Shown in pieces: positions 1 to 58,169 of a DNA stretch of 58,169 nt. Source of the stretch: Nitratireductor sp. ZSWI3 (GTDB lineage Bacteria > Pseudomonadota > Alphaproteobacteria > Rhizobiales > Rhizobiaceae); contig NZ_JANKOF010000022.1 of the NCBI RefSeq assembly GCF_024655565.1, positions 1-58,169 on the forward strand, given 5' to 3'. Positions within the stretch are counted from its first letter, which is position 1, and the number at the start of each line of letters is the position of its first letter. The notes under the pieces are model-generated. The model ran no database searches, had not been told where the DNA came from, and saw nothing but the letters and a program-made list of their open reading frames with translations. The position numbers and the translations under genes are program-made.

Positions 1-1724
1 CCGGTTCCGCCATAGGGGTTCGGCCGCTCGAACAGCGCGTTGACCCCGAAGCTGACGCAATGGGCGAGGAGATCGAGACGCGAGGTGTCGTCGAGATCGG
101 TCAGCCAGTCCCAGAGCGCCTGATCGTCGGCTGGAACATGATCGCCCCAGCGTTCATGCCGCTCGGCAATTTCGCGGGCAGGTGTGCTGTCCTTCAATTC
201 CTCCGATTGCGCGGCGAAGAAGACATGGCGCACGCTGGCTTCCAGGCACCCGGTCGGCGCGGTGCGCCGGAAGGTGTCGCTGATCAGCTTGTGCAGCAAC
301 ATGGTCATGGCGACGTCCGGATGCTCGGCGACAGCGTTGCGCAGCGCCAGCGTGCGATGCGCGGTCAACTCGATGACGAGACGTTCTGGCAGCGGTTTGA
401 CCCCGTCATCCTCGTCTTCCTCCGGCTCGGCGGGCTGGCCGCCGATCGTGATGACCGCACGCTGGCCTGCGGGTCCGTTCGCATGATCGGCATCGCCACC
501 TGGCTCCGATGCGTCATTGCCATCGGGTTCGACCGCGCGTTCATCCTCGGGGCGCACATAGCCGCGATCCACCGACAGCGCGCCATCCGCACCGATGCTG
601 ACGAAGGCGCCGGCCATGGCGATGTCGCCGGGATCGTAGATCGCCGGACGCTGCTCGAAGGCGTCGAGCGCCTGTTCGATCTCCCCTAGCCGCTCGTCGA
701 TCTCGTCGGGAAGCTCATCGGCCTCACCATATTCGGATTCGAGTCGGTCGAACTCGTCGCGCAGCGCCTCGCGGGTCGCGCGCTCCTCCTCGGTCAGATC
801 GACCGTAGTGCCGACGAGCTGCCGCAGCCCATGCTGGTGGCCATACGGGAAGCTCACAGCGACCTCGATCCATTTCCAGCCCTCGGCGGCAATGGCCTCC
901 GCTTCGGCCTTCAGCTTTTCGGCCACCAGTTGATCGAGCAGCACCGGGTCCTGCAACCAGCCGCCATCGTCGGACTGGAAGAGATCGCGCAGCACGATGC
1001 CGCCCGCCGCTTCATAGGCCCCCACGCCCACGAAAACGGCCCGCTTGTCGGAGGCCCTCACGGCGGTTTCGGTCAGCATCCGGCGGATGGTGTAGGGCTC
1101 TTTCTGCCAGCCATCCTTGATCGCCGCCCAGACCTGTTCCTGACGATCATGGTCAGGGGAGACAGTGAAGGCCATGAGCTGTTCGAGCGTCATGCCGTCC
1201 TCGGCATAGGTTCCGAGCAGCGCGGGCGAGACGGATGCCAGGCGCAGGCGTTGCTTGACGACCTTGACGTCAACGAAGAAGGCCGCCGCGATTTCCTCTT
1301 CAGTCATGCCCTTTTCGCGCAGCGCCTGGAAGGCGCGGAACTGGTCAAGGGGATGCAGCGGCGCGCGCTCGATATTTTCGGCGAGCGAGACCTCGTCGAT
1401 GAGGATATCGCCTCTGGCTTCCGAGACGACGCAGGGCACCGATGCGGTCTTGTTCAGGCGCTTCTGCTTCACCAGCAGTTCGAGCGCCCGATAGCGGCGC
1501 CCGCCGGCCGGCACCTCGAACATGCCGGTCTCCTTGCCGTCCGCGTCGACCACCGGCCGGACATGCAGCGACTGAATCAGGCCGCGGCGGGCGATGGATT
1601 CGGCCAGTTCCTCGACCGAAACACCGGCCTTGACGCGCCGGACATTGGACTGGGAGAGCACCAGCTTGTTGAAGGGAATGTCGCGCGAGGACGACAGGGT
1701 GATTTTCTGAGCGGCAGTAGCCAT
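1..1724 (-). CDS. ParB/Spo0J-family partition-like protein, partial (C-terminus outside window)
   Basis: The minus-strand frame stays open from an ATG at 1724 to the window edge, giving about 574 residues without a stop. The N-terminal third has the ParB nuclease-like fold signature: a GGRRYRA box near residue 80, then NIERAPLHPLDQ and a helix-turn-helix stretch (MTEEEIAAAFFVDVKVVKQRL). The rest is acidic and resembles the long C-terminal extension of ParB-like proteins on alphaproteobacterial plasmids and genomic islands. ParB proteins bind parS sites and hydrolyse CTP in partition; long versions without a neighbouring parA may act in gene regulation instead, and no ParA is visible here. The start is chosen because GGAG and AAGGA precede this ATG and the leader hairpin (1739-1779) sits just upstream. 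Confidence 0.88.
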   Translation of the reverse strand, partial: MATAAQKITLSSSRDIPFNKLVLSQSNVRRVKAGVSVEELAESIARRGLIQSLHVRPVVDADGKETGMFEVPAGGRRYRALELLVKQKRLNKTASVPCVVSEARGDILIDEVSLAENIERAPLHPLDQFRAFQALREKGMTEEEIAAAFFVDVKVVKQRLRLASVSPALLGTYAEDGMTLEQLMAFTVSPDHDRQEQVWAAIKDGWQKEPYTIRRMLTETAVRASDKRAVFVGVGAYEAAGGIVLRDLFQSDDGGWLQDPVLLDQLVAEKLKAEAEAIAAEGWKWIEVAVSFPYGHQHGLRQLVGTTVDLTEEERATREALRDEFDRLESEYGEADELPDEIDERLGEIEQALDAFEQRPAIYDPGDIAMAGAFVSIGADGALSVDRGYVRPEDERAVEPDGNDASEPGGDADHANGPAGQRAVITIGGQPAEPEEDEDDGVKPLPERLVIELTAHRTLALRNAVAEHPDVAMTMLLHKLISDTFRRTAPTGCLEASVRHVFFAAQSEELKDSTPAREIAERHERWGDHVPADDQALWDWLTDLDDTSRLDLLAHCVSFGVNALFERPNPYGGT

Positions 1725-1738
1725 GTTCCTTACTCCGC

Positions 1739-1779
1739 GACGGGCGCCGAAAGCCTCTCTCTCGGCCTGAAAACCCGTC
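1739..1779 (-). promoter_or_regulatory. Leader hairpin, copy 1 (upstream of the ParB-like gene)
   Basis: The outer stem is GACGGG (1739-1744) pairing with CCCGTC (1774-1779). An inner pairing GCCGA/TCGGC encloses a CTCTCTC stretch. It lies 14 nt before the ParB-like start codon, followed on the minus strand by GGAG. A related 40-nt copy sits at the same distance before the DUF932 start (3108-3147). A shared cis-regulatory RNA leader or operator is inferred. Confidence 0.6.
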
Positions 1780-1855
1780 ATGAAGCGTAGCGCCGCCCTC
1801 TTCCTCTAAGAGAGCAGCGCCACGAAAACGGCAGATGGAGAGGCACCGGAAGCGC

Positions 1856-1891
1856 AAAGCCGGAAACACGGGGGAACGCGTTTCCGGCTTT
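1856..1891 (-). terminator. Strong stem-loop just after the DUF932 stop
   Basis: A perfect 12-bp stem, AAAGCCGGAAAC (1856-1867) with GTTTCCGGCTTT (1880-1891), has a 12-nt loop. It begins 7 nt after the DUF932 stop codon (TGA, 1901-1899) on the minus strand. There is only a short T run (CTTTG), so it is a terminator-like or mRNA-stabilising hairpin rather than a textbook intrinsic terminator. Confidence 0.5.
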
Positions 1892-1898
1892 GTGGATA

Positions 1899-3092
1899 TC
1901 AGGCCGCGCGATCGAGAAGCTTCTTCGCCTTGCCCTCCATCTCGAGGCGGGCGTCCTGGTGCGCCTTGTCGCGGGCAAGCGCGGTAATCCCCTGCACGAA
2001 ATCGAAGATGGATTCCGGCGGCCTGCCTTCCTCGGCCAGCACCGTATCGATGATCCGGCCGGTTTCGGCGCGGGAGAAGCCGCGCTTTCGCAGGAAGTCG
2101 GTTCGGTCCTCATCAGTGCGGGCAACGATCCGCTCGCGCGCAGCCTTGATACCGTTGACGAAGGGCATGGGGGAAGAATTGGCAAAGTTCAGCAGCGCCG
2201 GCGCGGCCTCATGGGCGAAGCGTGACGCGGCATATTTGGAATGCCGGATCGTGATCTCCTCGAAATCCTCGACGCCCCAGAGGTTGCGGTTCTGGCACAC
2301 GGCCCGGAGATAGAAGCTCGCCATGCCGAGCGTCTTGGCGCCGACTTCGGAATTCCAGCAGTAGAATCCCCGGAAATAGAGATCGGGCGATCCATCGGGC
2401 AGCTTGCCGGCCTCGATGGGGTTGAGATCGTCGACGAGAAACAGGAATACGTCGCGATCCGAGGCGTAGAGCGTCGTCGTGTCCTTAGTTATGTCCACGC
2501 GCGGATTGTAGATGCCGGTGGACCAGTCGAGCACGCCGGGCACTTTCCAGCGCGTGTCGCCGATTCCGTTTCCAGCGATGCGCTGCACGGCTTCGACCAG
2601 CTCGTAATCGAAGATGCGGCCATAGTCCGGCCCGGTGACAGCGCGCAGTTCCAAGCGGCCGTTCTCGATCTCCATGGTCTTGATCTGCTCGGCGCGGTGT
2701 GAGGTCAGGCCATATTGCAGGTTGATGCCGGCCAATGCGGCGGGAAGCTGGCGTAGATAAGCGGCCGGCGCCCCGACCAGGCCGGCGAGCTGGCCGAAGC
2801 TCCAATGGGTCGGCGCGACCGGAGCGTCGGCCCCCGGCAGCATCAGCGACAGCCGTTCGGGATCGTCCCGGCTCGCCTCGACATGGATCAGCGCGCTTTC
2901 CAGCACACGGGTCTTGCTGCGCTCGGCGCGGGACCGGACTGTCTCCGCCAGGGTGTCGAGGGACAGAAATCGCTCGTCGTCCGGCCGGTTGAACCATTCC
3001 GACGAAACGCGGCCAACCCGCTCGCCGCAGCTGACATCCACCTTGTAGCCCCCACTCGTATCGCGGCGGGCATCGAGAACCTGCATGGTCAT
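1899..3092 (-). CDS. DUF932 (phage/plasmid-like) protein
   Basis: This 397-residue protein starts MTMQVLDARRD and carries the DUF932 core, for example LYASDRDVFLFLVDD followed by GFYCWNSEVGAKTLG and QNRNLWG. Biochemical function is not established for this family; members are typical of conjugative plasmids and integrative elements, often beside ParB-like genes as here. I chose the ATG at 3092 over longer in-frame starts at 3107 and 3149. It has a GGAG Shine-Dalgarno, and the leader hairpin then lies 15 nt upstream, matching the ParB-like gene; the longer starts would put the hairpin inside the coding region or against the ATG. Confidence 0.85.
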   Translation of the reverse strand: MTMQVLDARRDTSGGYKVDVSCGERVGRVSSEWFNRPDDERFLSLDTLAETVRSRAERSKTRVLESALIHVEASRDDPERLSLMLPGADAPVAPTHWSFGQLAGLVGAPAAYLRQLPAALAGINLQYGLTSHRAEQIKTMEIENGRLELRAVTGPDYGRIFDYELVEAVQRIAGNGIGDTRWKVPGVLDWSTGIYNPRVDITKDTTTLYASDRDVFLFLVDDLNPIEAGKLPDGSPDLYFRGFYCWNSEVGAKTLGMASFYLRAVCQNRNLWGVEDFEEITIRHSKYAASRFAHEAAPALLNFANSSPMPFVNGIKAARERIVARTDEDRTDFLRKRGFSRAETGRIIDTVLAEEGRPPESIFDFVQGITALARDKAHQDARLEMEGKAKKLLDRAA

Positions 3093-3107
3093 GGGATCAA
3101 ACTCCAT

Positions 3108-3147
3108 GACGGGCGCCGGAGGCCTCTCCTCCAACTTCCAACCCGTC
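3108..3147 (-). promoter_or_regulatory. Leader hairpin, copy 2 (upstream of DUF932)
   Basis: GACGGG (3108-3113) pairs with CCCGTC (3142-3147). The internal sequence GCGCCGGAGGCCTCTCCTCC parallels copy 1. Conservation of both ends and of distance to the start codon in two otherwise unrelated genes argues for a shared regulatory element. Confidence 0.6.
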
Positions 3148-3184
3148 ACGGAAAACCCTCCAGACTCTCACTCTCGGGGGGCGT

Positions 3185-3252
3185 TGCGGGGTCTCCCCGC
3201 AGAAGGGGTCGACCGAGACTACAGGCTCGGCCGCAGGGGAAGGCCTTCCCCT
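3185..3252. promoter_or_regulatory. Cluster of three consecutive hairpins/palindromes
   Basis: Three inverted repeats follow one another. TGCGGGG/CCCCGCA with a 3-nt loop is at 3185-3201. CCGAG/CTCGG is at 3213-3230. The perfect palindrome AGGGGAAGGCCTTCCCCT is at 3235-3252. They lie 38 nt upstream of the DUF932 leader, away from any plausible reading frame. They could be a structured 5' untranslated region, a small RNA, or protein-binding or single-strand DNA sites; the sequence alone does not decide. Confidence 0.45.
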
Positions 3253-3393
3253 CCCGGAGGTTCCAGATCGCGATCCGAGTAGTTCCAATCAGCGGCTTGT
3301 TGACTTCCAATCAGCGGAAAAGTCGGCGGTGGGTGCCAGCGCCGGTTCCGCGTGTGAATTTGCCAGCAATGCCATGTCTAGCCTTCGCTGAAG

Positions 3394-3433
3394 TGGGCGT
3401 CACGTGCCCAATGTTGCGAAAGCTCAACTTTCG
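3394..3433. promoter_or_regulatory. Two inverted repeats upstream of the TIGR04141 gene
   Basis: TGGGC/GCCCA (3394-3398 and 3406-3410) and CGAAAG/CTTTCG (3417-3422 and 3428-3433) lie 58-97 nt before the start at 3491. They are candidate operator sites. No clear -35/-10 pair was found. Confidence 0.3.
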
Positions 3434-3490
3434 TCCACAATAGTACTCTGGGATTTCTGCAAGTCGATTTGCAGCGCGGGGGCTGGTTAG

Positions 3491-5128
3491 ATGTCAAAAT
3501 CAAAGACGTTTACGCTCTATCTCGCGAAGGTTGAGGTCGAGGAATTTGAACATGTGCTGACGGAAGCGGCGAAAACCCGCGTTAACGCGGGAGACGCGGT
3601 CGTAGCTGACTCTGAGGGGCTGGGCAGTAAAGCAAGGGCTTACATTTTCGACAACGTCCCACGTCCTCCAACATGGCTTTCCGATGTGGGGGAGGTTTTC
3701 GGTGGGCTGCCTGCGATCAAGAACAAGTCGTCATGTGCCGTTGTGGTCTTTGAGCATGCGAAGCGGATATTCGTCACCTCGTTTGCGCATGGCTGGCAGT
3801 ACATTGATGACTCGAAGATCGAAACAGATTTCGGTCTTCGGGTTGCCATTAATTCGCTGAACGACAGCAAGTTGAGGAGGATCGATCGTAGCCATCTGGG
3901 AGAAGCCATAAAGGGCGTTTCCCAGTCAGCTTTTCAAAGGGACCTGCAAGCGTTCGGAATCGACGAAGCGCTCGATCTTGTGCGGCGGATAACGGGGCGG
4001 ACGGATGACGACGACTTTGCCAACAGCCTTGCTGGTTCTACATCACTGAAAATTACGCGCGAAATGACATTGTCGGACTTGGCCGGGATTGCCGAAGAGG
4101 CTCTGACGCGATTCCAGTCGGACGATTACAAAAAGACTGGCTTTCAGATCATCGACAAGGTGCGACCAATCCTCGATCAGACCATGTTGATGACGCTGGA
4201 TGCAAAGGCGGTGGAAATTATCAAGGCCGGGCAAGATAATTTCGAGCTGTCGATGCCTGGGTGGTCGGAAGAGGATGTCGTCTATTTCGGATTCAGCGGC
4301 CTGTATGTCAAAGGACGCTTTCCCGACCTTTTGATGGCGAATTATCGCGCTGAACTTGGCGATAACATTGCCGGTCTGGACGTGAACTCGCTGGTCAAAA
4401 AGCATGGCGTTTTTGCCGAATTCGCCAATGATGCGATGGTGAAGAAGCGCTGGAGCCTAAAAAAGGCACTAATTGGCTCGGTGGTGATCGATGATGGTCT
4501 GTACGCGATCAGCGAAGGGGAATGGTATCGGCTGGATCAGCAGTTCAAGAATGATGTCGATCTCGGATTTCAAGGGCTTGTTAAGGAATGGTCCTCAGCT
4601 CCGTTGAAAATAATCAAAAAGGTATCGGAGGACGGAAAGAAGACAGGTTTCGAGGGCGAGCTTGAATATAACAAACGATGCGCGGTGTCCTACAGCCAGA
4701 TTTGTCTGGATCAGGAAATTCTCCTGGTTCCATCAGTTCCTTACGGGAAATTTGAGGCCTGCGATCTGCTCGACATCGCCAGCAAGCGACTGATACACGT
4801 CAAAAAGAGTTCGCGGCAATCCAGCGTTCTTAGCCACTTCTTCAAGCAGGGTAGCAATTCGGCACGGCTTCTTAAGACATATCCCGAAGCCCGGCAAATT
4901 CTGGTGGAACGGGTGCATGCTCTGACGGACAACGACACTGCGGAGGCACTGAAAGCCAATCTAGGCGACTCTCTCTCCGATTGGGTGATCGAATTCCACA
5001 TCATTGACGCGCCACGCCCGGACGGTTCGTTTACGATCCCATTTTTCAGCCGCATTACGCTCAGGGATGAGGCGCGGACGTTGAAGGGAATGACGTTCGA
5101 TGTGGTGCTCAGGTTCATTCCGACTTGA
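3491..5128 (+). CDS. TIGR04141/DUF6119 family sporadically distributed protein
   Basis: This 545-residue protein matches the family pattern of TIGR04141/DUF6119. Near residue 113 is DFGLRVAINSLND; in the C-terminal third are FEACDLLDIASKRLIHVKK (about residues 418-436), SSVLSHFFKQGSNSARLL, and a closing PFFSRITLRD. The C-D-L-L to H-V-K-K spacing resembles the acidic and lysine positions of a PD-(D/E)XK nuclease fold; that is an inference. Family members are scattered in defence islands and have no settled biochemical role. Base composition is lower in GC than its neighbours, consistent with separate acquisition. It is followed by a 244-nt non-coding gap. Confidence 0.75.
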   Translation: MSKSKTFTLYLAKVEVEEFEHVLTEAAKTRVNAGDAVVADSEGLGSKARAYIFDNVPRPPTWLSDVGEVFGGLPAIKNKSSCAVVVFEHAKRIFVTSFAHGWQYIDDSKIETDFGLRVAINSLNDSKLRRIDRSHLGEAIKGVSQSAFQRDLQAFGIDEALDLVRRITGRTDDDDFANSLAGSTSLKITREMTLSDLAGIAEEALTRFQSDDYKKTGFQIIDKVRPILDQTMLMTLDAKAVEIIKAGQDNFELSMPGWSEEDVVYFGFSGLYVKGRFPDLLMANYRAELGDNIAGLDVNSLVKKHGVFAEFANDAMVKKRWSLKKALIGSVVIDDGLYAISEGEWYRLDQQFKNDVDLGFQGLVKEWSSAPLKIIKKVSEDGKKTGFEGELEYNKRCAVSYSQICLDQEILLVPSVPYGKFEACDLLDIASKRLIHVKKSSRQSSVLSHFFKQGSNSARLLKTYPEARQILVERVHALTDNDTAEALKANLGDSLSDWVIEFHIIDAPRPDGSFTIPFFSRITLRDEARTLKGMTFDVVLRFIPT

Positions 5129-5372
5129 GGCAGATCATGAGAGACACGCAAGCAGATGGGAAAACTGCTTGAGCCGCCGCGCGTCGATGTCGTCATACTC
5201 GCAACGAGCGGACCTTTTCGGCGGATACGGTGGCAGCCATTGGAAAGCAGGCGCAATCAGATCGGGGGCTCGGGATCGATATGTAGCCGGAGAGCCATCT
5301 GGAAATGCTCCTCACGGCGCGCCCGGGGCTGATCGCGGGATTTGGCTTACGTTGAACGAAAAAGGGGCATGA

Positions 5373-5897
5373 ATGAGAAACTGGCTTCGCAAAGGCGGCA
5401 AGGTCACGGCGGAAACGGCGCGGCAGATAACAGGGATCAGCACGCCTCTCGGCGGCGTACAATGGGCCGACCCTGGTCCATCCGAAACCGAACTCGTCCG
5501 GCGCTTCCTCGTCTTTCTCGAAGACCGCCGCGTTCTCTACAATCCCTTCCAGCTTGAAGTGGAAAGCCAAGTCGAGCATTCCATCCACCAAATCCGAGAG
5601 GAATGCACCAAGACGCTGCAAGCGCTGTCTGCGTCTGCGTTCGCCATCGCGCCGATCCGGGCAATCCGCGAAGCCGGGCGTCGGTTCCATGACGACCAGC
5701 TTGAAGAGTTCCCCCATTTCGACGGAGATTGGCCGCGTCGCGGCCTGCCCGGCTTCTTCATGGCTTTGGGCGCTTACCGTGCCACAGTCGGCCATCAGGT
5801 AGCCCTTCTGGCAGGGCGCTACGGGATCGACATTGAGGGAGATCTTGCGTCGATCATACCGGCCCTTGGCGACAGTGCCCCTGATGGTGGAGGCTGA
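5373..5897 (+). CDS. DUF6650 family protein
   Basis: A 174-residue protein with the features I associate with DUF6650. The N-terminal half contains ITGISTPLGGVQW, then FLEDRRVLYNPFQLEVE and a predicted helical stretch rich in R and E. The C-terminal half contains LGAYRATVGHQVALLAGRYG and ends with DIEGDLASIIPAL. No enzymatic motif is apparent and the function is unknown. AAAGGGG lies just upstream of the ATG. It sits between the TIGR04141 gene and the restriction operon, so it may be an accessory of either, but spacing (244 nt before, 150 nt after) suggests its own unit. Confidence 0.6.
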   Translation: MRNWLRKGGKVTAETARQITGISTPLGGVQWADPGPSETELVRRFLVFLEDRRVLYNPFQLEVESQVEHSIHQIREECTKTLQALSASAFAIAPIRAIREAGRRFHDDQLEEFPHFDGDWPRRGLPGFFMALGAYRATVGHQVALLAGRYGIDIEGDLASIIPALGDSAPDGGG

Positions 5898-6010
5898 ACG
5901 GGTCGTGTGTCAACCGACGCGCTCCGGACAAATGGTGAGACATAGTTCTTCTTTTGTTCGATATTTTGCCTTGACCGGCAGGAGATGCGCAGTCATCTTG
6001 AGAATCGGTA

Positions 6011-6027
6011 TGCTGCAGTCTGCAGCA
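6011..6027. promoter_or_regulatory. Perfect palindrome containing two CTGCAG sites (probable operator)
   Basis: TGCTGCAGTCTGCAGCA is a perfect 8+1+8 inverted repeat 20 nt before the start of the ribbon-helix-helix gene. It contains CTGCAG twice (6013-6018 and 6020-6025), the sequence recognised by PstI/BsuBI, the family to which the endonuclease of this operon belongs. It may be the operator of the RHH protein and may also be a methylation target of the operon's own methyltransferase; both roles are inferred. Confidence 0.6.
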
Positions 6028-6047
6028 GTTCATTCAGCGGGATTTCG

Positions 6048-6242
6048 ATGGCCGCAAAGCATCGCGTGACGATCAACCTGATCGAAAGTGAATACGAGGC
6101 GCTCGTAGCTTTGTCGGAAAAGAACCGCGTCTCACTGGCATGGCTTGGCCGCCGCGCGATCAGAGAACTGCTTGATCGGTATCAGGAGGGTCAGGATCAG
6201 TTACCGTTGACCGACCTGCGGGATGAATCGAGAAACGAGTAA
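6048..6242 (+). CDS. Small ribbon-helix-helix DNA-binding protein
   Basis: A 64-residue protein, MAAKHRVTINLIESEYEALV..., with the beta-strand/helix/helix pattern of Arc/CopG-type repressors: a short N-terminal strand (HRVTINL), helix A (ESEYEALVALSEKN) and helix B (SLAWLGRRAIRELLDRY). The ATG at 6048 is preferred because a purine-rich AGCGGGA precedes it and the fold begins right after it. Its TAA overlaps the ATG of the methyltransferase by 1 nt, so it is the first gene of the restriction-SPARSA-Hachiman run. By position it is the likely controller of the operon, with the 17-bp palindrome upstream as a candidate operator. A plain antitoxin-like role is an alternative. Confidence 0.7.
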   Translation: MAAKHRVTINLIESEYEALVALSEKNRVSLAWLGRRAIRELLDRYQEGQDQLPLTDLRDESRNE

Positions 6243-8074
6243 TGCAGCGCACGATCGGGGGAAGCGTGAGCAACAGTGCAGCAGATTATTTGCACGACGA
6301 TCCGGAAGAAAGAGAACGCGCGGCCCGCGCAATTCTGACGGATGGTATTGTCATGGCGCGCGCCCTGGCGGCATCGGTGCCGCCGGAAGAGCGGCTGCCA
6401 ACGGCGCGGGCGCTCGTTTTTGCGACGATCAGTTCCTACTGGTCGCACGCGCAAAAGGAGCGGCCAAAGTCCTGGACCCTTTCTGCCCTCCCTCGTGAGA
6501 TCGACTGCGCCCCGATTTCGGACTCAGCTCTCGCTCTTGCCCATTCCATGGGGTCGGCTGCCGCCGATCTCGACGGGATGGAGGCAAGCTACCTGATTGG
6601 CGTCCTTTATACGGCGATGATGCCGGGAAAAGTCCGGGCTGATTTCGGAGCGTATTATACGCCGCCTGCACTGTGCGAACGCCTTTTGGACATGGCGACC
6701 GAAGCTGGGGTTGACTGGCGGACGGCGAAGGTGCTCGACCCGGCTTGCGGCGGCGGTGCTTTCCTGTCGCCTGTCGCGCGGCGCATGGCGGAGCAACTGA
6801 CCGATTGCGCCCCCGGAATTGCCCTGAAGAACATCGTTGGCAGGCTCAGGGGATTCGAGCTCGATCCATTCGCCGCATGGATGTCGCACGTCTTTCTTGA
6901 GGATGCTCTTGCGCCGCTTTGCATCGCATCCGGCACCAGATTGCCGACGCTCGTGGATGTTTGCGACAGCCTTGAGCGCGAGCCGGAAGGATCGGCGTAT
7001 GATCTCGTCATAGGAAATCCACCATACGGGCGCGTTACTCTGTCCACCGAACTGCGCGAGCGGTTCCGTCGCGGCCTTTTTGGACACGCGAACCTGTACG
7101 GCGTCTTTACCGATCTTGCGCTACGCTTTACCCGCCCCAGCGGGATCGTTGCCTATGTAACGCCGACCAGCTTCCTTGGCGGCGAGTACTTCAAGGCGCT
7201 GCGCGGCCTTCTTGGCCGCGAAGCGCCACCTGTAAGTATCGATTTTATCACCGAACGGCGTGGGGTCTTCGCGGATGTCCTGCAAGAAACGCTGCTGGCA
7301 GCATATCGTCGCGGCGGCGCACCCGATGTCGGCCAGGTCCACTTCCTTTCTCCCACGGCGGACGGCAGGTTTGCAGCGACGGCCGCGGGTTCGTTCAGCC
7401 TGCCTTCCGAACCAGATAATCCCTGGATTGTCCCCCGCCTGAAATCACATTGCAAACTGATCCGAAGCGTTGCCGACAAGCCACATCGCCTAGCCGACTA
7501 TGGCTACAAGGTCAGCACCGGCCCCCTTGTTTGGAATCGCCACAAGAAGAGCCTGCGCGATGCGGGCGGGAAAAACCGCTATCCGCTGATTTGGGCTGAA
7601 TCTGTGCGCGCCGACGGGCGCTTTGAATTCCGCGCCGAAAAGCGGAACCACAAGCCGTTCTTTGAGCCGCGCCCGGAGGAACGATGGGTCGTTACAGATT
7701 TTCCCTGTGTTCTCCTTCAGCGCACAACCGCAAAGGAGCAATCACGCAGGCTGATCGCCGCAGCGCTGCCGAAAAGCTTCATCGATCGGCATGGCGCTGT
7801 GGTTGTCGAAAACCACCTCAACATGATCCGTCCGCTAAACGGCAAACCGGCGGTGTCAGCCGAAGCGCTTTCGGCATTGCTGAATACCGAGATCATCGAC
7901 CAGCTCTTTCGCTGCATTAACGGCAGCGTGGCCGTTTCGGCCTATGAACTCGAAGCGCTGCCGCTGCCTGGCCCGAAGGCGATGATAGCCTTTGAGAATC
8001 TTGTCCTCAGAGGAGCGACACGGCTTGAAATCGAGACGGCTGCGACTGATCTGTTCAAGAAAGCGGGGCGCTGA
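6242..8074 (+). CDS. N6-adenine DNA methyltransferase (BsuBI/PstI-type system)
   Basis: A 610-residue protein that transfers a methyl group from S-adenosylmethionine to adenine in DNA. Visible motifs are FGAYYTPP (135-142), motif I DPACGGGAF (166-174) for SAM binding, and the catalytic NPPYG (259-263) typical of adenine-N6 enzymes. The C-terminal half is a presumed target-recognition region. Pairing with a BsuBI/PstI endonuclease suggests it protects CTGCAG, but specificity cannot be read from sequence. Its start overlaps the RHH stop by 1 nt and its TGA overlaps the endonuclease ATG by 1 nt, giving tight translational coupling. If it methylates CTGCAG, the palindrome at 6011 would also be modified. 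Confidence 0.9.
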   Translation: MQRTIGGSVSNSAADYLHDDPEERERAARAILTDGIVMARALAASVPPEERLPTARALVFATISSYWSHAQKERPKSWTLSALPREIDCAPISDSALALAHSMGSAAADLDGMEASYLIGVLYTAMMPGKVRADFGAYYTPPALCERLLDMATEAGVDWRTAKVLDPACGGGAFLSPVARRMAEQLTDCAPGIALKNIVGRLRGFELDPFAAWMSHVFLEDALAPLCIASGTRLPTLVDVCDSLEREPEGSAYDLVIGNPPYGRVTLSTELRERFRRGLFGHANLYGVFTDLALRFTRPSGIVAYVTPTSFLGGEYFKALRGLLGREAPPVSIDFITERRGVFADVLQETLLAAYRRGGAPDVGQVHFLSPTADGRFAATAAGSFSLPSEPDNPWIVPRLKSHCKLIRSVADKPHRLADYGYKVSTGPLVWNRHKKSLRDAGGKNRYPLIWAESVRADGRFEFRAEKRNHKPFFEPRPEERWVVTDFPCVLLQRTTAKEQSRRLIAAALPKSFIDRHGAVVVENHLNMIRPLNGKPAVSAEALSALLNTEIIDQLFRCINGSVAVSAYELEALPLPGPKAMIAFENLVLRGATRLEIETAATDLFKKAGR

Positions 8075-9156
8075 TGTCGTTGCCGCCGCTGCTGCCTGTC
8101 CCCGACATTCATCAACGCCTCCAGTTGATCTTTCCCGAAGGCAGCCCGAACCGGGCGAACTGCACGTGGGAAATCGCCGCAAAGACCGTTTTCGTGATGC
8201 TTTATGTCGGCGCCGTTGAAGGCGCGGATATCTGGATCAGGCCCGATCAGGTCACCCGAATGACGGACGATCAGGCATCCAAGGCCGACGAAGCCGCGCG
8301 GCACGCCTGGACGAAAGAATCGCTCAAGAGCAGCAAGGGCGAGATTCCCGGCCGCTGGTACGCCGTCAATACCCGTGAATCTATCCGCGACGATACGATC
8401 CGCGCAGGCTTCCTTGCCAATGGCGTCGTCGTTGAACGCGGCGGGCTTCCAACCACTTCTCCTTCACCGCGCTACGCCCTTAAGGGGGATTTTGCGGCGC
8501 TGTTCAATCCCGCGCTCAAGGGAACCAAACTGGACTCCACCATCGCCACCTGGCAGGGCGACAACCTGAATGCGGGCGCGCTTGCCCGCATTACGATGGT
8601 CCGCAAAGGCGCCGTTGCGGGCGGCGACCATATCATGGTGAAGTATCCGAGCGGCGAGACCCGGCGCATGGCGCCAGGACCGAGTTCGGTGATCTCCAAG
8701 GCCGTCATCGAGATATTCGCGCCGCGCTTTCTTGAGCAGCCTGCAGTCATTTTCCTGAGCGAAAGCCGCAACAAGGTTGTCAGCCGGGACGACGATCTCG
8801 CCAAGGCCATCGGCTTGCAGATTCGCGCCGAGAAGAACCTGCCGGACATCGTTCTTGCTGATCTTGGGCCGAAACATCCTCTCCTCGTCTTTATCGAAGT
8901 CGTGGCAACCGACGGCCCGGTAACGCGGGAGCGCAAACAGGCGCTGACCGAACTTGCGCAGAATGCCGGCTTCCCCGCCGAACACGTCGTCTTTGCCACT
9001 GCCTTCCTCGACCGCAGCGATTCCGCCTTCAAAAAGGCCGTTGATTCCCTCGCGTGGGGCGCATTCGTCTGGTTCGCATCCGAACCGGAGCACCTCATCC
9101 ATCTCCATGAGGGGGAAGCCTCCAGCGTGAGAACCCTGACGCAATGGCGGAGTTGA
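8074..9156 (+). CDS. BsuBI/PstI-family restriction endonuclease
   Basis: A 360-residue type II endonuclease. The N-terminal half corresponds to the BsuBI/PstI helical domain. The C-terminal catalytic half begins around PGPSSVISKAVIEIFAPRFL and contains a PD-(D/E)XK-like core: LPDIV (256-260, D258) and FIEVVATDGPV (273-283, E275). Characterised family members cut CTGCA/G; family-level specificity is the basis for expecting CTGCAG here. CTGCAG sites occur throughout the window (for example at 8741 inside this gene), so the DNA is not depleted of them. The last 13 nt overlap the start of the Sir2-APAZ gene, an unusual physical link between a restriction enzyme and an Argonaute system. Confidence 0.88.
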   Translation: MSLPPLLPVPDIHQRLQLIFPEGSPNRANCTWEIAAKTVFVMLYVGAVEGADIWIRPDQVTRMTDDQASKADEAARHAWTKESLKSSKGEIPGRWYAVNTRESIRDDTIRAGFLANGVVVERGGLPTTSPSPRYALKGDFAALFNPALKGTKLDSTIATWQGDNLNAGALARITMVRKGAVAGGDHIMVKYPSGETRRMAPGPSSVISKAVIEIFAPRFLEQPAVIFLSESRNKVVSRDDDLAKAIGLQIRAEKNLPDIVLADLGPKHPLLVFIEVVATDGPVTRERKQALTELAQNAGFPAEHVVFATAFLDRSDSAFKKAVDSLAWGAFVWFASEPEHLIHLHEGEASSVRTLTQWRS

Positions 9157-10919
9157 TCGATCAGGCAGAACTCACCGGTCTCTTTTGCGCGAGACCTCAA
9201 AATTTCGCCTGGTTCCTCGGCGCGGGGACATCAAGGTCGGCGGGGCTGCCCACGGCCACAGACGTTATCTGGGATTTGAAGCGGCGCCACTATTGCCGCG
9301 AAGAAAACCAGGAGATTGCCCGGCAAGATGTCCAGAACGAAGCGGTTCAGGCCCGCATCCAAGCTTTCATGGACGCGCGGGGATTCCCCGAGCAATGGGC
9401 CGACGACGAATATGCGACCTACTTTGAAAAGATTTTCGGCACCGACAGGGAGCGGCAGCGGCGCTATCTGAAAGGGATGCTGTCCGAGGACCGGGTGGCC
9501 CTCTCGGTCGGCAACCGCGTGCTCGGCGCGCTGATCTCTTCCGGGCTCACGCGCATCGTGTTCAGCACCAATTTCGACACCGTTGTCGAAAAAGGAGTCG
9601 CCGAAGTCTCCGGCGGTTCGCTTTCGGCCTTTCATCTTGAGGGTTCATCTGCCGCAAACCAGGCACTGAACAACGAAGAGTTCCCAATCTATTGTAAGCT
9701 GCACGGCGATTTTCGCTATGACAGCATCAAGAACCTCCCGGCCGACCTTGCGCGCCAGAACGACGCGCTTGCTGCCTGCATGGTGAATGCCGGCAGGCGC
9801 TTCGGCTTTATCATCGCGGGCTATAGCGGACGCGACGCCAGCATTATGAAGCTGCTGCGCACTGTGCTTGATGGCGATAACGCTTTCCCGCACGGCCTGT
9901 TCTGGACCGGCCTGAAAGGAAGCCCAATCCCGCCTCCGGTGAACCAACTTCTGGAGGAGGCAGCGGCGAAAGGGGTCAACGCGCGTTATGCCGAGATCGA
10001 GACATTTGACACGCTCATGCTTCGGCTTTGGCGGAACATCGACAACAAACCCGCCGACCTCAATGCGAAGGTGCAGAAAACCGGCTCCGCTTCGGTGAGC
10101 ATTCCGCTGCCGGTGACCGGTCAGGCCAAGCCGCTTCTGCGTTTCAATGCGCTACCAATCCGGGAACTTCCGCAGCGCTGCCTTTCCCTGTCATTCAAGA
10201 CGCCAAAGGAATGGGCTGATTTGAGGGAAGCGCGGCACGACACGGAGGGGCAACTGATCTTCACCAGGGCGGATGCCGTCTGGTGCTGGGGCGAGAGGGA
10301 AGCCGTCACCGCGCAATTCGGCGACGATCTTGTCTCCGTGTCGGAAGCCGACCTTCCGTCTGATTTCACTGAGGCTGAAAATCTGCACGTAAAGGGGTTT
10401 CTGGAAGAAGCGATCTGCGCGGCAATTGCGCGTGATCGCCCCGTCCTGTCCCGCACTACCCGCTCATCGGCCTTTCTTATCGCTGATCCGCATACAGAAG
10501 ATGCGGGCGCACTGGGACCGCTGTCTCGCATCGTCGGCAAGACCTCCGGGATTGTCCCCGGCTTGTTTTCGGCAGTCACCGACGAACATCCGCAAGCTGA
10601 ACAGGTGCGCTGGTCCGAAGCAGCGCGCATTTCGATCGACATGAAGAACGGCGCCGTGTGGCTTCTGATTGATCCGGACATATGGATCTGGCCCGCCAGA
10701 GCTCGTCAGGATGCAGTCGAGTTCCTCGACCAGCGCCGCCGGGACCGCTTGAATAGCAAGTACAACGAACTTTTGAGCGCATGGGTGCAGATCATCCTTG
10801 GCACCGACCAAAGGGGTGTTGATGTCCGGCTTGCAGCGTTCGACGGTTCTGAAGACGCCGGTAATCCCGCTTTCCTCATAGGAAGCCGCACGGCCTTTGC
10901 GCGGAGGCTCGGGAGATGA
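9144..10919 (+). CDS. Sir2-APAZ effector of a short-Argonaute (SPARSA) system
   Basis: A 591-residue protein. The N-terminal Sir2 domain has the NAD-binding [12 protein letters not shown] (26-37), STNFD (141-145) with the conserved Asn, KLHGD (185-189) with the catalytic-type His, and GYSGRD (226-231). The C-terminal half (about 320-591) is in the position of the APAZ region that pairs with short Argonautes and stands in for their N/PAZ parts. In known SPARSA systems the Sir2 domain destroys NAD+ when the guide-loaded Argonaute partner senses invading plasmid or phage DNA, killing or arresting the cell. The start lies inside the 3' end of the endonuclease gene (13-nt overlap) and the end overlaps the Argonaute gene by 4 nt (ATGA). 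Confidence 0.9.
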
Positions 10920-12328
10920 GCGGCGGCACCGAGGAATTGTCCGGCTATACCAAGCTGTCCGAACCCGTTTTGATGTTCGCTGAAAACGGCAGGCACAAGC
11001 ATCCTTTGCTCGGGTTGCTGAACCACGGTCCCTACGGCCTCAAACTCGGCGCGCCGACTACACTCCGTTTTGCCCTCGTTGCACCTGAGCGCGATATGGG
11101 GAAGCTGCGCGGCCTTGTCGGGGAACTGGACAAGCCGGCCGCGCCCAAAGAGGCCAAGAACTACTATCCGGAATATCCGGGCTTCACGCAGGCATTCCGC
11201 ATTCCGATAGCGCCGCTCGATGAGCGCGTGCAGATCGTGCTACCGGAAAGTCTCGATGCGCACGCGCAGGCGGGTGCGGAACACGATCTGGCGCGGGAAC
11301 TGTTCCAGTGCGTCTCGCAATTGAAGGCCGCGCGGGGAAGCTTCGATCTCGCACTGATCTATCTGCCGCCTCACTGGTCCTCCTGCTTCGAGGGCGAGAA
11401 TTTCAATTTCCACGACTTCCTGAAGGCCTACTGCGCGCCCTCGAACATCCCGGTCCAGATCGTGCGGGAGTCCAGTTTCGAGCGTACTTGCCGCGCGAAT
11501 GTCATGTGGGGATTAAGTGTCGCCGCTTTTGCCAAAGCCGGCGGCGTGCCCTGGAAACTGACCGGCCTGAGCCAGGACGAAGCCTTTGTGGGTATCAGCT
11601 ACGCTATCAAAACCGACCGTGGTGGAAATTTGTACAGTACATGCTGCAGCCAGGTCTTTGATCCCGACGGCACCGGCTTCCGGTTCGTTGCCTATGATGC
11701 CCGCGAGTTCACACAAGACGGCAGGCGCAACCCGTACCTGTCCTACTACGAGATGCAATCGGTCCTCTCACGGAGCCTGGAAATCTATCAGAGCGGGCAT
11801 TTTGGCCAAACGCCGAGGAAGATTACGGTTCACAAGAATACGCCGTTCAAGGATGAGGAGATTCTGGGCGCCCTCGACAGCTTCCGGGATGGCACTGAAG
11901 TCGAACTCGTCCAGATCGTAAAGAACGTCTCCTGGAAAGCTGTCCGGTTCGACGCGAAGACGCCGCCGCAGCCGTACAACTATCCCGTCGAACGAGGCAC
12001 CTACGTCCCGATCGAAGGAAACGAAGCGTTGTTATGGACGCAAGGGAGCGTCATTGGCGTACATGTCGAGAATCCGAACTGGAATGTTTACAAGGAAGGG
12101 GTGTTAAAGCCGACGCCATCTCCCATATTGCTTCGCCGCTTTACCGGCGCTGGCGGCTGGCACGAAACCTGCGCGGCCGTTCTTGGCCTGACGAAAATGG
12201 ATTGGAATAACAATACACTATACAAGAAGCTGCCGGTTACGTTAGTTTACTCAAAATATTTTGCCGATATTGTACAACAGAATCCAAACATCGTTGATAC
12301 AGTCTATGATTTCAGGAATTTTATGTAG
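10916..12328 (+). CDS. Short prokaryotic Argonaute (MID-PIWI) of SPARSA
   Basis: A 470-residue protein, the length of a short pAgo with only MID and PIWI domains. PIWI-like features include a mid-protein stretch [20 protein letters not shown], the [14 protein letters not shown] strand-loop, and a conserved end: [12 protein letters not shown], then [15 protein letters not shown] and a final FRNFM aromatic tail. Short pAgos lack the DEDX slicer residues as a family and act as guide-directed sensors; I did not assign each residue. It overlaps the Sir2-APAZ stop by 4 nt, consistent with a 1:1 complex. The last ~120 nt are AT-richer than the rest. A 64-nt gap separates it from hamA, the largest gap inside the run. 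Confidence 0.87.
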
Positions 12329-12392
12329 ATGGTACGGTCCGGAAAGCGAGAAAGTTTGAACTGCTGCTGTCGCTGCGACCGCGGGGGGCGGG

Positions 12393-13361
12393 ATGCACAC
12401 TTGTCCACCACCGCATGACGCTCTTGAAGAATGGCTGGAGGGCCACCCTTCAACCAACGGCAAGTTCGGCCACCTTCTGCTCTTGCAGAAGGAGATCGAC
12501 CGCGAAGCTCTATGCCAGGCTCTACTTCCCTATTTTGAATCAGCCCACCTTGATGCGCGGGAGGTCTTCCATGCCGATATCGGCATTGACCTCCACCCCG
12601 ACGCAGGTGATGGCGGCGACGCACCCATAGAGTACCCCGGCTGTCTTCCCGGCACGACGCGGAAGGGCCTGTTTGGCGAAGTGATGGCCGGGCTTATCAC
12701 CGAGGGCTACGAACTAGTTGGCGCGCATGACTGGTGTGTGCCGATTTTCCTGTTCCGCTATCACGAGGATGCGCGGAACTACCTTTTCGCGCTGGCCCGC
12801 AACCCGGAAAGGAAGCGCCAGACAATCGGACGCCTTGGTTCTGATTTCATTGGCTTGCTCCTAGACGAGGATGGCGCCGTTGTAAGATTCATCGCGGGTG
12901 AGGCCAAATGGCGGAAGACGCTGACGCAGTCGGTAGTGGATTCGCTGATGCACGGAAAAAAGATAGACGATCCTGCCGGCGGAGGAGGGAAAGTCCATTC
13001 TGGTAAAGGCGTCTGGAACGACGTGAATAATGACCCGCCCGTCCCAATTGGTGTGCGCCAACTTATGAGGCTTTTGCAGGAGCACGATCCCGACGGCTAC
13101 GATGCGGCAATATTGTCGATGGAACGGGCTTTGGTCCTAAATGACCCCGAGCCGCTTCCCAGGACCGACCTTATCATCATCGTCGGCAACGGCGCTGCCA
13201 CGCGCGAAAAAATGAACTGCCTTCTGCCATTCAAGGAAATGCCCGACGACTATACCGCAGGACACGATCTGCAACTGGTGGAAGTCATCCTCGAAGACGG
13301 CGAGGAATTGATCGACGCTCTCTATGAGAGCCTTTGGTCTGATGGAGGCGGTGATGCCTGA
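12393..13361 (+). CDS. hamA: HamA, Hachiman nuclease subunit (DUF1837)
   Basis: A 322-residue DUF1837 protein. The diagnostic region is GSDFIGLLL (149-157, D151) followed by IAGEAKWR (167-174, E170 and K172), forming the D...ExK core of a PD-(D/E)XK nuclease; an upstream FGEV (94-97) supplies another acidic residue. In Hachiman, HamA is the DNA-degrading effector held in check by the HamB helicase and released on DNA damage or invasion. The ATG follows a G-rich GGGGGGCGGG. The downstream helicase start lies within the last 8 nt, and its Shine-Dalgarno GGAGG lies inside this gene. Confidence 0.87.
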   Translation: MHTCPPPHDALEEWLEGHPSTNGKFGHLLLLQKEIDREALCQALLPYFESAHLDAREVFHADIGIDLHPDAGDGGDAPIEYPGCLPGTTRKGLFGEVMAGLITEGYELVGAHDWCVPIFLFRYHEDARNYLFALARNPERKRQTIGRLGSDFIGLLLDEDGAVVRFIAGEAKWRKTLTQSVVDSLMHGKKIDDPAGGGGKVHSGKGVWNDVNNDPPVPIGVRQLMRLLQEHDPDGYDAAILSMERALVLNDPEPLPRTDLIIIVGNGAATREKMNCLLPFKEMPDDYTAGHDLQLVEVILEDGEELIDALYESLWSDGGGDA

Positions 13362-16300
13362 ACTGGACCAGGATCGGCTGGAAATCGCTGAACAGCTTCG
13401 ACGCGAGGTCGCGCCGGAGGACACGCTAACACCCATTCAGGCGCGATCGTTCGTGCGGGGATTGCAGACCGCATGGGAAGTGCCGACCATTCAATGGGGC
13501 AATGCGGAATCCCGAAGTCAACTCTATGATGCGCGGCGCCTGCTCGATGCCGCCGCCATCTTCCGCAAGGTCGAAGGTGAAGCTTCTGCGAATGCCATCC
13601 TGTGCTACCGCCGTGCCGGCGAATTGCTGGAATGGCTCACACGCGCCCATGACGACCTCGAAACTTTTGTGCCGCTGGAACTGCTTGCGGCTGCATCATA
13701 CCAGTTGGGCGGCTTGCCGGCGATGTCGGCTGCGCTGCTTGGGCAGGTGCGCCTCGACAGCGCCGGAAGGCGACTCTATGCACGGTTCCTGCGCGCCGAC
13801 TTTGATGGCGTAATCCGCACCGTTACCGCGTTCTGGCGCGATCATCTGGACATCACCGACCGGGAGGCCCCCGGACGCCTGCTCGGTGATGACGGTGAGG
13901 ACAAGGTTAGCTGGTATTTCACGGTCGAACTGATCCGTGCGCTCGGCGCCATTGCTGACGCCTTGCGCCGCGGTGATGACCAGCGCCTTGACCGCGCGCT
14001 CGCCAAGCTATCCGCACTCGACAAGATGGCCGTGCGCACCCTGGGTGACGATGCGTCTGCCCTTGTGGCGCTCTTGTATCAGGTTGCGATTACATATCGG
14101 GACGCAAGCATCTATACGCCGGTTCGCGCACTTGGCGCTCTTAATCCTGAACGTGCGCCACGCCTTGAGGCCTTTGCCCGAACCCAGTTCAGCCGCAAGC
14201 GCGGCATTCTCTGGACCTCGCAGCGGCACGGCATAGCGCGGCTTCTCGAAGAATCATCATTTGCCTTATGCACGCCCACCGGCTCCGGGAAGACGCTGGT
14301 TGCCAATCTCGCGCTCGTCAAGGAGCTGCTTCTGCGGGAAGAGCAAGATCCCGCGCCGCTCGCCTTGTATCTGGTTCCCTCAAGAGCGCTGGCAGGCGAA
14401 GTGGAGGCAAAGCTGACGGGGGAACTTGGCCGCGACCTCATCGTGACAGGCCTCTATGGCGGTTCGGATTGGGGGGTGACCGACTATTGGCTTGATGCAG
14501 ACAGGCCAACTGTCCTCATAGCGACGGTCGAGAAGGCCGATGCCCTAATGCGCTATCTCGGCCCGCTATTGTTGCGCCGCCTGCGGCTCTTAATCGTCGA
14601 TGAAGCCCACCAGGTCGTTCCTGAGGATAATGAACGGACGCAAGCGGATTTCGCAGAACATTCCAACCGCTCAATTCGGCTTGAAGGATTTGTGTCACGC
14701 CTGCTGGCTCAATCTCCGGATATCGTCAGGATTGCGCTGACAGCCGTGGCCGGCGGAGCCGCGTCTCCGGTTGCACGCTGGATCGAGGGTCGTGAGGATG
14801 CGCAGGCAGTCGGAACGCGCTACCGGAGCACAAGGCAGATTGTCGGCGTTTTCGAGACGGCATATGGCAGTTCCGGCCGGATGCTGCTTGAACTAATGAA
14901 CGGGCGGCCGTTGTTTGTGCGTGGACGCGACGAACCCGTTTATCTGCGCCTCGGCACGCCGCCGATGCCTGACCTATCGGCGGCGATGCGCCACAGCATT
15001 TATCGTTTCAATGAACTGGACGTTCTGTGGACTGCGCTGCATCTCATCGACGATGACCGTCGCATCCTCATTTCGGTTGCCCAGCAGCCGGAAAAGACCA
15101 TGGGGTGGTACAAGGACGCTTTGGAACTCGAAAGCTGGCAGGACGCGCTGACCTTTGAACCTCCCGAGGACGACGAGGGACGCGCCCGTTTTGATGAGAC
15201 AAGAGCGGCCTGCATAGACTATTGCGGTGAGGATTCCTACGAACTCGCACTGCTCGACCAGGGCATTGCTACTAACCACGGGCAGATGCCACAGCGCCTC
15301 AGAAGGCTTATGACCGACCTCATCGACCGGGGAATTTGCCCGATCACGGTGGCCACCGCAACTTTGACAGAAGGCGTCAATCTTCCATTCGACATCATCT
15401 TTCTCACGGCGTTGAAACGCCGGACATACGATCCGGTGAACAACACCCCCGTTGAAACGCCGATTTCCGCGGCTGAATTCCGCAATCTGTCGGGCAGGGC
15501 CGGACGGCCGGGCGCGAGCAATGGTATGGAAGGCATCACACTGGTTGCCATACCCAGGCGGCCTGCATCAACTGCGCCTAAACAGATTCCCTTGCAGCGC
15601 CGCCAGATTCGCGCCCTTCGCGATGATTACGACGCGCTTAGGCGCAGGCTCCTCGCGGAAGAACTTGAGCAGGCCGAAGTCGATAGCCCGCTGGCATTGC
15701 TGCTGCAGAGCATTGCAGATCGCGTGCGGGACTTGCTTGGATTGCAGGGCGACGCCTTTCTGGAATGGCTTGAAGCCGCAATCCCTCCGGATATCAGCGA
15801 TGAGGCGGGCCGTGCCGAAACCTCCGAAGAAAGCCGGCTCGCCGATAGCGTGGACGAACTCGACGGGATACTCCTGAGCGCCATCGAAGAAATCGAGCGC
15901 CTGCGGGCAGAAGGGCTGGAAGGAGCGGCAGCCGAAGACGCATTTATGCAGCTTTGGCGCAGGACTTTCTCCGCTTACGCAGCAGCCCAGGAAGAATGGC
16001 TGGAGCGTGCATTCGTACGCCGTGGACGCGCCATCATCGACGAAATTTATCCCGATGCGGAGGAACGCAGCCGGTTATACCAATATGGTTTCACGCCGTA
16101 TGTCGGGCGGCGGTTTGAAGCAATCGCACCGGATATGAGGGCCGTGATCGAGGCGGCGCAGGACTATGGCAGCGCAACCGCAGAAGACCGTCTCGCCGTC
16201 TTCGTCGCGCTTGGCGAACTCATTGCCGCCGATCGTGGGTACGGCTTTCGTGTTCGAGCCACCGAAACCGATCGGACGCTCCTCGAAAACTGGCAAGGCG

Positions 16301-16971
16301 TGCTGGGATGGTGGGTTCTGGCACCGGAGGCAGCCAGTCCCGATCCGAGCCGACTGCGCGCATGGCAGCGCTTTGTCGCTGATAACATTGAATTTCGGTT
16401 AGGCGTAGCAGTGGGCGCCGTAGTGGCGCGGGCTTGGTCGGACGGTGCCGGTGATCCGCTGACTGTACCCTCTCTGGATGCTTGGCGTGAAACGACAGGA
16501 CTGCCGTGGTTTGGCTTTTGGGCGCGAGAATTGCTGCGATGGGGAACACTCGACCCGTTCGTCGCCTTCGCTCTCTCGCAAGGCTTGGCGCAGACCAGAG
16601 AAGCGGCTGCCGCCCGGCGGGAGGAGTATGAAACATGGCTGGAGGCAGAATATGACAATCTCGACGCCGAGGATTTTATCGATCCGCAGCTCTTCCTTGC
16701 CTGGGAACGCAGCCTGCCCCAGCCGGAGCGCGCGGCAGGCCGCGGAAACAGTGTCCCAGTGGAATTGACCGGCACGACAGGTGAGCGCGGCCTGTACCGT
16801 GTTGTCCCCGTGGTTGCGGACGACGCCATCAACTGGATCGATGCGGCCGGTTATGTTCTTGCTCGATCAAAACGTGATGACTCGCCGTTTCGCGGCCGGT
16901 TCCATCGTCAGGATTTCGAGCTCCATACCGACGTCAGGCGGCCTTTTGTGGACAGGACATTCGCCGGGTGA
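13354..16971 (+). CDS. hamB: HamB, Hachiman superfamily 2 helicase
   Basis: A 1205-residue helicase from the ATG at 13354, which has GGAGG 5 nt upstream; an in-frame ATG at 13324 would add 10 residues but lacks that signal. Motifs: Walker A TPTGSGKT (307-314), DEAH (416-419), a motif III-like LTAVAGG near 465, ATLTEGVNLPF near 670, and motif VI LSGRAGRPG near 711, which is the Ski2-like arrangement. About 300 residues precede the motor and about 500 follow. In Hachiman the helicase surveys DNA and controls HamA. It is the last gene of the run: 67 nt further lies the end of the convergent Fic gene. Confidence 0.88.
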   Translation: MPELDQDRLEIAEQLRREVAPEDTLTPIQARSFVRGLQTAWEVPTIQWGNAESRSQLYDARRLLDAAAIFRKVEGEASANAILCYRRAGELLEWLTRAHDDLETFVPLELLAAASYQLGGLPAMSAALLGQVRLDSAGRRLYARFLRADFDGVIRTVTAFWRDHLDITDREAPGRLLGDDGEDKVSWYFTVELIRALGAIADALRRGDDQRLDRALAKLSALDKMAVRTLGDDASALVALLYQVAITYRDASIYTPVRALGALNPERAPRLEAFARTQFSRKRGILWTSQRHGIARLLEESSFALCTPTGSGKTLVANLALVKELLLREEQDPAPLALYLVPSRALAGEVEAKLTGELGRDLIVTGLYGGSDWGVTDYWLDADRPTVLIATVEKADALMRYLGPLLLRRLRLLIVDEAHQVVPEDNERTQADFAEHSNRSIRLEGFVSRLLAQSPDIVRIALTAVAGGAASPVARWIEGREDAQAVGTRYRSTRQIVGVFETAYGSSGRMLLELMNGRPLFVRGRDEPVYLRLGTPPMPDLSAAMRHSIYRFNELDVLWTALHLIDDDRRILISVAQQPEKTMGWYKDALELESWQDALTFEPPEDDEGRARFDETRAACIDYCGEDSYELALLDQGIATNHGQMPQRLRRLMTDLIDRGICPITVATATLTEGVNLPFDIIFLTALKRRTYDPVNNTPVETPISAAEFRNLSGRAGRPGASNGMEGITLVAIPRRPASTAPKQIPLQRRQIRALRDDYDALRRRLLAEELEQAEVDSPLALLLQSIADRVRDLLGLQGDAFLEWLEAAIPPDISDEAGRAETSEESRLADSVDELDGILLSAIEEIERLRAEGLEGAAAEDAFMQLWRRTFSAYAAAQEEWLERAFVRRGRAIIDEIYPDAEERSRLYQYGFTPYVGRRFEAIAPDMRAVIEAAQDYGSATAEDRLAVFVALGELIAADRGYGFRVRATETDRTLLENWQGVLGWWVLAPEAASPDPSRLRAWQRFVADNIEFRLGVAVGAVVARAWSDGAGDPLTVPSLDAWRETTGLPWFGFWARELLRWGTLDPFVAFALSQGLAQTREAAAARREEYETWLEAEYDNLDAEDFIDPQLFLAWERSLPQPERAAGRGNSVPVELTGTTGERGLYRVVPVVADDAINWIDAAGYVLARSKRDDSPFRGRFHRQDFELHTDVRRPFVDRTFAG

Positions 16972-17038
16972 GGTTGCAGGTTCTCGATCGGCCCGAGCCA
17001 CGATGTTTGGTTCCGAACAAAGCACTGGCTGAGGCTCA

Positions 17039-18595
17039 CTATTCTGCACTGTATTTGCGGTCGAATTCTTCAAAAGCGTCCACGATGATCGCCTCGATCT
17101 GCTGAACCTCGTTGTCCCGCAGTTTCTCAAACTCGCCGGTGCGGCGTCGTTTGCTGAGCGATCCACCATTTTGGCGGATGTGCATGATCAGATCCTGCGC
17201 CATGCGGTCGGGCATCTCGACCAGGTTCATGATGGCGGTCAGCGCCTGATCGCGGCATTTGAGGTAGTCGATCTCGCGCGGCAAGTCGATCTCGACGGTT
17301 CGCTGCACGCAGCTATAGAGGAACTCGGCCTCCTCGGTGCAATCGAAATAGCGATAGAGGTCCGCCGTATCGTTGGTGACTTCGACATTGTGGTTAGGCA
17401 ACGCGCGCCAGTCGATGAACTCCATCAAGGGGCCGGAATGCCCCTTCAGGGTCGTGGCATAGTCGTCGATCCGATCCAGCATGACTGCCGAGACAGGAAA
17501 CACCATGCCGGGCGGGGTATATTTGCGCTCGGCGAGCACATGATGGATGAGACAGCGATGCAGGCGGCCATTGCCGTCGGCCAGTGGGTGAACGTAGACG
17601 AACCCGAATGCGATCGTAGCGGCTTGCAGGACCGGATCGACGTCCGAGGTTCGCAGTCTATTGTTGCATTCATTGAGGCCGGTCATGATGTCGGGAACAT
17701 CCTGAGGGCTGGCACCGATGAACTCGGGCAGCGGATCATGGTTATGATCCCGCTCACCCAGAAACACGCCCTCGCTGCGGTATCCGATCTCGGTGAACCG
17801 GTCATCACCGATCAGGATGCGGTGCAGGCGATAGATCTCGGTCTGGTTGAGCGGACGCTTGCCGGCCTCAAGAACAGCGCGTCCCCAACGCTCGAGCCGA
17901 CTGGCTGGCGCACGTTCTCCTTCGATCTCGAAGCTCGCGCGGCTGTCCGCCAGCAGGAGAAAGCTTGCAGCTCGGGAAACGATGTGAGCGCCCGTTCGCC
18001 CTATCGTCTCCTGCGCCTTCCTGGAAAGATCGAGGGCCAGAAATGCTTCCAGTTTTTCTGTGCGCCGGATGATCGGACAGAATTCGCCCGTGCCAAGCAG
18101 ATTGTTGCGCACCCGATGGCGCAGGGACAGAGATGCGGGGCCGGTGAAATAGGCTTCGGGATCGAGTGCGTCGACCGCGGTGACGGTAGGGGCGTCATCG
18201 ATATCGAGCCGCTTGCCGCTTAGGGTTTCGTAAAAGAACCATACGCGCCGCGTCACCGCACCGGTCGGTGTCCGCTGGATAAAGCCTATGAGATCCTGTT
18301 CTGGCAACGCATCAAGGATGCGCTTGAGCACCAGAAGATCGATCGGCTCATGGCGTAGGGCAAAGCCGAGATGCCCATCCAGGGTGTCTTCTGGTTGATA
18401 CCGTTTATCATAGACCTCCCAGATGCCCTCCCCCCGGCGATTGCCGCGTACATGCCGTTCAGAGATGCAGGCGGGGTTTCTCGCGGGCGCCTTCACGTCG
18501 AGCGCGTGGACAAGTGCCGCCCACCCCGCGAGCCGCGCGCCCTCTGGAACGGATTCGTTCTGAAAATGGGCAGGCTTCCCGATATCCAGCTTCAT
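17039..18595 (-). CDS. Fic-domain protein (class II, N-terminal inhibitory motif)
   Basis: A 518-residue protein with the Fic catalytic loop HPLADGNGRLHR (336-347), fitting HxFx(D/E)GNGRxxR with Leu in place of Phe. An inhibitory S/TxxxE(G/N) motif, SFEIEG (221-226), lies before the Fic core, which defines class II Fic proteins. Such enzymes transfer AMP or another nucleotide moiety to a target hydroxyl. The C-terminal ~100 residues are helical with a basic segment (SLSKRRRTG) and may bind DNA. It converges on hamB and is divergent from the gene at 18773. The substrate is unknown; a toxin-like or defence role is suggested only by location. Confidence 0.85.
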   Translation of the reverse strand: MKLDIGKPAHFQNESVPEGARLAGWAALVHALDVKAPARNPACISERHVRGNRRGEGIWEVYDKRYQPEDTLDGHLGFALRHEPIDLLVLKRILDALPEQDLIGFIQRTPTGAVTRRVWFFYETLSGKRLDIDDAPTVTAVDALDPEAYFTGPASLSLRHRVRNNLLGTGEFCPIIRRTEKLEAFLALDLSRKAQETIGRTGAHIVSRAASFLLLADSRASFEIEGERAPASRLERWGRAVLEAGKRPLNQTEIYRLHRILIGDDRFTEIGYRSEGVFLGERDHNHDPLPEFIGASPQDVPDIMTGLNECNNRLRTSDVDPVLQAATIAFGFVYVHPLADGNGRLHRCLIHHVLAERKYTPPGMVFPVSAVMLDRIDDYATTLKGHSGPLMEFIDWRALPNHNVEVTNDTADLYRYFDCTEEAEFLYSCVQRTVEIDLPREIDYLKCRDQALTAIMNLVEMPDRMAQDLIMHIRQNGGSLSKRRRTGEFEKLRDNEVQQIEAIIVDAFEEFDRKYSAE

Positions 18596-18772
18596 GTCGG
18601 CTTTCTCTCATGGCCGTCGAAAGGCGATCATGTGATCGCGCATCTGTCGAAATGAATTTACAGTCCAAGGATTGAAAATCAATCACCAATGTCGAAAATC
18701 GCTCATCAAGAGACATAGGTGTCGATAGCAAGACGAAGGGTGCCCGGCGCCATTGACCAGAAAGGAGCCAAA

Positions 18773-20134
18773 ATGCCGTCAAAAGAGCTCTCGCGCGAGG
18801 AACTGTTCGCACTGGTTTGGGAGAAGCCGACGCAAGAGGTGGCGAAGGAACTTGGCGTTTCGGATGTGGCAATTGCCAAGCTGTGCGCTCGTCTTCAGGT
18901 TCCCAAACCGCCGCGAGGCTACTGGGCCAGGGTTCGGTCCGGGCAGATCCCGAAACGTCCGCCGCTTGCGGCGTTCCGGGAAGAGGTTGATCGCAAACGC
19001 CGGGAAACCGCACGTGCGAAGGTAGTTGGAACACTGTCGAAACTGCAGCAGCAATTCTACGAGGCTGCGCTCAAAGAGTTGGCCGATCGTGGTGTGGATG
19101 TGGGTGAGACTGAGACGCGCGGGGCCAGGCTGCCCGAACTCGACCCCGATCTCGCCGCGCAGATCCTGCTCCTCATTCAAAACCGCGGGCATTACTGGGT
19201 CAAAGAGGGACAAGTCGCCGCCAACTGGAGCCATTCAGTTCAGGCCAGCGCGGCCAGTCTGGTTGGAAAGCTCCTGCCACTCGCGCGACCACAGCTCCCG
19301 ATGTTCGAGAGCGATCGCGAACCTGGGCAATACACGGCAAATGGCCCTTCGGTCTTCGTACGCCTGACAGCACATCTGCAGGAACGGATTGCCTCTCTGG
19401 TGCGCATAGTCCGGGACCAGAAACTGGACCATATTGTCATGCCGCTGATGGCCGCGGATCACGCGTGGTCGGCCCGGCATCTTTATGCGCCAGCAGCCCA
19501 TGTTTTCCTGGACAGTACCTTGTGTGTTTCGGCCACCGAAGTCTGGGTGGAAAGTGCCCGGCGAGCGTGGCGCGACGAGGATCCGCCTGAGCGGGTCGCC
19601 ACCGGCAGACTCAAGCTGCGCGATATCATGCCGATCGATTTCATGCCGGTTCGGGAAATCGAGCTGCCTCCGGGCGTTTCCCGAGCCACTGTGAAACCTT
19701 ACGGAGAGCGCCTGAAGGGATTGCTCGAGGCTGATCGCGTATACGAGATTCTATCGCACGCCACATACGCGATCGAACGCCAAGTCCCAGACGACAAGCT
19801 CTTGCTCGCGGACCGAATATGGTTCGGAACCGGACGCCCGTTTCGGTCGGCCCGGGAAGCTTTGGCGCGTCTCGAAGATGAACTGGCCGACTGGGAGACG
19901 GAGTTGGAAGCCGAGCGTTCCGCCCTGGCCCAATCCATACTGGGCATTGAAGTCGGGGACATCGTGGCAGCGGAAAATCGCGGGCGCTTCCTACGCCTTT
20001 CCGTCACGGGAATTACCCTCTACGCGAACGACAAGGGCGCCACCTTCATCATCAGCGGTACGCGGTTTCGCAAAGATGGCACATTGGGGAAGTTGCAGGA
20101 CACGTTGAGCCTGCATTTTGAGGGTGACAAGTGA
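18773..20134 (+). CDS. Uncharacterised protein with N-terminal helix-turn-helix
   Basis: A 453-residue protein of unknown function. Residues 3-60 form a recognisable HTH-like module: SREELFALVWEKPTQEVAKE, then LGVSDVAIAKLCARLQVPKP and PRGYWARVRSGQIPKRPP. That module is common in otherwise unrelated bacterial proteins. The rest is helical, including a charged coiled-coil-like segment (AREALARLEDELADWETELE). The ATG at 18773 has AAGGAG 6 nt upstream; an in-frame start at 18719 has none. It is transcribed away from the Fic gene across a 177-nt shared intergenic region, so it could regulate or antagonise Fic, but no direct evidence is visible. Confidence 0.6.
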   Translation: MPSKELSREELFALVWEKPTQEVAKELGVSDVAIAKLCARLQVPKPPRGYWARVRSGQIPKRPPLAAFREEVDRKRRETARAKVVGTLSKLQQQFYEAALKELADRGVDVGETETRGARLPELDPDLAAQILLLIQNRGHYWVKEGQVAANWSHSVQASAASLVGKLLPLARPQLPMFESDREPGQYTANGPSVFVRLTAHLQERIASLVRIVRDQKLDHIVMPLMAADHAWSARHLYAPAAHVFLDSTLCVSATEVWVESARRAWRDEDPPERVATGRLKLRDIMPIDFMPVREIELPPGVSRATVKPYGERLKGLLEADRVYEILSHATYAIERQVPDDKLLLADRIWFGTGRPFRSAREALARLEDELADWETELEAERSALAQSILGIEVGDIVAAENRGRFLRLSVTGITLYANDKGATFIISGTRFRKDGTLGKLQDTLSLHFEGDK

Positions 20135-20292
20135 TTGGCATGTTCGCACAAGCTGATCGAACCGCAAATGGCTGCTTCGGTTCCTGCCAGCCGTTCAACA
20201 TTCTGATCGCTAGGCCTAGAACCCGCCGTCGATCGACCGGGTCTGTTTCGTTCCCACCCTACTAAGCGCATATTGACGCTCGTTCACGCAGT

Positions 20293-20323
20293 GGTTGACA
20301 ATAGCCCGGATGGTTGACAGAAT
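20293..20323 (+). promoter_or_regulatory. Probable promoter with repeated GGTTGACA
   Basis: GGTTGACA occurs at 20293-20300 and 20312-20319, 19 bp apart. The first includes a consensus -35 (TTGACA, 20295-20300). With a 17-bp spacer the -10 would be CAGAAT (20318-20323, 4 of 6 matches), overlapping the second repeat. It lies 36 nt before the 203-residue gene, whose partner encodes an XRE repressor, so autoregulation at these repeats is plausible. Confidence 0.45.
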
Positions 20324-20358
20324 TTTAAAAATGCCCGATTCGGAAAGGGGGGATAACG

Positions 20359-20970
20359 ATGCTGCCTTGGGATTATCACCCCGAGTTGACCGTAGAACGG
20401 CTGGTCAAGGTTGCACAACTGCTCGCGATGGGCCGCGGCAGTGCGGTCGATCGCTTTGACCCCACGATCGGTGACGACAATTGGACTTTGGGAGTCTGCG
20501 CCTACAATTACGGCTGCTTCGAGATCGCGCGAGCTGCGGGCACACCGGGTTTCGAATGGCTGGGTGTGATCGATCCCGGCAAGCATTTCCAGTTCAGCAT
20601 CGGCGGTGTTCCGATGCGCTTCTGGCGCGGAGATCCAGCAGAGCCTACCGCAAAGATATCGATCGCCACTCCCTTCGAGCAACTGCTGCTTGATCTGGAG
20701 CCGGGCAACCCGACCGCCGGTATGCTGTTTCGAATCGGTGTAACGACCGACATGGATGGTGCGCTCCTCGGGGCTAGCTTCGTCGCGCTACGCAACGACC
20801 AGCCCGAAGTCGTGTGGCCGTTGCCCCTTGCTGAGGCAGAGCCTTTGATCGTGCTGCTCGATGACGCGCGGCCCGAGGGTATTGAACTTTCATCGCCGCG
20901 TGTCGGCGATCATGGGGACGACGAGGATGAGCGCCGCGACGATAGCGCCTCTTACTCCGACGGGGTGTAA
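20359..20970 (+). CDS. Hypothetical protein paired with an XRE-ImmA/IrrE gene
   Basis: A 203-residue protein with no domain I recognise. It appears globular and mostly beta-rich (WTLGVCAYNYGCFEIARAAG, then FQFSIGGVPMRFWRG), with a low-complexity acidic and serine-rich tail (DHGDDEDERRDDSAS). No signal peptide or membrane segment is visible. GGGGGG lies shortly before the ATG. Its stop is 2 nt before the GTG start of the XRE-ImmA/IrrE gene, so the two are co-translated. By analogy with known ImmA/IrrE pairs it could be a toxin, a substrate or a sensor, but the sequence shows none of these directly. Confidence 0.6.
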   Translation: MLPWDYHPELTVERLVKVAQLLAMGRGSAVDRFDPTIGDDNWTLGVCAYNYGCFEIARAAGTPGFEWLGVIDPGKHFQFSIGGVPMRFWRGDPAEPTAKISIATPFEQLLLDLEPGNPTAGMLFRIGVTTDMDGALLGASFVALRNDQPEVVWPLPLAEAEPLIVLLDDARPEGIELSSPRVGDHGDDEDERRDDSASYSDGV

Positions 20971-20972
20971 GC

Positions 20973-22118
20973 GTGACAACCAAGGCAAGTGCGCCGGGCC
21001 AAGGCCCAGCGGATCGGGCACGTTTCTTTTACGGAGACAAGCTCCGACTGGCGCGACTGCTCGCAGGGCTGTCGCTCGATGAGTTGGGCGGGCTCGTGGC
21101 CGCTAGTCGGCAGTTTATTCATCAGCTTGAAACGGGAGCCAAAGAACCAACCGACGAGATGCGTGATGCTCTGGCAGCCGCGCTGTCGGTGACGTCTGCG
21201 TTCTTCGCAATGCCGGCGACAAACCTCGTGCGTGAAGAAGACTGCCACTTCCGTCGGCTGGCGAGCGCCCCACGAGCGCTGATTGCGCAGACGGTGGCCC
21301 GTGGGACAGCTTTGGAGGCGCTGGTTGACGCGCTCGAGGGTCAGGTGCGCATGCCGATCGTCGACTTTCCAGAGGAGGCGCGCCCCGCTTCGCCCGACGC
21401 GATTGAGCGCATCGCCGAGAATGCTCGACGGCACTGGGGCCTGGGCCTCGATGGTCCAATCACCAGTATGATGCGTGTTGTGGAGAATGCTGGTGCGGTC
21501 GTGGTCAACTTCGACGATCTCACTGACCGCATAGATGCGCTGTCTATGGCTCGGCGCCGACCTATCATCGTTCGCTCAACCGCGAAAGTTGCGGGCGCCC
21601 GCTTGCGCTTCGACCTCGCACATGAAGCAGCTCACCTGATTATGCACCAAGGCATCGTGACCGGCGACAGCGTCACTGAAGGGGAAGCGCACAGGTTCGC
21701 TGGCGCCTTTTTAATCCCGCGCACCGCCTTCGCGCGTGAATTTCCCCGAAGTCGGCGGACCCTCGATTGGAATGCACTGTTTGCCATGAAGCTTCGTTGG
21801 AAGGTTTCAGTGCGCGCAATTGCCCGCCGCGCGTTTGATCTGGGCCTGATCGACGCTGCGCAGTATCGTACCGCAAACATCCAACTGGTAAAGACCGGAC
21901 AAGCTAAGGCGGAGCGCTATGACGAGCGAGTTGCAGTTGAGGAGCCGGAGCTGCTGCGAGCGTCCATCAGCTGGGTTTCCAACCGCGACGCGATTGTCCT
22001 GCACCATTTGCTTGCCAAACTTGGCATGGCCCCCGAGCTGTTCAGCCGACTTACAGGAGAGCGCATGCCGACGCTACCTGACAATATTGTACCGATCGGT
22101 ACGGCTTCGCTATTGTAG
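20973..22118 (+). CDS. XRE-family regulator fused to ImmA/IrrE zinc metallopeptidase
   Basis: A 381-residue protein starting with GTG. Residues 22-76 form an XRE helix-turn-helix (KLRLARLLAGLSLDELGGLV, then SRQFIHQLETGAKEP). The C-terminal ImmA/IrrE domain has the gluzincin motif HEAAH (217-221) preceded by RFDL and followed by GEAHRFAGAFLIPR. Such proteins cleave repressors or antitoxins; COG2856 members act in phage induction, mobile-element control and toxin-antitoxin-like modules. It follows the 203-residue gene by 2 nt and is the last gene of that unit. Confidence 0.87.
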   Translation: MTTKASAPGQGPADRARFFYGDKLRLARLLAGLSLDELGGLVAASRQFIHQLETGAKEPTDEMRDALAAALSVTSAFFAMPATNLVREEDCHFRRLASAPRALIAQTVARGTALEALVDALEGQVRMPIVDFPEEARPASPDAIERIAENARRHWGLGLDGPITSMMRVVENAGAVVVNFDDLTDRIDALSMARRRPIIVRSTAKVAGARLRFDLAHEAAHLIMHQGIVTGDSVTEGEAHRFAGAFLIPRTAFAREFPRSRRTLDWNALFAMKLRWKVSVRAIARRAFDLGLIDAAQYRTANIQLVKTGQAKAERYDERVAVEEPELLRASISWVSNRDAIVLHHLLAKLGMAPELFSRLTGERMPTLPDNIVPIGTASLL

Positions 22119-22456
22119 GTGCCGCTTCCGTATTCGGCTTCACGTAGTGAATCCGCTGGGCGATGTTTTTCTGCCCGGGTATGAGGCAAAAAGTGGCGGC
22201 GCGATACGAACTCGGAAGCCAGTGGACCCTTTGAGGCGGACACTTCCTCTAGAATTAGCCGATTTGCTCGATCCGCCAGTTGGTCTTGGCTTTGGCCGAG
22301 AGCAACCGATTCAGTTACGCAATGAGCATGTTGGCGTGCTGTGGCTTCGGAACGAAAAACATCACTGAACCTTGCTGACCAGCAGGAGACGGAGTTCGCG
22401 CAGCCGCCCTCATATGGCTCGCGGGAGAGAGGCCTGGAGCCGTCGTCGGCCCGGGA
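22119..22456. other. Intergenic region with no supported gene
   Basis: This 338-nt interval lies between the convergent ImmA/IrrE gene and the minus-strand helicase cluster. Short frames exist on both strands but none has a convincing ribosome-binding site or recognisable product. No strong terminator hairpin was seen. Confidence 0.5.
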
Positions 22457-22924
22457 TTATGAAAGACCACGACGCCTCACGGCCGCAATCACTTTCTGAT
22501 TTATCGAACGCCTGGTCGCCAACTGCCGTTGAGACAGGTTGCGCTTCCGCATAGTGCTCTGCTGGAACTGATACTCCCAATCGTTGATGACCCCGCGTTC
22601 GTGAAAGAACGCGGTGGCATCCGGGCCGATCGCCTTATCTGGGTCGGCTCGGACACGCTTCAGAGACTGGAAAATCAAATCGGAGCGGAAACCCAGGAAC
22701 CGCTTCACGCAGACGTTGCCTACGTCCACCGATTTTCCGGTCGTAGCATTGGAGATGGTGCACAACTCGATGATCGGGAAATGGCCGCACAGACAGGTCT
22801 CGGGCTCGTCGGCTTCGGAAATCTCTACGAGGCGCCACTCCTTTTTGGCCACTTCCCAATCAGTGGCCCGGCTCAGCGCCAAAATAGCGGCCTTGAGCTG
22901 ATGAAAGTTGTATCCGTCGGCCAT
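22457..22924 (-). CDS. Hypothetical protein of the helicase cluster (Cys-containing)
   Basis: A 155-residue protein from MADGYNFHQLKAA. It has a possible metal-binding or structural segment CLCGHFPIIELC, then SVDVGNVCVKRFLGF, and a very basic C-terminus (TMRKRNLSQRQLATRRS), which suggests nucleic acid contact. The ATG at 22924 is chosen because a GGACGGGGGA purine run precedes it and the longer frame would overlap the upstream gene. It is the third gene of a minus-strand cluster starting with the helicase, 11 nt after the 80-residue gene. Function unknown. Confidence 0.6.
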   Translation of the reverse strand: MADGYNFHQLKAAILALSRATDWEVAKKEWRLVEISEADEPETCLCGHFPIIELCTISNATTGKSVDVGNVCVKRFLGFRSDLIFQSLKRVRADPDKAIGPDATAFFHERGVINDWEYQFQQSTMRKRNLSQRQLATRRSINQKVIAAVRRRGLS

Positions 22925-22935
22925 TCCCCCGTCCT

Positions 22936-23178
22936 TCAGCTCTCTGGCGGTGACATTCCGAGTCCTTCGTAGATGGTCCTCAGCTTCGCCCAAGCCGCAT
23001 CGAGCATGGGCTTCGCAGCGTCTCGGCTGTAGCTGTAGTCATCGTTGGTCGCGTTGGTTCGAACAACGAGACACCACTCGCCCTTCGGGATGACGTGGGA
23101 ACTGTTCCTTCGGCATTTGCGCTGGCGCTGCGCCTGCTCGATCCTCACGTCGATCAGAATGTCCCTGACTTTAGCCAT
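22936..23178 (-). CDS. Small basic protein of the helicase cluster
   Basis: An 80-residue protein. The segment RKCRRNSSHVIPKGEWCLVVR resembles half of a treble-clef zinc site (C...H...C), but the second pair of ligands is not obvious. The N-terminal part, ILIDVRIEQAQRQRKCRRN, is strongly basic. It overlaps the helicase stop by 8 nt and precedes the 155-residue gene by 11 nt, so it is translationally coupled to both. Function unknown; a nucleic-acid-binding accessory of the helicase is a reasonable inference. Confidence 0.6.
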   Translation of the reverse strand: MAKVRDILIDVRIEQAQRQRKCRRNSSHVIPKGEWCLVVRTNATNDDYSYSRDAAKPMLDAAWAKLRTIYEGLGMSPPES

Positions 23179-25225
23179 CGTTCTTCCCTTTCAGGGCGTC
23201 GCGCACGTTGTCTCCCAGCATGTCGAGCGCAGCCAATGCGTCCTCATTGTCGCCCGCATCGGGCTCCTTCCGGCTCCCGGAGTTGATTCCGAGATGTTCG
23301 TTGATCGCCTTGTTCAGCAGCGATGTAACGGCGGCCCGGTTGTCACGCCCCGCGACGGTCTTGTCTCGCTGTCCAACCTCGCGGCCGGCGGGCGAGAGCT
23401 TCAGGTCCTTGAGAATGCGGGCGACGACGGAGCCTGTGCGTTCGGAGAGCCGCTTACGCGCGCCGACCCGCCGCGCTTGCGGCTGCACCGGAAGGTCGCC
23501 GGAACTACTGACCTGGGACAGCTCCGCCTGCTTTCGGCGCAGCGTCTCCCGGAGCTTGTCCTTCGCGATGACGTCGCGCAGGCGAAGGCCCGCGCCGATC
23601 TCGTGGTCCAGCATCTCTTCAAGGACGCGATCGTCTTCCGGATCAAGGAAGGACCGATTGATGAATGAGCCGACGATCTCGTTATCGACCAGCATCCCGA
23701 TATCGAAGCGACGAGGCTCTCCTGAGCCGTCGCCATCGCCATTCTCGTCTCCGGCCTCCAGCCACTTCTTGACCATCGCCTGGTCGTCGAAGTCGAGTTC
23801 GCGGAAATCGTCCCAATGAGCGTCGGTGTTCAAACCCACATGGGAGACCACGAAGGCGTTGTTGTCCGGGTGGTCCGGCTTCGACTCGTGGACGACGCGC
23901 ATCACGCGCCCGACGAATTGGATGTAAGGCGACAAGCTTGCGAACGGCCGGAAGATGGCCGCGACGCTCAGAGGCGGATGATCGAAGCCCTCGCCGAGCA
24001 TCTGCACCTGCACGATGCAATCGAGCTTGCCGCTGCGCAGATCGGCAAGAACGGCGTCCTGCTTGTCTCGATCCATCTCACCATAGATTTCGGCCGCCTT
24101 CAGGCCCCGCTCTTCGTACAGCGCGCGCACTTGGCGGGCATGGTCGACGGAACAGGCAACGGCGATGATCTGGTGACGGAAACCGCTGCGCTCTCGCAGC
24201 TCCTGGAGGTATTTGATGCTGGCGTCGACGATGTGACGATTGCACTCGGGCGCCAACGCGACCCCCCGCCGGAACCAAGCATGTTCCCGCAAGGCCAACA
24301 CCTCTTCCAGGGTGTGCCGCTTCGTGTCGTCACGGTAGGTGAAGGACAGTTCTGACGGCGCGACGTTCCGAGAGTGGATCTGCTTGATGTACCCCTTCAC
24401 CATCGCCCGGGTGAACGGGTAGCGATAGATTACCTTGCCGACCGGCCGCGTTCCGTCACCCCGGAACGGCGTCGCCGTCAGGCTGACGACCTTGGCGTTT
24501 GGAAAGCGATCGAAGACCTTCGCCCAGCTCGGCGCCACGTTATGGTGGCCCTCGTCGATCATGATCATGTCGAAATAGTTCGGCGGAAACTGCGGGAGCC
24601 AACGATCGGCCGAGCTGGCCAACTGGTGGATGTTGGTCACGACGAACTGGCTTGCGTTGCAGTCGTGGAGATTGGCATCGACGCCATCCAAAACTGCGCG
24701 AAATGGCCCCGCGGAAAAATCGTGGAGCGCCCCCGTCCGCCGCCAGAAATTCTTCGGGTTGCTGATGTCGAGCGACTCCGCGACACCCGACCGGATCGTA
24801 AGATTCGGTGTGATGACGAGCGCGCGCCCTTTGGCGACGCCGAAGGGCAATGTCGCAATGACGCCAGTCTTTCCGCATCCGACGGGTATCTGCAGGATCA
24901 CCGACTCGTTCGAGGCTTCGAAGTGGGTCCGCACTGCCCGGTGAGCGCCCTGTTGCGGCTCGCGTATCTTGGGGTTCGCCTCAATGTCTGCGGTCAGGGT
25001 CTGAAACATATGGTCCGGCTCGTCGGCCGCTTGTTCGGCGCGCCGGTACTCGAGGCGGAAGGGCTCAAGGTCAGGCCGGCGATAGAAGCGATAGCCGCTC
25101 CCTGGGCGGCGCACCGGCTTGAGCTTGCCGGAGGCATCCCACCGTCGAAGCGTGTCCTTCGAGACGCCAACATACTCGGCGGCCTCGGCAAGGGTCAGGA
25201 AATCAGGGGCATCATTCTGTGACAT
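23171..25225 (-). CDS. DEAD/DEAH-family helicase with N-terminal MerR-type HTH
   Basis: A 684-residue fusion. Residues 8-60 are a MerR/excisionase-like winged helix (LTLAEAAEYVGVSKDTLRRW, then SGKLKPVRRPGSGYRFYRR). A superfamily 2 motor follows: Walker A PVGCGKT (114-120), DEGH (224-227), LTATPFRGDG (249-258), and a C-terminal QFVGRVMRV motif VI near 430. The last ~180 residues are charged and helical. The layout, a site-specific DNA-binding module at the front of a restriction-like helicase, is uncommon and suggests a DNA-loaded motor. It heads a three-gene minus-strand operon and diverges from the phosphoribosyltransferase unit. Tandem TTATGCAA repeats sit 10 nt before its start codon. A defence role is inferred from location. 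Confidence 0.85.
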   Translation of the reverse strand: MSQNDAPDFLTLAEAAEYVGVSKDTLRRWDASGKLKPVRRPGSGYRFYRRPDLEPFRLEYRRAEQAADEPDHMFQTLTADIEANPKIREPQQGAHRAVRTHFEASNESVILQIPVGCGKTGVIATLPFGVAKGRALVITPNLTIRSGVAESLDISNPKNFWRRTGALHDFSAGPFRAVLDGVDANLHDCNASQFVVTNIHQLASSADRWLPQFPPNYFDMIMIDEGHHNVAPSWAKVFDRFPNAKVVSLTATPFRGDGTRPVGKVIYRYPFTRAMVKGYIKQIHSRNVAPSELSFTYRDDTKRHTLEEVLALREHAWFRRGVALAPECNRHIVDASIKYLQELRERSGFRHQIIAVACSVDHARQVRALYEERGLKAAEIYGEMDRDKQDAVLADLRSGKLDCIVQVQMLGEGFDHPPLSVAAIFRPFASLSPYIQFVGRVMRVVHESKPDHPDNNAFVVSHVGLNTDAHWDDFRELDFDDQAMVKKWLEAGDENGDGDGSGEPRRFDIGMLVDNEIVGSFINRSFLDPEDDRVLEEMLDHEIGAGLRLRDVIAKDKLRETLRRKQAELSQVSSSGDLPVQPQARRVGARKRLSERTGSVVARILKDLKLSPAGREVGQRDKTVAGRDNRAAVTSLLNKAINEHLGINSGSRKEPDAGDNEDALAALDMLGDNVRDALKGKNDG

Positions 25226-25234
25226 ACGGTAACA

Positions 25235-25252
25235 TTATGCAACCTTATGCAA
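25235..25252. promoter_or_regulatory. Tandem TTATGCAA repeat before the helicase gene
   Basis: TTATGCAA is repeated exactly at 25235-25242 and 25245-25252, a 10-bp period that places both on the same face of DNA. The pair is 10 nt upstream of the helicase ATG. Because the helicase has its own MerR-type HTH, autorepression at this site is an attractive inference. Confidence 0.45.
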
Positions 25253-25334
25253 TTCGTCAATCCTCTACGTGACAATCCTAGCGCCGTGAGCTCCGGATGC
25301 CGGTTGACGACCCGCCCTGAGGCCCTTGCGTATC

Positions 25335-25350
25335 ATACAAGATTTTGTAT
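25335..25350. promoter_or_regulatory. ATACAA/TTGTAT inverted repeat upstream of the PRTase-SLOG unit
   Basis: ATACAA (25335-25340) and TTGTAT (25345-25350) form a perfect 6+4+6 inverted repeat in an AT-rich patch, 57 nt before the ATG at 25408. It is a candidate operator for the HTH carried by the second gene of this unit. Confidence 0.45.
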
Positions 25351-25407
25351 ATATGTGAGATGGCCTTGCGGATGGCGTTCCGAGGGCCTGCAAGGAACAC
25401 TCTTCAT

Positions 25408-25998
25408 ATGCAGGTTCAGGTTCGAAAGCTCGAAGGCAGTTGGGATCTCGGTTACGCGCTCCACAAGCATACGCTGTCGAGCGTCTACCTGGGCGACGAC
25501 GAATACGGCCACCCTCGATTTGACACGACGCGCTCAGAGCCCGGCGAGGCACTATACCAGCTTAAATATCGAGCCGATTGGAATCAGGTGCAGGCGCTCG
25601 CAGCGCAGGTGCAGCAATCCTTGCTGCCTTTGTTCGGCAAGATCGGCCTGATTATCCCAATGCCGGCCTCCACGGTGCGCGCGCGCCAGCCGGTCAATGA
25701 GATCGCCAACGAACTCGGCAAACTGACGAAAACGCCGGTGTTCGACGACATCATCGTCAAGGCACCCGCGCCCGAAGGCAGCCCGCAGCTCAAGAATCTG
25801 CACGGCCGCGAGGCTAAGGACGCCGTATTGGAGGGCCGGTTCAGCATCAACCCGTCCATCACCAACGAAGGGTGTTGGAACGCGCTTGTCCTTGACGACC
25901 TCTTCGACACGGGCGCCACGATGGACGCCGTCTGCAATACGCTGCGCACGTACAAGAAAATCAACCACATCTACGCCGCTTCGATCACATGGAAGTAA
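25408..25998 (+). CDS. ComF-like phosphoribosyltransferase
   Basis: A 196-residue type I phosphoribosyltransferase. The PRPP-binding loop is VLDDLFDTGATMD (161-173). Upstream, QLKYRADWNQ and IIPMPASTVRARQPVNEIA (82-100) follow the ComF layout: a first lysine-rich strand, then P-x-P and R-x-R-x-x-N. The usual ComF N-terminal zinc finger is missing and is replaced by a short beta-rich segment (LEGSWDLGYALHKHT). The ATG at 25408 has AAGGA 11 nt upstream; a TTG at 25345 would extend the frame but lies inside the inverted repeat. It precedes the SLOG-HTH gene by only 4 nt. The substrate is unknown; a nucleotide-linked role is implied by both partners. Confidence 0.8.
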   Translation: MQVQVRKLEGSWDLGYALHKHTLSSVYLGDDEYGHPRFDTTRSEPGEALYQLKYRADWNQVQALAAQVQQSLLPLFGKIGLIIPMPASTVRARQPVNEIANELGKLTKTPVFDDIIVKAPAPEGSPQLKNLHGREAKDAVLEGRFSINPSITNEGCWNALVLDDLFDTGATMDAVCNTLRTYKKINHIYAASITWK

Positions 25999-26002
25999 TG
26001 CC

Positions 26003-26872
26003 ATGACCACTGTCTTCATCGCCGGATCAATCTCCATCAGTCGCCTGCATGAGAAGGTGGCGGATAGGATCAACAAGATCGTATGTTCAGGCTTCAACGT
26101 CGTGGTCGGAGATGCCGATGGTGCCGATACCTCAATTCAAGAATGCCTCCAGCGGTACCAAGCCGAAAAGGTGACCGTGTATTGCACCGGCGTTTCGCCC
26201 CGGAACAATGTCGCAGAGTGGCCGGTCCACAAGGTCGTCTCGAAGGCGAAGGCTGGCACGCGCGCCTATTTTACCGCCAAAGACCTGGAGATGGCTCGCG
26301 ACAGCGACTATGGCCTCATGGTTTGGGATTGCAAAAGCACCGGCACGCTAAGCAATGTCATCGAGCTTCTTCGAGAAAAGAAGAAGTCCGTGGTCTTCGT
26401 GAACAAAAATAAAGATTTCGTCACGATTTCCGACAAGAGCGGTTTGGAGCGTCTCGTCGCTTTCATGTCGGATCATGCTCTCTCGAAGGCGGAAGAAAAG
26501 ATTGGCTTGACTGCGAAGATCGCAGGTATCGCACACGAGCAGTTCTCGTTGGGTATTGGCGCTGAAAAGCAGACCTCTTCAGAGGTAGCGAATGAGCCCG
26601 ACCTCACAATACCTCCCGAACCAAGCCAAATGCTAAGCGAGAGCGCAAAGCTCCGCTCGGTGCTTATGACAGCCCTCAAAGAACATATTTCCCGCGCAGG
26701 TTTGAGCCAATCCCAAGCCGCCAAAGTTTTTGGCGTGACCCAACCAAGGATTTCCGATCTCTCTCGAGGTAAAGTCGATCTGTTTGGCCTCGACACATTG
26801 GTCAACATGGCTGCTACCGCCGGCCTGCAAGTGGAGATGCAAGTTCGCGAGCCTCACGGCGATACCGGCTGA
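26003..26872 (+). CDS. SLOG-domain protein fused to an XRE/HigA2-type HTH
   Basis: A 289-residue fusion. The N-terminal ~150 residues are a Rossmann-like SLOG domain of the DUF2493/YspA type: FIAGSISISRLHEKV, then GFNVVVGDADGAD (31-42, the nucleotide-contacting loop) and later DSDYGLMVWDCKSTGT. A linker of about 65 residues leads to a C-terminal HTH (234-256, LSQSQAAKVFGVTQPRISDL) with the extended HigA2-like tail. SLOG domains bind or hydrolyse nucleotides and nucleotide-derived ligands. Joined to an HTH, the ligand probably controls DNA binding or the reverse. It follows the phosphoribosyltransferase by 4 nt. I know no named system with this pair. Confidence 0.78.
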   Translation: MTTVFIAGSISISRLHEKVADRINKIVCSGFNVVVGDADGADTSIQECLQRYQAEKVTVYCTGVSPRNNVAEWPVHKVVSKAKAGTRAYFTAKDLEMARDSDYGLMVWDCKSTGTLSNVIELLREKKKSVVFVNKNKDFVTISDKSGLERLVAFMSDHALSKAEEKIGLTAKIAGIAHEQFSLGIGAEKQTSSEVANEPDLTIPPEPSQMLSESAKLRSVLMTALKEHISRAGLSQSQAAKVFGVTQPRISDLSRGKVDLFGLDTLVNMAATAGLQVEMQVREPHGDTG

Positions 26873-27138
26873 CACAGTTTGAGTTTCTTCAGTTTCGGTC
26901 TGAGCGCTTGGGATGCTCGGATCGTCCTCGAGTAGTAGATGACAGGTCAGTGGAGGGCAATCCGACGTCGGAAGACTGTACAAGCGTTCGGTATGGAGGG
27001 CGCTCAAACGTTGGTGAATGGCCGGAGATGTGTCTTCGAGGCTTTATCATTTGGCTCAGGAAAGGCAGATTCGCTATGCTTACAACTGAAACCTGCCAGT
27101 TGCCTAACGGCCCCCCAACAGGTCATCCGGAAGCATGC

Positions 27139-28809
27139 CTATGCGGCCAGAAGCCGAGAGAACAATCGGAGCCTGTAGCGTATTTCCGGTAGGTGTGGGG
27201 ATTGACGGTAGCGGTCCTCCGCTACCACCATTACAGTGTTTGGTATTTCGCCCGGTTTTCGGCGAGGCAGATTGAGCAGCTCTGCCAGCGCGCCATTGAC
27301 GTTCAGGTTAAATTTCCCACGTCCTTCGCGCGGCATGACTTCGATGCTTGTAACAAGCGACCGAATGGCATTAACCGCTTCCCTGCGATCATCTTCGTTG
27401 GAGTGCAGCGCCTCCTGCAATTCGGCGATCCTGCAGCGATAAACCTCAATCGAAGCCGGATGCAATTCCACGACATCACTTGCATTGGAGATCGCGCCCA
27501 GATCGGAGGCAAGGCGCTCCTTTTCCGCCTCCATCTCGATCAGCCGCGACTTCATGCCTGCCGTTGCAACACCATCGGCTATGGCGTCGATGATATTCGC
27601 GATTTGCCTTTCAAGATTGGCAACCCGCTTACCAATCTGCTGCCGATCATGCCGCATCCTCGCATTGAGGCGCTTCCTTTCGGCATGATACTCAGCGAGG
27701 AATTCGGCAACGGCATCGGGGGAAAGTAGCCGCTGCTTGATGCCTTCGAGTACACGACGTTCAAGGCCAGCCACACGGACGGTGCGATTGTTCGTGCATG
27801 TCCCCCTTTCCCGATGCGCTGTACAGGCGAGTTGGTCCTGGGACTTGATGGTGTAGGTGGCGCCACAACATCCGCACCGCACAAGACCGGAGAACATGTG
27901 TTTCGGCCTTCTGCGTTTATGCAGCCGGGTTCCACCGTAGAGTTGCTTACGTGCCTGGACTGCGTTCCATAGCTCGTCACTGACGATACGCAGGTGAGGA
28001 GCGTCCACCACTTGCCATTGTTCGGACGGGTTCGGGCGGGAGATGCGTTTGCCGGTCTCCGGATCCTTGACCATTTGAACGCGGTTGAAAACCAGAAGCC
28101 CGATATAGGCTTCGTTGTAGAGTATTCCGCTGCGACGTTTGAGATTGCCGTTGATCGTCGAAGCTCCCCATTCTCGGCCGAATGGAGAGGGAATGCCATC
28201 GCGGTTAAGACCAGCAGCGATGGTCCGGGCGGAACGTCCCGAGGCAAACTCTTGAAAGATGCGCCGGACTACACCAGCCTGTCCCTCATCCACTTCACGG
28301 AGGCCTCGGATCGGCTCCCCTCGTTCGTCAAGCTTCTTGACTACACGATATCCGTAGGACAGGCCTCCGGCGGAATAGCCGCTGATGACACGACCGGACT
28401 GGCCACGCCTGATCTTGGCCGCCAGGTCCCGAAGGAAGAGAGCGTTCATGGTGCCTTTCAGGCCGACATGCAGTTCGTCTACCGTTCCTTCCGACAAGGT
28501 AACGATTCGAACACCGGCGAAGCGAAGTCGCTTGAATAGCGCAGCGATGTCTTCCTGGTCACGCGATAGCCTGTCGAGGGCCTCGGCCAGAACCACGTCG
28601 AACCGCCCGGCCTGAGCATCCGTGAGAAGTGATTTTATGCCTGGCCGAAGGATCACGCTGGCACCGGAGATAGCGGCGTCGGTATAATTTTCCGCGACCT
28701 GCCAGCCTTCACGCTCCGCGCGCTCGCGACATAACCGCAGTTGATCCTCAATCGAGGCCTCTCGCTGGTTGTCGGACGAATAGCGAGCATAAAGGGCTGC
28801 GCGGGTCAT
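27139..28809 (-). CDS. Large serine recombinase 1
   Basis: A 556-residue recombinase. The resolvase domain opens with ALYARYSSDNQREASIEDQL, with the catalytic Ser at residue 11, and includes EALDRLSRDQEDI. The recombinase domain has STINGNLKRRSGILYNEAYI and the zinc ribbon CGCCGATYTIKSQDQLAC. A charged coiled coil follows (RMRHDRQQIGKRVANLERQI). The ATG at 28809 has GGGAG 8 nt upstream. The 31-bp putative attachment sequence (27201-27231) lies inside the 3' end and encodes VVAEDRYRQ; the residues beyond it (SPHLPEIRYRLRLFSRLLAA) probably derive from flanking DNA. It likely drives integration and excision of the 28.5-kb segment. Confidence 0.9.
   Translation of the reverse strand: MTRAALYARYSSDNQREASIEDQLRLCRERAEREGWQVAENYTDAAISGASVILRPGIKSLLTDAQAGRFDVVLAEALDRLSRDQEDIAALFKRLRFAGVRIVTLSEGTVDELHVGLKGTMNALFLRDLAAKIRRGQSGRVISGYSAGGLSYGYRVVKKLDERGEPIRGLREVDEGQAGVVRRIFQEFASGRSARTIAAGLNRDGIPSPFGREWGASTINGNLKRRSGILYNEAYIGLLVFNRVQMVKDPETGKRISRPNPSEQWQVVDAPHLRIVSDELWNAVQARKQLYGGTRLHKRRRPKHMFSGLVRCGCCGATYTIKSQDQLACTAHRERGTCTNNRTVRVAGLERRVLEGIKQRLLSPDAVAEFLAEYHAERKRLNARMRHDRQQIGKRVANLERQIANIIDAIADGVATAGMKSRLIEMEAEKERLASDLGAISNASDVVELHPASIEVYRCRIAELQEALHSNEDDRREAVNAIRSLVTSIEVMPREGRGKFNLNVNGALAELLNLPRRKPGEIPNTVMVVAEDRYRQSPHLPEIRYRLRLFSRLLAA
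27201..27231. repeat. Putative attachment site, left copy
   Basis: Thirty of 31 bases match 55740-55770 in the same orientation. The core is the perfect inverted repeat GGTAGCGGTCCTCCGCTACC (27207-27226) with 8-bp arms and a TCCT centre; the mismatch is at 27205. The repeat lies in the 3' end of recombinase 1, and sequences outside it differ from the other copy. Serine recombinases typically use short, partly symmetric sites, so an attL/attR pair is the best explanation. Confidence 0.6.
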
Positions 28810-28880
28810 AGTAGCTCTCCCTCGGGTCAATTCCTGTCGGCTTCGCGCTCACCCCGGTAGGACGAGGCGGCGCACGCAAA

Positions 28881-29135
28881 TCAGATGGCATCCTCCGACG
28901 ACGGCGGAACATCCGGTGCCCGGTCCAGAAGTCGCGTCAGGTCGCCGCGCTTCGCCGTGCCTGCGCGCGCCTTGAGGAAATCGGCAGCGGTCTCCACCGC
29001 ACCGATCTTCTGTGCAACGGCTGAGACGATCCACTGATTGAGTGATACGCCGTCCTCCATAGCAAGACGCGCCGCCGTCTCCTTGAGCGACTGCGGCAGT
29101 TGCAGGGGGTATTTATAGCGTTGGGTCTGCGTCAT
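28881..29135 (-). CDS. HicB/RHH-like antitoxin paired with PIN toxin
   Basis: An 84-residue protein with a ribbon-helix-helix pattern: YKYPLQLPQSLKETAARLAM, then EDGVSLNQWIVSAVAQKIGA, followed by a flexible, charged tail that would wrap the toxin. It overlaps the PIN toxin gene by 4 nt (toxin gene first, antitoxin second on the minus strand). It would neutralise the PIN RNase and autorepress the operon; both are known for the family and not shown here. It follows the mobile-element theme of stabilising the segment. Confidence 0.78.
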   Translation of the reverse strand: MTQTQRYKYPLQLPQSLKETAARLAMEDGVSLNQWIVSAVAQKIGAVETAADFLKARAGTAKRGDLTRLLDRAPDVPPSSEDAI

Positions 29136-29551
29136 GTGTTCAGCCTCCTGACGATCTCTCCCGGCGTTGCGATGGTCACGCCCAGCGTCAAGGCCGGGCG
29201 GAAGTCCTTGACGTTATGCGTCACGATGGCCTCCGCCTGTCCGTTCAGCGCGGTCTCCAGCACCATCTCATCCGCGACATCGGACAACATGGGCCGCGTC
29301 CGAAACGAAATATCGACGCCCTCGGACACAGCGGCGAGCGCACTCATCACCGCCGCGACATCCTCCAAGCTGTGCCCCGTCACCTTCCGGGTTTCCTCCC
29401 GGCTCAGCACCGCCTCATATTCCAGAAACAGCGCCGTAGAACAAAGCGGCGTCACCATGCCCCGGTCAACTAACCGTAGCAGCAGATTGCTCGCCCCGTT
29501 GCGGCTGCGGAACGCCGCCACGATCACGTTGGTATCCAGAACCAGCCTCAT
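29132..29551 (-). CDS. PIN-domain toxin (VapC-like, TIGR00305 type)
   Basis: A 139-residue PIN domain from MRLVLDTNVIVAAF, with the first metal-binding Asp at residue 6, an internal FLEYEAVLSREE, the acidic helix VADEMVLETAL and the THNVKDF segment typical of PIN toxins. Metal-dependent RNase activity is expected. The start at 29551 is where homology begins; a longer frame to 29611 adds an unlikely N-terminus. The toxin gene precedes its antitoxin, reversed from classical VapBC order but common for this PIN subfamily. Confidence 0.82.
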   Translation of the reverse strand: MRLVLDTNVIVAAFRSRNGASNLLLRLVDRGMVTPLCSTALFLEYEAVLSREETRKVTGHSLEDVAAVMSALAAVSEGVDISFRTRPMLSDVADEMVLETALNGQAEAIVTHNVKDFRPALTLGVTIATPGEIVRRLNT

Positions 29552-29644
29552 GGAAGATAAACTATAGACATCCCATAAGATGTCAATACTGCGCATAGCA
29601 CATCCAGTCATGCGAGGTATCCCCGATCTGCGCGGACCACGGTC

Positions 29645-29872
29645 TCACCGGTCGTCGTCGCCTGCTTCGGGTGGCGCATTGTCATTGGCCGCACGCGTAG
29701 CTTTTTCATAGTCCTCACGCGCCAGCCGCCTACCGATCAGGCGGGCAATGGACAGCACCACCGCGTCCAGCTTCTCGGCGGCATCGGTTTCGTTTTTGAC
29801 ATCCTGTCCATCTGGCAGGCGGTTGTCATTGGTGGGCCTCTCTCTGCCGGGACGCTTTCCGTCACCGCCCAT
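29645..29872 (-). CDS. Small hypothetical protein after AlpA
   Basis: A 75-residue protein of unknown function with an Asn/Asp/Arg-rich N-terminus (GKRPGRERPTNDNRLPDGQD), a central helix (KLDAVVLSIARLIGRRLARE) and the tail DYEKATRAANDNAPPEAGDD. The ATG at 29872 overlaps the end of the AlpA gene by 11 nt, giving translational coupling; a longer frame to 29938 would overlap AlpA more deeply. It probably belongs to the AlpA-relaxase mobility module. Confidence 0.5.
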   Translation of the reverse strand: MGGDGKRPGRERPTNDNRLPDGQDVKNETDAAEKLDAVVLSIARLIGRRLAREDYEKATRAANDNAPPEAGDDDR

Positions 29873-30077
29873 TGCCAGCCTCTTCCTCCGGCCGCCATCT
29901 GACCGGATCGGCGACCCATCGGTTGATGTCGGATTCACGCCACCCTGCGCCGTTGGTACTGATCTTGAGTTGGGGCGGGAACGTACCCTCGGCGATCTTG
30001 CGGTAGATGGTGGAGCGGGACAGGCCGGTGCGGGCGAGAATGGTCTTCATGCGGACGATACGGTCTGGATGGGGCAT
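29862..30077 (-). CDS. AlpA-family excisionase/regulator
   Basis: A 71-residue MerR-like winged-helix protein: RMKTILARTGLSRSTIYRKI, then EGTFPPQLKI and the end GWRESDINRWVADP. AlpA/Xis-type proteins regulate integrase expression or act as excision factors for integrated elements. AGGAGG precedes the ATG on the minus strand. It sits between the relaxase and recombinase 1, as expected for a controller of a mobilisable element. Confidence 0.83.
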   Translation of the reverse strand: MPHPDRIVRMKTILARTGLSRSTIYRKIAEGTFPPQLKISTNGAGWRESDINRWVADPVRWRPEEEAGNGR

Positions 30078-30207
30078 GGTTGCGCTGCCTCCTGCTGGTT
30101 GTTTCTGACGTTTGCAGGGACCAGACAGAGAGACGATTTATCGTTGTGCAAGAAGTATTTAGTCGCCGTAGGGCTACCGGATAGAATCGGCGGCAAATAG
30201 GACGGTT

Positions 30208-33204
30208 CTACAATCCGATTCCGCGCCCTCTGCCGAGGTCGAGTCCGTGGGAGAAGGCGAGCGCCCGGCCAAGGCTTCGGCCCGGTTCGAGATCGATGCC
30301 GAGTTCGCGCTTGCGGTTTTCGAGGATGGATTCCAATTGCGGATCGCGCTCAAGGCTTTTCGCCATGTTGCCCATCTCATTGCGCGCGGCGTGATAGCCA
30401 GAATAATCTCCCGCCGCATATTTCTGTTCAACGGCCCGGTCGAGGTTCCGCCAGCGCTCGACAAAACCATCGGCACGCCGGGCAAGCTCGTCACGTTCCA
30501 TGCGCAGCTCGGTTTCCTGGTAAAGCGCGCGGACGGCGCGGCTGACCCTGCCCGTTCCTGGTTCACGGGCGAGGCTATTGTCCTTGCTGTAGGCCGCTTC
30601 CGCATCCTGCCAGCCGTGTGGGCGGACTTCCTCGAAAGCCCGCCGCGCAGCACCAAGCTCGCGCCGCTGTTCAACGGAGGGTGCGAGGCCCTGATGTTTG
30701 GTTTCAAGGATAGCATCGCAAGCGCGTGCATGGCGGACAAGCGCCTGCCTGCGGGCGCGGCGCAAGGCTTCATCGGGGTCGATCTCCGTCTGCCGCTCTC
30801 CTGTCGTGGCGACTCGCCCGCCTTCGTCACCGGCACTTTTCCTTTCCGGCCCGGCCTCGGCGCCGCGGCCAAGCACCGCATCGTCAGGTTGGCGCTGCCC
30901 GTCGATCATGCCATCGACGGCATCTCGCACGCGCTCCGGCGTCAGCTTACGCATGATCTGGGCGACGCGGGCGCGGAAACTAATGTCGCGCCGCTCGGCA
31001 TAATCCTGTGCCGGGTCGTAATCCGTCGCCATGTCCTTGGCGCGGTCCCGCGACAGGGTACTGATGAGCTTGTCCTGATTGGCGAAGTCGTCGCGGCCAT
31101 AGTGCAGGTCCATGCCTTCGCGGTGACGCGACAGGGCGACATAGCTGCCATGGGCGTCCATGCCGGGAGTCGCCAGCACATGCGTGCGGTCCACCGTCAT
31201 GCCCTGCGCCTTGTGGATCGTCGCGGCATAGCCGTGGTCGATGCGATCATAGTCTTTCAAATCGAAGCTGATGCCTCGCCCGTCATCGGTGCGCACGGTC
31301 ATGCTCTGCGTGCTGACCTGCTCGATGGTCCCGAGCGCGCCATTCTTGACGCCAAGCCCACGCTCGTTTTGCAGGAACATGACGCGATCCCCGCTAGCGA
31401 AGCTGCGTTCGCCGCGTTCGACCGTGACGCGCACCTCATCGCCAAGCTGTCCGGCATCCCGCATCCTTTCCCGCGCTGCCTCGTTGAGCGCACGCACCTC
31501 GTCATTGGTATGGGTGAGGATGATGCGGCTGCGATCCGGTGACGCCTGCCGATCGCGGTCCCAACGCTCGATCAGATTGTTTCGCGCGTCCTCGCGTGTC
31601 GCGGCAATATGCATCATGTCGTGTGCGTCATAGGCATGGATGGCCGCGCCGGTCCTCCCCGTTGCCAGGTCGCGGGTGGCATCCCGCTGCCAGTCCTCGC
31701 GCTGGCGGCGCACGGTTTCGATCTCGACGCCGCCATGACGCTCGTGGATCGAGCGGAAGGCCGCGCCCGCCTCGATGGATTGCAACTGCCACGGATCACC
31801 AACCAGGACCACCTTTGCCCCCGCGTCCTGCGCATAAGACAGCACCCGCTCCAACTGCCGCGTGCCGACCATGCCCGCCTCGTCGATCACCAGCACATCG
31901 CGGTTGGTGAGCATGTCACGGCCATTCTTCCAGCCATGTTCCATGCTGGCGATGGTGCGGGACGCGATGCCCGATCCGCTTTCCAGATTCTCGGCGGCGA
32001 TGCCGGACAGCGCCACGCCGCGCACCTCGTAGCCTGCCGCTTCCCAAGCCTCGCGTGCCACGCCGAGCATGGCGCTCTTTCCCGTCCCGGCATAGCCGAC
32101 GACGACGCCGAGATCGCGCCCGTCCGTGACATGCGCCAGAGCGTCGGCCTGCTCGCCGGACAGCGCAAGGCCACGCTGTTCGGCACGCGCCAAAGCGGCT
32201 TCGCGGTCTCTGTAGCTGACCTCGTGCAATTCCTTCTCGGCCATCATCTCGGCTGCGCGGTGCAACCGCTGTTCGGCCTCGATCATGTCGCGGGTCGTGA
32301 ACCGATCCTCGCCCCGGCCGTCTTGCCCGAGTTCGACCAGATCGGGCGAGCCGCGCATCGCGCCCATCACCGCGTTGAACTGGTCGATGCCGTCGCTGTG
32401 CCGATGCGCGAACATCGCCATGTCGCGCCGCGTGAAGGTCGATTGCTGATGGGTGATCGCGTCCAGCGCCACCGATGGATCGGCGATGATGCGCGCGCCG
32501 TTGTTGCGGGCGATCTCGCGGTGCATGTCCGCACGGTCGGCGGCCTCGGTCCCTTCACCCTCTATCCGCTGCGCGGGTGCTCCGATCTGGCTTTGCGGTT
32601 CCAGTTCGATGCCCTGCGCCTCAAGGCTGCGATGGTCGATGCGCGCATCTATGTCGAGTTCGGCAAGGCGCTCATTGGCAAGCTCGGCCCAGCGTTCGCG
32701 CCACCGCTCCACCATTTCCGTGCGGTTCCAGTCCCGTACCTTCTTGCCGAACCCCTCCTCATCGACTTCGCGCATGGTGAGCATGACATGGGCATGGGGC
32801 TTGGGCATCCCGTCTTCGCCTATGTCCCAATGCACATTGAGATCGGCGATCATGCCCTGATCGACAAATTCGGCTTGGGCGAAGTCGCGGGCAAGCTCGA
32901 TGCCTTGCGCCTGCGTCATCTCGCGCGGAATGGCGAACTCCACCTCGCGGGCAAGCTGCGCGTCCTTGCGCACCTCAAACGCCTCGACATCATTCCAGAG
33001 CCGTTCGCGGTCGGACCATTGCTCCGGTGCATTTTCCGGCAACAGCACCTCGGAATGGACGACACCGCGCTTGTTGGAAAAGTCCTGCACGCGGTCCAGT
33101 CGCGCATCGCACATCCGTGAAGCCGAACGGTAGGCGGCTGAGGCCACCGCGCTCGACCCGGCCTTGCGGCCGATGACCTTGACGTGAAGATGATAGATCG
33201 CCAT
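30208..33204 (-). CDS. traA: Ti-type conjugative relaxase TraA (MobA/MobL nuclease plus helicase)
   Basis: A 998-residue relaxase-helicase. The MobA/MobL N-terminus starts MAIYHLHVKVIGRKAGSSAV and has the HUH motif PKPHAHVML (134-142). The motor has Walker A GYAGTGKS (370-377), DEAGMVG (441-447) and the motif VI-like GYAATIHKAQGMT. The C-terminal part is helical and rich in arginine. TraA nicks one strand at oriT and unwinds it for transfer. The ATG at 33204 starts at the canonical N-terminus; upstream in-frame codons to 33339 run into oriT. It is transcribed away from oriT and divergent from traC/traD, the Ti-plasmid arrangement. Confidence 0.92.
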   Translation of the reverse strand: MAIYHLHVKVIGRKAGSSAVASAAYRSASRMCDARLDRVQDFSNKRGVVHSEVLLPENAPEQWSDRERLWNDVEAFEVRKDAQLAREVEFAIPREMTQAQGIELARDFAQAEFVDQGMIADLNVHWDIGEDGMPKPHAHVMLTMREVDEEGFGKKVRDWNRTEMVERWRERWAELANERLAELDIDARIDHRSLEAQGIELEPQSQIGAPAQRIEGEGTEAADRADMHREIARNNGARIIADPSVALDAITHQQSTFTRRDMAMFAHRHSDGIDQFNAVMGAMRGSPDLVELGQDGRGEDRFTTRDMIEAEQRLHRAAEMMAEKELHEVSYRDREAALARAEQRGLALSGEQADALAHVTDGRDLGVVVGYAGTGKSAMLGVAREAWEAAGYEVRGVALSGIAAENLESGSGIASRTIASMEHGWKNGRDMLTNRDVLVIDEAGMVGTRQLERVLSYAQDAGAKVVLVGDPWQLQSIEAGAAFRSIHERHGGVEIETVRRQREDWQRDATRDLATGRTGAAIHAYDAHDMMHIAATREDARNNLIERWDRDRQASPDRSRIILTHTNDEVRALNEAARERMRDAGQLGDEVRVTVERGERSFASGDRVMFLQNERGLGVKNGALGTIEQVSTQSMTVRTDDGRGISFDLKDYDRIDHGYAATIHKAQGMTVDRTHVLATPGMDAHGSYVALSRHREGMDLHYGRDDFANQDKLISTLSRDRAKDMATDYDPAQDYAERRDISFRARVAQIMRKLTPERVRDAVDGMIDGQRQPDDAVLGRGAEAGPERKSAGDEGGRVATTGERQTEIDPDEALRRARRQALVRHARACDAILETKHQGLAPSVEQRRELGAARRAFEEVRPHGWQDAEAAYSKDNSLAREPGTGRVSRAVRALYQETELRMERDELARRADGFVERWRNLDRAVEQKYAAGDYSGYHAARNEMGNMAKSLERDPQLESILENRKRELGIDLEPGRSLGRALAFSHGLDLGRGRGIGL

Positions 33205-33233
33205 TGCGATCAAGAATTGGCACGGCCAAGCGC

Positions 33234-33262
33234 ACGTCGGAACGACGTATAAGCGCGCCCTC
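33234..33262. other. Origin of transfer (oriT) with Ti/RSF1010-type nic region
   Basis: A perfect inverted repeat ACGTCG/CGACGT (33234-33239 and 33243-33248) directly abuts TATAAGCGCGCCCT. That matches the Ti and RSF1010 nic pattern (TAA-x-x-GCGCCCT). The element is flanked by a longer perfect repeat, TTGGCACGGCC (33217-33227) and GGCCGTGCCAA (33289-33299). It lies between divergent traA and traC, as in Ti plasmids. The exact nick position is inferred by analogy. Confidence 0.75.
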
Positions 33263-33385
33263 CCTCGAAAAAATCTCGGGATGGACCGGGCCGTGCCAAA
33301 CCGTCCCGGCAACATAGAAGCCTTCAGGCAGGTGCTCAACTATCATCTCTGCATCGACAACTTTCCGGAACGATTGGAGGCAACG

Positions 33386-33712
33386 ATGCGCAAGCCGCGG
33401 GACTATGATGCGGAACTGAAGGCGCTGGAGGACAAGGCGCGTGAACTGAAAGCGCGAAAGGTACAGCAGCTCGGCGAACTGGTGATCGCCACCGGAGCGG
33501 ACAATCTCACCGCCGACGAACTGGCTGGGGCGCTGGTCGCGCTGGCGGAAACAAAAGACCCCGCAAAGAGGGAGGCGTGGGCGAAGCGGGGGGCCGCCTT
33601 CTTTCGAAGCAAGTCGCGGCGATCTGCTCCTGCATCTGATCGCGACGCTGGCGGCGCTCCAGCGCAACCGGGCAGCGCGCTACCGCCATCAGGCGGCGCG
33701 GGCGCGGCATGA
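33386..33712 (+). CDS. traC: Conjugal transfer protein TraC
   Basis: A 108-residue protein, first gene after oriT on the side opposite traA. The N-terminus is a charged helix (DAELKALEDKARELKARKVQ) followed by QLGELVIATGADNLTADELA, the TraC/D-like pattern; the C-terminus is Pro/Gly/Ala-rich and low in complexity. The ATG at 33386 has GGAGG 5 nt upstream. In Ti-type systems TraC is a small accessory of the relaxosome. It is followed 1 nt later by traD. Confidence 0.7.
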   Translation: MRKPRDYDAELKALEDKARELKARKVQQLGELVIATGADNLTADELAGALVALAETKDPAKREAWAKRGAAFFRSKSRRSAPASDRDAGGAPAQPGSALPPSGGAGAA

Positions 33713-33713
33713 T

Positions 33714-33980
33714 ATGCGCACCTGGCAGGTCGAGCGCCGCAAGCGCACCCGGCATCTGATCGAGCTCGGCGGTCTCGTCGTCAAGGCCGGCATAGTGGAA
33801 CTGACTGGCGACGACCGCGTCATGATCCTCGGCGCGATGCTCTGGGTGGCCGACAAGCTCAACAGTGATCAGGGCGAATACGCGCGGGAACTTTGGGCCG
33901 AAAAGGGAAAGCAGGCGTTCACAGCAGACGGCAAGGACGAGACGCCCGCCGTTTCACGAGTGCAGCACGATCAGGCATGA
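33714..33980 (+). CDS. traD: Conjugal transfer protein TraD
   Basis: An 88-residue protein with the TraD-type core RKRTRHLIELGGLVVKAGIV and the charged end ELWAEKGKQAF. It may begin upstream of the listed ATG: the same frame reads a plausible helix (LLLHLIATLAALQRNRAARY) within traC but has no good start codon. TraD is a small relaxosome-associated protein in Ti plasmids. No coupling protein (TraG) follows; instead the sequence runs into an IS remnant, suggesting that the downstream transfer genes were lost or replaced. Confidence 0.7.
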   Translation: MRTWQVERRKRTRHLIELGGLVVKAGIVELTGDDRVMILGAMLWVADKLNSDQGEYARELWAEKGKQAFTADGKDETPAVSRVQHDQA

Positions 33981-33999
33981 CCGATGACGAGCGGTGCCG

Positions 34000-34083
34000 T
34001 CAAGTTGTACAATACTGCGCCCTCATGGATCACTCGGCTACAAGCCGCCCGCACCGGAGGCCTTCATCCCCGCCTTCGCCGCG
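34000..34083 (+). pseudogene. Remnant of an IS3-like transposase (integrase C-terminus)
   Basis: The frame at 34018-34083 reads RPHGSLGYKPPAPEAFIPAF, the very conserved end of IS3/IS481-type DDE transposases. No upstream DDE domain exists; the preceding bases are the end of traD. Only a tail fragment remains, marking an old insertion or recombination joint just after traD. Confidence 0.7.
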
Positions 34084-34237
34084 GGCTGCTCTACAACCCA
34101 GACCAGCGACGCCGCCCGCGCTGGCACCGCGACCATCAATGCACTAACATTCACACTGGACCCGTCGGTGGGGCCGATCAGCGCATCGCGTTCACATCGT
34201 GTTCGGGGCCAGATGATTGGCACGCAGTGGCTCGCCG

Positions 34238-34465
34238 CTAAACACTCTGTTGCTCTATTCCAAGACGAAGCCGGATCGAAGCCTCCAGTTCTTTGGCAAA
34301 ACCAAGTGCGGACTGAAGAACCGTCGTTTCATTTGAAGCGACGGATCCTTGGTCCTTGATTGCGATCGGCAATTCTATCTTGCCTGCGGCCGCGGTCACG
34401 CGAACACTAAATAGAAGCTGGCCACCAGGCCGCTCCTCAACTTTGATCAATTCGATATTTGCCAT
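34238..34465 (-). CDS. Small hypothetical protein
   Basis: A 75-residue protein, MANIELIKVEERPGGQLLFS..., predicted to be a beta-strand-rich N-terminal half (VRVTAAAGKIELPIAIK) followed by a helix (SALGFAKELEASIRLRLGIE). GGGAG lies 8 nt before the ATG at 34465, which supports that start. It is isolated between two IS remnants and has no recognised family. Upstream of it, 34466-34779 holds no gene I can support. Confidence 0.45.
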   Translation of the reverse strand: MANIELIKVEERPGGQLLFSVRVTAAAGKIELPIAIKDQGSVASNETTVLQSALGFAKELEASIRLRLGIEQQSV

Positions 34466-34779
34466 TGTCACTCTCCCATGCTGCCAACCACTGGTGATCA
34501 CGATGGCGGGTTGGTTGATGGCGGACTGATTGCGCCACCGGGATTATGCAGTGTGATTGGGACATTTTACCCGATACCCGAATGAGGCCGATCCCGTTGT
34601 GGTGTCTGCGTCATAGGGTTACGCCAGATAAATGAGGCGATGCATCCTCTTCTTCGACTCGCAGTCACCGTAGGCTCTCTATTGACAGGGAGCAAATTGA
34701 CCCGGGTAACGAACCTGCAATGGTGACGGCCACGCTTGGACCATCAGTGAGAGTTCGACTGGATCAGACAGACTTCCGC

Positions 34780-35040
34780 TTTGGGGCAGTTCGAAAAGAC
34801 CATCTGTGGATCTATGTGCGCGATGACCGGCCTTGGAATGTTGCCACCGGCCGCGTTTTTCCGCTTCTCCCGCGTTCGCGAGAGGATTAATCCATCAGCA
34901 CCTCGCCGGATCGCATGGGGTCCTGCAAGCCGATGTATGGCGGATGCAACGATCTCTATCGCGCGAACCGGGATACGGGCCCCGTGACCAGCGCCGGTGC
35001 TGGGCCTATTCGTGCCGAAAGTTCTGGGCGGTTAAGGTGA
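34780..35040 (+). pseudogene. Degenerate IS66-family transposase (tnpC) remnant
   Basis: Three reading frames in succession match the IS66 TnpC core. The first reads VRKDHLWIYVRDDRPW (34789-34836), the second PPAAFFRFSRVRE, the third HLAGSHGVLQADV followed by CWAYSCRKFW (to about 35036). This follows the order of the intact family (GRLWxYVRDDRP; PPAxxFxxSxDR; HLAGxxGxLQADAY; CWAHARRKF). At least two frameshifts and an internal stop make it non-functional. No IS ends were identified. Confidence 0.75.
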
Positions 35041-35190
35041 AGAATTGGTTGTCGCTTCCACCTGGCCTGGGGTGATCATCAAGCCTGTTGATAAAGTGAC
35101 GTTCGCGACTTCAATCTGACCGAAAGGGAGTTACCGATACCGACGATAGACCACCGCTTGCCGAGTTTGCCGTGAATACTTGTTTCACAT

Positions 35191-36510
35191 TCAGGTAGCT
35201 CGTTCTCGCGAGGTCAACCAAGCAAGCGTCGCAAGGCCGGCCACGGCTGAAAAGACGGAACCGGCTAGAATACCAAGCTTGGCGGCATCGAGCATTGCCG
35301 CGACGTATGCAAGGTCGGCGATGAACAGAGACATGGTGAAGCCGATACCTGTCAGGAAGGCGCCGGCAACCAGGAATGGCCAACTCAAGCTGGACGCGCG
35401 GTCGACCAGACCGAAACGGACGGCAAGCCAGCTGAAACCGAAAACACCGACCGGCTTGCCCAGAGCCAGACCTGCAAAAATCGCCAGTGAGACCGACTGG
35501 CCGACATCCTTGACAGTGATCGCCACGCCGGCATTGGCAAGGGCGAAGGCAGGCATAACCGCGAAGCCCACCCAGGGGTGCAGCATCGTCTCCAGCCGCT
35601 CCACCGGAGAAAGCGATTCCGCGACCGCCCTGCTCGCCTGTCGGAGATCGCGGCGGTTCGTGGTGTCGCCGCTCAAACGCTCGCCTCCCGGATAGGCGAG
35701 CACACGCCCGAGGATCGCACGCAGACGCTGGTCGCTTACCCATACACGCGTCGGCGTCATCAAGCCGAGAACAACACCGGCGATCGTCGCATGGATGCCG
35801 GATGCGTCGAAGCACATCCACACTACGCCTCCCAGCAGAAAATAGACGGGAACGCTTCTAATTCCGAGGCCGGCAACGCCTGCAACTGTGCCAAGTCCAA
35901 GCATGCCGAGGCCGAGCGCGAACCAATTCAACGCTTCGCCGTAGCCTATAGCCACCACCAGTATTGCCCCGACGTCGTCGAATATTGCCAGAGACAACAG
36001 AAACACGCGCAGAGCTGGCGGGATACGGGAGCCGAACAGTGCCAGGCAACCGATCACGAACGCCGTGTCGGTGGCCATGACGGTCCCCCATCCGTGCAGT
36101 CCCGGTTGACCGCCCATCAACGCCAAATAGACGGCCACCGGAATGAGCATACCACCCAGGGCCGCTGCGAAAGGAAGCGCTGCCGTTCGTAGGTTCCGCA
36201 ATTCACCAAGGACAATCTCTCGCTTGAGCTCCAGGGAAATCACGAAGAAGAAGAACGTCATCAGCCCATCGTTGATCCAGTGCCGCAATGAACGGCTGAA
36301 ATCCAGCGAACCAAAATGAAGGCCGATCGGCGTTTCCCACAGCTCGAGGAACTGCGCCGACCATGGTGAGTTTGCCAGGAGCAACGCGATAAGCACTGCA
36401 AGAAGCAGCAGTCCTCCTGCTGCCGCCTCGATCTTCAGAAATCGCGCGAACGGCTTGGTAACGCGGTCGGCTATCGCATGCGGCAGGTCCGTGCTGCTCC
36501 GATCGGTCAT
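35191..36510 (-). CDS. nhaA: Na+/H+ antiporter NhaA
   Basis: A 439-residue inner-membrane antiporter with 11-12 hydrophobic segments. The ion-binding region is intact: ATDTAF (146-151, D148) and FDDVGA (177-182, with the paired Asp 178 and 179). The start, LPHAIADRVTKPFARFL, then LKIEAAAGGLLLLAVLIALL, is typical. NhaA exchanges two protons for one sodium ion and protects against salt and alkaline stress. Its start codon overlaps the stop of the upstream metallopeptidase by 4 nt, so the two form an operon. Confidence 0.93.
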   Translation of the reverse strand: MTDRSSTDLPHAIADRVTKPFARFLKIEAAAGGLLLLAVLIALLLANSPWSAQFLELWETPIGLHFGSLDFSRSLRHWINDGLMTFFFFVISLELKREIVLGELRNLRTAALPFAAALGGMLIPVAVYLALMGGQPGLHGWGTVMATDTAFVIGCLALFGSRIPPALRVFLLSLAIFDDVGAILVVAIGYGEALNWFALGLGMLGLGTVAGVAGLGIRSVPVYFLLGGVVWMCFDASGIHATIAGVVLGLMTPTRVWVSDQRLRAILGRVLAYPGGERLSGDTTNRRDLRQASRAVAESLSPVERLETMLHPWVGFAVMPAFALANAGVAITVKDVGQSVSLAIFAGLALGKPVGVFGFSWLAVRFGLVDRASSLSWPFLVAGAFLTGIGFTMSLFIADLAYVAAMLDAAKLGILAGSVFSAVAGLATLAWLTSRERAT

Positions 36511-37592
36511 GACAGTTCTTCACTCGCCCCGGTCCCGTGGATCAATCCATGGACGAAGCGCAGCTTTCCCATAACCGCCGGCGTCAGGACGAAGGGGTAG
36601 AGGTCGGGCTGCCCCATGCTGTGGTTGAGACTGTTGACCGCATAGGTCAACGGCAGCCATGCCGCTATCAGCGCATTAAAGTCACGCTGCTCATAGGAAT
36701 CGAAGTCGACATCCATCTCGATTACGGGGTGGCGACCGATCCGGGGTTGGACGCGGAGGCCGAATGCAGCCGCGGTCTCCAGCGTATCCACAATGTGCAG
36801 ATAGTGTGCCCAAGTCTCGGCAAAGTCCTCCCAAGGATGGGACCCGGCATAGCTGCTGACGTAACGTTCCTGCCAGTCGCGCAGCGGGCCGTTCGCATAG
36901 TGCGCGGCCAACGCCGCGGAATAGTTGCGGCGCTCATCGCCGAACATCTCCCGGAAGGCTTCGTGCCAAACCCCGTTCCGGATAAGGCGCTCCCAATAAT
37001 AGTGACCCACTTCATGACGAAAATGGCCGAGAACCGTCCGGTACGGCTCTACCATGTCGCGGCGTTGGCGTTCGCGTTCGGCATCGTCGGCTTCAGCGAT
37101 GTCGATGGTGATCAGTCCTTGCGCATGGCCTGTGAGCACCGGCGGTCCTTCCTGAAACGCACCGCCCGAGCCGGCAAGGAAGTCGAATGCAAGGCCCTGC
37201 TCGGCATCCTCGAACCTGCTTGAAAGTGGCAATCCGAACCGCAACAGGCCATAGACCAGCCGATGCTTTGCCGTCTCCAGACGCTGCCAGAGCAGGAGGT
37301 TATCGGTAGCGTCGAGATTGGGTATCGTCCGATTGAGGCGACAGGCAGGACAGAATGCATCCGCACCATCTGCAGCTACCAGCCAGTTGCAGACGCCATT
37401 GTCGGCATTGGTGCAGAAGCGGTACTCTTCGTCGGAAACGGCCAACGGACGCCAGCGCTTGTCGCCTATGCCCGTCAGCGCACTCAATATCGATCGTTCC
37501 GCCAGATAACCTAGGACGTGCCCGCAGCGCTCACACCGGGTATTCTCGAAATAAAGCAACTGGCCGCATTGCTGGCACTCGAAAAGCTTCAT
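36507..37592 (-). CDS. Putative zinc-binding metallopeptidase with N-terminal zinc ribbon
   Basis: A 361-residue protein. A zinc-ribbon N-terminus (C6, C9, C20, C23: CQQCG and CERCG) is followed by further Cys pairs (CPACR) and a gluzincin motif HEVGH (193-197) in GHFRHEVGHYYWERL. This domain order matches the putative zinc-binding metallopeptidase family (Peptidase_Mx). The ATG at 37592 starts at the ribbon and has GAGGATC upstream; a longer frame to 37778 has no support. The substrate is unknown. It is co-transcribed with nhaA and leads the minus-strand pair. Confidence 0.85.
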   Translation of the reverse strand: MKLFECQQCGQLLYFENTRCERCGHVLGYLAERSILSALTGIGDKRWRPLAVSDEEYRFCTNADNGVCNWLVAADGADAFCPACRLNRTIPNLDATDNLLLWQRLETAKHRLVYGLLRFGLPLSSRFEDAEQGLAFDFLAGSGGAFQEGPPVLTGHAQGLITIDIAEADDAERERQRRDMVEPYRTVLGHFRHEVGHYYWERLIRNGVWHEAFREMFGDERRNYSAALAAHYANGPLRDWQERYVSSYAGSHPWEDFAETWAHYLHIVDTLETAAAFGLRVQPRIGRHPVIEMDVDFDSYEQRDFNALIAAWLPLTYAVNSLNHSMGQPDLYPFVLTPAVMGKLRFVHGLIHGTGASEELS

Positions 37593-38054
37593 GATCGGAT
37601 CCTCAAGAACTCCGAATGACAGACCTGAAACATCGTTGTTAGGGAGCGCCCGCAGGCGCCAAGCACCTCGGGAAGAGCTGGTGCCGATTTCTGAGACAAG
37701 GGCATAGGATGGACCGCATTTCTCGGATTTCCATGTCCTGCACTTCGTTAGCCTGATGTTGGCTCCCGCCAGGACCACGTTCGGTCAAGCATAACAGCCA
37801 ACCGCATGTCGGTCAGTTCTTATCGCCCTGGATGACAAGTCCTACAGAGGGCAGCAGGCCACCTCGAGAGACATCCGATACAACGGGTTTTGATCGACCG
37901 CACCTCGCAACGGAAGACTGCGTCGACTAGGCGTGGTCATAGTCCGCGCAACAATCGGGGCGGACAATGGAACCGAAGCACCGATTGGAAGTTCGGATCA
38001 CGGCGGTTCGTCACGACGCCAGGAGAGGTCCCTTCGCGCCGGACGCGCTGGAGA
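37593..38054. other. Intergenic region with no supported gene
   Basis: These 462 nt lie between the metallopeptidase start and the desaturase stop, both on the minus strand. Long frames here are antisense extensions of the neighbours. The part next to 37592 should carry the promoter of the metallopeptidase-nhaA pair, but I could not identify clear promoter elements. Confidence 0.45.
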
Positions 38055-39083
38055 TCAGGTGGCCATCTGTGCCTCTCGAAACGATACGAGGCGCTTCGTT
38101 TTTTCGTCCCACAACACGAGTTTGACGCAGCTGAGGCTCTGAAGAAGCGTGATACGGCCGATGTGCCGCAAATCGGGATGATCCCGCAGCACCTCGGGCA
38201 GACGGTAGAACGGCACTTTCGCAGCCAGATGGTGGACGTGGTGGATTCCGATATTGCCCGTAATCCAGCGAAGCGGGAACGGAAGATCATAGTGCGAGCT
38301 ACCGTAGAGCGCGGCATCCTGGAACTTCCAGTCCTCGCCGTCCGACCAGTGCGTCTGCTCGAACTGGTGCTGAATGTAGAAAAGCCAGACGCCGGCGGTT
38401 GCCGCCATCAGGGTGACCGGCACTTGCACCATGAGGAAGGGGCCAATCCCCATCAGCCATATCAGGCCAGCCACCGGAAGCGCTGCTCCGATACTGGTGG
38501 CGATCGTCGACGTCCAGGGCTGGATACCGGCCCGCATGAGGCCGAGCGGCAATCTGTACTGGCAGATGAACAGCCAGGCCGGACCGAGACCGAACATCAC
38601 CGCAGGGTGGCGATAGAGCCGATAGCGTACGCGTCCCCACCAGGACAGCGCGCGATATTCCCCGACCGTAAGCGTATTGACGTCTCCGATCCCGCGCTTG
38701 TCCAGATTGCCCGCCGTGGCGTGGTGGACAGCATGGGTGCGGCGCCAGTAGTCGTAAGGCGTGAGCGTGAAGACGCCGATCACGCGCCCGGTCCAATCGT
38801 TGATGCCGCGACTTGCGAAGAGGGCGCCATGGCCGCAATCGTGCTGCAGGATGAAGAGGCGGACCAGAAAGCCGGCCGCAGGGACCGTCAGCAGGAGACC
38901 CCACCAATAGCCATTTGCAACAGCCACCGCCGTCAATGCCCACAGCGCGACAAAAGGAAGCGCCGTTGTGGCGATCTCGACCGTACTGCGGATCGCACTG
39001 GGTTTGCGATACTGCGCGAGAACCGTAGTCCAGGAGGCGCCCTTTGGTTCAACGGCCGCACCGCCGTCAATGTTGCTTTTCAT
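38055..39083 (-). CDS. Membrane fatty acid desaturase
   Basis: A 342-residue integral-membrane desaturase with the three histidine boxes HDCGH (81-85), HAVHH (117-121) and HHVHH (281-285) that bind the di-iron centre. Hydrophobic segments flank the boxes (ALPFVALWALTAVAVANGYW; LPVAGLIWLMGIGPFLMVQV). It resembles delta-12-type acyl-lipid desaturases, which would raise membrane fluidity, fitting the neighbouring cold-shock gene. The start overlaps the stop of the 80-residue gene by 1 nt, so they are coupled. Confidence 0.88.
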   Translation of the reverse strand: MKSNIDGGAAVEPKGASWTTVLAQYRKPSAIRSTVEIATTALPFVALWALTAVAVANGYWWGLLLTVPAAGFLVRLFILQHDCGHGALFASRGINDWTGRVIGVFTLTPYDYWRRTHAVHHATAGNLDKRGIGDVNTLTVGEYRALSWWGRVRYRLYRHPAVMFGLGPAWLFICQYRLPLGLMRAGIQPWTSTIATSIGAALPVAGLIWLMGIGPFLMVQVPVTLMAATAGVWLFYIQHQFEQTHWSDGEDWKFQDAALYGSSHYDLPFPLRWITGNIGIHHVHHLAAKVPFYRLPEVLRDHPDLRHIGRITLLQSLSCVKLVLWDEKTKRLVSFREAQMAT

Positions 39084-39325
39084 CAGATTTCCGGGTTGCG
39101 CATGCGCCCGGCCACCTTTCTGCCGCGGCCTTTGGCCGGCGCAGGCTTCGGTTGCCGTGCTTCCATTTGCAGACGGGCCTGCCGCAGCCCTTGGGTCTTG
39201 GCCTCGCGGCTGTCGGCTTCCGCCTGGATGATCGCGCGCGCAGTGCTGTTCGTGATCTCAGCCTTGGTCTGCGGGCCCGGCCGCACAAGCCGGAACAGAT
39301 TGTCCTTGGTTATGGCTACAGCCAT
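39083..39325 (-). CDS. Small basic hypothetical protein coupled to the desaturase
   Basis: An 80-residue protein from MAVAITKDNLFRLVRPGP. It has an Ala/Glu-rich helix (TARAIIQAEADSREAKTQGL) and a strongly basic C-terminus (PKPAPAKGRGRKVAGRMRNP) that could bind nucleic acid or membranes. AGGAG precedes the ATG at 39325. Overlap by 1 nt with the desaturase start implies coupled translation. Function unknown. Confidence 0.6.
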   Translation of the reverse strand: MAVAITKDNLFRLVRPGPQTKAEITNSTARAIIQAEADSREAKTQGLRQARLQMEARQPKPAPAKGRGRKVAGRMRNPEI

Positions 39326-39357
39326 GTCGTCGGTCTCCTTCCGACAGGGTTGAAAGC

Positions 39358-39380
39358 AAAAAGGGCCGGGCAGAAGCCCG
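39358..39380 (-). terminator. Intrinsic terminator downstream of the cold-shock gene
   Basis: On the minus strand a CGGGC/GCCCG stem with a 4-nt TTCT loop (39367-39380) is followed by GGCCC and TTTTT (39362-39358). It separates the cold-shock gene from the 80-residue gene and desaturase. A smaller hairpin (CGTCT/AGACG, 39427-39439) lies right after the cold-shock stop without a T run. Confidence 0.65.
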
Positions 39381-39444
39381 ACCTCTCCTCTCGTCTCGAC
39401 GATCCGTGCCAGTACATCCGTGGTCACGTCTCGAAGACGAATGC

Positions 39445-39654
39445 TTATGCAACGTGCAGGTTATCCGCAGCACCCTTGCCCGAACGGCTGTCCTGGACAA
39501 CGTCGAAGCTCAGCTTCTGGCCTTCCACGATGGTGCGCATGCCGGCGCGTTCGACGGCGGAGATATGGACAAAAACGTCCGAAGCGCCATCGTCAGGCTG
39601 GATGAAACCGAAGCCTTTGGTCGCGTTGAAGAATTTTACGGTTCCAGTGTTCAT
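39445..39654 (-). CDS. Cold-shock protein (CspA family)
   Basis: A 69-residue single OB-fold domain with RNP1 KGFGFIQ and RNP2 VFVHIS; the start [20 protein letters not shown] is canonical. Cold-shock proteins bind single-stranded RNA and DNA and melt mRNA structures. AAAGGAAA lies just upstream of the ATG. A hairpin in the upstream region (39685-39713) is consistent with a structured, temperature-responsive 5' leader. A terminator lies downstream at 39358-39380. Confidence 0.95.
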
Positions 39655-39684
39655 GACGATTTCCTTTCAATCAGTCATAGAGAA

Positions 39685-39713
39685 TGTTCGCCGTGCACGG
39701 AGCACGGAGAACA
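39685..39713 (-). promoter_or_regulatory. Hairpin in the 5' leader of the cold-shock gene
   Basis: GTTCGCCGTGC (39686-39696) pairs with GCACGGAGAAC (39702-39712) with one mismatch and a 5-nt loop; a further T-A pair closes it at 39685 and 39713. It lies 31-59 nt before the start codon. Cold-shock mRNAs often have structured leaders; this role is inferred. Confidence 0.4.
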
Positions 39714-39915
39714 ATGTAGGTCGACATTGAGAGGGAAGATCAGCAGAGCGCCTGGGGCGCGGAAACAAAGTTCGGCAAACAAGATCGATCTCCAACATAT
39801 AAGCCTCACCGGTCCGCAAGACAAGGTTCCATCACACAGCCAACTATCTGGTAGGTCACGCGAGGGCTCCGCCGCAACGGAGCCGTTTGCGGCATCGCGA
39901 GGCGCTTGCTCGGGT

Positions 39916-40329
39916 TCAACCTTCGGTGGGCATGGTATCGGTGGTGGATGCTTCGGGCACGACCACCCTTTCCGGCAGGCTTTCCAGAGCCAGGAGCCGC
40001 TGCGCACATACGTCCGCGGCGCCAGTAATCTGCTTCTCAAGGCCCGGAACGATGATCCAGCCTCCGTCCTCGACGAAATTGTCTCGCTCGTAGGTCTTGG
40101 CTTCCTTGAGCGAAACCAGATTGCCGGCGGCGTTTCGGTCGGCGACAAAGGCTTCGACACAAATCGAAGCGACCAGTTGCTCGCCGGCGTCCCGGGATGC
40201 CTTTGCAGCCATCTCACTGGCGGTACCGCCCGTGACCCAACCGCCCCAGCTGAACCCGACGATCATTGCCGTCACAGCTCCAACACCCGCGCCAACGAGG
40301 GCGGGTTTCGTCCATACGGGGGATTCCAT
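39916..40329 (-). CDS. Hypothetical protein with one N-terminal membrane segment
   Basis: A 137-residue protein. Residues 8-30 (KPALVGAGVGAVTAMIVGFS) form a probable transmembrane helix; the rest is a soluble domain including AAKASRDAGEQLVASICVEA and ERDNFVEDGGWIIVPGLEKQ. The two cysteines (in SICVEAF and DVCAQRL) could form a disulphide if the domain is periplasmic. The ATG at 40329 is chosen; a TTG at 40341 would add four residues. I recognise the style of a widespread alphaproteobacterial hypothetical protein but no function. It lies in the stress-cargo segment. Confidence 0.6.
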   Translation of the reverse strand: MESPVWTKPALVGAGVGAVTAMIVGFSWGGWVTGGTASEMAAKASRDAGEQLVASICVEAFVADRNAAGNLVSLKEAKTYERDNFVEDGGWIIVPGLEKQITGAADVCAQRLLALESLPERVVVPEASTTDTMPTEG

Positions 40330-40565
40330 GAGATTGTCCAATCAGAGTGAGGACAAGCACGCATGATCGCGTGCGAGTGGTGAAAGCGTATCACGAAACA
40401 TAACAGCAAGCAAAATTCCGTTAAAACCGTCATGGGCGACGATGCAGACCGGCACCTGCCGGTTCGTTGAGAGATCCGCGCGGGCAGAACCAACCGCCCA
40501 ACGGCAGTGCGCGATTCCAGCGAATATCCTCGCCTTCCAGGACGAATACTGGTACCGTTTGATCC

Positions 40566-40656
40566 GTCGGCGGCTTCAAACAGGGCGCTGCCGATTGAGG
40601 GTCGCCCTATGTGGCGCCCCCGCCCCAGCCAAGGAAGGAGGGCAGTCATGTCTTCC
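40566..40656 (+). repeat. Duplicated leader element, copy A
   Basis: This region aligns with 51528-51611. Both open with GTCGGCGG, share CGATTGAGGGT (40592-40602 here), contain a GGGT...GCC/GGCGCCC-type hairpin, then a strong ribosome-binding site (AAGGAAGGAGG here) and the start ATGTCTTCC. It precedes the 24-codon frame at 40648. Confidence 0.6.
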
Positions 40657-40722
40657 GCCTCGTTACATCCACAACATCCGACGTTGGCAACCATGACGAT
40701 CATGGTGGACGCCGTCGCATGA
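40648..40722 (+). CDS. Very short frame (24 aa) behind leader copy A
   Basis: Starts MSSASLHPQHPTLATM with an excellent ribosome-binding site (AAGGAAGGAGG, 7 nt before the ATG) and ends with the TGA overlapping the next ATG (ATGA). The leader and the MSS start are shared with the gene at 51603. It may be a leader peptide or a decayed copy of that gene; the protein sequences diverge after the third residue. Confidence 0.4.
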   Translation: MSSASLHPQHPTLATMTIMVDAVA

Positions 40723-40832
40723 AATATCTCGGCAAACTGGGCACCGATCCGACGCTCTGGCTGCTCTTCCTCATGATCGGCGGTGCAGGAAGCGCTCTTC
40801 TATACGCGGTCCTGACCAGCATCACTTTTTGA
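40719..40832 (+). CDS. Small membrane protein (37 aa)
   Basis: MKYLGKLGTDPTLWLLFLMI, then GGAGSALLYAVLTSITF: a short amphipathic start followed by one transmembrane helix. Its ATG overlaps the stop of the 24-codon frame by 4 nt, so it would be translated by coupling from the strong upstream ribosome-binding site. No family recognised; single-helix stress proteins of this size are plausible. Confidence is limited by length. Confidence 0.4.
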   Translation: MKYLGKLGTDPTLWLLFLMIGGAGSALLYAVLTSITF

Positions 40833-41388
40833 GCAACCATGTCGGGTCTTGGCACCGGGCCTATCGCTCGAACGGCGCGGGATGCCGGAGAAGCGCGACC
40901 GCGTCTCCGACATCCACTACCAGAAACCGAAAGGCGAGCCGATGAGCGAAGCCACGTGGCACAGGGCCTGCACCGGGGAAATCCCTGGTTCTTGAACAAT
41001 CGTACCGGCGCTCCTGTTATTCATCCGCCGTAGAACCTATATGAGGGTGTGGCTTCAAAGACGCGGTCTCAAGAAAGAACGCTTATAAAAATCGTTCCCT
41101 TCGCTGTTGTTGTTCGACGCGCTGAAGGCAGTTTTTACGCAACCGACCATCCGCCTGATCGATCGCAGCGCCGAGAATGACAGGCAGCCGGGCAGCCGAC
41201 GACCGCACCGTCGGCGCTTGCTGCCTGCACGTTTCAAACACGGCGCGCTACGGCGACTGGATTGTGACAATCCCGCACGATCACCACCTGCGGCACCGGT
41301 CAGGTGAAGAGCATGACAGATCATCGTTTCGCAGTGTCGAGGCGCAGCCCGGCCGGGCTGTGCCGCAACCGAAGAACGGAGTTTGACA
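40833..41388. other. Intergenic region with no supported gene
   Basis: These 556 nt contain only short frames without convincing ribosome-binding sites. A GAACG/CGTTC inverted repeat (41077-41081 and 41093-41097) in an AT-rich patch is the only visible structure. It may hold the promoter for the small genes that follow. Confidence 0.4.
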
Positions 41389-41541
41389 ATGGCCAAGGGA
41401 CAAAAGCGCAGCAATCGCGAGATAAGAAAGCCGAAGCAGAAGAAGGAGCCTGCGCAAATGGAGGCGCCGTTCGGCAGTCAGGTCAAGCAAGCGGGCAACA
41501 GCAACACACCCCGCGGCAAGGAGAAGGCCCGGCCTGGTTAG
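41389..41541 (+). CDS. Small, highly basic hypothetical protein
   Basis: A 50-residue lysine- and arginine-rich protein: MAKGQKRSNREIRKPKQKKE, then PAQMEAPFGSQVKQAGNSNT and a KEKARPG end. It is likely unstructured and may bind nucleic acid. The ATG lies 8 nt after GGAG. Proteins with this MAKGQ-R-x-N-R-E-x-(R/K)-K-P-K pattern are frequent in alphaproteobacterial and pseudomonad genomes but uncharacterised. It is co-directional with the following genes. Confidence 0.6.
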   Translation: MAKGQKRSNREIRKPKQKKEPAQMEAPFGSQVKQAGNSNTPRGKEKARPG

Positions 41542-41574
41542 CAGCGGGATTGCATTCCGCCGGCAGGTATCAGG

Positions 41575-41934
41575 ATGAAGGTTGTCATCGAATTTTATAG
41601 AGTCCGCGCGGTCGACGACGCTCGCGCAAAGGTTGGCCATGTCAGCCGCGATGTGATCGGTACGGAGGCGGCGATCGAATTGGCCGCATCACTGCGGTGC
41701 TCACTCGCCATGCCGCAAGAACCGGACATCGTCACGATCTCTGACGATCAGGGAAACGCATTCTATTGCGCGGCGGTCGGGTCCGGCCATGTTGCCGGAA
41801 TGGATTATGACGCTCGCGAGATCAGCATTTGGGAGAATGAAGGCGGCGCTGTCGCCCGCTCGTCCTTACCAGGAGCCGCAGGGCCGCGATCAGTGAATTT
41901 CTCCTTCCAATGCCAACGAGGTATCCGATCATGA
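41575..41934 (+). CDS. Hypothetical protein
   Basis: A 119-residue protein. The N-terminal ~90 residues are mixed alpha/beta (VVIEFYRVRAVDDARAKVGH; AIELAASLRCSLAMPQEPDI; VTISDDQGNAFYCAAVG); the C-terminal tail looks disordered. No domain recognised. The next gene (DUF1488) overlaps its stop by 4 nt, so the two are translationally coupled. Confidence 0.5.
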   Translation: MKVVIEFYRVRAVDDARAKVGHVSRDVIGTEAAIELAASLRCSLAMPQEPDIVTISDDQGNAFYCAAVGSGHVAGMDYDAREISIWENEGGAVARSSLPGAAGPRSVNFSFQCQRGIRS

Positions 41935-42185
41935 CACTCACTTTCCCCAATAGAAGCCGCAGCTATGACGAAGCCGGGCAGCGTGTTCGCTTTATCGGCC
42001 ATGACGGCATGTTCGAGGTGCCGTTCTTCGTGGAGGCCGATGCGCTCCGCCCTACAGCGGCCGGCGAAGCACATTGTCTGGCCGCATTCGATGCGGCCCG
42101 CACCACGATCCACGATGTCGCGCGAGAAATCTACGGGAACGTCCGCAGGTCCGTATATGTGCTAACGGCGGCGGACTTCCGGTAA
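41931..42185 (+). CDS. DUF1488 family protein
   Basis: An 84-residue protein with the DUF1488 pattern: LTFPNRSRSYDE, then VRFIGHDGMFEVPFFVEADA and the end IYGNVRRSVYVLTAADF. The family is common in Proteobacteria and has no established function. Its ATG overlaps the previous stop (ATGA). It belongs to a run of small genes upstream of the glucan synthase. Confidence 0.8.
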   Translation: MTLTFPNRSRSYDEAGQRVRFIGHDGMFEVPFFVEADALRPTAAGEAHCLAAFDAARTTIHDVAREIYGNVRRSVYVLTAADFR

Positions 42186-42245
42186 CCCTGTGGCTTCCTC
42201 GGACCCACCCTCGATGCAAATACGCCAGAAGAACTGGATGCTGCC

Positions 42246-42524
42246 ATGACCGTTCGCACCACCGACACAAAGGTCACGTTCAGGCAACCGTTCATGCTGA
42301 ACGCCCTTGACACTCGGCAACCGGCAGGAACCTATCGCCTGGTGATCGACGAAGAAGAAATCTTCGGTCTTTCCTTTCTCGCCTACCGGCGCACGGCCAC
42401 GATGCTGCACATTCCGGCGATTTCCATCAAAAGCAGCCGACATCAGGTGGTGGAGGTCGATCCGGAGGAACTGGCAGCGGCATTGGACGCGGATGCGCTC
42501 GCGTGCCGGACTGTCGAGGAGTAG
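42246..42524 (+). CDS. Hypothetical protein
   Basis: A 92-residue, apparently beta-rich protein: TKVTFRQPFMLNALDTRQPA, then GTYRLVIDEEEIFGLSFLAY, with an acidic Ala-rich end (DPEELAAALDADALACR). It resembles a family of small alphaproteobacterial proteins starting with an F-x-x-P-F and PAGTYR pattern; no function is known to me. The following gene starts 6 nt after its stop. Confidence 0.55.
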   Translation: MTVRTTDTKVTFRQPFMLNALDTRQPAGTYRLVIDEEEIFGLSFLAYRRTATMLHIPAISIKSSRHQVVEVDPEELAAALDADALACRTVEE

Positions 42525-42530
42525 TCGGCC

Positions 42531-42836
42531 ATGCAGCATCTTGGTGGAATTCACGGAACCGGCGTCCTGAAAGGTGGGGGCAAGACACTTGCCCGCGTGG
42601 TCTATGATTTCGACGGTTTCCTCAGGAAGCCGGGTGAAGTGATTGGCAGCGGCGAAATCCGGATGCCTCCCGATACTCTGCGGCAGGTATTCGGCCGCGA
42701 GGATCTCCATCTCCTGACGGGCAACGGACGGCTTCTGCGCCTTCGCTTCTCCGAAAAGCATCTACCGGCGGCCAGCGATGCCGCGCATGTGGATGTCGCC
42801 GGCGACCTGCCGCCACAATCCGAATGGCGCCACTGA
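42531..42836 (+). CDS. Hypothetical protein
   Basis: A 101-residue protein. GGIHGTGVLKGGGKTLARVV and YDFDGFLRKPGEVIGSGEIR, then LHLLTGNGRLLRLRFSEKHL, suggest a small beta-barrel-like domain. No recognised family. It begins 6 nt after the preceding stop and ends 62 nt before the TTG used as start of the glucan synthase frame, so it is likely the last gene of the small-gene operon. Confidence 0.5.
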   Translation: MQHLGGIHGTGVLKGGGKTLARVVYDFDGFLRKPGEVIGSGEIRMPPDTLRQVFGREDLHLLTGNGRLLRLRFSEKHLPAASDAAHVDVAGDLPPQSEWRH

Positions 42837-42898
42837 CCGTCCGATCTCCTCGGCATGTGATCGTCGATCGATCCAAGTTGGGAGATTGACCCGTCTCC

Positions 42899-45800
42899 TT
42901 GCCCGAAACCGCACGGGAGCCGACACTTCAACAAATCAGCTGTTCGGCGTACGCGCGCGGGCTGGAAAGGCACTCCTTGAAATCGACCCCCCGCCTACAC
43001 TGGCATCGCTCCTCATTGCCGCCGTGGAACGATGGAGCGCCCGTGAGGGAGGAGCTTTTCAGCGCGGAGCGGCTCGAGCAGCACGCGCAAAGCCTCGCCG
43101 CCGCGCAGCCGGTGACCGACCGGCCGCCAGCTGTCCTGTCCCTGCACAAGAGGCTCAATAACAATGCGGCAGTTCTGCTCGCCGCCTATCGGGCGAGTGC
43201 CGCGGAACTGGAGAGCGGCAGGGGTGTGGTCCCGGCCGCCGAATGGCTGCTGGACAATTATCATCTGGTCGAGGAGCAAATCCACGAGATCAGGGATGAC
43301 CTGCCTCCCGGCTACTATCGTCAGCTGCCGAAGCTGAGCAAGGGACCGTTTGCGGGCTATCCGCGAGTTCTCGGGCTCGCATGGGCATTCGTGGCGCATA
43401 CCGACAGCCTGTTCGAGCGTGAGAAACTGCGGCGATTTCTCGTGGCCTATCAGCGGGTTCAGCCCCTGACGATCGGTGAGTTGTGGGCCGTTGCGATCAC
43501 CCTGCGCATTGTTCTCATCGAAAACCTGCGCCGGCTCGCCGACCAGATGACCGCGGGCCGCGCGGCGCGCGCGGATGCGGCAGCGCTGGCCGAGCGGCTT
43601 CTCCTCTCGGGCTGTGGCAGGACTGCGCTCGAAACGGATATCGCCTCCCGATCACAGGAACCGTTGTCCGAAGTCTTCGCCGCGCAATTGGCCAAACTAT
43701 TGAGGAATCAGGATCCCGAAACGACGCCGGCGCTCGGATGGCTGGAAGAGCGTCTCGCACATCAGGGCGTGTCGGTCGACGAGGTGGTGCAGCATGCCCA
43801 GCAGAGGCAAGGCGCATCCAATGTCACCGTGCGCAACATCGTCACCAGCATGCGGCTGATTTCCGATATCGACTGGGCTGAGCTTTTCGAGAGCGTCAGC
43901 CTTGTAGACGAGCGGCTGCGCGCGCGAAGCGCCTTTGCCGGCATGGATTTCCCGACCCGCGACCTTTACAGGAACGCGATCGAGCAACTGGCCCGCGGCT
44001 CTTCGTTCTCGGAACTCGGGGTTGTGGACCAAGCACTCGATGCGGCGCGTGAGGCGGGCGATCCGGCCGGCGCGGAACGCACCGGCGATCCCGGCTACCA
44101 CCTGATCGCCCAGGGCAGACCCGCGCTCGAGCGGGCAATCCGGTTTCGGCCGCCGCCGCGGCTGCGGATCAGCCGCCTCAACGCCCGCCTCGGCATTGGC
44201 GGCTATATGGGAGCGATCCTGCTTGTCACGGCGCTGGTGCTGGCTCTCGCGCTGTGGGCGCTTTCGCGCTCCGGGCTCGACACGGGCTGGCTCGTGCTGT
44301 TCGCCCTAATCGGATTTCTTCCCGCGACCGATGTGGCGACCGCCCTCGTCAACCGTGCGATGACCTGGAGCTTCGGCGCGACCATCCTGCCCGGTCTGGC
44401 GCTCAAGCAAGGCGTTCCGCCATCGCTGCGCACACTAGTCGCGGTGCCGACGCTTCTGACCAGCGAAGCGGACCTTCTGGAACAGATCGAACGCCTCGAG
44501 GTCCATCATCTTTCCGGCGTCGGCGGCGACCTCGTCTTCGCCCTCCTCACCGACGGGACGGATGCGGATCGGGAAGTCATGGAGGACGATGCCCGACTGC
44601 TCGATAGTGCCGCCAAGGCGATCGCCGCACTGAACCGGCGTCACGAACCCGCTGCCGGCGGGAGCCGCTTCCTCATCCTGCACCGGCGCCGCGTCTACAA
44701 CGCGGCCGAAGGCAAATGGATGGGGTGGGAACGCAAGCGCGGAAAGCTGCACGAACTCAACCGGCTTCTGCGCGGCGCCGACGACACCACCTTCATGCCC
44801 ATAGACGGAAGGCCGCCGCAGGTGCCGCCGGATGTGCGCTACGTCATCACGCTGGACGCCGACACGCGGCTGCCGCGCGATGCCGCGCATCGTCTGATCG
44901 GCAAGATGGCGCATCCGCTCAATCGACCGCGCTTCAGCGAAGCCGAGCAGCGTGTCGTCGATGGCTACGGTATTCTCCAGCCGCGCGTCACCCCCTCGCT
45001 CCCGGTCGGCCGTGAAGGATCCTTTTACCAGCGCGTCTTCTCCGCCCCCGGAGGCATCGATCCGTACGCGGCTGCCGCCTCGGACGTGTATCAGGATCTC
45101 TTCGGCGAAGGCACCTATACCGGCAAGGGCATCTATGATGTCGATGCCTTCGAGGCGTCGCTTTCCGGCCGCGTGCCGGAGAACTCGATGCTCAGCCACG
45201 ATCTCTTCGAGGGCGTGTTCGCGCGCGCCGGCCTGGCTTCAGATGTCGAGGTGATCGAGGAATTCCCATCACGGTACGACGTCGCCGCCAAGCGTCAGCA
45301 TCGCTGGACGCGTGGCGACTGGCAGCTCCTACCCTGGGTGACGGGGCTGCTAAGAGGACATTCGGCGGTTCCATCCATCGGCCGCGGGAAGATGCTTGAC
45401 AACCTGAGGCGTTCGCTTTTGGCGCCGTTCACCGTCCTTGCGCTGGGGCTCACCTGGCTGATGCCGCTGCCGGCCGCGATCACGGGAACGGCGCTTCTTC
45501 TTGTAGCCGTCGCGATCCCTACCTTCCTGCCGATTTTTTTTACCCTCGTGCCGCACCGCGCCGGCATTCGTATGCGCAATCACTTCGCAACGCTTGCCGC
45601 AGACCTGCGGCTCGCAGCTATCCAGAGCGCCCTTTCCATCGTTTTCCTGCCCGACCATGCATGGCGGATGGTAGACGCCATCGTCAGAACGCTGGTCCGG
45701 CTTTTTTGGTCCCGCCGCCATCTGCTTGAATGGACCACGGCTGCGCAATCGAAGGGAAGCCCGCGCCTGAACTTCGCCGGTTTCTATCGCCGCATGGCAT

Positions 45801-48800
45801 CCGGCACGCTGCTTGGACTTGTTATGGCCCTTGGCGCGATGGCTCTTTCGCCTTCCTCCTGGCCGCTGGTCCTACCTTTCGCGCTGTTGTGGCTTACAGC
45901 GCCGGCGGTCGCCTTGTGGGCGAGCCGGTCGCCGAGAGACGGGCCGCGCCTTGCGATCTCCGACCCGGATGCGACTGAACTGCGGCTGATCGCGCGCCGC
46001 ACATGGCGCTTCTTCGAGACCTTCGTGACGCCCGATGACAACATGCTGCCCCCGGACAATTTCCAAGAGGATCCGAAGCCTGTTGTCGCGCACAGGACGT
46101 CGCCCACCAATATCGGGCTTTATCTCATCTCCGCGATTGCCGCCCGCGACTTCGGCTGGGCGGGTACGGTCGAGACCGTGGAGCGGCTGGAAGCCACGTT
46201 GCAGACCATGCGCAAGCTCGCGCGGCACAACGGTCACTTCTTCAACTGGTATGCGACGCAGGACCTTCGTGTCCTCGAACCCGCCTACATCTCGTCGGTC
46301 GACAGCGGAAACCTCGCCGGACATCTGATCGTCCTTGCCAACGCATGCGAGGAGTGGGCCGACAATGATGAACCGCCAAATGTGCGGCTCGGTATGACGG
46401 ACAATCTCCAACTGGCGCGTCATGCGCTCGGCGCCCTGTCCGCCGCCCGCGACCAACGCGGTGTACAACTCTCCCTGATGCTCGATGATATCGAAGCCCA
46501 GCTGAAAGGTCCCCAAACGCTCGAGGCGTTGTCGCCTGTGCTGACGCGCCTCGCGGATAAGGCTGCCGCTGCGGCGCGCGACATGATCCCGACGGATGCC
46601 GAAGACTGCGGCCCGGATCTCGTCTTCTGGATCGAATCCTTCAAGAAGACGGTGGTCGAACACGCGCAGGATCGATCCTCAGACCAGGTCCTGAAGGACC
46701 GGCTGCAGGCGCTTGCCGCACAAGCGCGCGAGATGGCGCTGGCGATGGACTTCGCATTTCTTTTCGATCCCGAACGCAAACTGTTGTCGATCGGATATTC
46801 CCTAGCCGACGATAGCCTCGATCCGAGCTGTTACGATCTGCTCGCTTCGGAAGCGCGGCTTGCGAGCCTCTTCGCCATCGCCAAGGGCGACGTCGAGACA
46901 CGGCACTGGTTTCGCCTGGGACGGGCCGCGACGCCGCTTGCAAATGCATCGGCGCTGATTTCGTGGTCCGGCTCCATGTTTGAGTATCTGATGCCGTCGC
47001 TCGTCATGCGCGCTCCCGCAGGCAGCCTGCTCGAACAGACTAATCGGCTGGTGGTGGAGCGCCAACAGGCTTACGCGCGATCACTCGACATTCCATGGGG
47101 GATCTCCGAGTCCGCATACAACGCGCGCGACATAGAGCTGACCTATCAGTACTCCAACTTTGGCGTTCCAGGTCTCGGTCTGAAGCGCGGTCTCTCAGAG
47201 AACGCGGTTGTCGCACCCTACGCGACGGGGCTTGCGGCCATGATAGACCCGCACGGTGCGCGCGAAAACTACGCCCGTCTCTCACAGATGGGCGCCAACG
47301 GCCGCTACGGCTTTTTCGAAGCGCTTGATTTCACCCGCTCCCGACTCCCCGAGAAGAGGAACGTGGCCATCGTACGCACCTTCATGGCCCATCATCAGGG
47401 CATGTCCATCGTCGCCATCGCCAACGCGCTGCACGATGGCGAGATGCGTGCCCGCTTTCATCGCGAACCGATGATCCAGGCAAGCGAACTCCTATTGCAG
47501 GAGCGCATGCCCCGCAACGTCGCGATCGGACATCCGAAAGCCGAAGAGGTGAAGGTTTCCCCGGCCACGGCGGGCACGGAAATCCCGACCTACCGCCGCA
47601 TCGCCGCGACCACGGCTGGCCCTCCGGTTACCCATTTACTGTCAAATGGCCGCTATGCGGTGATGCTTACCGCCGCGGGAGCGGGGTTCAGTCGCTGGCG
47701 CGACATCGCCGTCACACGCTGGCGCGAGGACGCCACCCGCGACGACTGGGGTTCCTTCATCTTCCTGCGTGATGTCCACAGCGGGGATGTCTGGTCCGCC
47801 GGTGCCCAGCCCCTCGGCGTCGAGGGGAACAATCGCGAAATCATCTTCGATGAGGATCGCGCCCAGTTCATCCACCGAGATGGCAAGCTGACGACCACAA
47901 TGGACGTTCTGGTCTCCGGCGAAGACGATTGCGAGGTGCGCCGCGTGTCCTTGAGCAATGCAGGGCGGCGGCCGCGCGAGATCGAGATCACATCCTACGC
48001 CGAAATCGTCCTGGCGCCGCCGGCCGCCGACACGGCGCATCCGGCGTTCTCCAAAATGTTCGTCGAGACCGAACATGTCGCCGAATTCGGCGCACTCATC
48101 GCAACGCGGCGCCAGCGCTCGCATGCCGAACCGCAGGTTTGGGCTGCCCATCTCGCCGTCGTTGAAGGCGAGATCGTCTCCGATCCGCAATACGAGACCG
48201 ATCGCGCCCGCTTCATCGGGCGCGGCAACACCATTCGCACGGCAGCGGCAATGGCGGAAGATAAGGCGCTCTCGAACACGGTGGGCACGGTTCTCGATCC
48301 GATCTTTTCGCTGCGCCAGCGGGTGAGGATCGCGCCCGGAAGGGTCGCGCGCATCGCATACTGGAATGTCGTCGCATCGTCGCGCGCCGAACTCATGGAC
48401 CTGATCGACAAGCACCATGATCGCAGCGCGTTCGAACGCGCCAGGACCTTGGCGTGGACGCAAGGGCAGGTCCAGCTTCGCCATCTTGATATCGACGCCG
48501 GAGAGGCCGCGGATTTTCAGCGCCTGGCCGCACCCATCATCTACGTCGACCCGCGCCACAGGGCGCCGTCGGAAGAGATTGTCCGCGGTGCCGGCTCGCA
48601 ATCCAGCCTGTGGCATCTCGCCATTTCCGGCGACCTGCCGATCGTCTTGTTGGGCATAGACGATCCCGAGGACATGGCCCAGGTTCGCCAGCTGCTGCGC
48701 GCCCACGAATATTGGCGCATGAAAAGCCTCGCCGTCGACCTGGTGATCGTCAACGAGCGCGCATCCTCCTATACGCAGGATCTGCAAATCGCCATCGAGA

Positions 48801-51478
48801 CCGCAGTGCGCAGCAGCCAGTCGCGGCCGCACTTCGGGTTGGAGCTGGCGCAAGGCTCCGTCTTTGCGCTTCGCGCGGATCTGATGAGCGCCGAGGCGCG
48901 CGCGCGCCTCCGTTCGATTGCCCGTGTCACGCTCTCGGCGCGACGTGGATCGATAGAAGAGCAGCTCGATCATTTGCCGAACTCAGCCGGCAATCACTCC
49001 TCCGTCTCCCTCCTGCAAAAGCCTGGGCGGAAGATCCCCGAGCCCTCCGCGCCGCACACGTCACCGCTCGAGTTCTTCAATGGCCTCGGCGGCTTCGATC
49101 AGGACGGGCGGGAATATGTGACGATCCTCAAGGGCGGCGCCGTCACGCCCGCGCCATGGATCAATGTGATCGCCAATCCCGGTTTCGGCTTCCAGGTCTC
49201 GGCGGAGGGAAACGGTTACACCTGGGCTGAAAACAGCCGCGAGAACCAGCTTGCGCCATGGTCGAACGATCCCGTGGTCGATGCGAGCGGCGAGACGATC
49301 TACATCCGCGACGAAGAGACCCTCGAACTTTGGAGCCCGACCGCGCAGCCGATCCGCGGCGGCGGCGCTTATGTTTCGCGCCACGGTTTCGGCTACAGCC
49401 GTTTCGAGCACGAGGCGAACGGCATCGCGCTCGATCTCCTGCAATATGTGCCGCTTGCCGACCCCATCAAGATCTCGCGCCTGACCCTTCGCAACCTTTC
49501 CGGTCGCCCGCGCCGTCTGTCGGTCACGAGTTATGCGGAATTGGTGCTCGGCACCTCGCGCAGCGCCACGGCACCATTCCTTGTGACTGAGATGGACGAG
49601 GCCACCGGCGCGATGCTGGCGCGCAATCCCTGGGGCATCAATTCCTCCGATGGCATCGCCTTTGCCGACCTTTGCGGACGGCAAACCGCCTGGACCGCCG
49701 ACCGGACCGAATTCCTTGGCCGCTATGGCCATCCCTCGGCGCCTCGCGCGCTCGCAGGCGATCGGCCGCTGTCCGGGCTCACCGGCGCCGGGCTCGATCC
49801 CTGCGCGGCCCTGCAACAGACCATCGAGATCGGCGCGGGCGAAACGGTCGAGATCGTCTCGTTTCTCGGGCAGTGCGGCTCGCAGGAGGAGGTCCAGGCT
49901 CTGCTTGCGCGCTATCGTGCGGCCGATCTCGATGCGGTCCTCCGGGAGGTGACGGATCACTGGGCCGACGTCTTGCAGGCGGTTCAGGTCAAGACGCCGG
50001 ATCGCGCGATGGACATCATGCTCAATGGCTGGCTGCTCTACCAGACGCTCGCCTGCCGCATCTGGGCGCGCTCGGCATTCTACCAGGCGAGCGGCGCTTA
50101 CGGCTTTCGCGACCAGTTTCAGGACGGCATGGCCCTGACGCTGGCAAGGCCCGACGAGACGCGGCGCCATTTGTTGCGTGCGGCCGGTCGGCAGTTCGTC
50201 GAGGGCGATGTCCAGCACTGGTGGCTGCCTCAGTCGGGGCAAGGTGTGCGCACGCGGATTTCCGACGACCGCGTCTGGCTCGCATTCGCGGCGGCGACCT
50301 ACATGGATGCAACGGGTGATGCCGCAGTGCTGGACGAGATCGTTCCGTTCCTCGACGGACCGGCGCTCAGCCCCGGCGAGCACGATGCCTTCTTCCATCC
50401 CACGGAGGCGGCCGAATCCGCCTCGCTGTTCGAGCACTGCGCCCGTGGCCTCGATCAGTGCCTCGAACTCACCGGCAAGCGCGGCCTGCCGCTCATCGGC
50501 ACCGGCGACTGGAACGACGGCATGAACCGTGTCGGCGAAGGCGGCAAGGGCGAGAGCGTCTGGCTCGGCTGGCTATTGCTGCGCGCAATCGAGCTGTTCG
50601 CGCCATTGGCGGAAGGGCGTGACCCGGGACGCGCCGAACGCTGGCGCGCCCACGCAGCCTCGGTGCGCAAGGCGCTCGAGAAGCACGCCTGGGACGGCGA
50701 ATGGTATCGCCGCGCGACCTTCGACGACGGCACATGGCTCGGCTCGAAGGACAGCGAAGAATGCCGGATCGACTCCATCGCCCAGTCCTGGGCCGTCCTG
50801 TCGGGCGCCGCCGATCCGACCCGGGCGGCAACGGCAATGGCATCGCTGGAGAAGCATCTTATCCGCCGGGAAGACGGCATGGCATTGTTGTTCACGCCGC
50901 CCTTCGACAAGACGCCGCGCGACCCCGGCTACATCAAGGGCTATCCGCCGGGCCTGCGCGAGAACGGCGGGCAGTACAGCCATGCGGCCATGTGGGCGAT
51001 CCTGGCCTTTGCGAAGTCGGGTGCTGGCGACAAGGCGCACGATCTGTTCTCGCTGCTCAATCCGATCAACCACGCGCTTACGCCCGAGGAGATCGAACGC
51101 TACAAGGTCGAACCCTATGTCGTTGCCGCCGACGTCTATTCCGTCGCGCCGCATGTCGGCCGGGGCGGATGGACCTGGTACACCGGCTCCGCCGCGTGGA
51201 TGTACCGTTCCGGCATCGAAGGCATTCTGGGCATTCGGCGCGAGGGGGAATTCCTCGTTGTTGATCCGTGTATCCCGTCGGCTTGGCCGGGCTTCGAAGC
51301 CACCGTGCAGGTGGGGTCGACCCGCTACGAGATCCGCGTGGATAACGCGATGCAAGGAGGCTCTGATACATGGTCCGCAGTGATGGACAACAAGGCATTG
51401 CAGAACCTGGGAGTCTATGTGCGCGTTCCGCTGGACGGGTACGAACACAGCCTCAGTTTAATGCGATCCGGCGGTTGA
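42899..51478 (+). CDS. ndvB: Cyclic beta-1,2-glucan synthase (NdvB/ChvB/Cgs type)
   Basis: A 2859-residue inner-membrane enzyme, the usual size. Order: membrane segments near residue 431; family 84 glycosyltransferase with LDADTRLPRD (about 652) and the RW motif KRQHRWTRGDW (about 797); membrane segments near 840-885 and 974; a glucoamylase-like region (TSPTNIGLYL, about 1065; YQYSNFGVPGLGLKRG, about 1415); beta-sandwich repeats; a GH94 C-terminal catalytic part with YGFRDQFQDGMAL (about 2400) and GTGDWNDGMNRVGEGGKG (about 2534). It builds and cyclises periplasmic beta-1,2-glucan, important for osmotic adaptation and surface interactions. The TTG start is uncertain; GTG at 43042 or TTG at 43016 are alternatives. 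Confidence 0.93.
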   Translation: MPETAREPTLQQISCSAYARGLERHSLKSTPRLHWHRSSLPPWNDGAPVREELFSAERLEQHAQSLAAAQPVTDRPPAVLSLHKRLNNNAAVLLAAYRASAAELESGRGVVPAAEWLLDNYHLVEEQIHEIRDDLPPGYYRQLPKLSKGPFAGYPRVLGLAWAFVAHTDSLFEREKLRRFLVAYQRVQPLTIGELWAVAITLRIVLIENLRRLADQMTAGRAARADAAALAERLLLSGCGRTALETDIASRSQEPLSEVFAAQLAKLLRNQDPETTPALGWLEERLAHQGVSVDEVVQHAQQRQGASNVTVRNIVTSMRLISDIDWAELFESVSLVDERLRARSAFAGMDFPTRDLYRNAIEQLARGSSFSELGVVDQALDAAREAGDPAGAERTGDPGYHLIAQGRPALERAIRFRPPPRLRISRLNARLGIGGYMGAILLVTALVLALALWALSRSGLDTGWLVLFALIGFLPATDVATALVNRAMTWSFGATILPGLALKQGVPPSLRTLVAVPTLLTSEADLLEQIERLEVHHLSGVGGDLVFALLTDGTDADREVMEDDARLLDSAAKAIAALNRRHEPAAGGSRFLILHRRRVYNAAEGKWMGWERKRGKLHELNRLLRGADDTTFMPIDGRPPQVPPDVRYVITLDADTRLPRDAAHRLIGKMAHPLNRPRFSEAEQRVVDGYGILQPRVTPSLPVGREGSFYQRVFSAPGGIDPYAAAASDVYQDLFGEGTYTGKGIYDVDAFEASLSGRVPENSMLSHDLFEGVFARAGLASDVEVIEEFPSRYDVAAKRQHRWTRGDWQLLPWVTGLLRGHSAVPSIGRGKMLDNLRRSLLAPFTVLALGLTWLMPLPAAITGTALLLVAVAIPTFLPIFFTLVPHRAGIRMRNHFATLAADLRLAAIQSALSIVFLPDHAWRMVDAIVRTLVRLFWSRRHLLEWTTAAQSKGSPRLNFAGFYRRMASGTLLGLVMALGAMALSPSSWPLVLPFALLWLTAPAVALWASRSPRDGPRLAISDPDATELRLIARRTWRFFETFVTPDDNMLPPDNFQEDPKPVVAHRTSPTNIGLYLISAIAARDFGWAGTVETVERLEATLQTMRKLARHNGHFFNWYATQDLRVLEPAYISSVDSGNLAGHLIVLANACEEWADNDEPPNVRLGMTDNLQLARHALGALSAARDQRGVQLSLMLDDIEAQLKGPQTLEALSPVLTRLADKAAAAARDMIPTDAEDCGPDLVFWIESFKKTVVEHAQDRSSDQVLKDRLQALAAQAREMALAMDFAFLFDPERKLLSIGYSLADDSLDPSCYDLLASEARLASLFAIAKGDVETRHWFRLGRAATPLANASALISWSGSMFEYLMPSLVMRAPAGSLLEQTNRLVVERQQAYARSLDIPWGISESAYNARDIELTYQYSNFGVPGLGLKRGLSENAVVAPYATGLAAMIDPHGARENYARLSQMGANGRYGFFEALDFTRSRLPEKRNVAIVRTFMAHHQGMSIVAIANALHDGEMRARFHREPMIQASELLLQERMPRNVAIGHPKAEEVKVSPATAGTEIPTYRRIAATTAGPPVTHLLSNGRYAVMLTAAGAGFSRWRDIAVTRWREDATRDDWGSFIFLRDVHSGDVWSAGAQPLGVEGNNREIIFDEDRAQFIHRDGKLTTTMDVLVSGEDDCEVRRVSLSNAGRRPREIEITSYAEIVLAPPAADTAHPAFSKMFVETEHVAEFGALIATRRQRSHAEPQVWAAHLAVVEGEIVSDPQYETDRARFIGRGNTIRTAAAMAEDKALSNTVGTVLDPIFSLRQRVRIAPGRVARIAYWNVVASSRAELMDLIDKHHDRSAFERARTLAWTQGQVQLRHLDIDAGEAADFQRLAAPIIYVDPRHRAPSEEIVRGAGSQSSLWHLAISGDLPIVLLGIDDPEDMAQVRQLLRAHEYWRMKSLAVDLVIVNERASSYTQDLQIAIETAVRSSQSRPHFGLELAQGSVFALRADLMSAEARARLRSIARVTLSARRGSIEEQLDHLPNSAGNHSSVSLLQKPGRKIPEPSAPHTSPLEFFNGLGGFDQDGREYVTILKGGAVTPAPWINVIANPGFGFQVSAEGNGYTWAENSRENQLAPWSNDPVVDASGETIYIRDEETLELWSPTAQPIRGGGAYVSRHGFGYSRFEHEANGIALDLLQYVPLADPIKISRLTLRNLSGRPRRLSVTSYAELVLGTSRSATAPFLVTEMDEATGAMLARNPWGINSSDGIAFADLCGRQTAWTADRTEFLGRYGHPSAPRALAGDRPLSGLTGAGLDPCAALQQTIEIGAGETVEIVSFLGQCGSQEEVQALLARYRAADLDAVLREVTDHWADVLQAVQVKTPDRAMDIMLNGWLLYQTLACRIWARSAFYQASGAYGFRDQFQDGMALTLARPDETRRHLLRAAGRQFVEGDVQHWWLPQSGQGVRTRISDDRVWLAFAAATYMDATGDAAVLDEIVPFLDGPALSPGEHDAFFHPTEAAESASLFEHCARGLDQCLELTGKRGLPLIGTGDWNDGMNRVGEGGKGESVWLGWLLLRAIELFAPLAEGRDPGRAERWRAHAASVRKALEKHAWDGEWYRRATFDDGTWLGSKDSEECRIDSIAQSWAVLSGAADPTRAATAMASLEKHLIRREDGMALLFTPPFDKTPRDPGYIKGYPPGLRENGGQYSHAAMWAILAFAKSGAGDKAHDLFSLLNPINHALTPEEIERYKVEPYVVAADVYSVAPHVGRGGWTWYTGSAAWMYRSGIEGILGIRREGEFLVVDPCIPSAWPGFEATVQVGSTRYEIRVDNAMQGGSDTWSAVMDNKALQNLGVYVRVPLDGYEHSLSLMRSGG

Positions 51479-51527
51479 GCTCCTGAATCACTTTGCGATT
51501 AACGCAGAAATAGCGTATGGTAAAAGT

Positions 51528-51611
51528 GTCGGCGGTTACTTATACGGGCGCCGTCGATTGAGGGTGGCCTTTGCGCCCTAGCCCTGACCTAAGGAGGACG
51601 CCATGTCTTCC
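51528..51611 (+). repeat. Duplicated leader element, copy B
   Basis: Aligns with 40566-40656: GTCGGCGG start, CGATTGAGGGT (51555-51565), a hairpin-forming GGGTGGCC...GCGCCC segment, the ribosome-binding site AAGGAGG and the start ATGTCTTCC of the 172-residue gene. Similarity covers sequence outside the ribosome-binding site, so it is not a chance match. Confidence 0.6.
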
Positions 51612-52121
51612 AACCATCTCACTTCCGACAACCTGACGATGATCGAACGGCTGCTTAGCGAGTTTCGAGTCATCGAACGTGACCGCGATTTGGATATCGA
51701 GACCGCCCAGGCGCGCCTGCTCATCTACGCGTTTGCGGATGGAATCTCGATCGAGGCGGACTTGCGCAGCCTATTGGCCAAGCACATTTCCCTAAACAAC
51801 AGTCTCGACCGTTCGTCTCGCCGGTGGAGGGCCGAAGCTGACGCGCCCTCCCACAGACAAGAGCACATGCTCCCGTCACCCGAAGAGGAGTTCAACGCGG
51901 CCGAGACAATCCATCCAATGACCGCCGCACCCCACGATGAGGAGACACTAATTGGTCGCAGTGCAGTTGGCGAAACGGCCGTCATCTCCTGGGTCCCCGG
52001 CTGCGGTGCGGATGACCGCAGCGGGCACTGGGTACGTGTGGATGACGGCAAGCCTTTCGAGGCCGTTCACTGGGTACGAACGATGGCGCTGGAACATTCG
52101 AGCGTGGGGTCCACAAGATGA
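51603..52121 (+). CDS. Hypothetical protein behind leader copy B
   Basis: A 172-residue protein. The N-terminal part is helical (NLTMIERLLSEFRVIERDRD; AQARLLIYAFADGISIEADL), and the C-terminal part (ETAVISWVPGCGADDRSGHW, then VRVDDGKPFEAVHWVRTMA) looks beta-rich. No family recognised. It has a strong ribosome-binding site within the duplicated leader. Its stop overlaps the start of the next gene by 4 nt. Confidence 0.55.
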   Translation: MSSNHLTSDNLTMIERLLSEFRVIERDRDLDIETAQARLLIYAFADGISIEADLRSLLAKHISLNNSLDRSSRRWRAEADAPSHRQEHMLPSPEEEFNAAETIHPMTAAPHDEETLIGRSAVGETAVISWVPGCGADDRSGHWVRVDDGKPFEAVHWVRTMALEHSSVGSTR

Positions 52122-52864
52122 TCCCGATTCACCTCGACGAGCGCGCGCTCGATGCTGGACTGGTAGCCTACCTGGCGGCCGTGGGGTCCGATGCCTCGCG
52201 CTATCCAGACTTGCGCGCTGAAAGCTCCGAACAGTTGGCCGAAGGAATGCGGGATTGCATAAGGGCGTATCTCTCCTTTCTGCCGACGGACCGCCTCATT
52301 GACCAGCTAAGGCGGCATGCCGATGCGGAAGTCGACAACACGATCCGCTACATCGTCAATGCAGATCACCTCATGCGTCAGGCAGCTGATCGGATTTCTA
52401 TGCTTGAGGCGGAACTTGCTGAAGTGAGCGCGAAATCATTGCGTGCGGACGACCTTGCAGCTGGACTTGAGAGCACTGCCATGAACGAATCAAGGAGGAC
52501 ACATCATATTCCCGCCGATGTGCGGGCCGCGATCAGCGCATTTCTCAGCGAATGCCAGAAAAACACCCGACCGTTTGCGGTATCGGAAGCGCTGGATGCG
52601 GTACGGCGCATCTTTCCCGACCTCGAAATCTCGGATGACGGTCTTCTGGATGCTATTGCCAGCGAAGCTTCTTCCGCGGGTTTCGATGTTAATTTTGACA
52701 TCCCTGCGGCTTCCGTAACACCCAAGCGAATGGCGCTCGAGCGGTGGGACAATGAGGGCGGAGCGATCGGAGGATATTCATCCGCCGAGTCGCAGCACAG
52801 GGCGGAAGACGACTCGAAAGGCGCCAGGCGGCACGCCAAGGAACAAAAAACAGGGAAGACCTGA
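52118..52864 (+). CDS. Hypothetical protein (helical, charged C-terminus)
   Basis: A 248-residue protein, mainly helical (DCIRAYLSFLPTDRLIDQLR; AADRISMLEAELAEVSAKSL), with a second domain from about residue 120 (HIPADVRAAISAFLSECQKN; VSEALDAVRRIFPDLEISDD) and a basic tail (KGARRHAKEQKTGKT). A coiled coil around residues 85-110 is likely. No function recognised. Coupled to the preceding gene by an ATGA overlap. Confidence 0.5.
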   Translation: MIPIHLDERALDAGLVAYLAAVGSDASRYPDLRAESSEQLAEGMRDCIRAYLSFLPTDRLIDQLRRHADAEVDNTIRYIVNADHLMRQAADRISMLEAELAEVSAKSLRADDLAAGLESTAMNESRRTHHIPADVRAAISAFLSECQKNTRPFAVSEALDAVRRIFPDLEISDDGLLDAIASEASSAGFDVNFDIPAASVTPKRMALERWDNEGGAIGGYSSAESQHRAEDDSKGARRHAKEQKTGKT

Positions 52865-52914
52865 CAACTCGACTTCGAATTCAACGAATGTAGCGTCATG
52901 CCGGTGGGCTGATG

Positions 52915-53160
52915 ATGCGCTTGACCGGAGCAATATTATTATCGAATTCTCGTTATCTGCGCAGGTCACGCAGCATATAATATTTCTGAGTATATAATAC
53001 ATCATGATCAAAAAATGACTTCAACTCAAAAACTTCTAATATTTTTACTTCGCGGGAATGCGATATTTATTTTTTTGTTGTCTTGAAAAGATCCAAATTA
53101 CGCATATATAAAATAAGAGAGCAGCTTCATAAACTCTTTTTCCTTACAGGAGTGTTTTGG
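52915..53160. other. AT-rich intergenic island
   Basis: Between the two-gene operon and the CsbD-like gene the sequence becomes strongly AT-rich, with runs such as GCATATAATATTT and CGCATATATAAAATAAG, against a background well above 60% GC. The segment has several -10-like hexamers and no long frame. It may be a promoter or protein-binding region, or foreign DNA. Confidence 0.5.
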
Positions 53161-53187
53161 AATCACCCGCTCTCGCGGAGATCAATC

Positions 53188-53406
53188 ATGTTCGGATTTC
53201 GAGGCGGCGAAAGCACGGACACTGTCGCGCGCAAGAAGTCCTATATGAAAGACGCGCAGCAAAAGTGGCCATTTCTGACCAATTTCGATTGCTCGACGAT
53301 CAAGACAGAAGGTCAGCTCGGATCGATGGTCAAGACGCGCAGCGGCATCACAGATGAACAGGCGAAACTGGATGTCGGCGCCTGGATGCAAGGCAAGCGG
53401 TTCTGA
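53188..53406 (+). CDS. Divergent CsbD-like stress protein
   Basis: A 72-residue protein. The C-terminal two-thirds follow the CsbD pattern: QQKWPFLTNFDCSTIKTEGQ, then LGSMVKTRSGITDEQAKLDV and the end GAWMQ. The N-terminus (MFGFRGGESTDTVARKKSY) differs from ordinary CsbD proteins. CsbD family members respond to general stress and their biochemistry is unknown. The ATG follows GGAG by 7 nt. It lies between the AT-rich island and hflK. Confidence 0.6.
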   Translation: MFGFRGGESTDTVARKKSYMKDAQQKWPFLTNFDCSTIKTEGQLGSMVKTRSGITDEQAKLDVGAWMQGKRF

Positions 53407-53579
53407 CACTTTACGGCAAGGCTCCCGAGCGGTTTCGGCAGGTGCTGAGTTCCGCTGAACGCGTGATGAATCATCCCGCGCACGAAACGCGACGCGTAGC
53501 GCGGCCATGATGGAGCACCGCCCATCATCAGGCCAAGTTCGTGAACCAATGCAGTGCATGGGCATGAAAGGATACCATA

Positions 53580-54644
53580 ATGTCATCCCAGAACGAGAAC
53601 GGCGGCAGAGGTGGCCCCTGGGGCGGCGGAACCCAGCCCGGCGCCGACCTCGAAGATTTCATCCGACAGGCGCAGGACGGACTCAAACAGTTCATGCCCG
53701 GCGGCAACCCGCGTGGATTGCTGATCTTTGCCGGGCTCGCATTTGTCGCACTGGGGGCATGGACCACCTACTATACCGTGCCAAGCGACTCCGTCGCCGT
53801 TGTGCAGCGTTTCGGGAAGTACCTGAAGGAGGTCCCATCCGGCCTACACTTCAAGATACCGCTGGGGGTCGATACGGCAACGATCGTTCCCGTCAAGCGG
53901 CAATTGAAACAGGAGTTTGGCTTCACAACCCCTGGTGCTGCAGATCCGTTTCAAAGTCCCCGCCCACAGGAAGCGACGCGCGAGACCCAGATGGTGACCG
54001 GCGATTTGAACGCCGCATTGGTGGAATGGGTGATCCAGTACCGCATTTCGGATCCCGTCAAATTTCTCTTCGAGGTCCGCGAGCCGAGTGAAACGCTGCG
54101 CTATGTTTCCGAATCCGTCATGCGAGAGGTCGTAGGTGACCGCACCGTCGACGAGGTGATCACAATCGGCCGTCAAGAGATCGAGTCCGAGGCGTTGAAC
54201 AAGATGCAGGCGCTCTCCACCAAATACGCCATGGGGATCAGCATCGATCAGGTCCAGCTCAAGAACATCAATCCGCCTGAGCCGGTACAGGAATCGTTTA
54301 ACGAGGTGAACCAGGCCCAGCAGGAGAAGGAGAAACTGATCAACGAGGCCCGGCGTGACTATAACAAAGTGATACCCTTGGCCGAGGGCGAGAAGGATCA
54401 GCGCATCCGTGAGGCCGACGGCTACCGCCTGAAAAGAATCAATGAGGCGGAAGGCGATGTCGCCCGGTTCGGTGCCTTGCTGACGGAGTACAACAAGGCC
54501 CCCGAGGTTACGCGCCGCCGCATCTATGTCGAGACCCTGCAGGACGTCATGCCGGGACTCCGCTCGAAGATCATCGTCGATGAGCAGACACGCAGCATTC
54601 TGCCGCTGCTCAATCTCGGTTCGCCACAGGGAGAGAGGCCATGA
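53580..54644 (+). CDS. hflK: HflK, membrane protease modulator subunit
   Basis: A 354-residue SPFH/prohibitin-family protein: Gly-rich N-terminus (GGRGGPWGGG), one membrane helix (RGLLIFAGLAFVALGAWTTY), then the periplasmic band-7 domain beginning VPSDSVAVVQRFGKYLKEVP and a coiled-coil region with QAQQEKEKLINEARRDYNKV. HflK and HflC form a cage around the FtsH protease and limit its access to membrane substrates. AAAGGAT precedes the ATG. The stop overlaps the hflC start by 4 nt. FtsH itself is absent here, so this copy probably supplements a chromosomal FtsH. Confidence 0.93.
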   Translation: MSSQNENGGRGGPWGGGTQPGADLEDFIRQAQDGLKQFMPGGNPRGLLIFAGLAFVALGAWTTYYTVPSDSVAVVQRFGKYLKEVPSGLHFKIPLGVDTATIVPVKRQLKQEFGFTTPGAADPFQSPRPQEATRETQMVTGDLNAALVEWVIQYRISDPVKFLFEVREPSETLRYVSESVMREVVGDRTVDEVITIGRQEIESEALNKMQALSTKYAMGISIDQVQLKNINPPEPVQESFNEVNQAQQEKEKLINEARRDYNKVIPLAEGEKDQRIREADGYRLKRINEAEGDVARFGALLTEYNKAPEVTRRRIYVETLQDVMPGLRSKIIVDEQTRSILPLLNLGSPQGERP

Positions 54645-55672
54645 ATAAGGGAGCAGTCATAGCCGTCGTGGCGCTCCTTGCCGTTGGAACGTATGTTTCG
54701 GTGAGTTCGATCTATACGGTCAGCGAAGTCGAGCAGGCGATCATCACCCAGTTCGGCAAGCCCATTGGCGACCCGGTGACCACAGCCGGTCTGAAATTCA
54801 AGATGCCCTTCATCCAGGTAGTCAATCCGATCGACCGGCGGGTCCTCGAATGGGACGGCAACCCGTCGGACATGCCGACCAAGGACAAGCTCTATATCTC
54901 GGTTGATCTCTTCGCCCGTTGGCGGATCACCGATCCCCTCCAGTATTTTCTCCGGTTGCATGATGAGCGCAGCGCCCAGTCCCGTCTCGACGACATCCTC
55001 GGCAGTGAAACCCGCAACGCCGTCGCCAAGCACGAACTGATAGAGATCATCCGAACCACCAAAGGTCGCGAGCCCCTGCGCGACGCGCTCCTGACCGAGG
55101 CGGAACGGGAGCAGGATATTGGATCTCTCGTGCCGATTCAGAAGGGGCGCAAACTGGTCGAAGAAGAGATCTTCACTGCCGCTGCCGACAAGGTTCGGGT
55201 GTTCGGTATCGAGTTGCTCGATATTCGTTTCAAGCGGATCAACTACAATGAAAGCGTCCGACCCAAGATCTACGACCGCATGATCAGCGAGCGCCGTCAG
55301 ATCGCGGAGCGCTTTTTGTCGGAGGGCCACGGCGAGGCAGCCAGAATCCGCGGCAACCGCGTCCGCGACCTGAACAAGATTCAGTCGGAAGCCTATCGCG
55401 AGGTCGAAGAGATCAGGGGCCTTGCCGACGCGAAAGCCACCGAAATCTACGCGAGGGCTTACAATCAAACTCCTGCATCAGTGGCGTTCTACGAATTCAC
55501 GCGAACCATGAAGTCGTACAAGGCGATGATTGCCGAGAACACGACGCTTGTCCTGTCCACGGATAGCGAGCTATTCAAGTTTCTCAAGGGTATGGATCCC
55601 GACAACGCAGTCAACGCCCCTGGCAACGAGCCATCAAATGGCGGCGAGGTCGCACGTGACGTGCTCCGCTGA
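54641..55672 (+). CDS. hflC: HflC, membrane protease modulator subunit
   Basis: A 343-residue SPFH protein with an N-terminal membrane helix (AVIAVVALLAVGTYVSVSSI), the band-7 start SEVEQAIITQFGKPIGD and characteristic RVLEWDGNP, FARWRITDPLQYF and the C-terminal EFTRTMKSYK. It is the obligate partner of HflK. Coupled to hflK by an ATGA overlap. Its last 39 nt are overlapped, on the other strand, by the frame of recombinase 2, which is best explained by recombination having replaced the recombinase's normal 3' end. Confidence 0.93.
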   Translation: MNKGAVIAVVALLAVGTYVSVSSIYTVSEVEQAIITQFGKPIGDPVTTAGLKFKMPFIQVVNPIDRRVLEWDGNPSDMPTKDKLYISVDLFARWRITDPLQYFLRLHDERSAQSRLDDILGSETRNAVAKHELIEIIRTTKGREPLRDALLTEAEREQDIGSLVPIQKGRKLVEEEIFTAAADKVRVFGIELLDIRFKRINYNESVRPKIYDRMISERRQIAERFLSEGHGEAARIRGNRVRDLNKIQSEAYREVEEIRGLADAKATEIYARAYNQTPASVAFYEFTRTMKSYKAMIAENTTLVLSTDSELFKFLKGMDPDNAVNAPGNEPSNGGEVARDVLR

Positions 55673-57337
55673 AATGTCCTCGCTTTGCGGTTGGTCTGCC
55701 CTTTGGGTCGTCAACACATGAACTCGATTGCAGCACTGTATTGGCGGTAGCGGTCCTCCGCTACCACCATACCCCCCCAGCCTTGCGTGCGGGAAATGCG
55801 CGCCTCCGATGAGTTTCTGCAGGTGGCCGGTTACCTCGATCATGAAGGGGCCGTTGACCATCGGCTGGATGGTCACGCTATCGACCAGATCGCGGATCGG
55901 CTTATAGGCCTCCTGGTGTCCGTGCTCGCCATTCTCTCGAAGAGTAGTGGCCAGCCGCTCGATCGCGTCGAGGTATGCGCGGACGGCGGCGGGGTGCAGC
56001 TCCACCACCTTCGGTGCTTCGTCGGTCTGCTCAAGTTCCGCGACGATGGTGGCGCGCTCCGCCTTGAGCCGGGCGATTTCCGCCTTGGCATCATCCTCGG
56101 CGAGCACTCCCTTGATGGTTAGCTGGATGGCCCGTTCGAGTTCGGAGGACACCGCCCTGTGCCGCGCCTCGAGCTTGGCGCGCCTGTTGATGCTGTCCGC
56201 CGCGAGGCGCCGCCGCTCGTCATTGTAGGTCTTGAGGTAGAGTGCGATGGCCTCGGGGCTGGCCAGTCGCTCGCGCAGACCGTCGACCACCACCGGCTCG
56301 ATGGTGTCGAGGAAATAGGGCGTGCGGTGGTCGCAGGAGCCGCTTTCCTTTGATGCCGTGCATTGTACGCGCACCCGTCCGCCGCGCCGGTCCTTGATCG
56401 ACATGCCCGCGCCGCAGCAGCCGCATTTGAGCAGTCCGGAGAGCAGGTGCCTGGGCGCGCGCCGGCGGCTCTGGCTCATATGTGTGCGCTCGCCCTTGCG
56501 CGCCTGGGCAGCATCGAAGGTGGGGCGGTCGATGATGGCGAGGTGCGGTGCGTCGGCGCGCATCCATTCGTTCTCGGGGTTAACCCGTGAGATGCGCTTG
56601 CCGGTATCCGGATCCTTTACCATCCGCACCCGGTTCCAGACGATCTCGCCTGCGTAGAGCGGGTTGAGCAGGATGCCGTGACCGCGCGTCTTGTTGCCGT
56701 TGATGGTCGAGGCGTTCCAGCGCACCCCTCGCGGTGGCGGGAGGCGTTCGGCATTGAGTTCGCCAGCGATCCCGCGCGGGGACTTGCCGGCTACATAGTT
56801 CTCGAAGATCCGGCGCACCACCTGCGCTTCTTCTTCATGGATTTCCAACTCGCCCGGTTTGCCCGGCACCGGCCGGTAACCGTAAGCGCGCCCGCCGGCA
56901 TGGCGCCCGTCTCGAGTGACGCCCGCCATGCCGCGCCGGATCATCACTTTCAAGTCCTCGAGGTACTGGCTGTCAATTATGGCCTTGATGCCATCGGTCA
57001 GGCGCGTCACCTCGCCATCGGTCGGGGTCATGATCTTAACCCCGGAAAATGTGAGCTGCTTGCGGATGTTGGCGCGGTCGCCTTCGTCGCGGCCGATGCG
57101 GCTCATCGTTTCGGCTATGACCACGTCAAAGATGCGCTCCCGGCCATCGGCGAGAAGGCGTAGCATCCCGTCGCGGCCATGGAGCGATGCTCCCGACCGG
57201 GCGCGGTCGGCATAAACCTCCACCACCTCATGGCCCATCCGGTCTGCGTAATCGCGGCAGACAGCAATCTGGTCCTCAATGGAGCGGTCGCGCTGCAGGT
57301 CGGAGGAAAAGCGGGCGTAGATGGCGGCTTTAGGCAT
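55634..57337 (-). CDS. Large serine recombinase 2
   Basis: A 567-residue recombinase. The resolvase domain starts AAIYARFSSDLQRDRSIEDQ (catalytic Ser 11) and has AETMSRIGRDEGDRA. The recombinase domain contains STINGNKTRGHGILLNPLYA and the zinc ribbon CGCCGAGMSIKDR. A charged helix (ELERAIQLTIKGVLAEDDAK) follows. The ATG at 57337 overlaps the stop of the 51-residue gene by 8 nt and is chosen for that coupling. The tail after the attachment-like palindrome (from IQCCNRVHVLTTQ) is read from DNA antisense to the hflC end and is probably not native. It is the same family as recombinase 1 but clearly diverged. Confidence 0.88.
   Translation of the reverse strand: MPKAAIYARFSSDLQRDRSIEDQIAVCRDYADRMGHEVVEVYADRARSGASLHGRDGMLRLLADGRERIFDVVIAETMSRIGRDEGDRANIRKQLTFSGVKIMTPTDGEVTRLTDGIKAIIDSQYLEDLKVMIRRGMAGVTRDGRHAGGRAYGYRPVPGKPGELEIHEEEAQVVRRIFENYVAGKSPRGIAGELNAERLPPPRGVRWNASTINGNKTRGHGILLNPLYAGEIVWNRVRMVKDPDTGKRISRVNPENEWMRADAPHLAIIDRPTFDAAQARKGERTHMSQSRRRAPRHLLSGLLKCGCCGAGMSIKDRRGGRVRVQCTASKESGSCDHRTPYFLDTIEPVVVDGLRERLASPEAIALYLKTYNDERRRLAADSINRRAKLEARHRAVSSELERAIQLTIKGVLAEDDAKAEIARLKAERATIVAELEQTDEAPKVVELHPAAVRAYLDAIERLATTLRENGEHGHQEAYKPIRDLVDSVTIQPMVNGPFMIEVTGHLQKLIGGAHFPHARLGGYGGSGGPLPPIQCCNRVHVLTTQRADQPQSEDISAEHVTCDLAAI
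55740..55770. repeat. Putative attachment site, right copy
   Basis: Matches 27201-27231 in 30 of 31 positions, same orientation. The core GGTAGCGGTCCTCCGCTACC is at 55746-55765. Here it lies within the frame of recombinase 2 but one frame different from its reading in recombinase 1 (GGSGGPLPP instead of VVAEDRYRQ). The interval between the two copies is 28.5 kb. Confidence 0.6.
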
Positions 57338-57485
57338 CGTCGTCGTTTTGCTTGGAGTTGGCGGCGATTTGGGCGACATGATCGCGCCGCGCCGCGTCAA
57401 GTGCAAGCGCTATGACGATGCGTCGGATTTCAGGCTCCAGTTCGGGCCGTTGGGGTTTTCGCTCTGTGCTGCTGCGGCCTGCCAT
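57330..57485 (-). CDS. Small protein coupled to recombinase 2
   Basis: A 51-residue protein: MAGRSSTERKPQRPELEPEI, then RRIVIALALDAARRDHVAQI and an acidic tail. One amphipathic helix with charged ends. Its stop lies 8 nt inside the recombinase gene, so translation of the two is coupled. It may be a directionality or accessory factor, though no DNA-binding fold is evident at this length. Confidence 0.55.
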   Translation of the reverse strand: MAGRSSTERKPQRPELEPEIRRIVIALALDAARRDHVAQIAANSKQNDDDA

Positions 57486-57598
57486 AGGCGTGCTGTTCTC
57501 TGCCGTTTGACTGACAGCGAGACTGTCACCGCAGAGGATTGGCAGGATGGCGCGAGGTGGCGGCGCGCGTCCGCGCCCGCGCCACCGGAAGTGCCGGA

Positions 57599-58169
57599 TT
57601 ACGCACGCAGCTCTCGCCAGATGGGATTCAGGCGGCGGCGGATTGTGCGCTCGTCGGGGGCATCGCCATTCTCCGAGCGGCGGGAAAACCATTCCTGAAA
57701 CTCGCCGACAAACTCTGCCTGGGTTTCCGGCAGGCCATGCTCGTGAATGCGCTTGATGACGGCCACGTACATCGCGTCCCAATCGTATTTGTAGGCGCTC
57801 GGTGCGGTGGAGGGGCGGCGGACCATATCGTTCTCATCCTCGAAACGCGCCATTTCGGCAGCGCTTATCAGGATGTCAGCCTTGGCGACCACAAGGCCTC
57901 CGGATGGTTCGGTGATGAATTCCCATTCCGTACGGTCATGCTGCTTTACGCGATGAACACGTACCTCCGTCGGCCCAGTGCCGTCCCGGCGGAACATGGG
58001 CATGATGTCGGCGGCGTGCAGCGCTACCAGGCCGGCAATCGGACCTGCTCTGGATTGGATCAATGAAACGCTGGTGATCAGCTCGAGGCGTTCAAAGGCC
58101 GCCCACTCCGCAATGTCGGTAGGCGTGCAGCCCCAGCGCGCCGATACCTCAAATAGAGTGTAGAAGACC
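57599..58169 (-). CDS. Hypothetical protein, partial (N-terminus outside window)
   Basis: The frame is open from the right edge of the window through VFYTLFEVSARWGCTPTDIA and AEWAAFERLELITSV to a stop at 57599, about 190 residues. Features include FITEPSGGLVVAKADILISA, AEMARFEDENDMV and a C-terminal stretch VGEFQEWFSRRSENGDAPDE followed by RTIRRRLNPIWREL. Such proteins are found beside serine recombinases in integrated elements; I know no function. A TTG at 58063 is a possible internal start, but the frame continues upstream, so the gene is treated as partial. Confidence 0.55.
   Translation of the reverse strand, partial: VFYTLFEVSARWGCTPTDIAEWAAFERLELITSVSLIQSRAGPIAGLVALHAADIMPMFRRDGTGPTEVRVHRVKQHDRTEWEFITEPSGGLVVAKADILISAAEMARFEDENDMVRRPSTAPSAYKYDWDAMYVAVIKRIHEHGLPETQAEFVGEFQEWFSRRSENGDAPDERTIRRRLNPIWRELRA

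Follow-up and report, generated by a model that had tools for sequence, protein, structure and literature searches.

Seven co-directional open genes on the + strand of a contig from Nitratireductor sp. ZSWI3 (6048–16971 of the window, by which we mean the whole 58,169-nt stretch of DNA analysed) encode, in order, a ribbon-helix-helix (RHH) protein, an N6-adenine methyltransferase (MTase), a BsuBI/PstI-family restriction endonuclease (REase), Sir2-APAZ, a short prokaryotic Argonaute (pAgo), a divergent HamA and HamB. On balance we consider that these genes probably form a single transcription unit that arose by stacking three autonomous and horizontally mobile modules, namely an RHH–restriction-modification (R-M) system, SPARSA and a divergent Hachiman. 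The combination has the look of known systems stacked once and not of one new machine, and we infer that the three may be co-regulated and provide layered immunity.

The sequence-only reading had described seven genes pointing one way, which is borne out, and its junction sizes (overlaps of 1, 1, 13, 4 and 8 nt and a gap of 64 nt) came out identical when re-read. The RHH and MTase genes have 1 nt in common (TAATG at 6242), as do the MTase and REase genes (TGATG at 8074), the REase and Sir2-APAZ genes overlap by 13 nt (9144–9156) and the Sir2-APAZ and pAgo genes by 4 nt (10916–10919), a 64-nt spacer (12329–12392, + strand) separates pAgo from HamA, and the HamA and HamB genes overlap by 8 nt (13354–13361) with the HamB ATG at 13354, the longest ORF running from 13324. 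Its word ‘fused’ is too strong for systems that overlap at the gene level and whose proteins are separate, and its start at 6011 is the first base of a palindrome and not of the RHH gene, which has no start codon there in its frame and opens at the ATG at 6048. A scan for sigma-70-type consensus sites gave no promoter-like site inside 6011–16971 and, between the genes of the block (64-nt spacer included), nothing resembling a promoter or a terminator; across 4500–19000 there was no excess of either kind over shuffled sequence (2 promoter-like sites versus a mean of 4.2, and 18 terminator-like sites versus 15.4 ± 3.8). Since the REase and Sir2-APAZ genes overlap, SPARSA has no intergenic room for a promoter of its own, and a weak or non-sigma-70 promoter serving HamAB alone might lie within the gap or close to the 3' end of the pAgo gene. 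Six one-strand junctions consisting of five overlaps and one 64-nt gap, together with the blank promoter scan of the block, argue against chance packing in a defence island, in which the genes would have only their strand in common, SPARSA and HamAB would use promoters within the preceding genes, and nothing would be shared.

The MTase (610 aa; 6242–8074, + strand) is Eco57I-like (Pfam Eco57I, E 3e-12; PADLOC MTase_II, E 1.9e-240) and carries the motifs DPACGGG and NPPY. The 360-aa REase (8074–9156, + strand; Pfam BsuBI_PstI_RE, E 1.9e-49; PADLOC REase_II, E 3.7e-139) has an N-terminal helix-turn-helix (HTH) domain (Pfam E 7.5e-35), and the closest solved structure to it is SdaI (2ixs, E 8.5e-16). 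With its endonuclease domains adjoining a cognate MTase, the pair belongs to the BsuBI/PstI-type II R-M systems, with which it shares touching genes and the same domains, and the MTase–REase order is the same in all 17 R-M relatives examined; unlike in such systems, the MTase gene of the window is overlapped by an RHH gene, ahead of which stands a palindrome with twin CTGCAG sites. The specificity of the BsuBI/PstI family is CTGCAG, the predicted core recognition site of this pair, and SdaI cuts CCTGCAGG, from which the twin CTGCAG sites differ. The window does not avoid CTGCAG (16 found versus 18.1 expected).

The SPARSA module consists of the Sir2-APAZ NADase subunit (591 aa; 9144–10919, + strand; PDB 8in8_B, E 1.4e-142; PADLOC Aga_SIR2, E 1.3e-195), the gene for which overlaps that of the short (MID-PIWI) pAgo (470 aa; 10916–12328, + strand; PDB 8in8_C, E 1.6e-170; PADLOC pAgo_I, E 8.9e-191). 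It resembles the system of Geobacter sulfurreducens (GsSPARSA; PDB 8in8) in having Sir2-APAZ followed by an overlapping pAgo, in its full-length matches and in keeping the catalytic Asn and His, N143 and H187 of Sir2-APAZ aligning with the N142 and H186 dyad of 8in8_B as given in the available text of PMC10781750; it differs in overlapping a type II endonuclease gene upstream.

HamB (1205 aa; 13354–16971, + strand), a Ski2-like helicase adjoining HamA, is clearly recognised (PADLOC HamB1, E 1.6e-52; PDB 8vx9_B, E 6.3e-19) and has the motifs GSGKT, DEAH and SGRAGRPG. The match of HamA (322 aa; 12393–13361, + strand; D151, E170 and K172) to its PADLOC family is weak, at best E 1.1e-4 over 36 residues, with none in Pfam, NCBIfam or a single-sequence PDB search, and a profile of 14 relatives reached the PDB HamA 8vx9_A at only E 0.22. 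What speaks for the Hachiman nuclease is its place beside a clear HamB and a D-GEXK motif (D151, G169-E170-A171-K172) that is invariant in 14 aligned sequences. As in the Hachiman of PDB 8vx9 and the available text of PMC12278908, a nuclease gene, here putatively DUF1837-like, precedes and overlaps an SF2 helicase gene, with D-GEXK and DEAH present; unlike that system, HamA of the window is barely detected by existing models and belongs to a plasmid-borne, alphaproteobacterial branch, in which 26 plasmid records have a HamA match and 13 plasmid relatives are 49–63% identical to it. HamA and HamB occur together in 14 of 14 HamAB relatives, and across varied contexts these relatives each bring an upstream region of their own, which favours chance packing.

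The 64-aa RHH protein (6048–6242, + strand) scores 21.2 bits (E 2.7e-4) for Pfam RHH_1, for which the cut-off is 20.5; the mechanical ORF opens at 5985 and its 85-aa version scores 20.3 bits, and the ATG adjoining the RHH domain is that at 6048. This protein is likely to be the repressor of the operon, and the palindrome TGCTGCAG-T-CTGCAGCA at 6011–6027, which lies 20 nt ahead of its start codon and is composed of two 8-nt arms about a single nucleotide with CTGCAG sites at 6013 and 6020, is from its sequence a likely candidate operator. A weak candidate promoter upstream (TTGACC, 17 nt, CATCTT; 5971–5999, + strand; 8 of 12 consensus matches read from the sequence) is speculative, and falls under the threshold of the promoter scan and hence outside its counts. 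Under the stacking that we favour, transcription would begin just ahead of the RHH gene, an RHH dimer would bind the palindrome and limit expression, and the gene overlaps would couple translation from RHH through pAgo, with SPARSA riding on R-M transcription and HamAB probably reached by read-through across the 64-nt gap. Each system would act as it is known to elsewhere: the R-M pair would methylate host sites and cut unmodified DNA, guide-loaded SPARSA would degrade NAD on finding matching DNA, and HamAB would sense damaged DNA and degrade DNA.

The 5.21-Mb genome contains the pattern CTGCAGNCTGCAG at 3 sites and a control pattern with its letters reversed at 1. Inverted repeats with 8-nt arms and a loop of up to 8 number 22 in the 58-kb window, which gives an expectation of about 0.07 for a stretch of 171 bases and makes the palindrome unusual yet not extreme. 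Conservation of the twin CTGCAG came out against the operator reading, as the twin is missing upstream of all 17 R-M relatives (over 450 nt, or 248 nt in the case of L171), two of which have a single CTGCAG. The RHH gene is no fixed part of the R-M system, only one of the 17 (L037) having an RHH-like gene upstream, under Pfam cut-offs. The arrangement is also not that of a C protein, the small gene being an RHH gene ahead of the MTase, with no HTH activator before the REase.

Precedents exist for parts of this leader. The available text of PMC12255303 describes the RptR-regulated R-M defence island, which opens with the gene of a repressor that acts on palindromes in the promoter of that same gene, as the RHH protein would; RptR as described there is an alpha-helical protein that recognises TAGCTA and goes with type I R-M, and is not an RHH protein. 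R-M expression can also be under the control of cognate sites located at the promoter, as in the methylation-sensitive promoters of CfrBI and LlaDII (cited in the available part of PMC3874152), and unlike in those systems as cited, the two predicted sites of the window form an operator-like palindrome of an operon with two more systems. An elaboration would have the palindrome read methylation through MTase target sites within the RHH site, such that low methylation in a newly entered host, or an MTase drawn off by infecting DNA, would set transcription of R-M, SPARSA and Hachiman alike. DNA ends made by the endonuclease would then trigger HamAB in a relay from restriction to DNA degradation, and NAD depletion would run alongside as the final step; we think this quite unlikely.

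The position of SPARSA behind R-M genes is a recurrent landing place. At least 439 relatives were confirmed and the best 80 loci taken, many of which stop at contig ends; neighbour counts exclude L090 and L091 (pAgo identical to L089) and L077 (no Sir2 match), and 59 of the remaining loci had more than 3 kb upstream. In 8 of these 59 other loci, SPARSA is preceded on its own strand by R-M or DISARM genes, adjoining it in L044, L047, L070, L074, L083, L098 and L100 and with one metallopeptidase gene between in L068. HsdS-like genes upstream in L094 and L099 were rejected as R-M neighbours, their matches being too weak (75–85 bits), and an N6_Mtase search over 50 SPARSA genomes was left out of the counts, its contigs not being surely tied to the loci. 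A pAgo tree, which leaves out 8 of the 80 loci (L054, L067, L071, L076, L077, L085, L090 and L091), requires 8 changes for 9 carriers, at least 6 of them forced by starred branches; with shuffled labels the mean was 8.6 changes and 164 of 500 shuffles were as low, so carriers are scattered on the tree, neither clustered nor over-dispersed. The nearest pAgos on it, among the best 80 of at least 439, are those of L040 (84%), where the upstream side ends at a contig edge and an SLFN/AlbA_2 gene lies downstream, and L041 (79%), where the nearest upstream gene is 566 nt off on the other strand.

The nearest upstream gene in the 59 loci, among the best 80 of at least 439, is on the same strand as SPARSA in 30 and on the opposite strand in 29, which favours chance packing. 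In the same sample R-M neighbours are on the same strand in 8 cases versus 3 opposite, which is not significant (binomial 0.11; PADLOC typing covered 16 of the 30 same-strand and 7 of the 29 opposite-strand nearest genes, with the second-nearest in some). Given no overall strand bias and this 8 versus 3, the R-M recurrence could be defence-island clutter, and with other defence-like genes nearby in the window (Fic PDC-S24, 17039–18595) we keep chance packing as a tentative possibility.

The recurrent landing (8/59) makes it plausible that shared R-M transcription keeps SPARSA in place, and a physical partnership with the R-M system of the window is not favoured. Such a partnership might take the form of a guard, on the model of PrrC, which guards a type I system (PMC2610378 and PMC3874168, in their available text), with SPARSA restrained by the restriction complex or triggered when that complex fails. 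The tight position behind R-M genes, including L098, where SPARSA and a TIR gene sit between HsdS and HsdR, fits a guard, whereas the upstream partners range over unrelated systems (several kinds of type I, DISARM and type II), the sister pAgos of L044 and L047 have unrelated type I partners (HsdM 24% identical; HsdR only E 0.005), and most sampled SPARSA loci have no adjoining R-M gene. Specific contact between SPARSA and R-M is therefore unlikely, and the guard itself very improbable. Proximity of pAgo and R-M genes is already in print, the available text of Ryazansky et al. 2018 (PMC6299218) including HsdS and type III-like nuclease orthogroups in pAgo operons and finding the structure of these operons not to be conserved; no mention was met in that text of SPARSA landing, repeatedly and independently, behind DISARM or complete type I systems.

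The three-system order itself was met nowhere else in what was searched. None of the 80 SPARSA loci (0/80; the best 80 of at least 439 relatives) had it, nor had any of the 17 R-M (0/17) or 14 HamAB (0/14) relatives examined, and a megablast of the 10.9-kb block against 72,556 plasmids gave no match. No triple was found in plasmid tblastn searches with pAgo, HamA, HamB and REase (among the records inspected were 7 of the 151 matching REase and 14 of the 26 matching HamA), in searches with pAgo, MTase and HamA that each covered the whole genomes of 385 members of the class, in the viral contigs searched, or in a DNA search of 60 related genomes, in which only the MTase–REase part of G411 matched at length. 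The closest examined kin of each module lack the other two: R-M stands without SPARSA or HamAB in 17/17 relatives, HamAB without SPARSA or this R-M system in 14/14, and SPARSA without this R-M system in 80/80 loci (the best 80 of at least 439). The sequence-only reading had named a lack of this order in related genomes as grounds for refutation, and for the triple that lack was observed in the sets searched, so the order is not supported as a conserved unit; what survives is the packed one-strand string with a likely operator before its first gene. Pairwise, an R-M-type gene upstream of SPARSA does recur, in distant bacteria and with other R-M types, and SPARSA followed by HamAB was seen once more among the best 80 of at least 439 (L071, with a different HamAB and broken genes). 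That second, independent adjacency, together with the common leader and its operator-like palindrome, would suit an integrated operon selected as a unit, with modification, NAD depletion and DNA degradation all adjusted from a single RHH operator; with the triple never met again in the searched sets and an RHH-like gene so rare ahead of related R-M systems, we hold this unlikely. That the triple is seen nowhere else in these sets points to the stacking of autonomous mobile modules.

An operon of R-M, SPARSA and Hachiman is undescribed in the literature searched, which was mostly open-access. If the block is one transcript, it would show in nature how a single regulator governs three unrelated immune mechanisms, two of which can kill or stall the host cell. 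This raises the general question of whether dangerous defence modules settle behind restriction operons to borrow their regulation, a question for which several loci are on offer, since SPARSA has repeatedly and independently come to lie behind R-M systems that are unrelated. The DNA piece carrying the block has a mobile look, and the contig carries a MobA/MobL relaxase and two large serine recombinases. Just beyond HamB lies a further defence-like gene, Fic PDC-S24 (17039–18595).

The window is an entire contig of 58,169 bases from a draft genome of 5.21 Mb, and at 6048-16971 on the + strand seven open genes run in the same direction, encoding, in order, an RHH protein, an Eco57I-like adenine methyltransferase, a BsuBI/PstI-family endonuclease, Sir2-APAZ, a short pAgo, a divergent HamA and HamB. 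The sequence-only reading had claimed such a co-directional string, which was borne out, and its gene junctions stand, apart from the start of the first gene, which lies at 6048 rather than 6011; overall its observation is confirmed and its interpretation supported in part. Key catalytic motifs were found in each of the methyltransferase, Sir2, HamA and HamB, and a sequence scan inside the block found no sigma-70-like promoter and no excess of terminator-like sites. The block is best read as an instance of defence-module stacking, a known kind of arrangement, in a new form. HamB is followed by a convergent gene for a Fic-domain protein (17039-18595, - strand) that strongly matches PDC-S24, one of PADLOC's candidate systems (E 4.1e-189).

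The palindrome TGCTGCAG-T-CTGCAGCA (6011-6027), 20 nt upstream of the RHH start and just downstream of a weak candidate promoter (8/12), contains two sites for CTGCAG, the target of BsuBI and PstI; CTGCAGNCTGCAG occurs at 3 places across the genome. Reading this twin site as an operator is bold yet testable, and CfrBI and LlaDII are described, as cited in PMC3874152, as having restriction-modification (R-M) promoters able to read their own methylation. RHH control of BsuBI/PstI-type R-M may not be unique to the window, since locus L037 from outside it has an RHH-like gene (below Pfam cut-offs) that overlaps the reading frame of a methyltransferase of the same kind and is preceded by a different palindrome. 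That palindrome lacks CTGCAG; among the R-M relatives examined, the twin site is unique to the window.

The three-system order did not prove to be a conserved unit within what could be searched. Plasmid records matched the endonuclease in 151 cases and HamA in 26, of which 7 and 14, respectively, were opened; SPARSA or HamAB was near none of 17 R-M relatives (the 7 plasmid records and 10 loci from whole genomes), SPARSA or the block's R-M near none of the 14 opened HamAB relatives, and the block's methyltransferase or endonuclease in none of 80 SPARSA loci taken from contigs of genomes (the best 80 of 439 relatives). When 384 further genomes from this class were searched, a single one gave any HamA match, at 33%. 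The SPARSA closest in sequence among those best 80 (L040, 84%), its upstream side cut off, has an SLFN/AlbA_2 gene downstream, and a Bradyrhizobium plasmid relative (L019, 71%) has neither an R-M nor a HamAB partner there.

Pairs of modules do recur. Among 59 non-redundant SPARSA loci, each with >3 kb upstream (from the best 80 of 439), the closest upstream gene shared SPARSA's strand in 30 and lay on the opposite one in 29, and a same-strand restriction or DISARM gene was directly upstream in 7. By ORF coordinates such a gene overlaps SPARSA by 4 nt in L070 and is spaced 0 to 92 nt from it in L083, L047, L098, L044, L100 and L074. Complete M-S-R units of overlapping genes precede SPARSA in L044 and L047, a type I HsdR gene and a metallopeptidase gene lie upstream in L068, SPARSA and a TIR gene sit between HsdS and HsdR of a type I operon in L098 (4545-15800), and in L083 (4073-11226) Sir2-APAZ starts directly after the end of the DISARM DrmMI gene. 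The 9 carrier rows require 8 changes on the pAgo tree, and L044 and L047, whose pAgos are sisters, have them behind type I systems sharing little or no similarity; SPARSA has thus arrived behind restriction genes on several occasions. Against a strong claim on recurrence stand the opposite-strand R-M genes at three loci (L051, L052 and L093) and the non-significant ratio of 8 same-strand to 3 opposite-strand R-M neighbours, counted with only part of the neighbours typed. Downstream of SPARSA, L075, L101, L104 and L109 carry same-strand Hma-type methyltransferases. Separately, AbiJ_NTD4/PDC-S32 genes occur shortly downstream of SPARSA at two unrelated loci (L096, 5235-6020; L104, 11905-12975), and capP-resembling IrrE-like peptidase genes directly upstream at two (L081, 4303-5130; L120, 4573-5358).

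SPARSA followed by HamAB was found once more among the best 80 of 439, in Bradyrhizobium niftali (L071), where a HamA-like gene (27%) and HamB (36%, PADLOC HamB) come directly after SPARSA, with two-frame splits in both pAgo and HamB. Fragments of a second HamB (18503-19274; 56-71% to the window's HamB, and nearer to it than the first copy) lie 7 kb further on, about 3 kb past the first HamB copy, beside transposase-like frames. In two Sphingomonas plasmids, HamAB relatives likewise begin 8-9 nt downstream of a gene for a VapC toxin, so this is not the only locus where one module has settled behind another.

In the likeliest working, whose every regulatory step we infer, a transcript would begin ahead of the RHH gene, be kept low by RHH, and span R-M and then SPARSA via the overlapping genes, with HamAB expressed by read-through. 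Each system would then operate through its own known mechanism, HamAB being described in PMC12278908 as activated by damaged DNA and SPARSA in PMC10781750 as having NADase activity.

Two large serine recombinases and a MobA/MobL relaxase-helicase (27142-28830, 30211-33339 and 55637-57406, all - strand) give the contig the look of a mobile-element segment. Directly upstream of the operon region lies a gene for a sporadically distributed DUF6119/TIGR04141 protein of unassigned function (3491-5128, + strand), with a DUF6650 gene (5373-5897) between it and the operon. Elsewhere on the contig are an open frame of 2859 aa (42899-51478, + strand) and a single 684-aa protein joining a MerR-type HTH to a ResIII/Helicase_C helicase (23174-25225, - strand).
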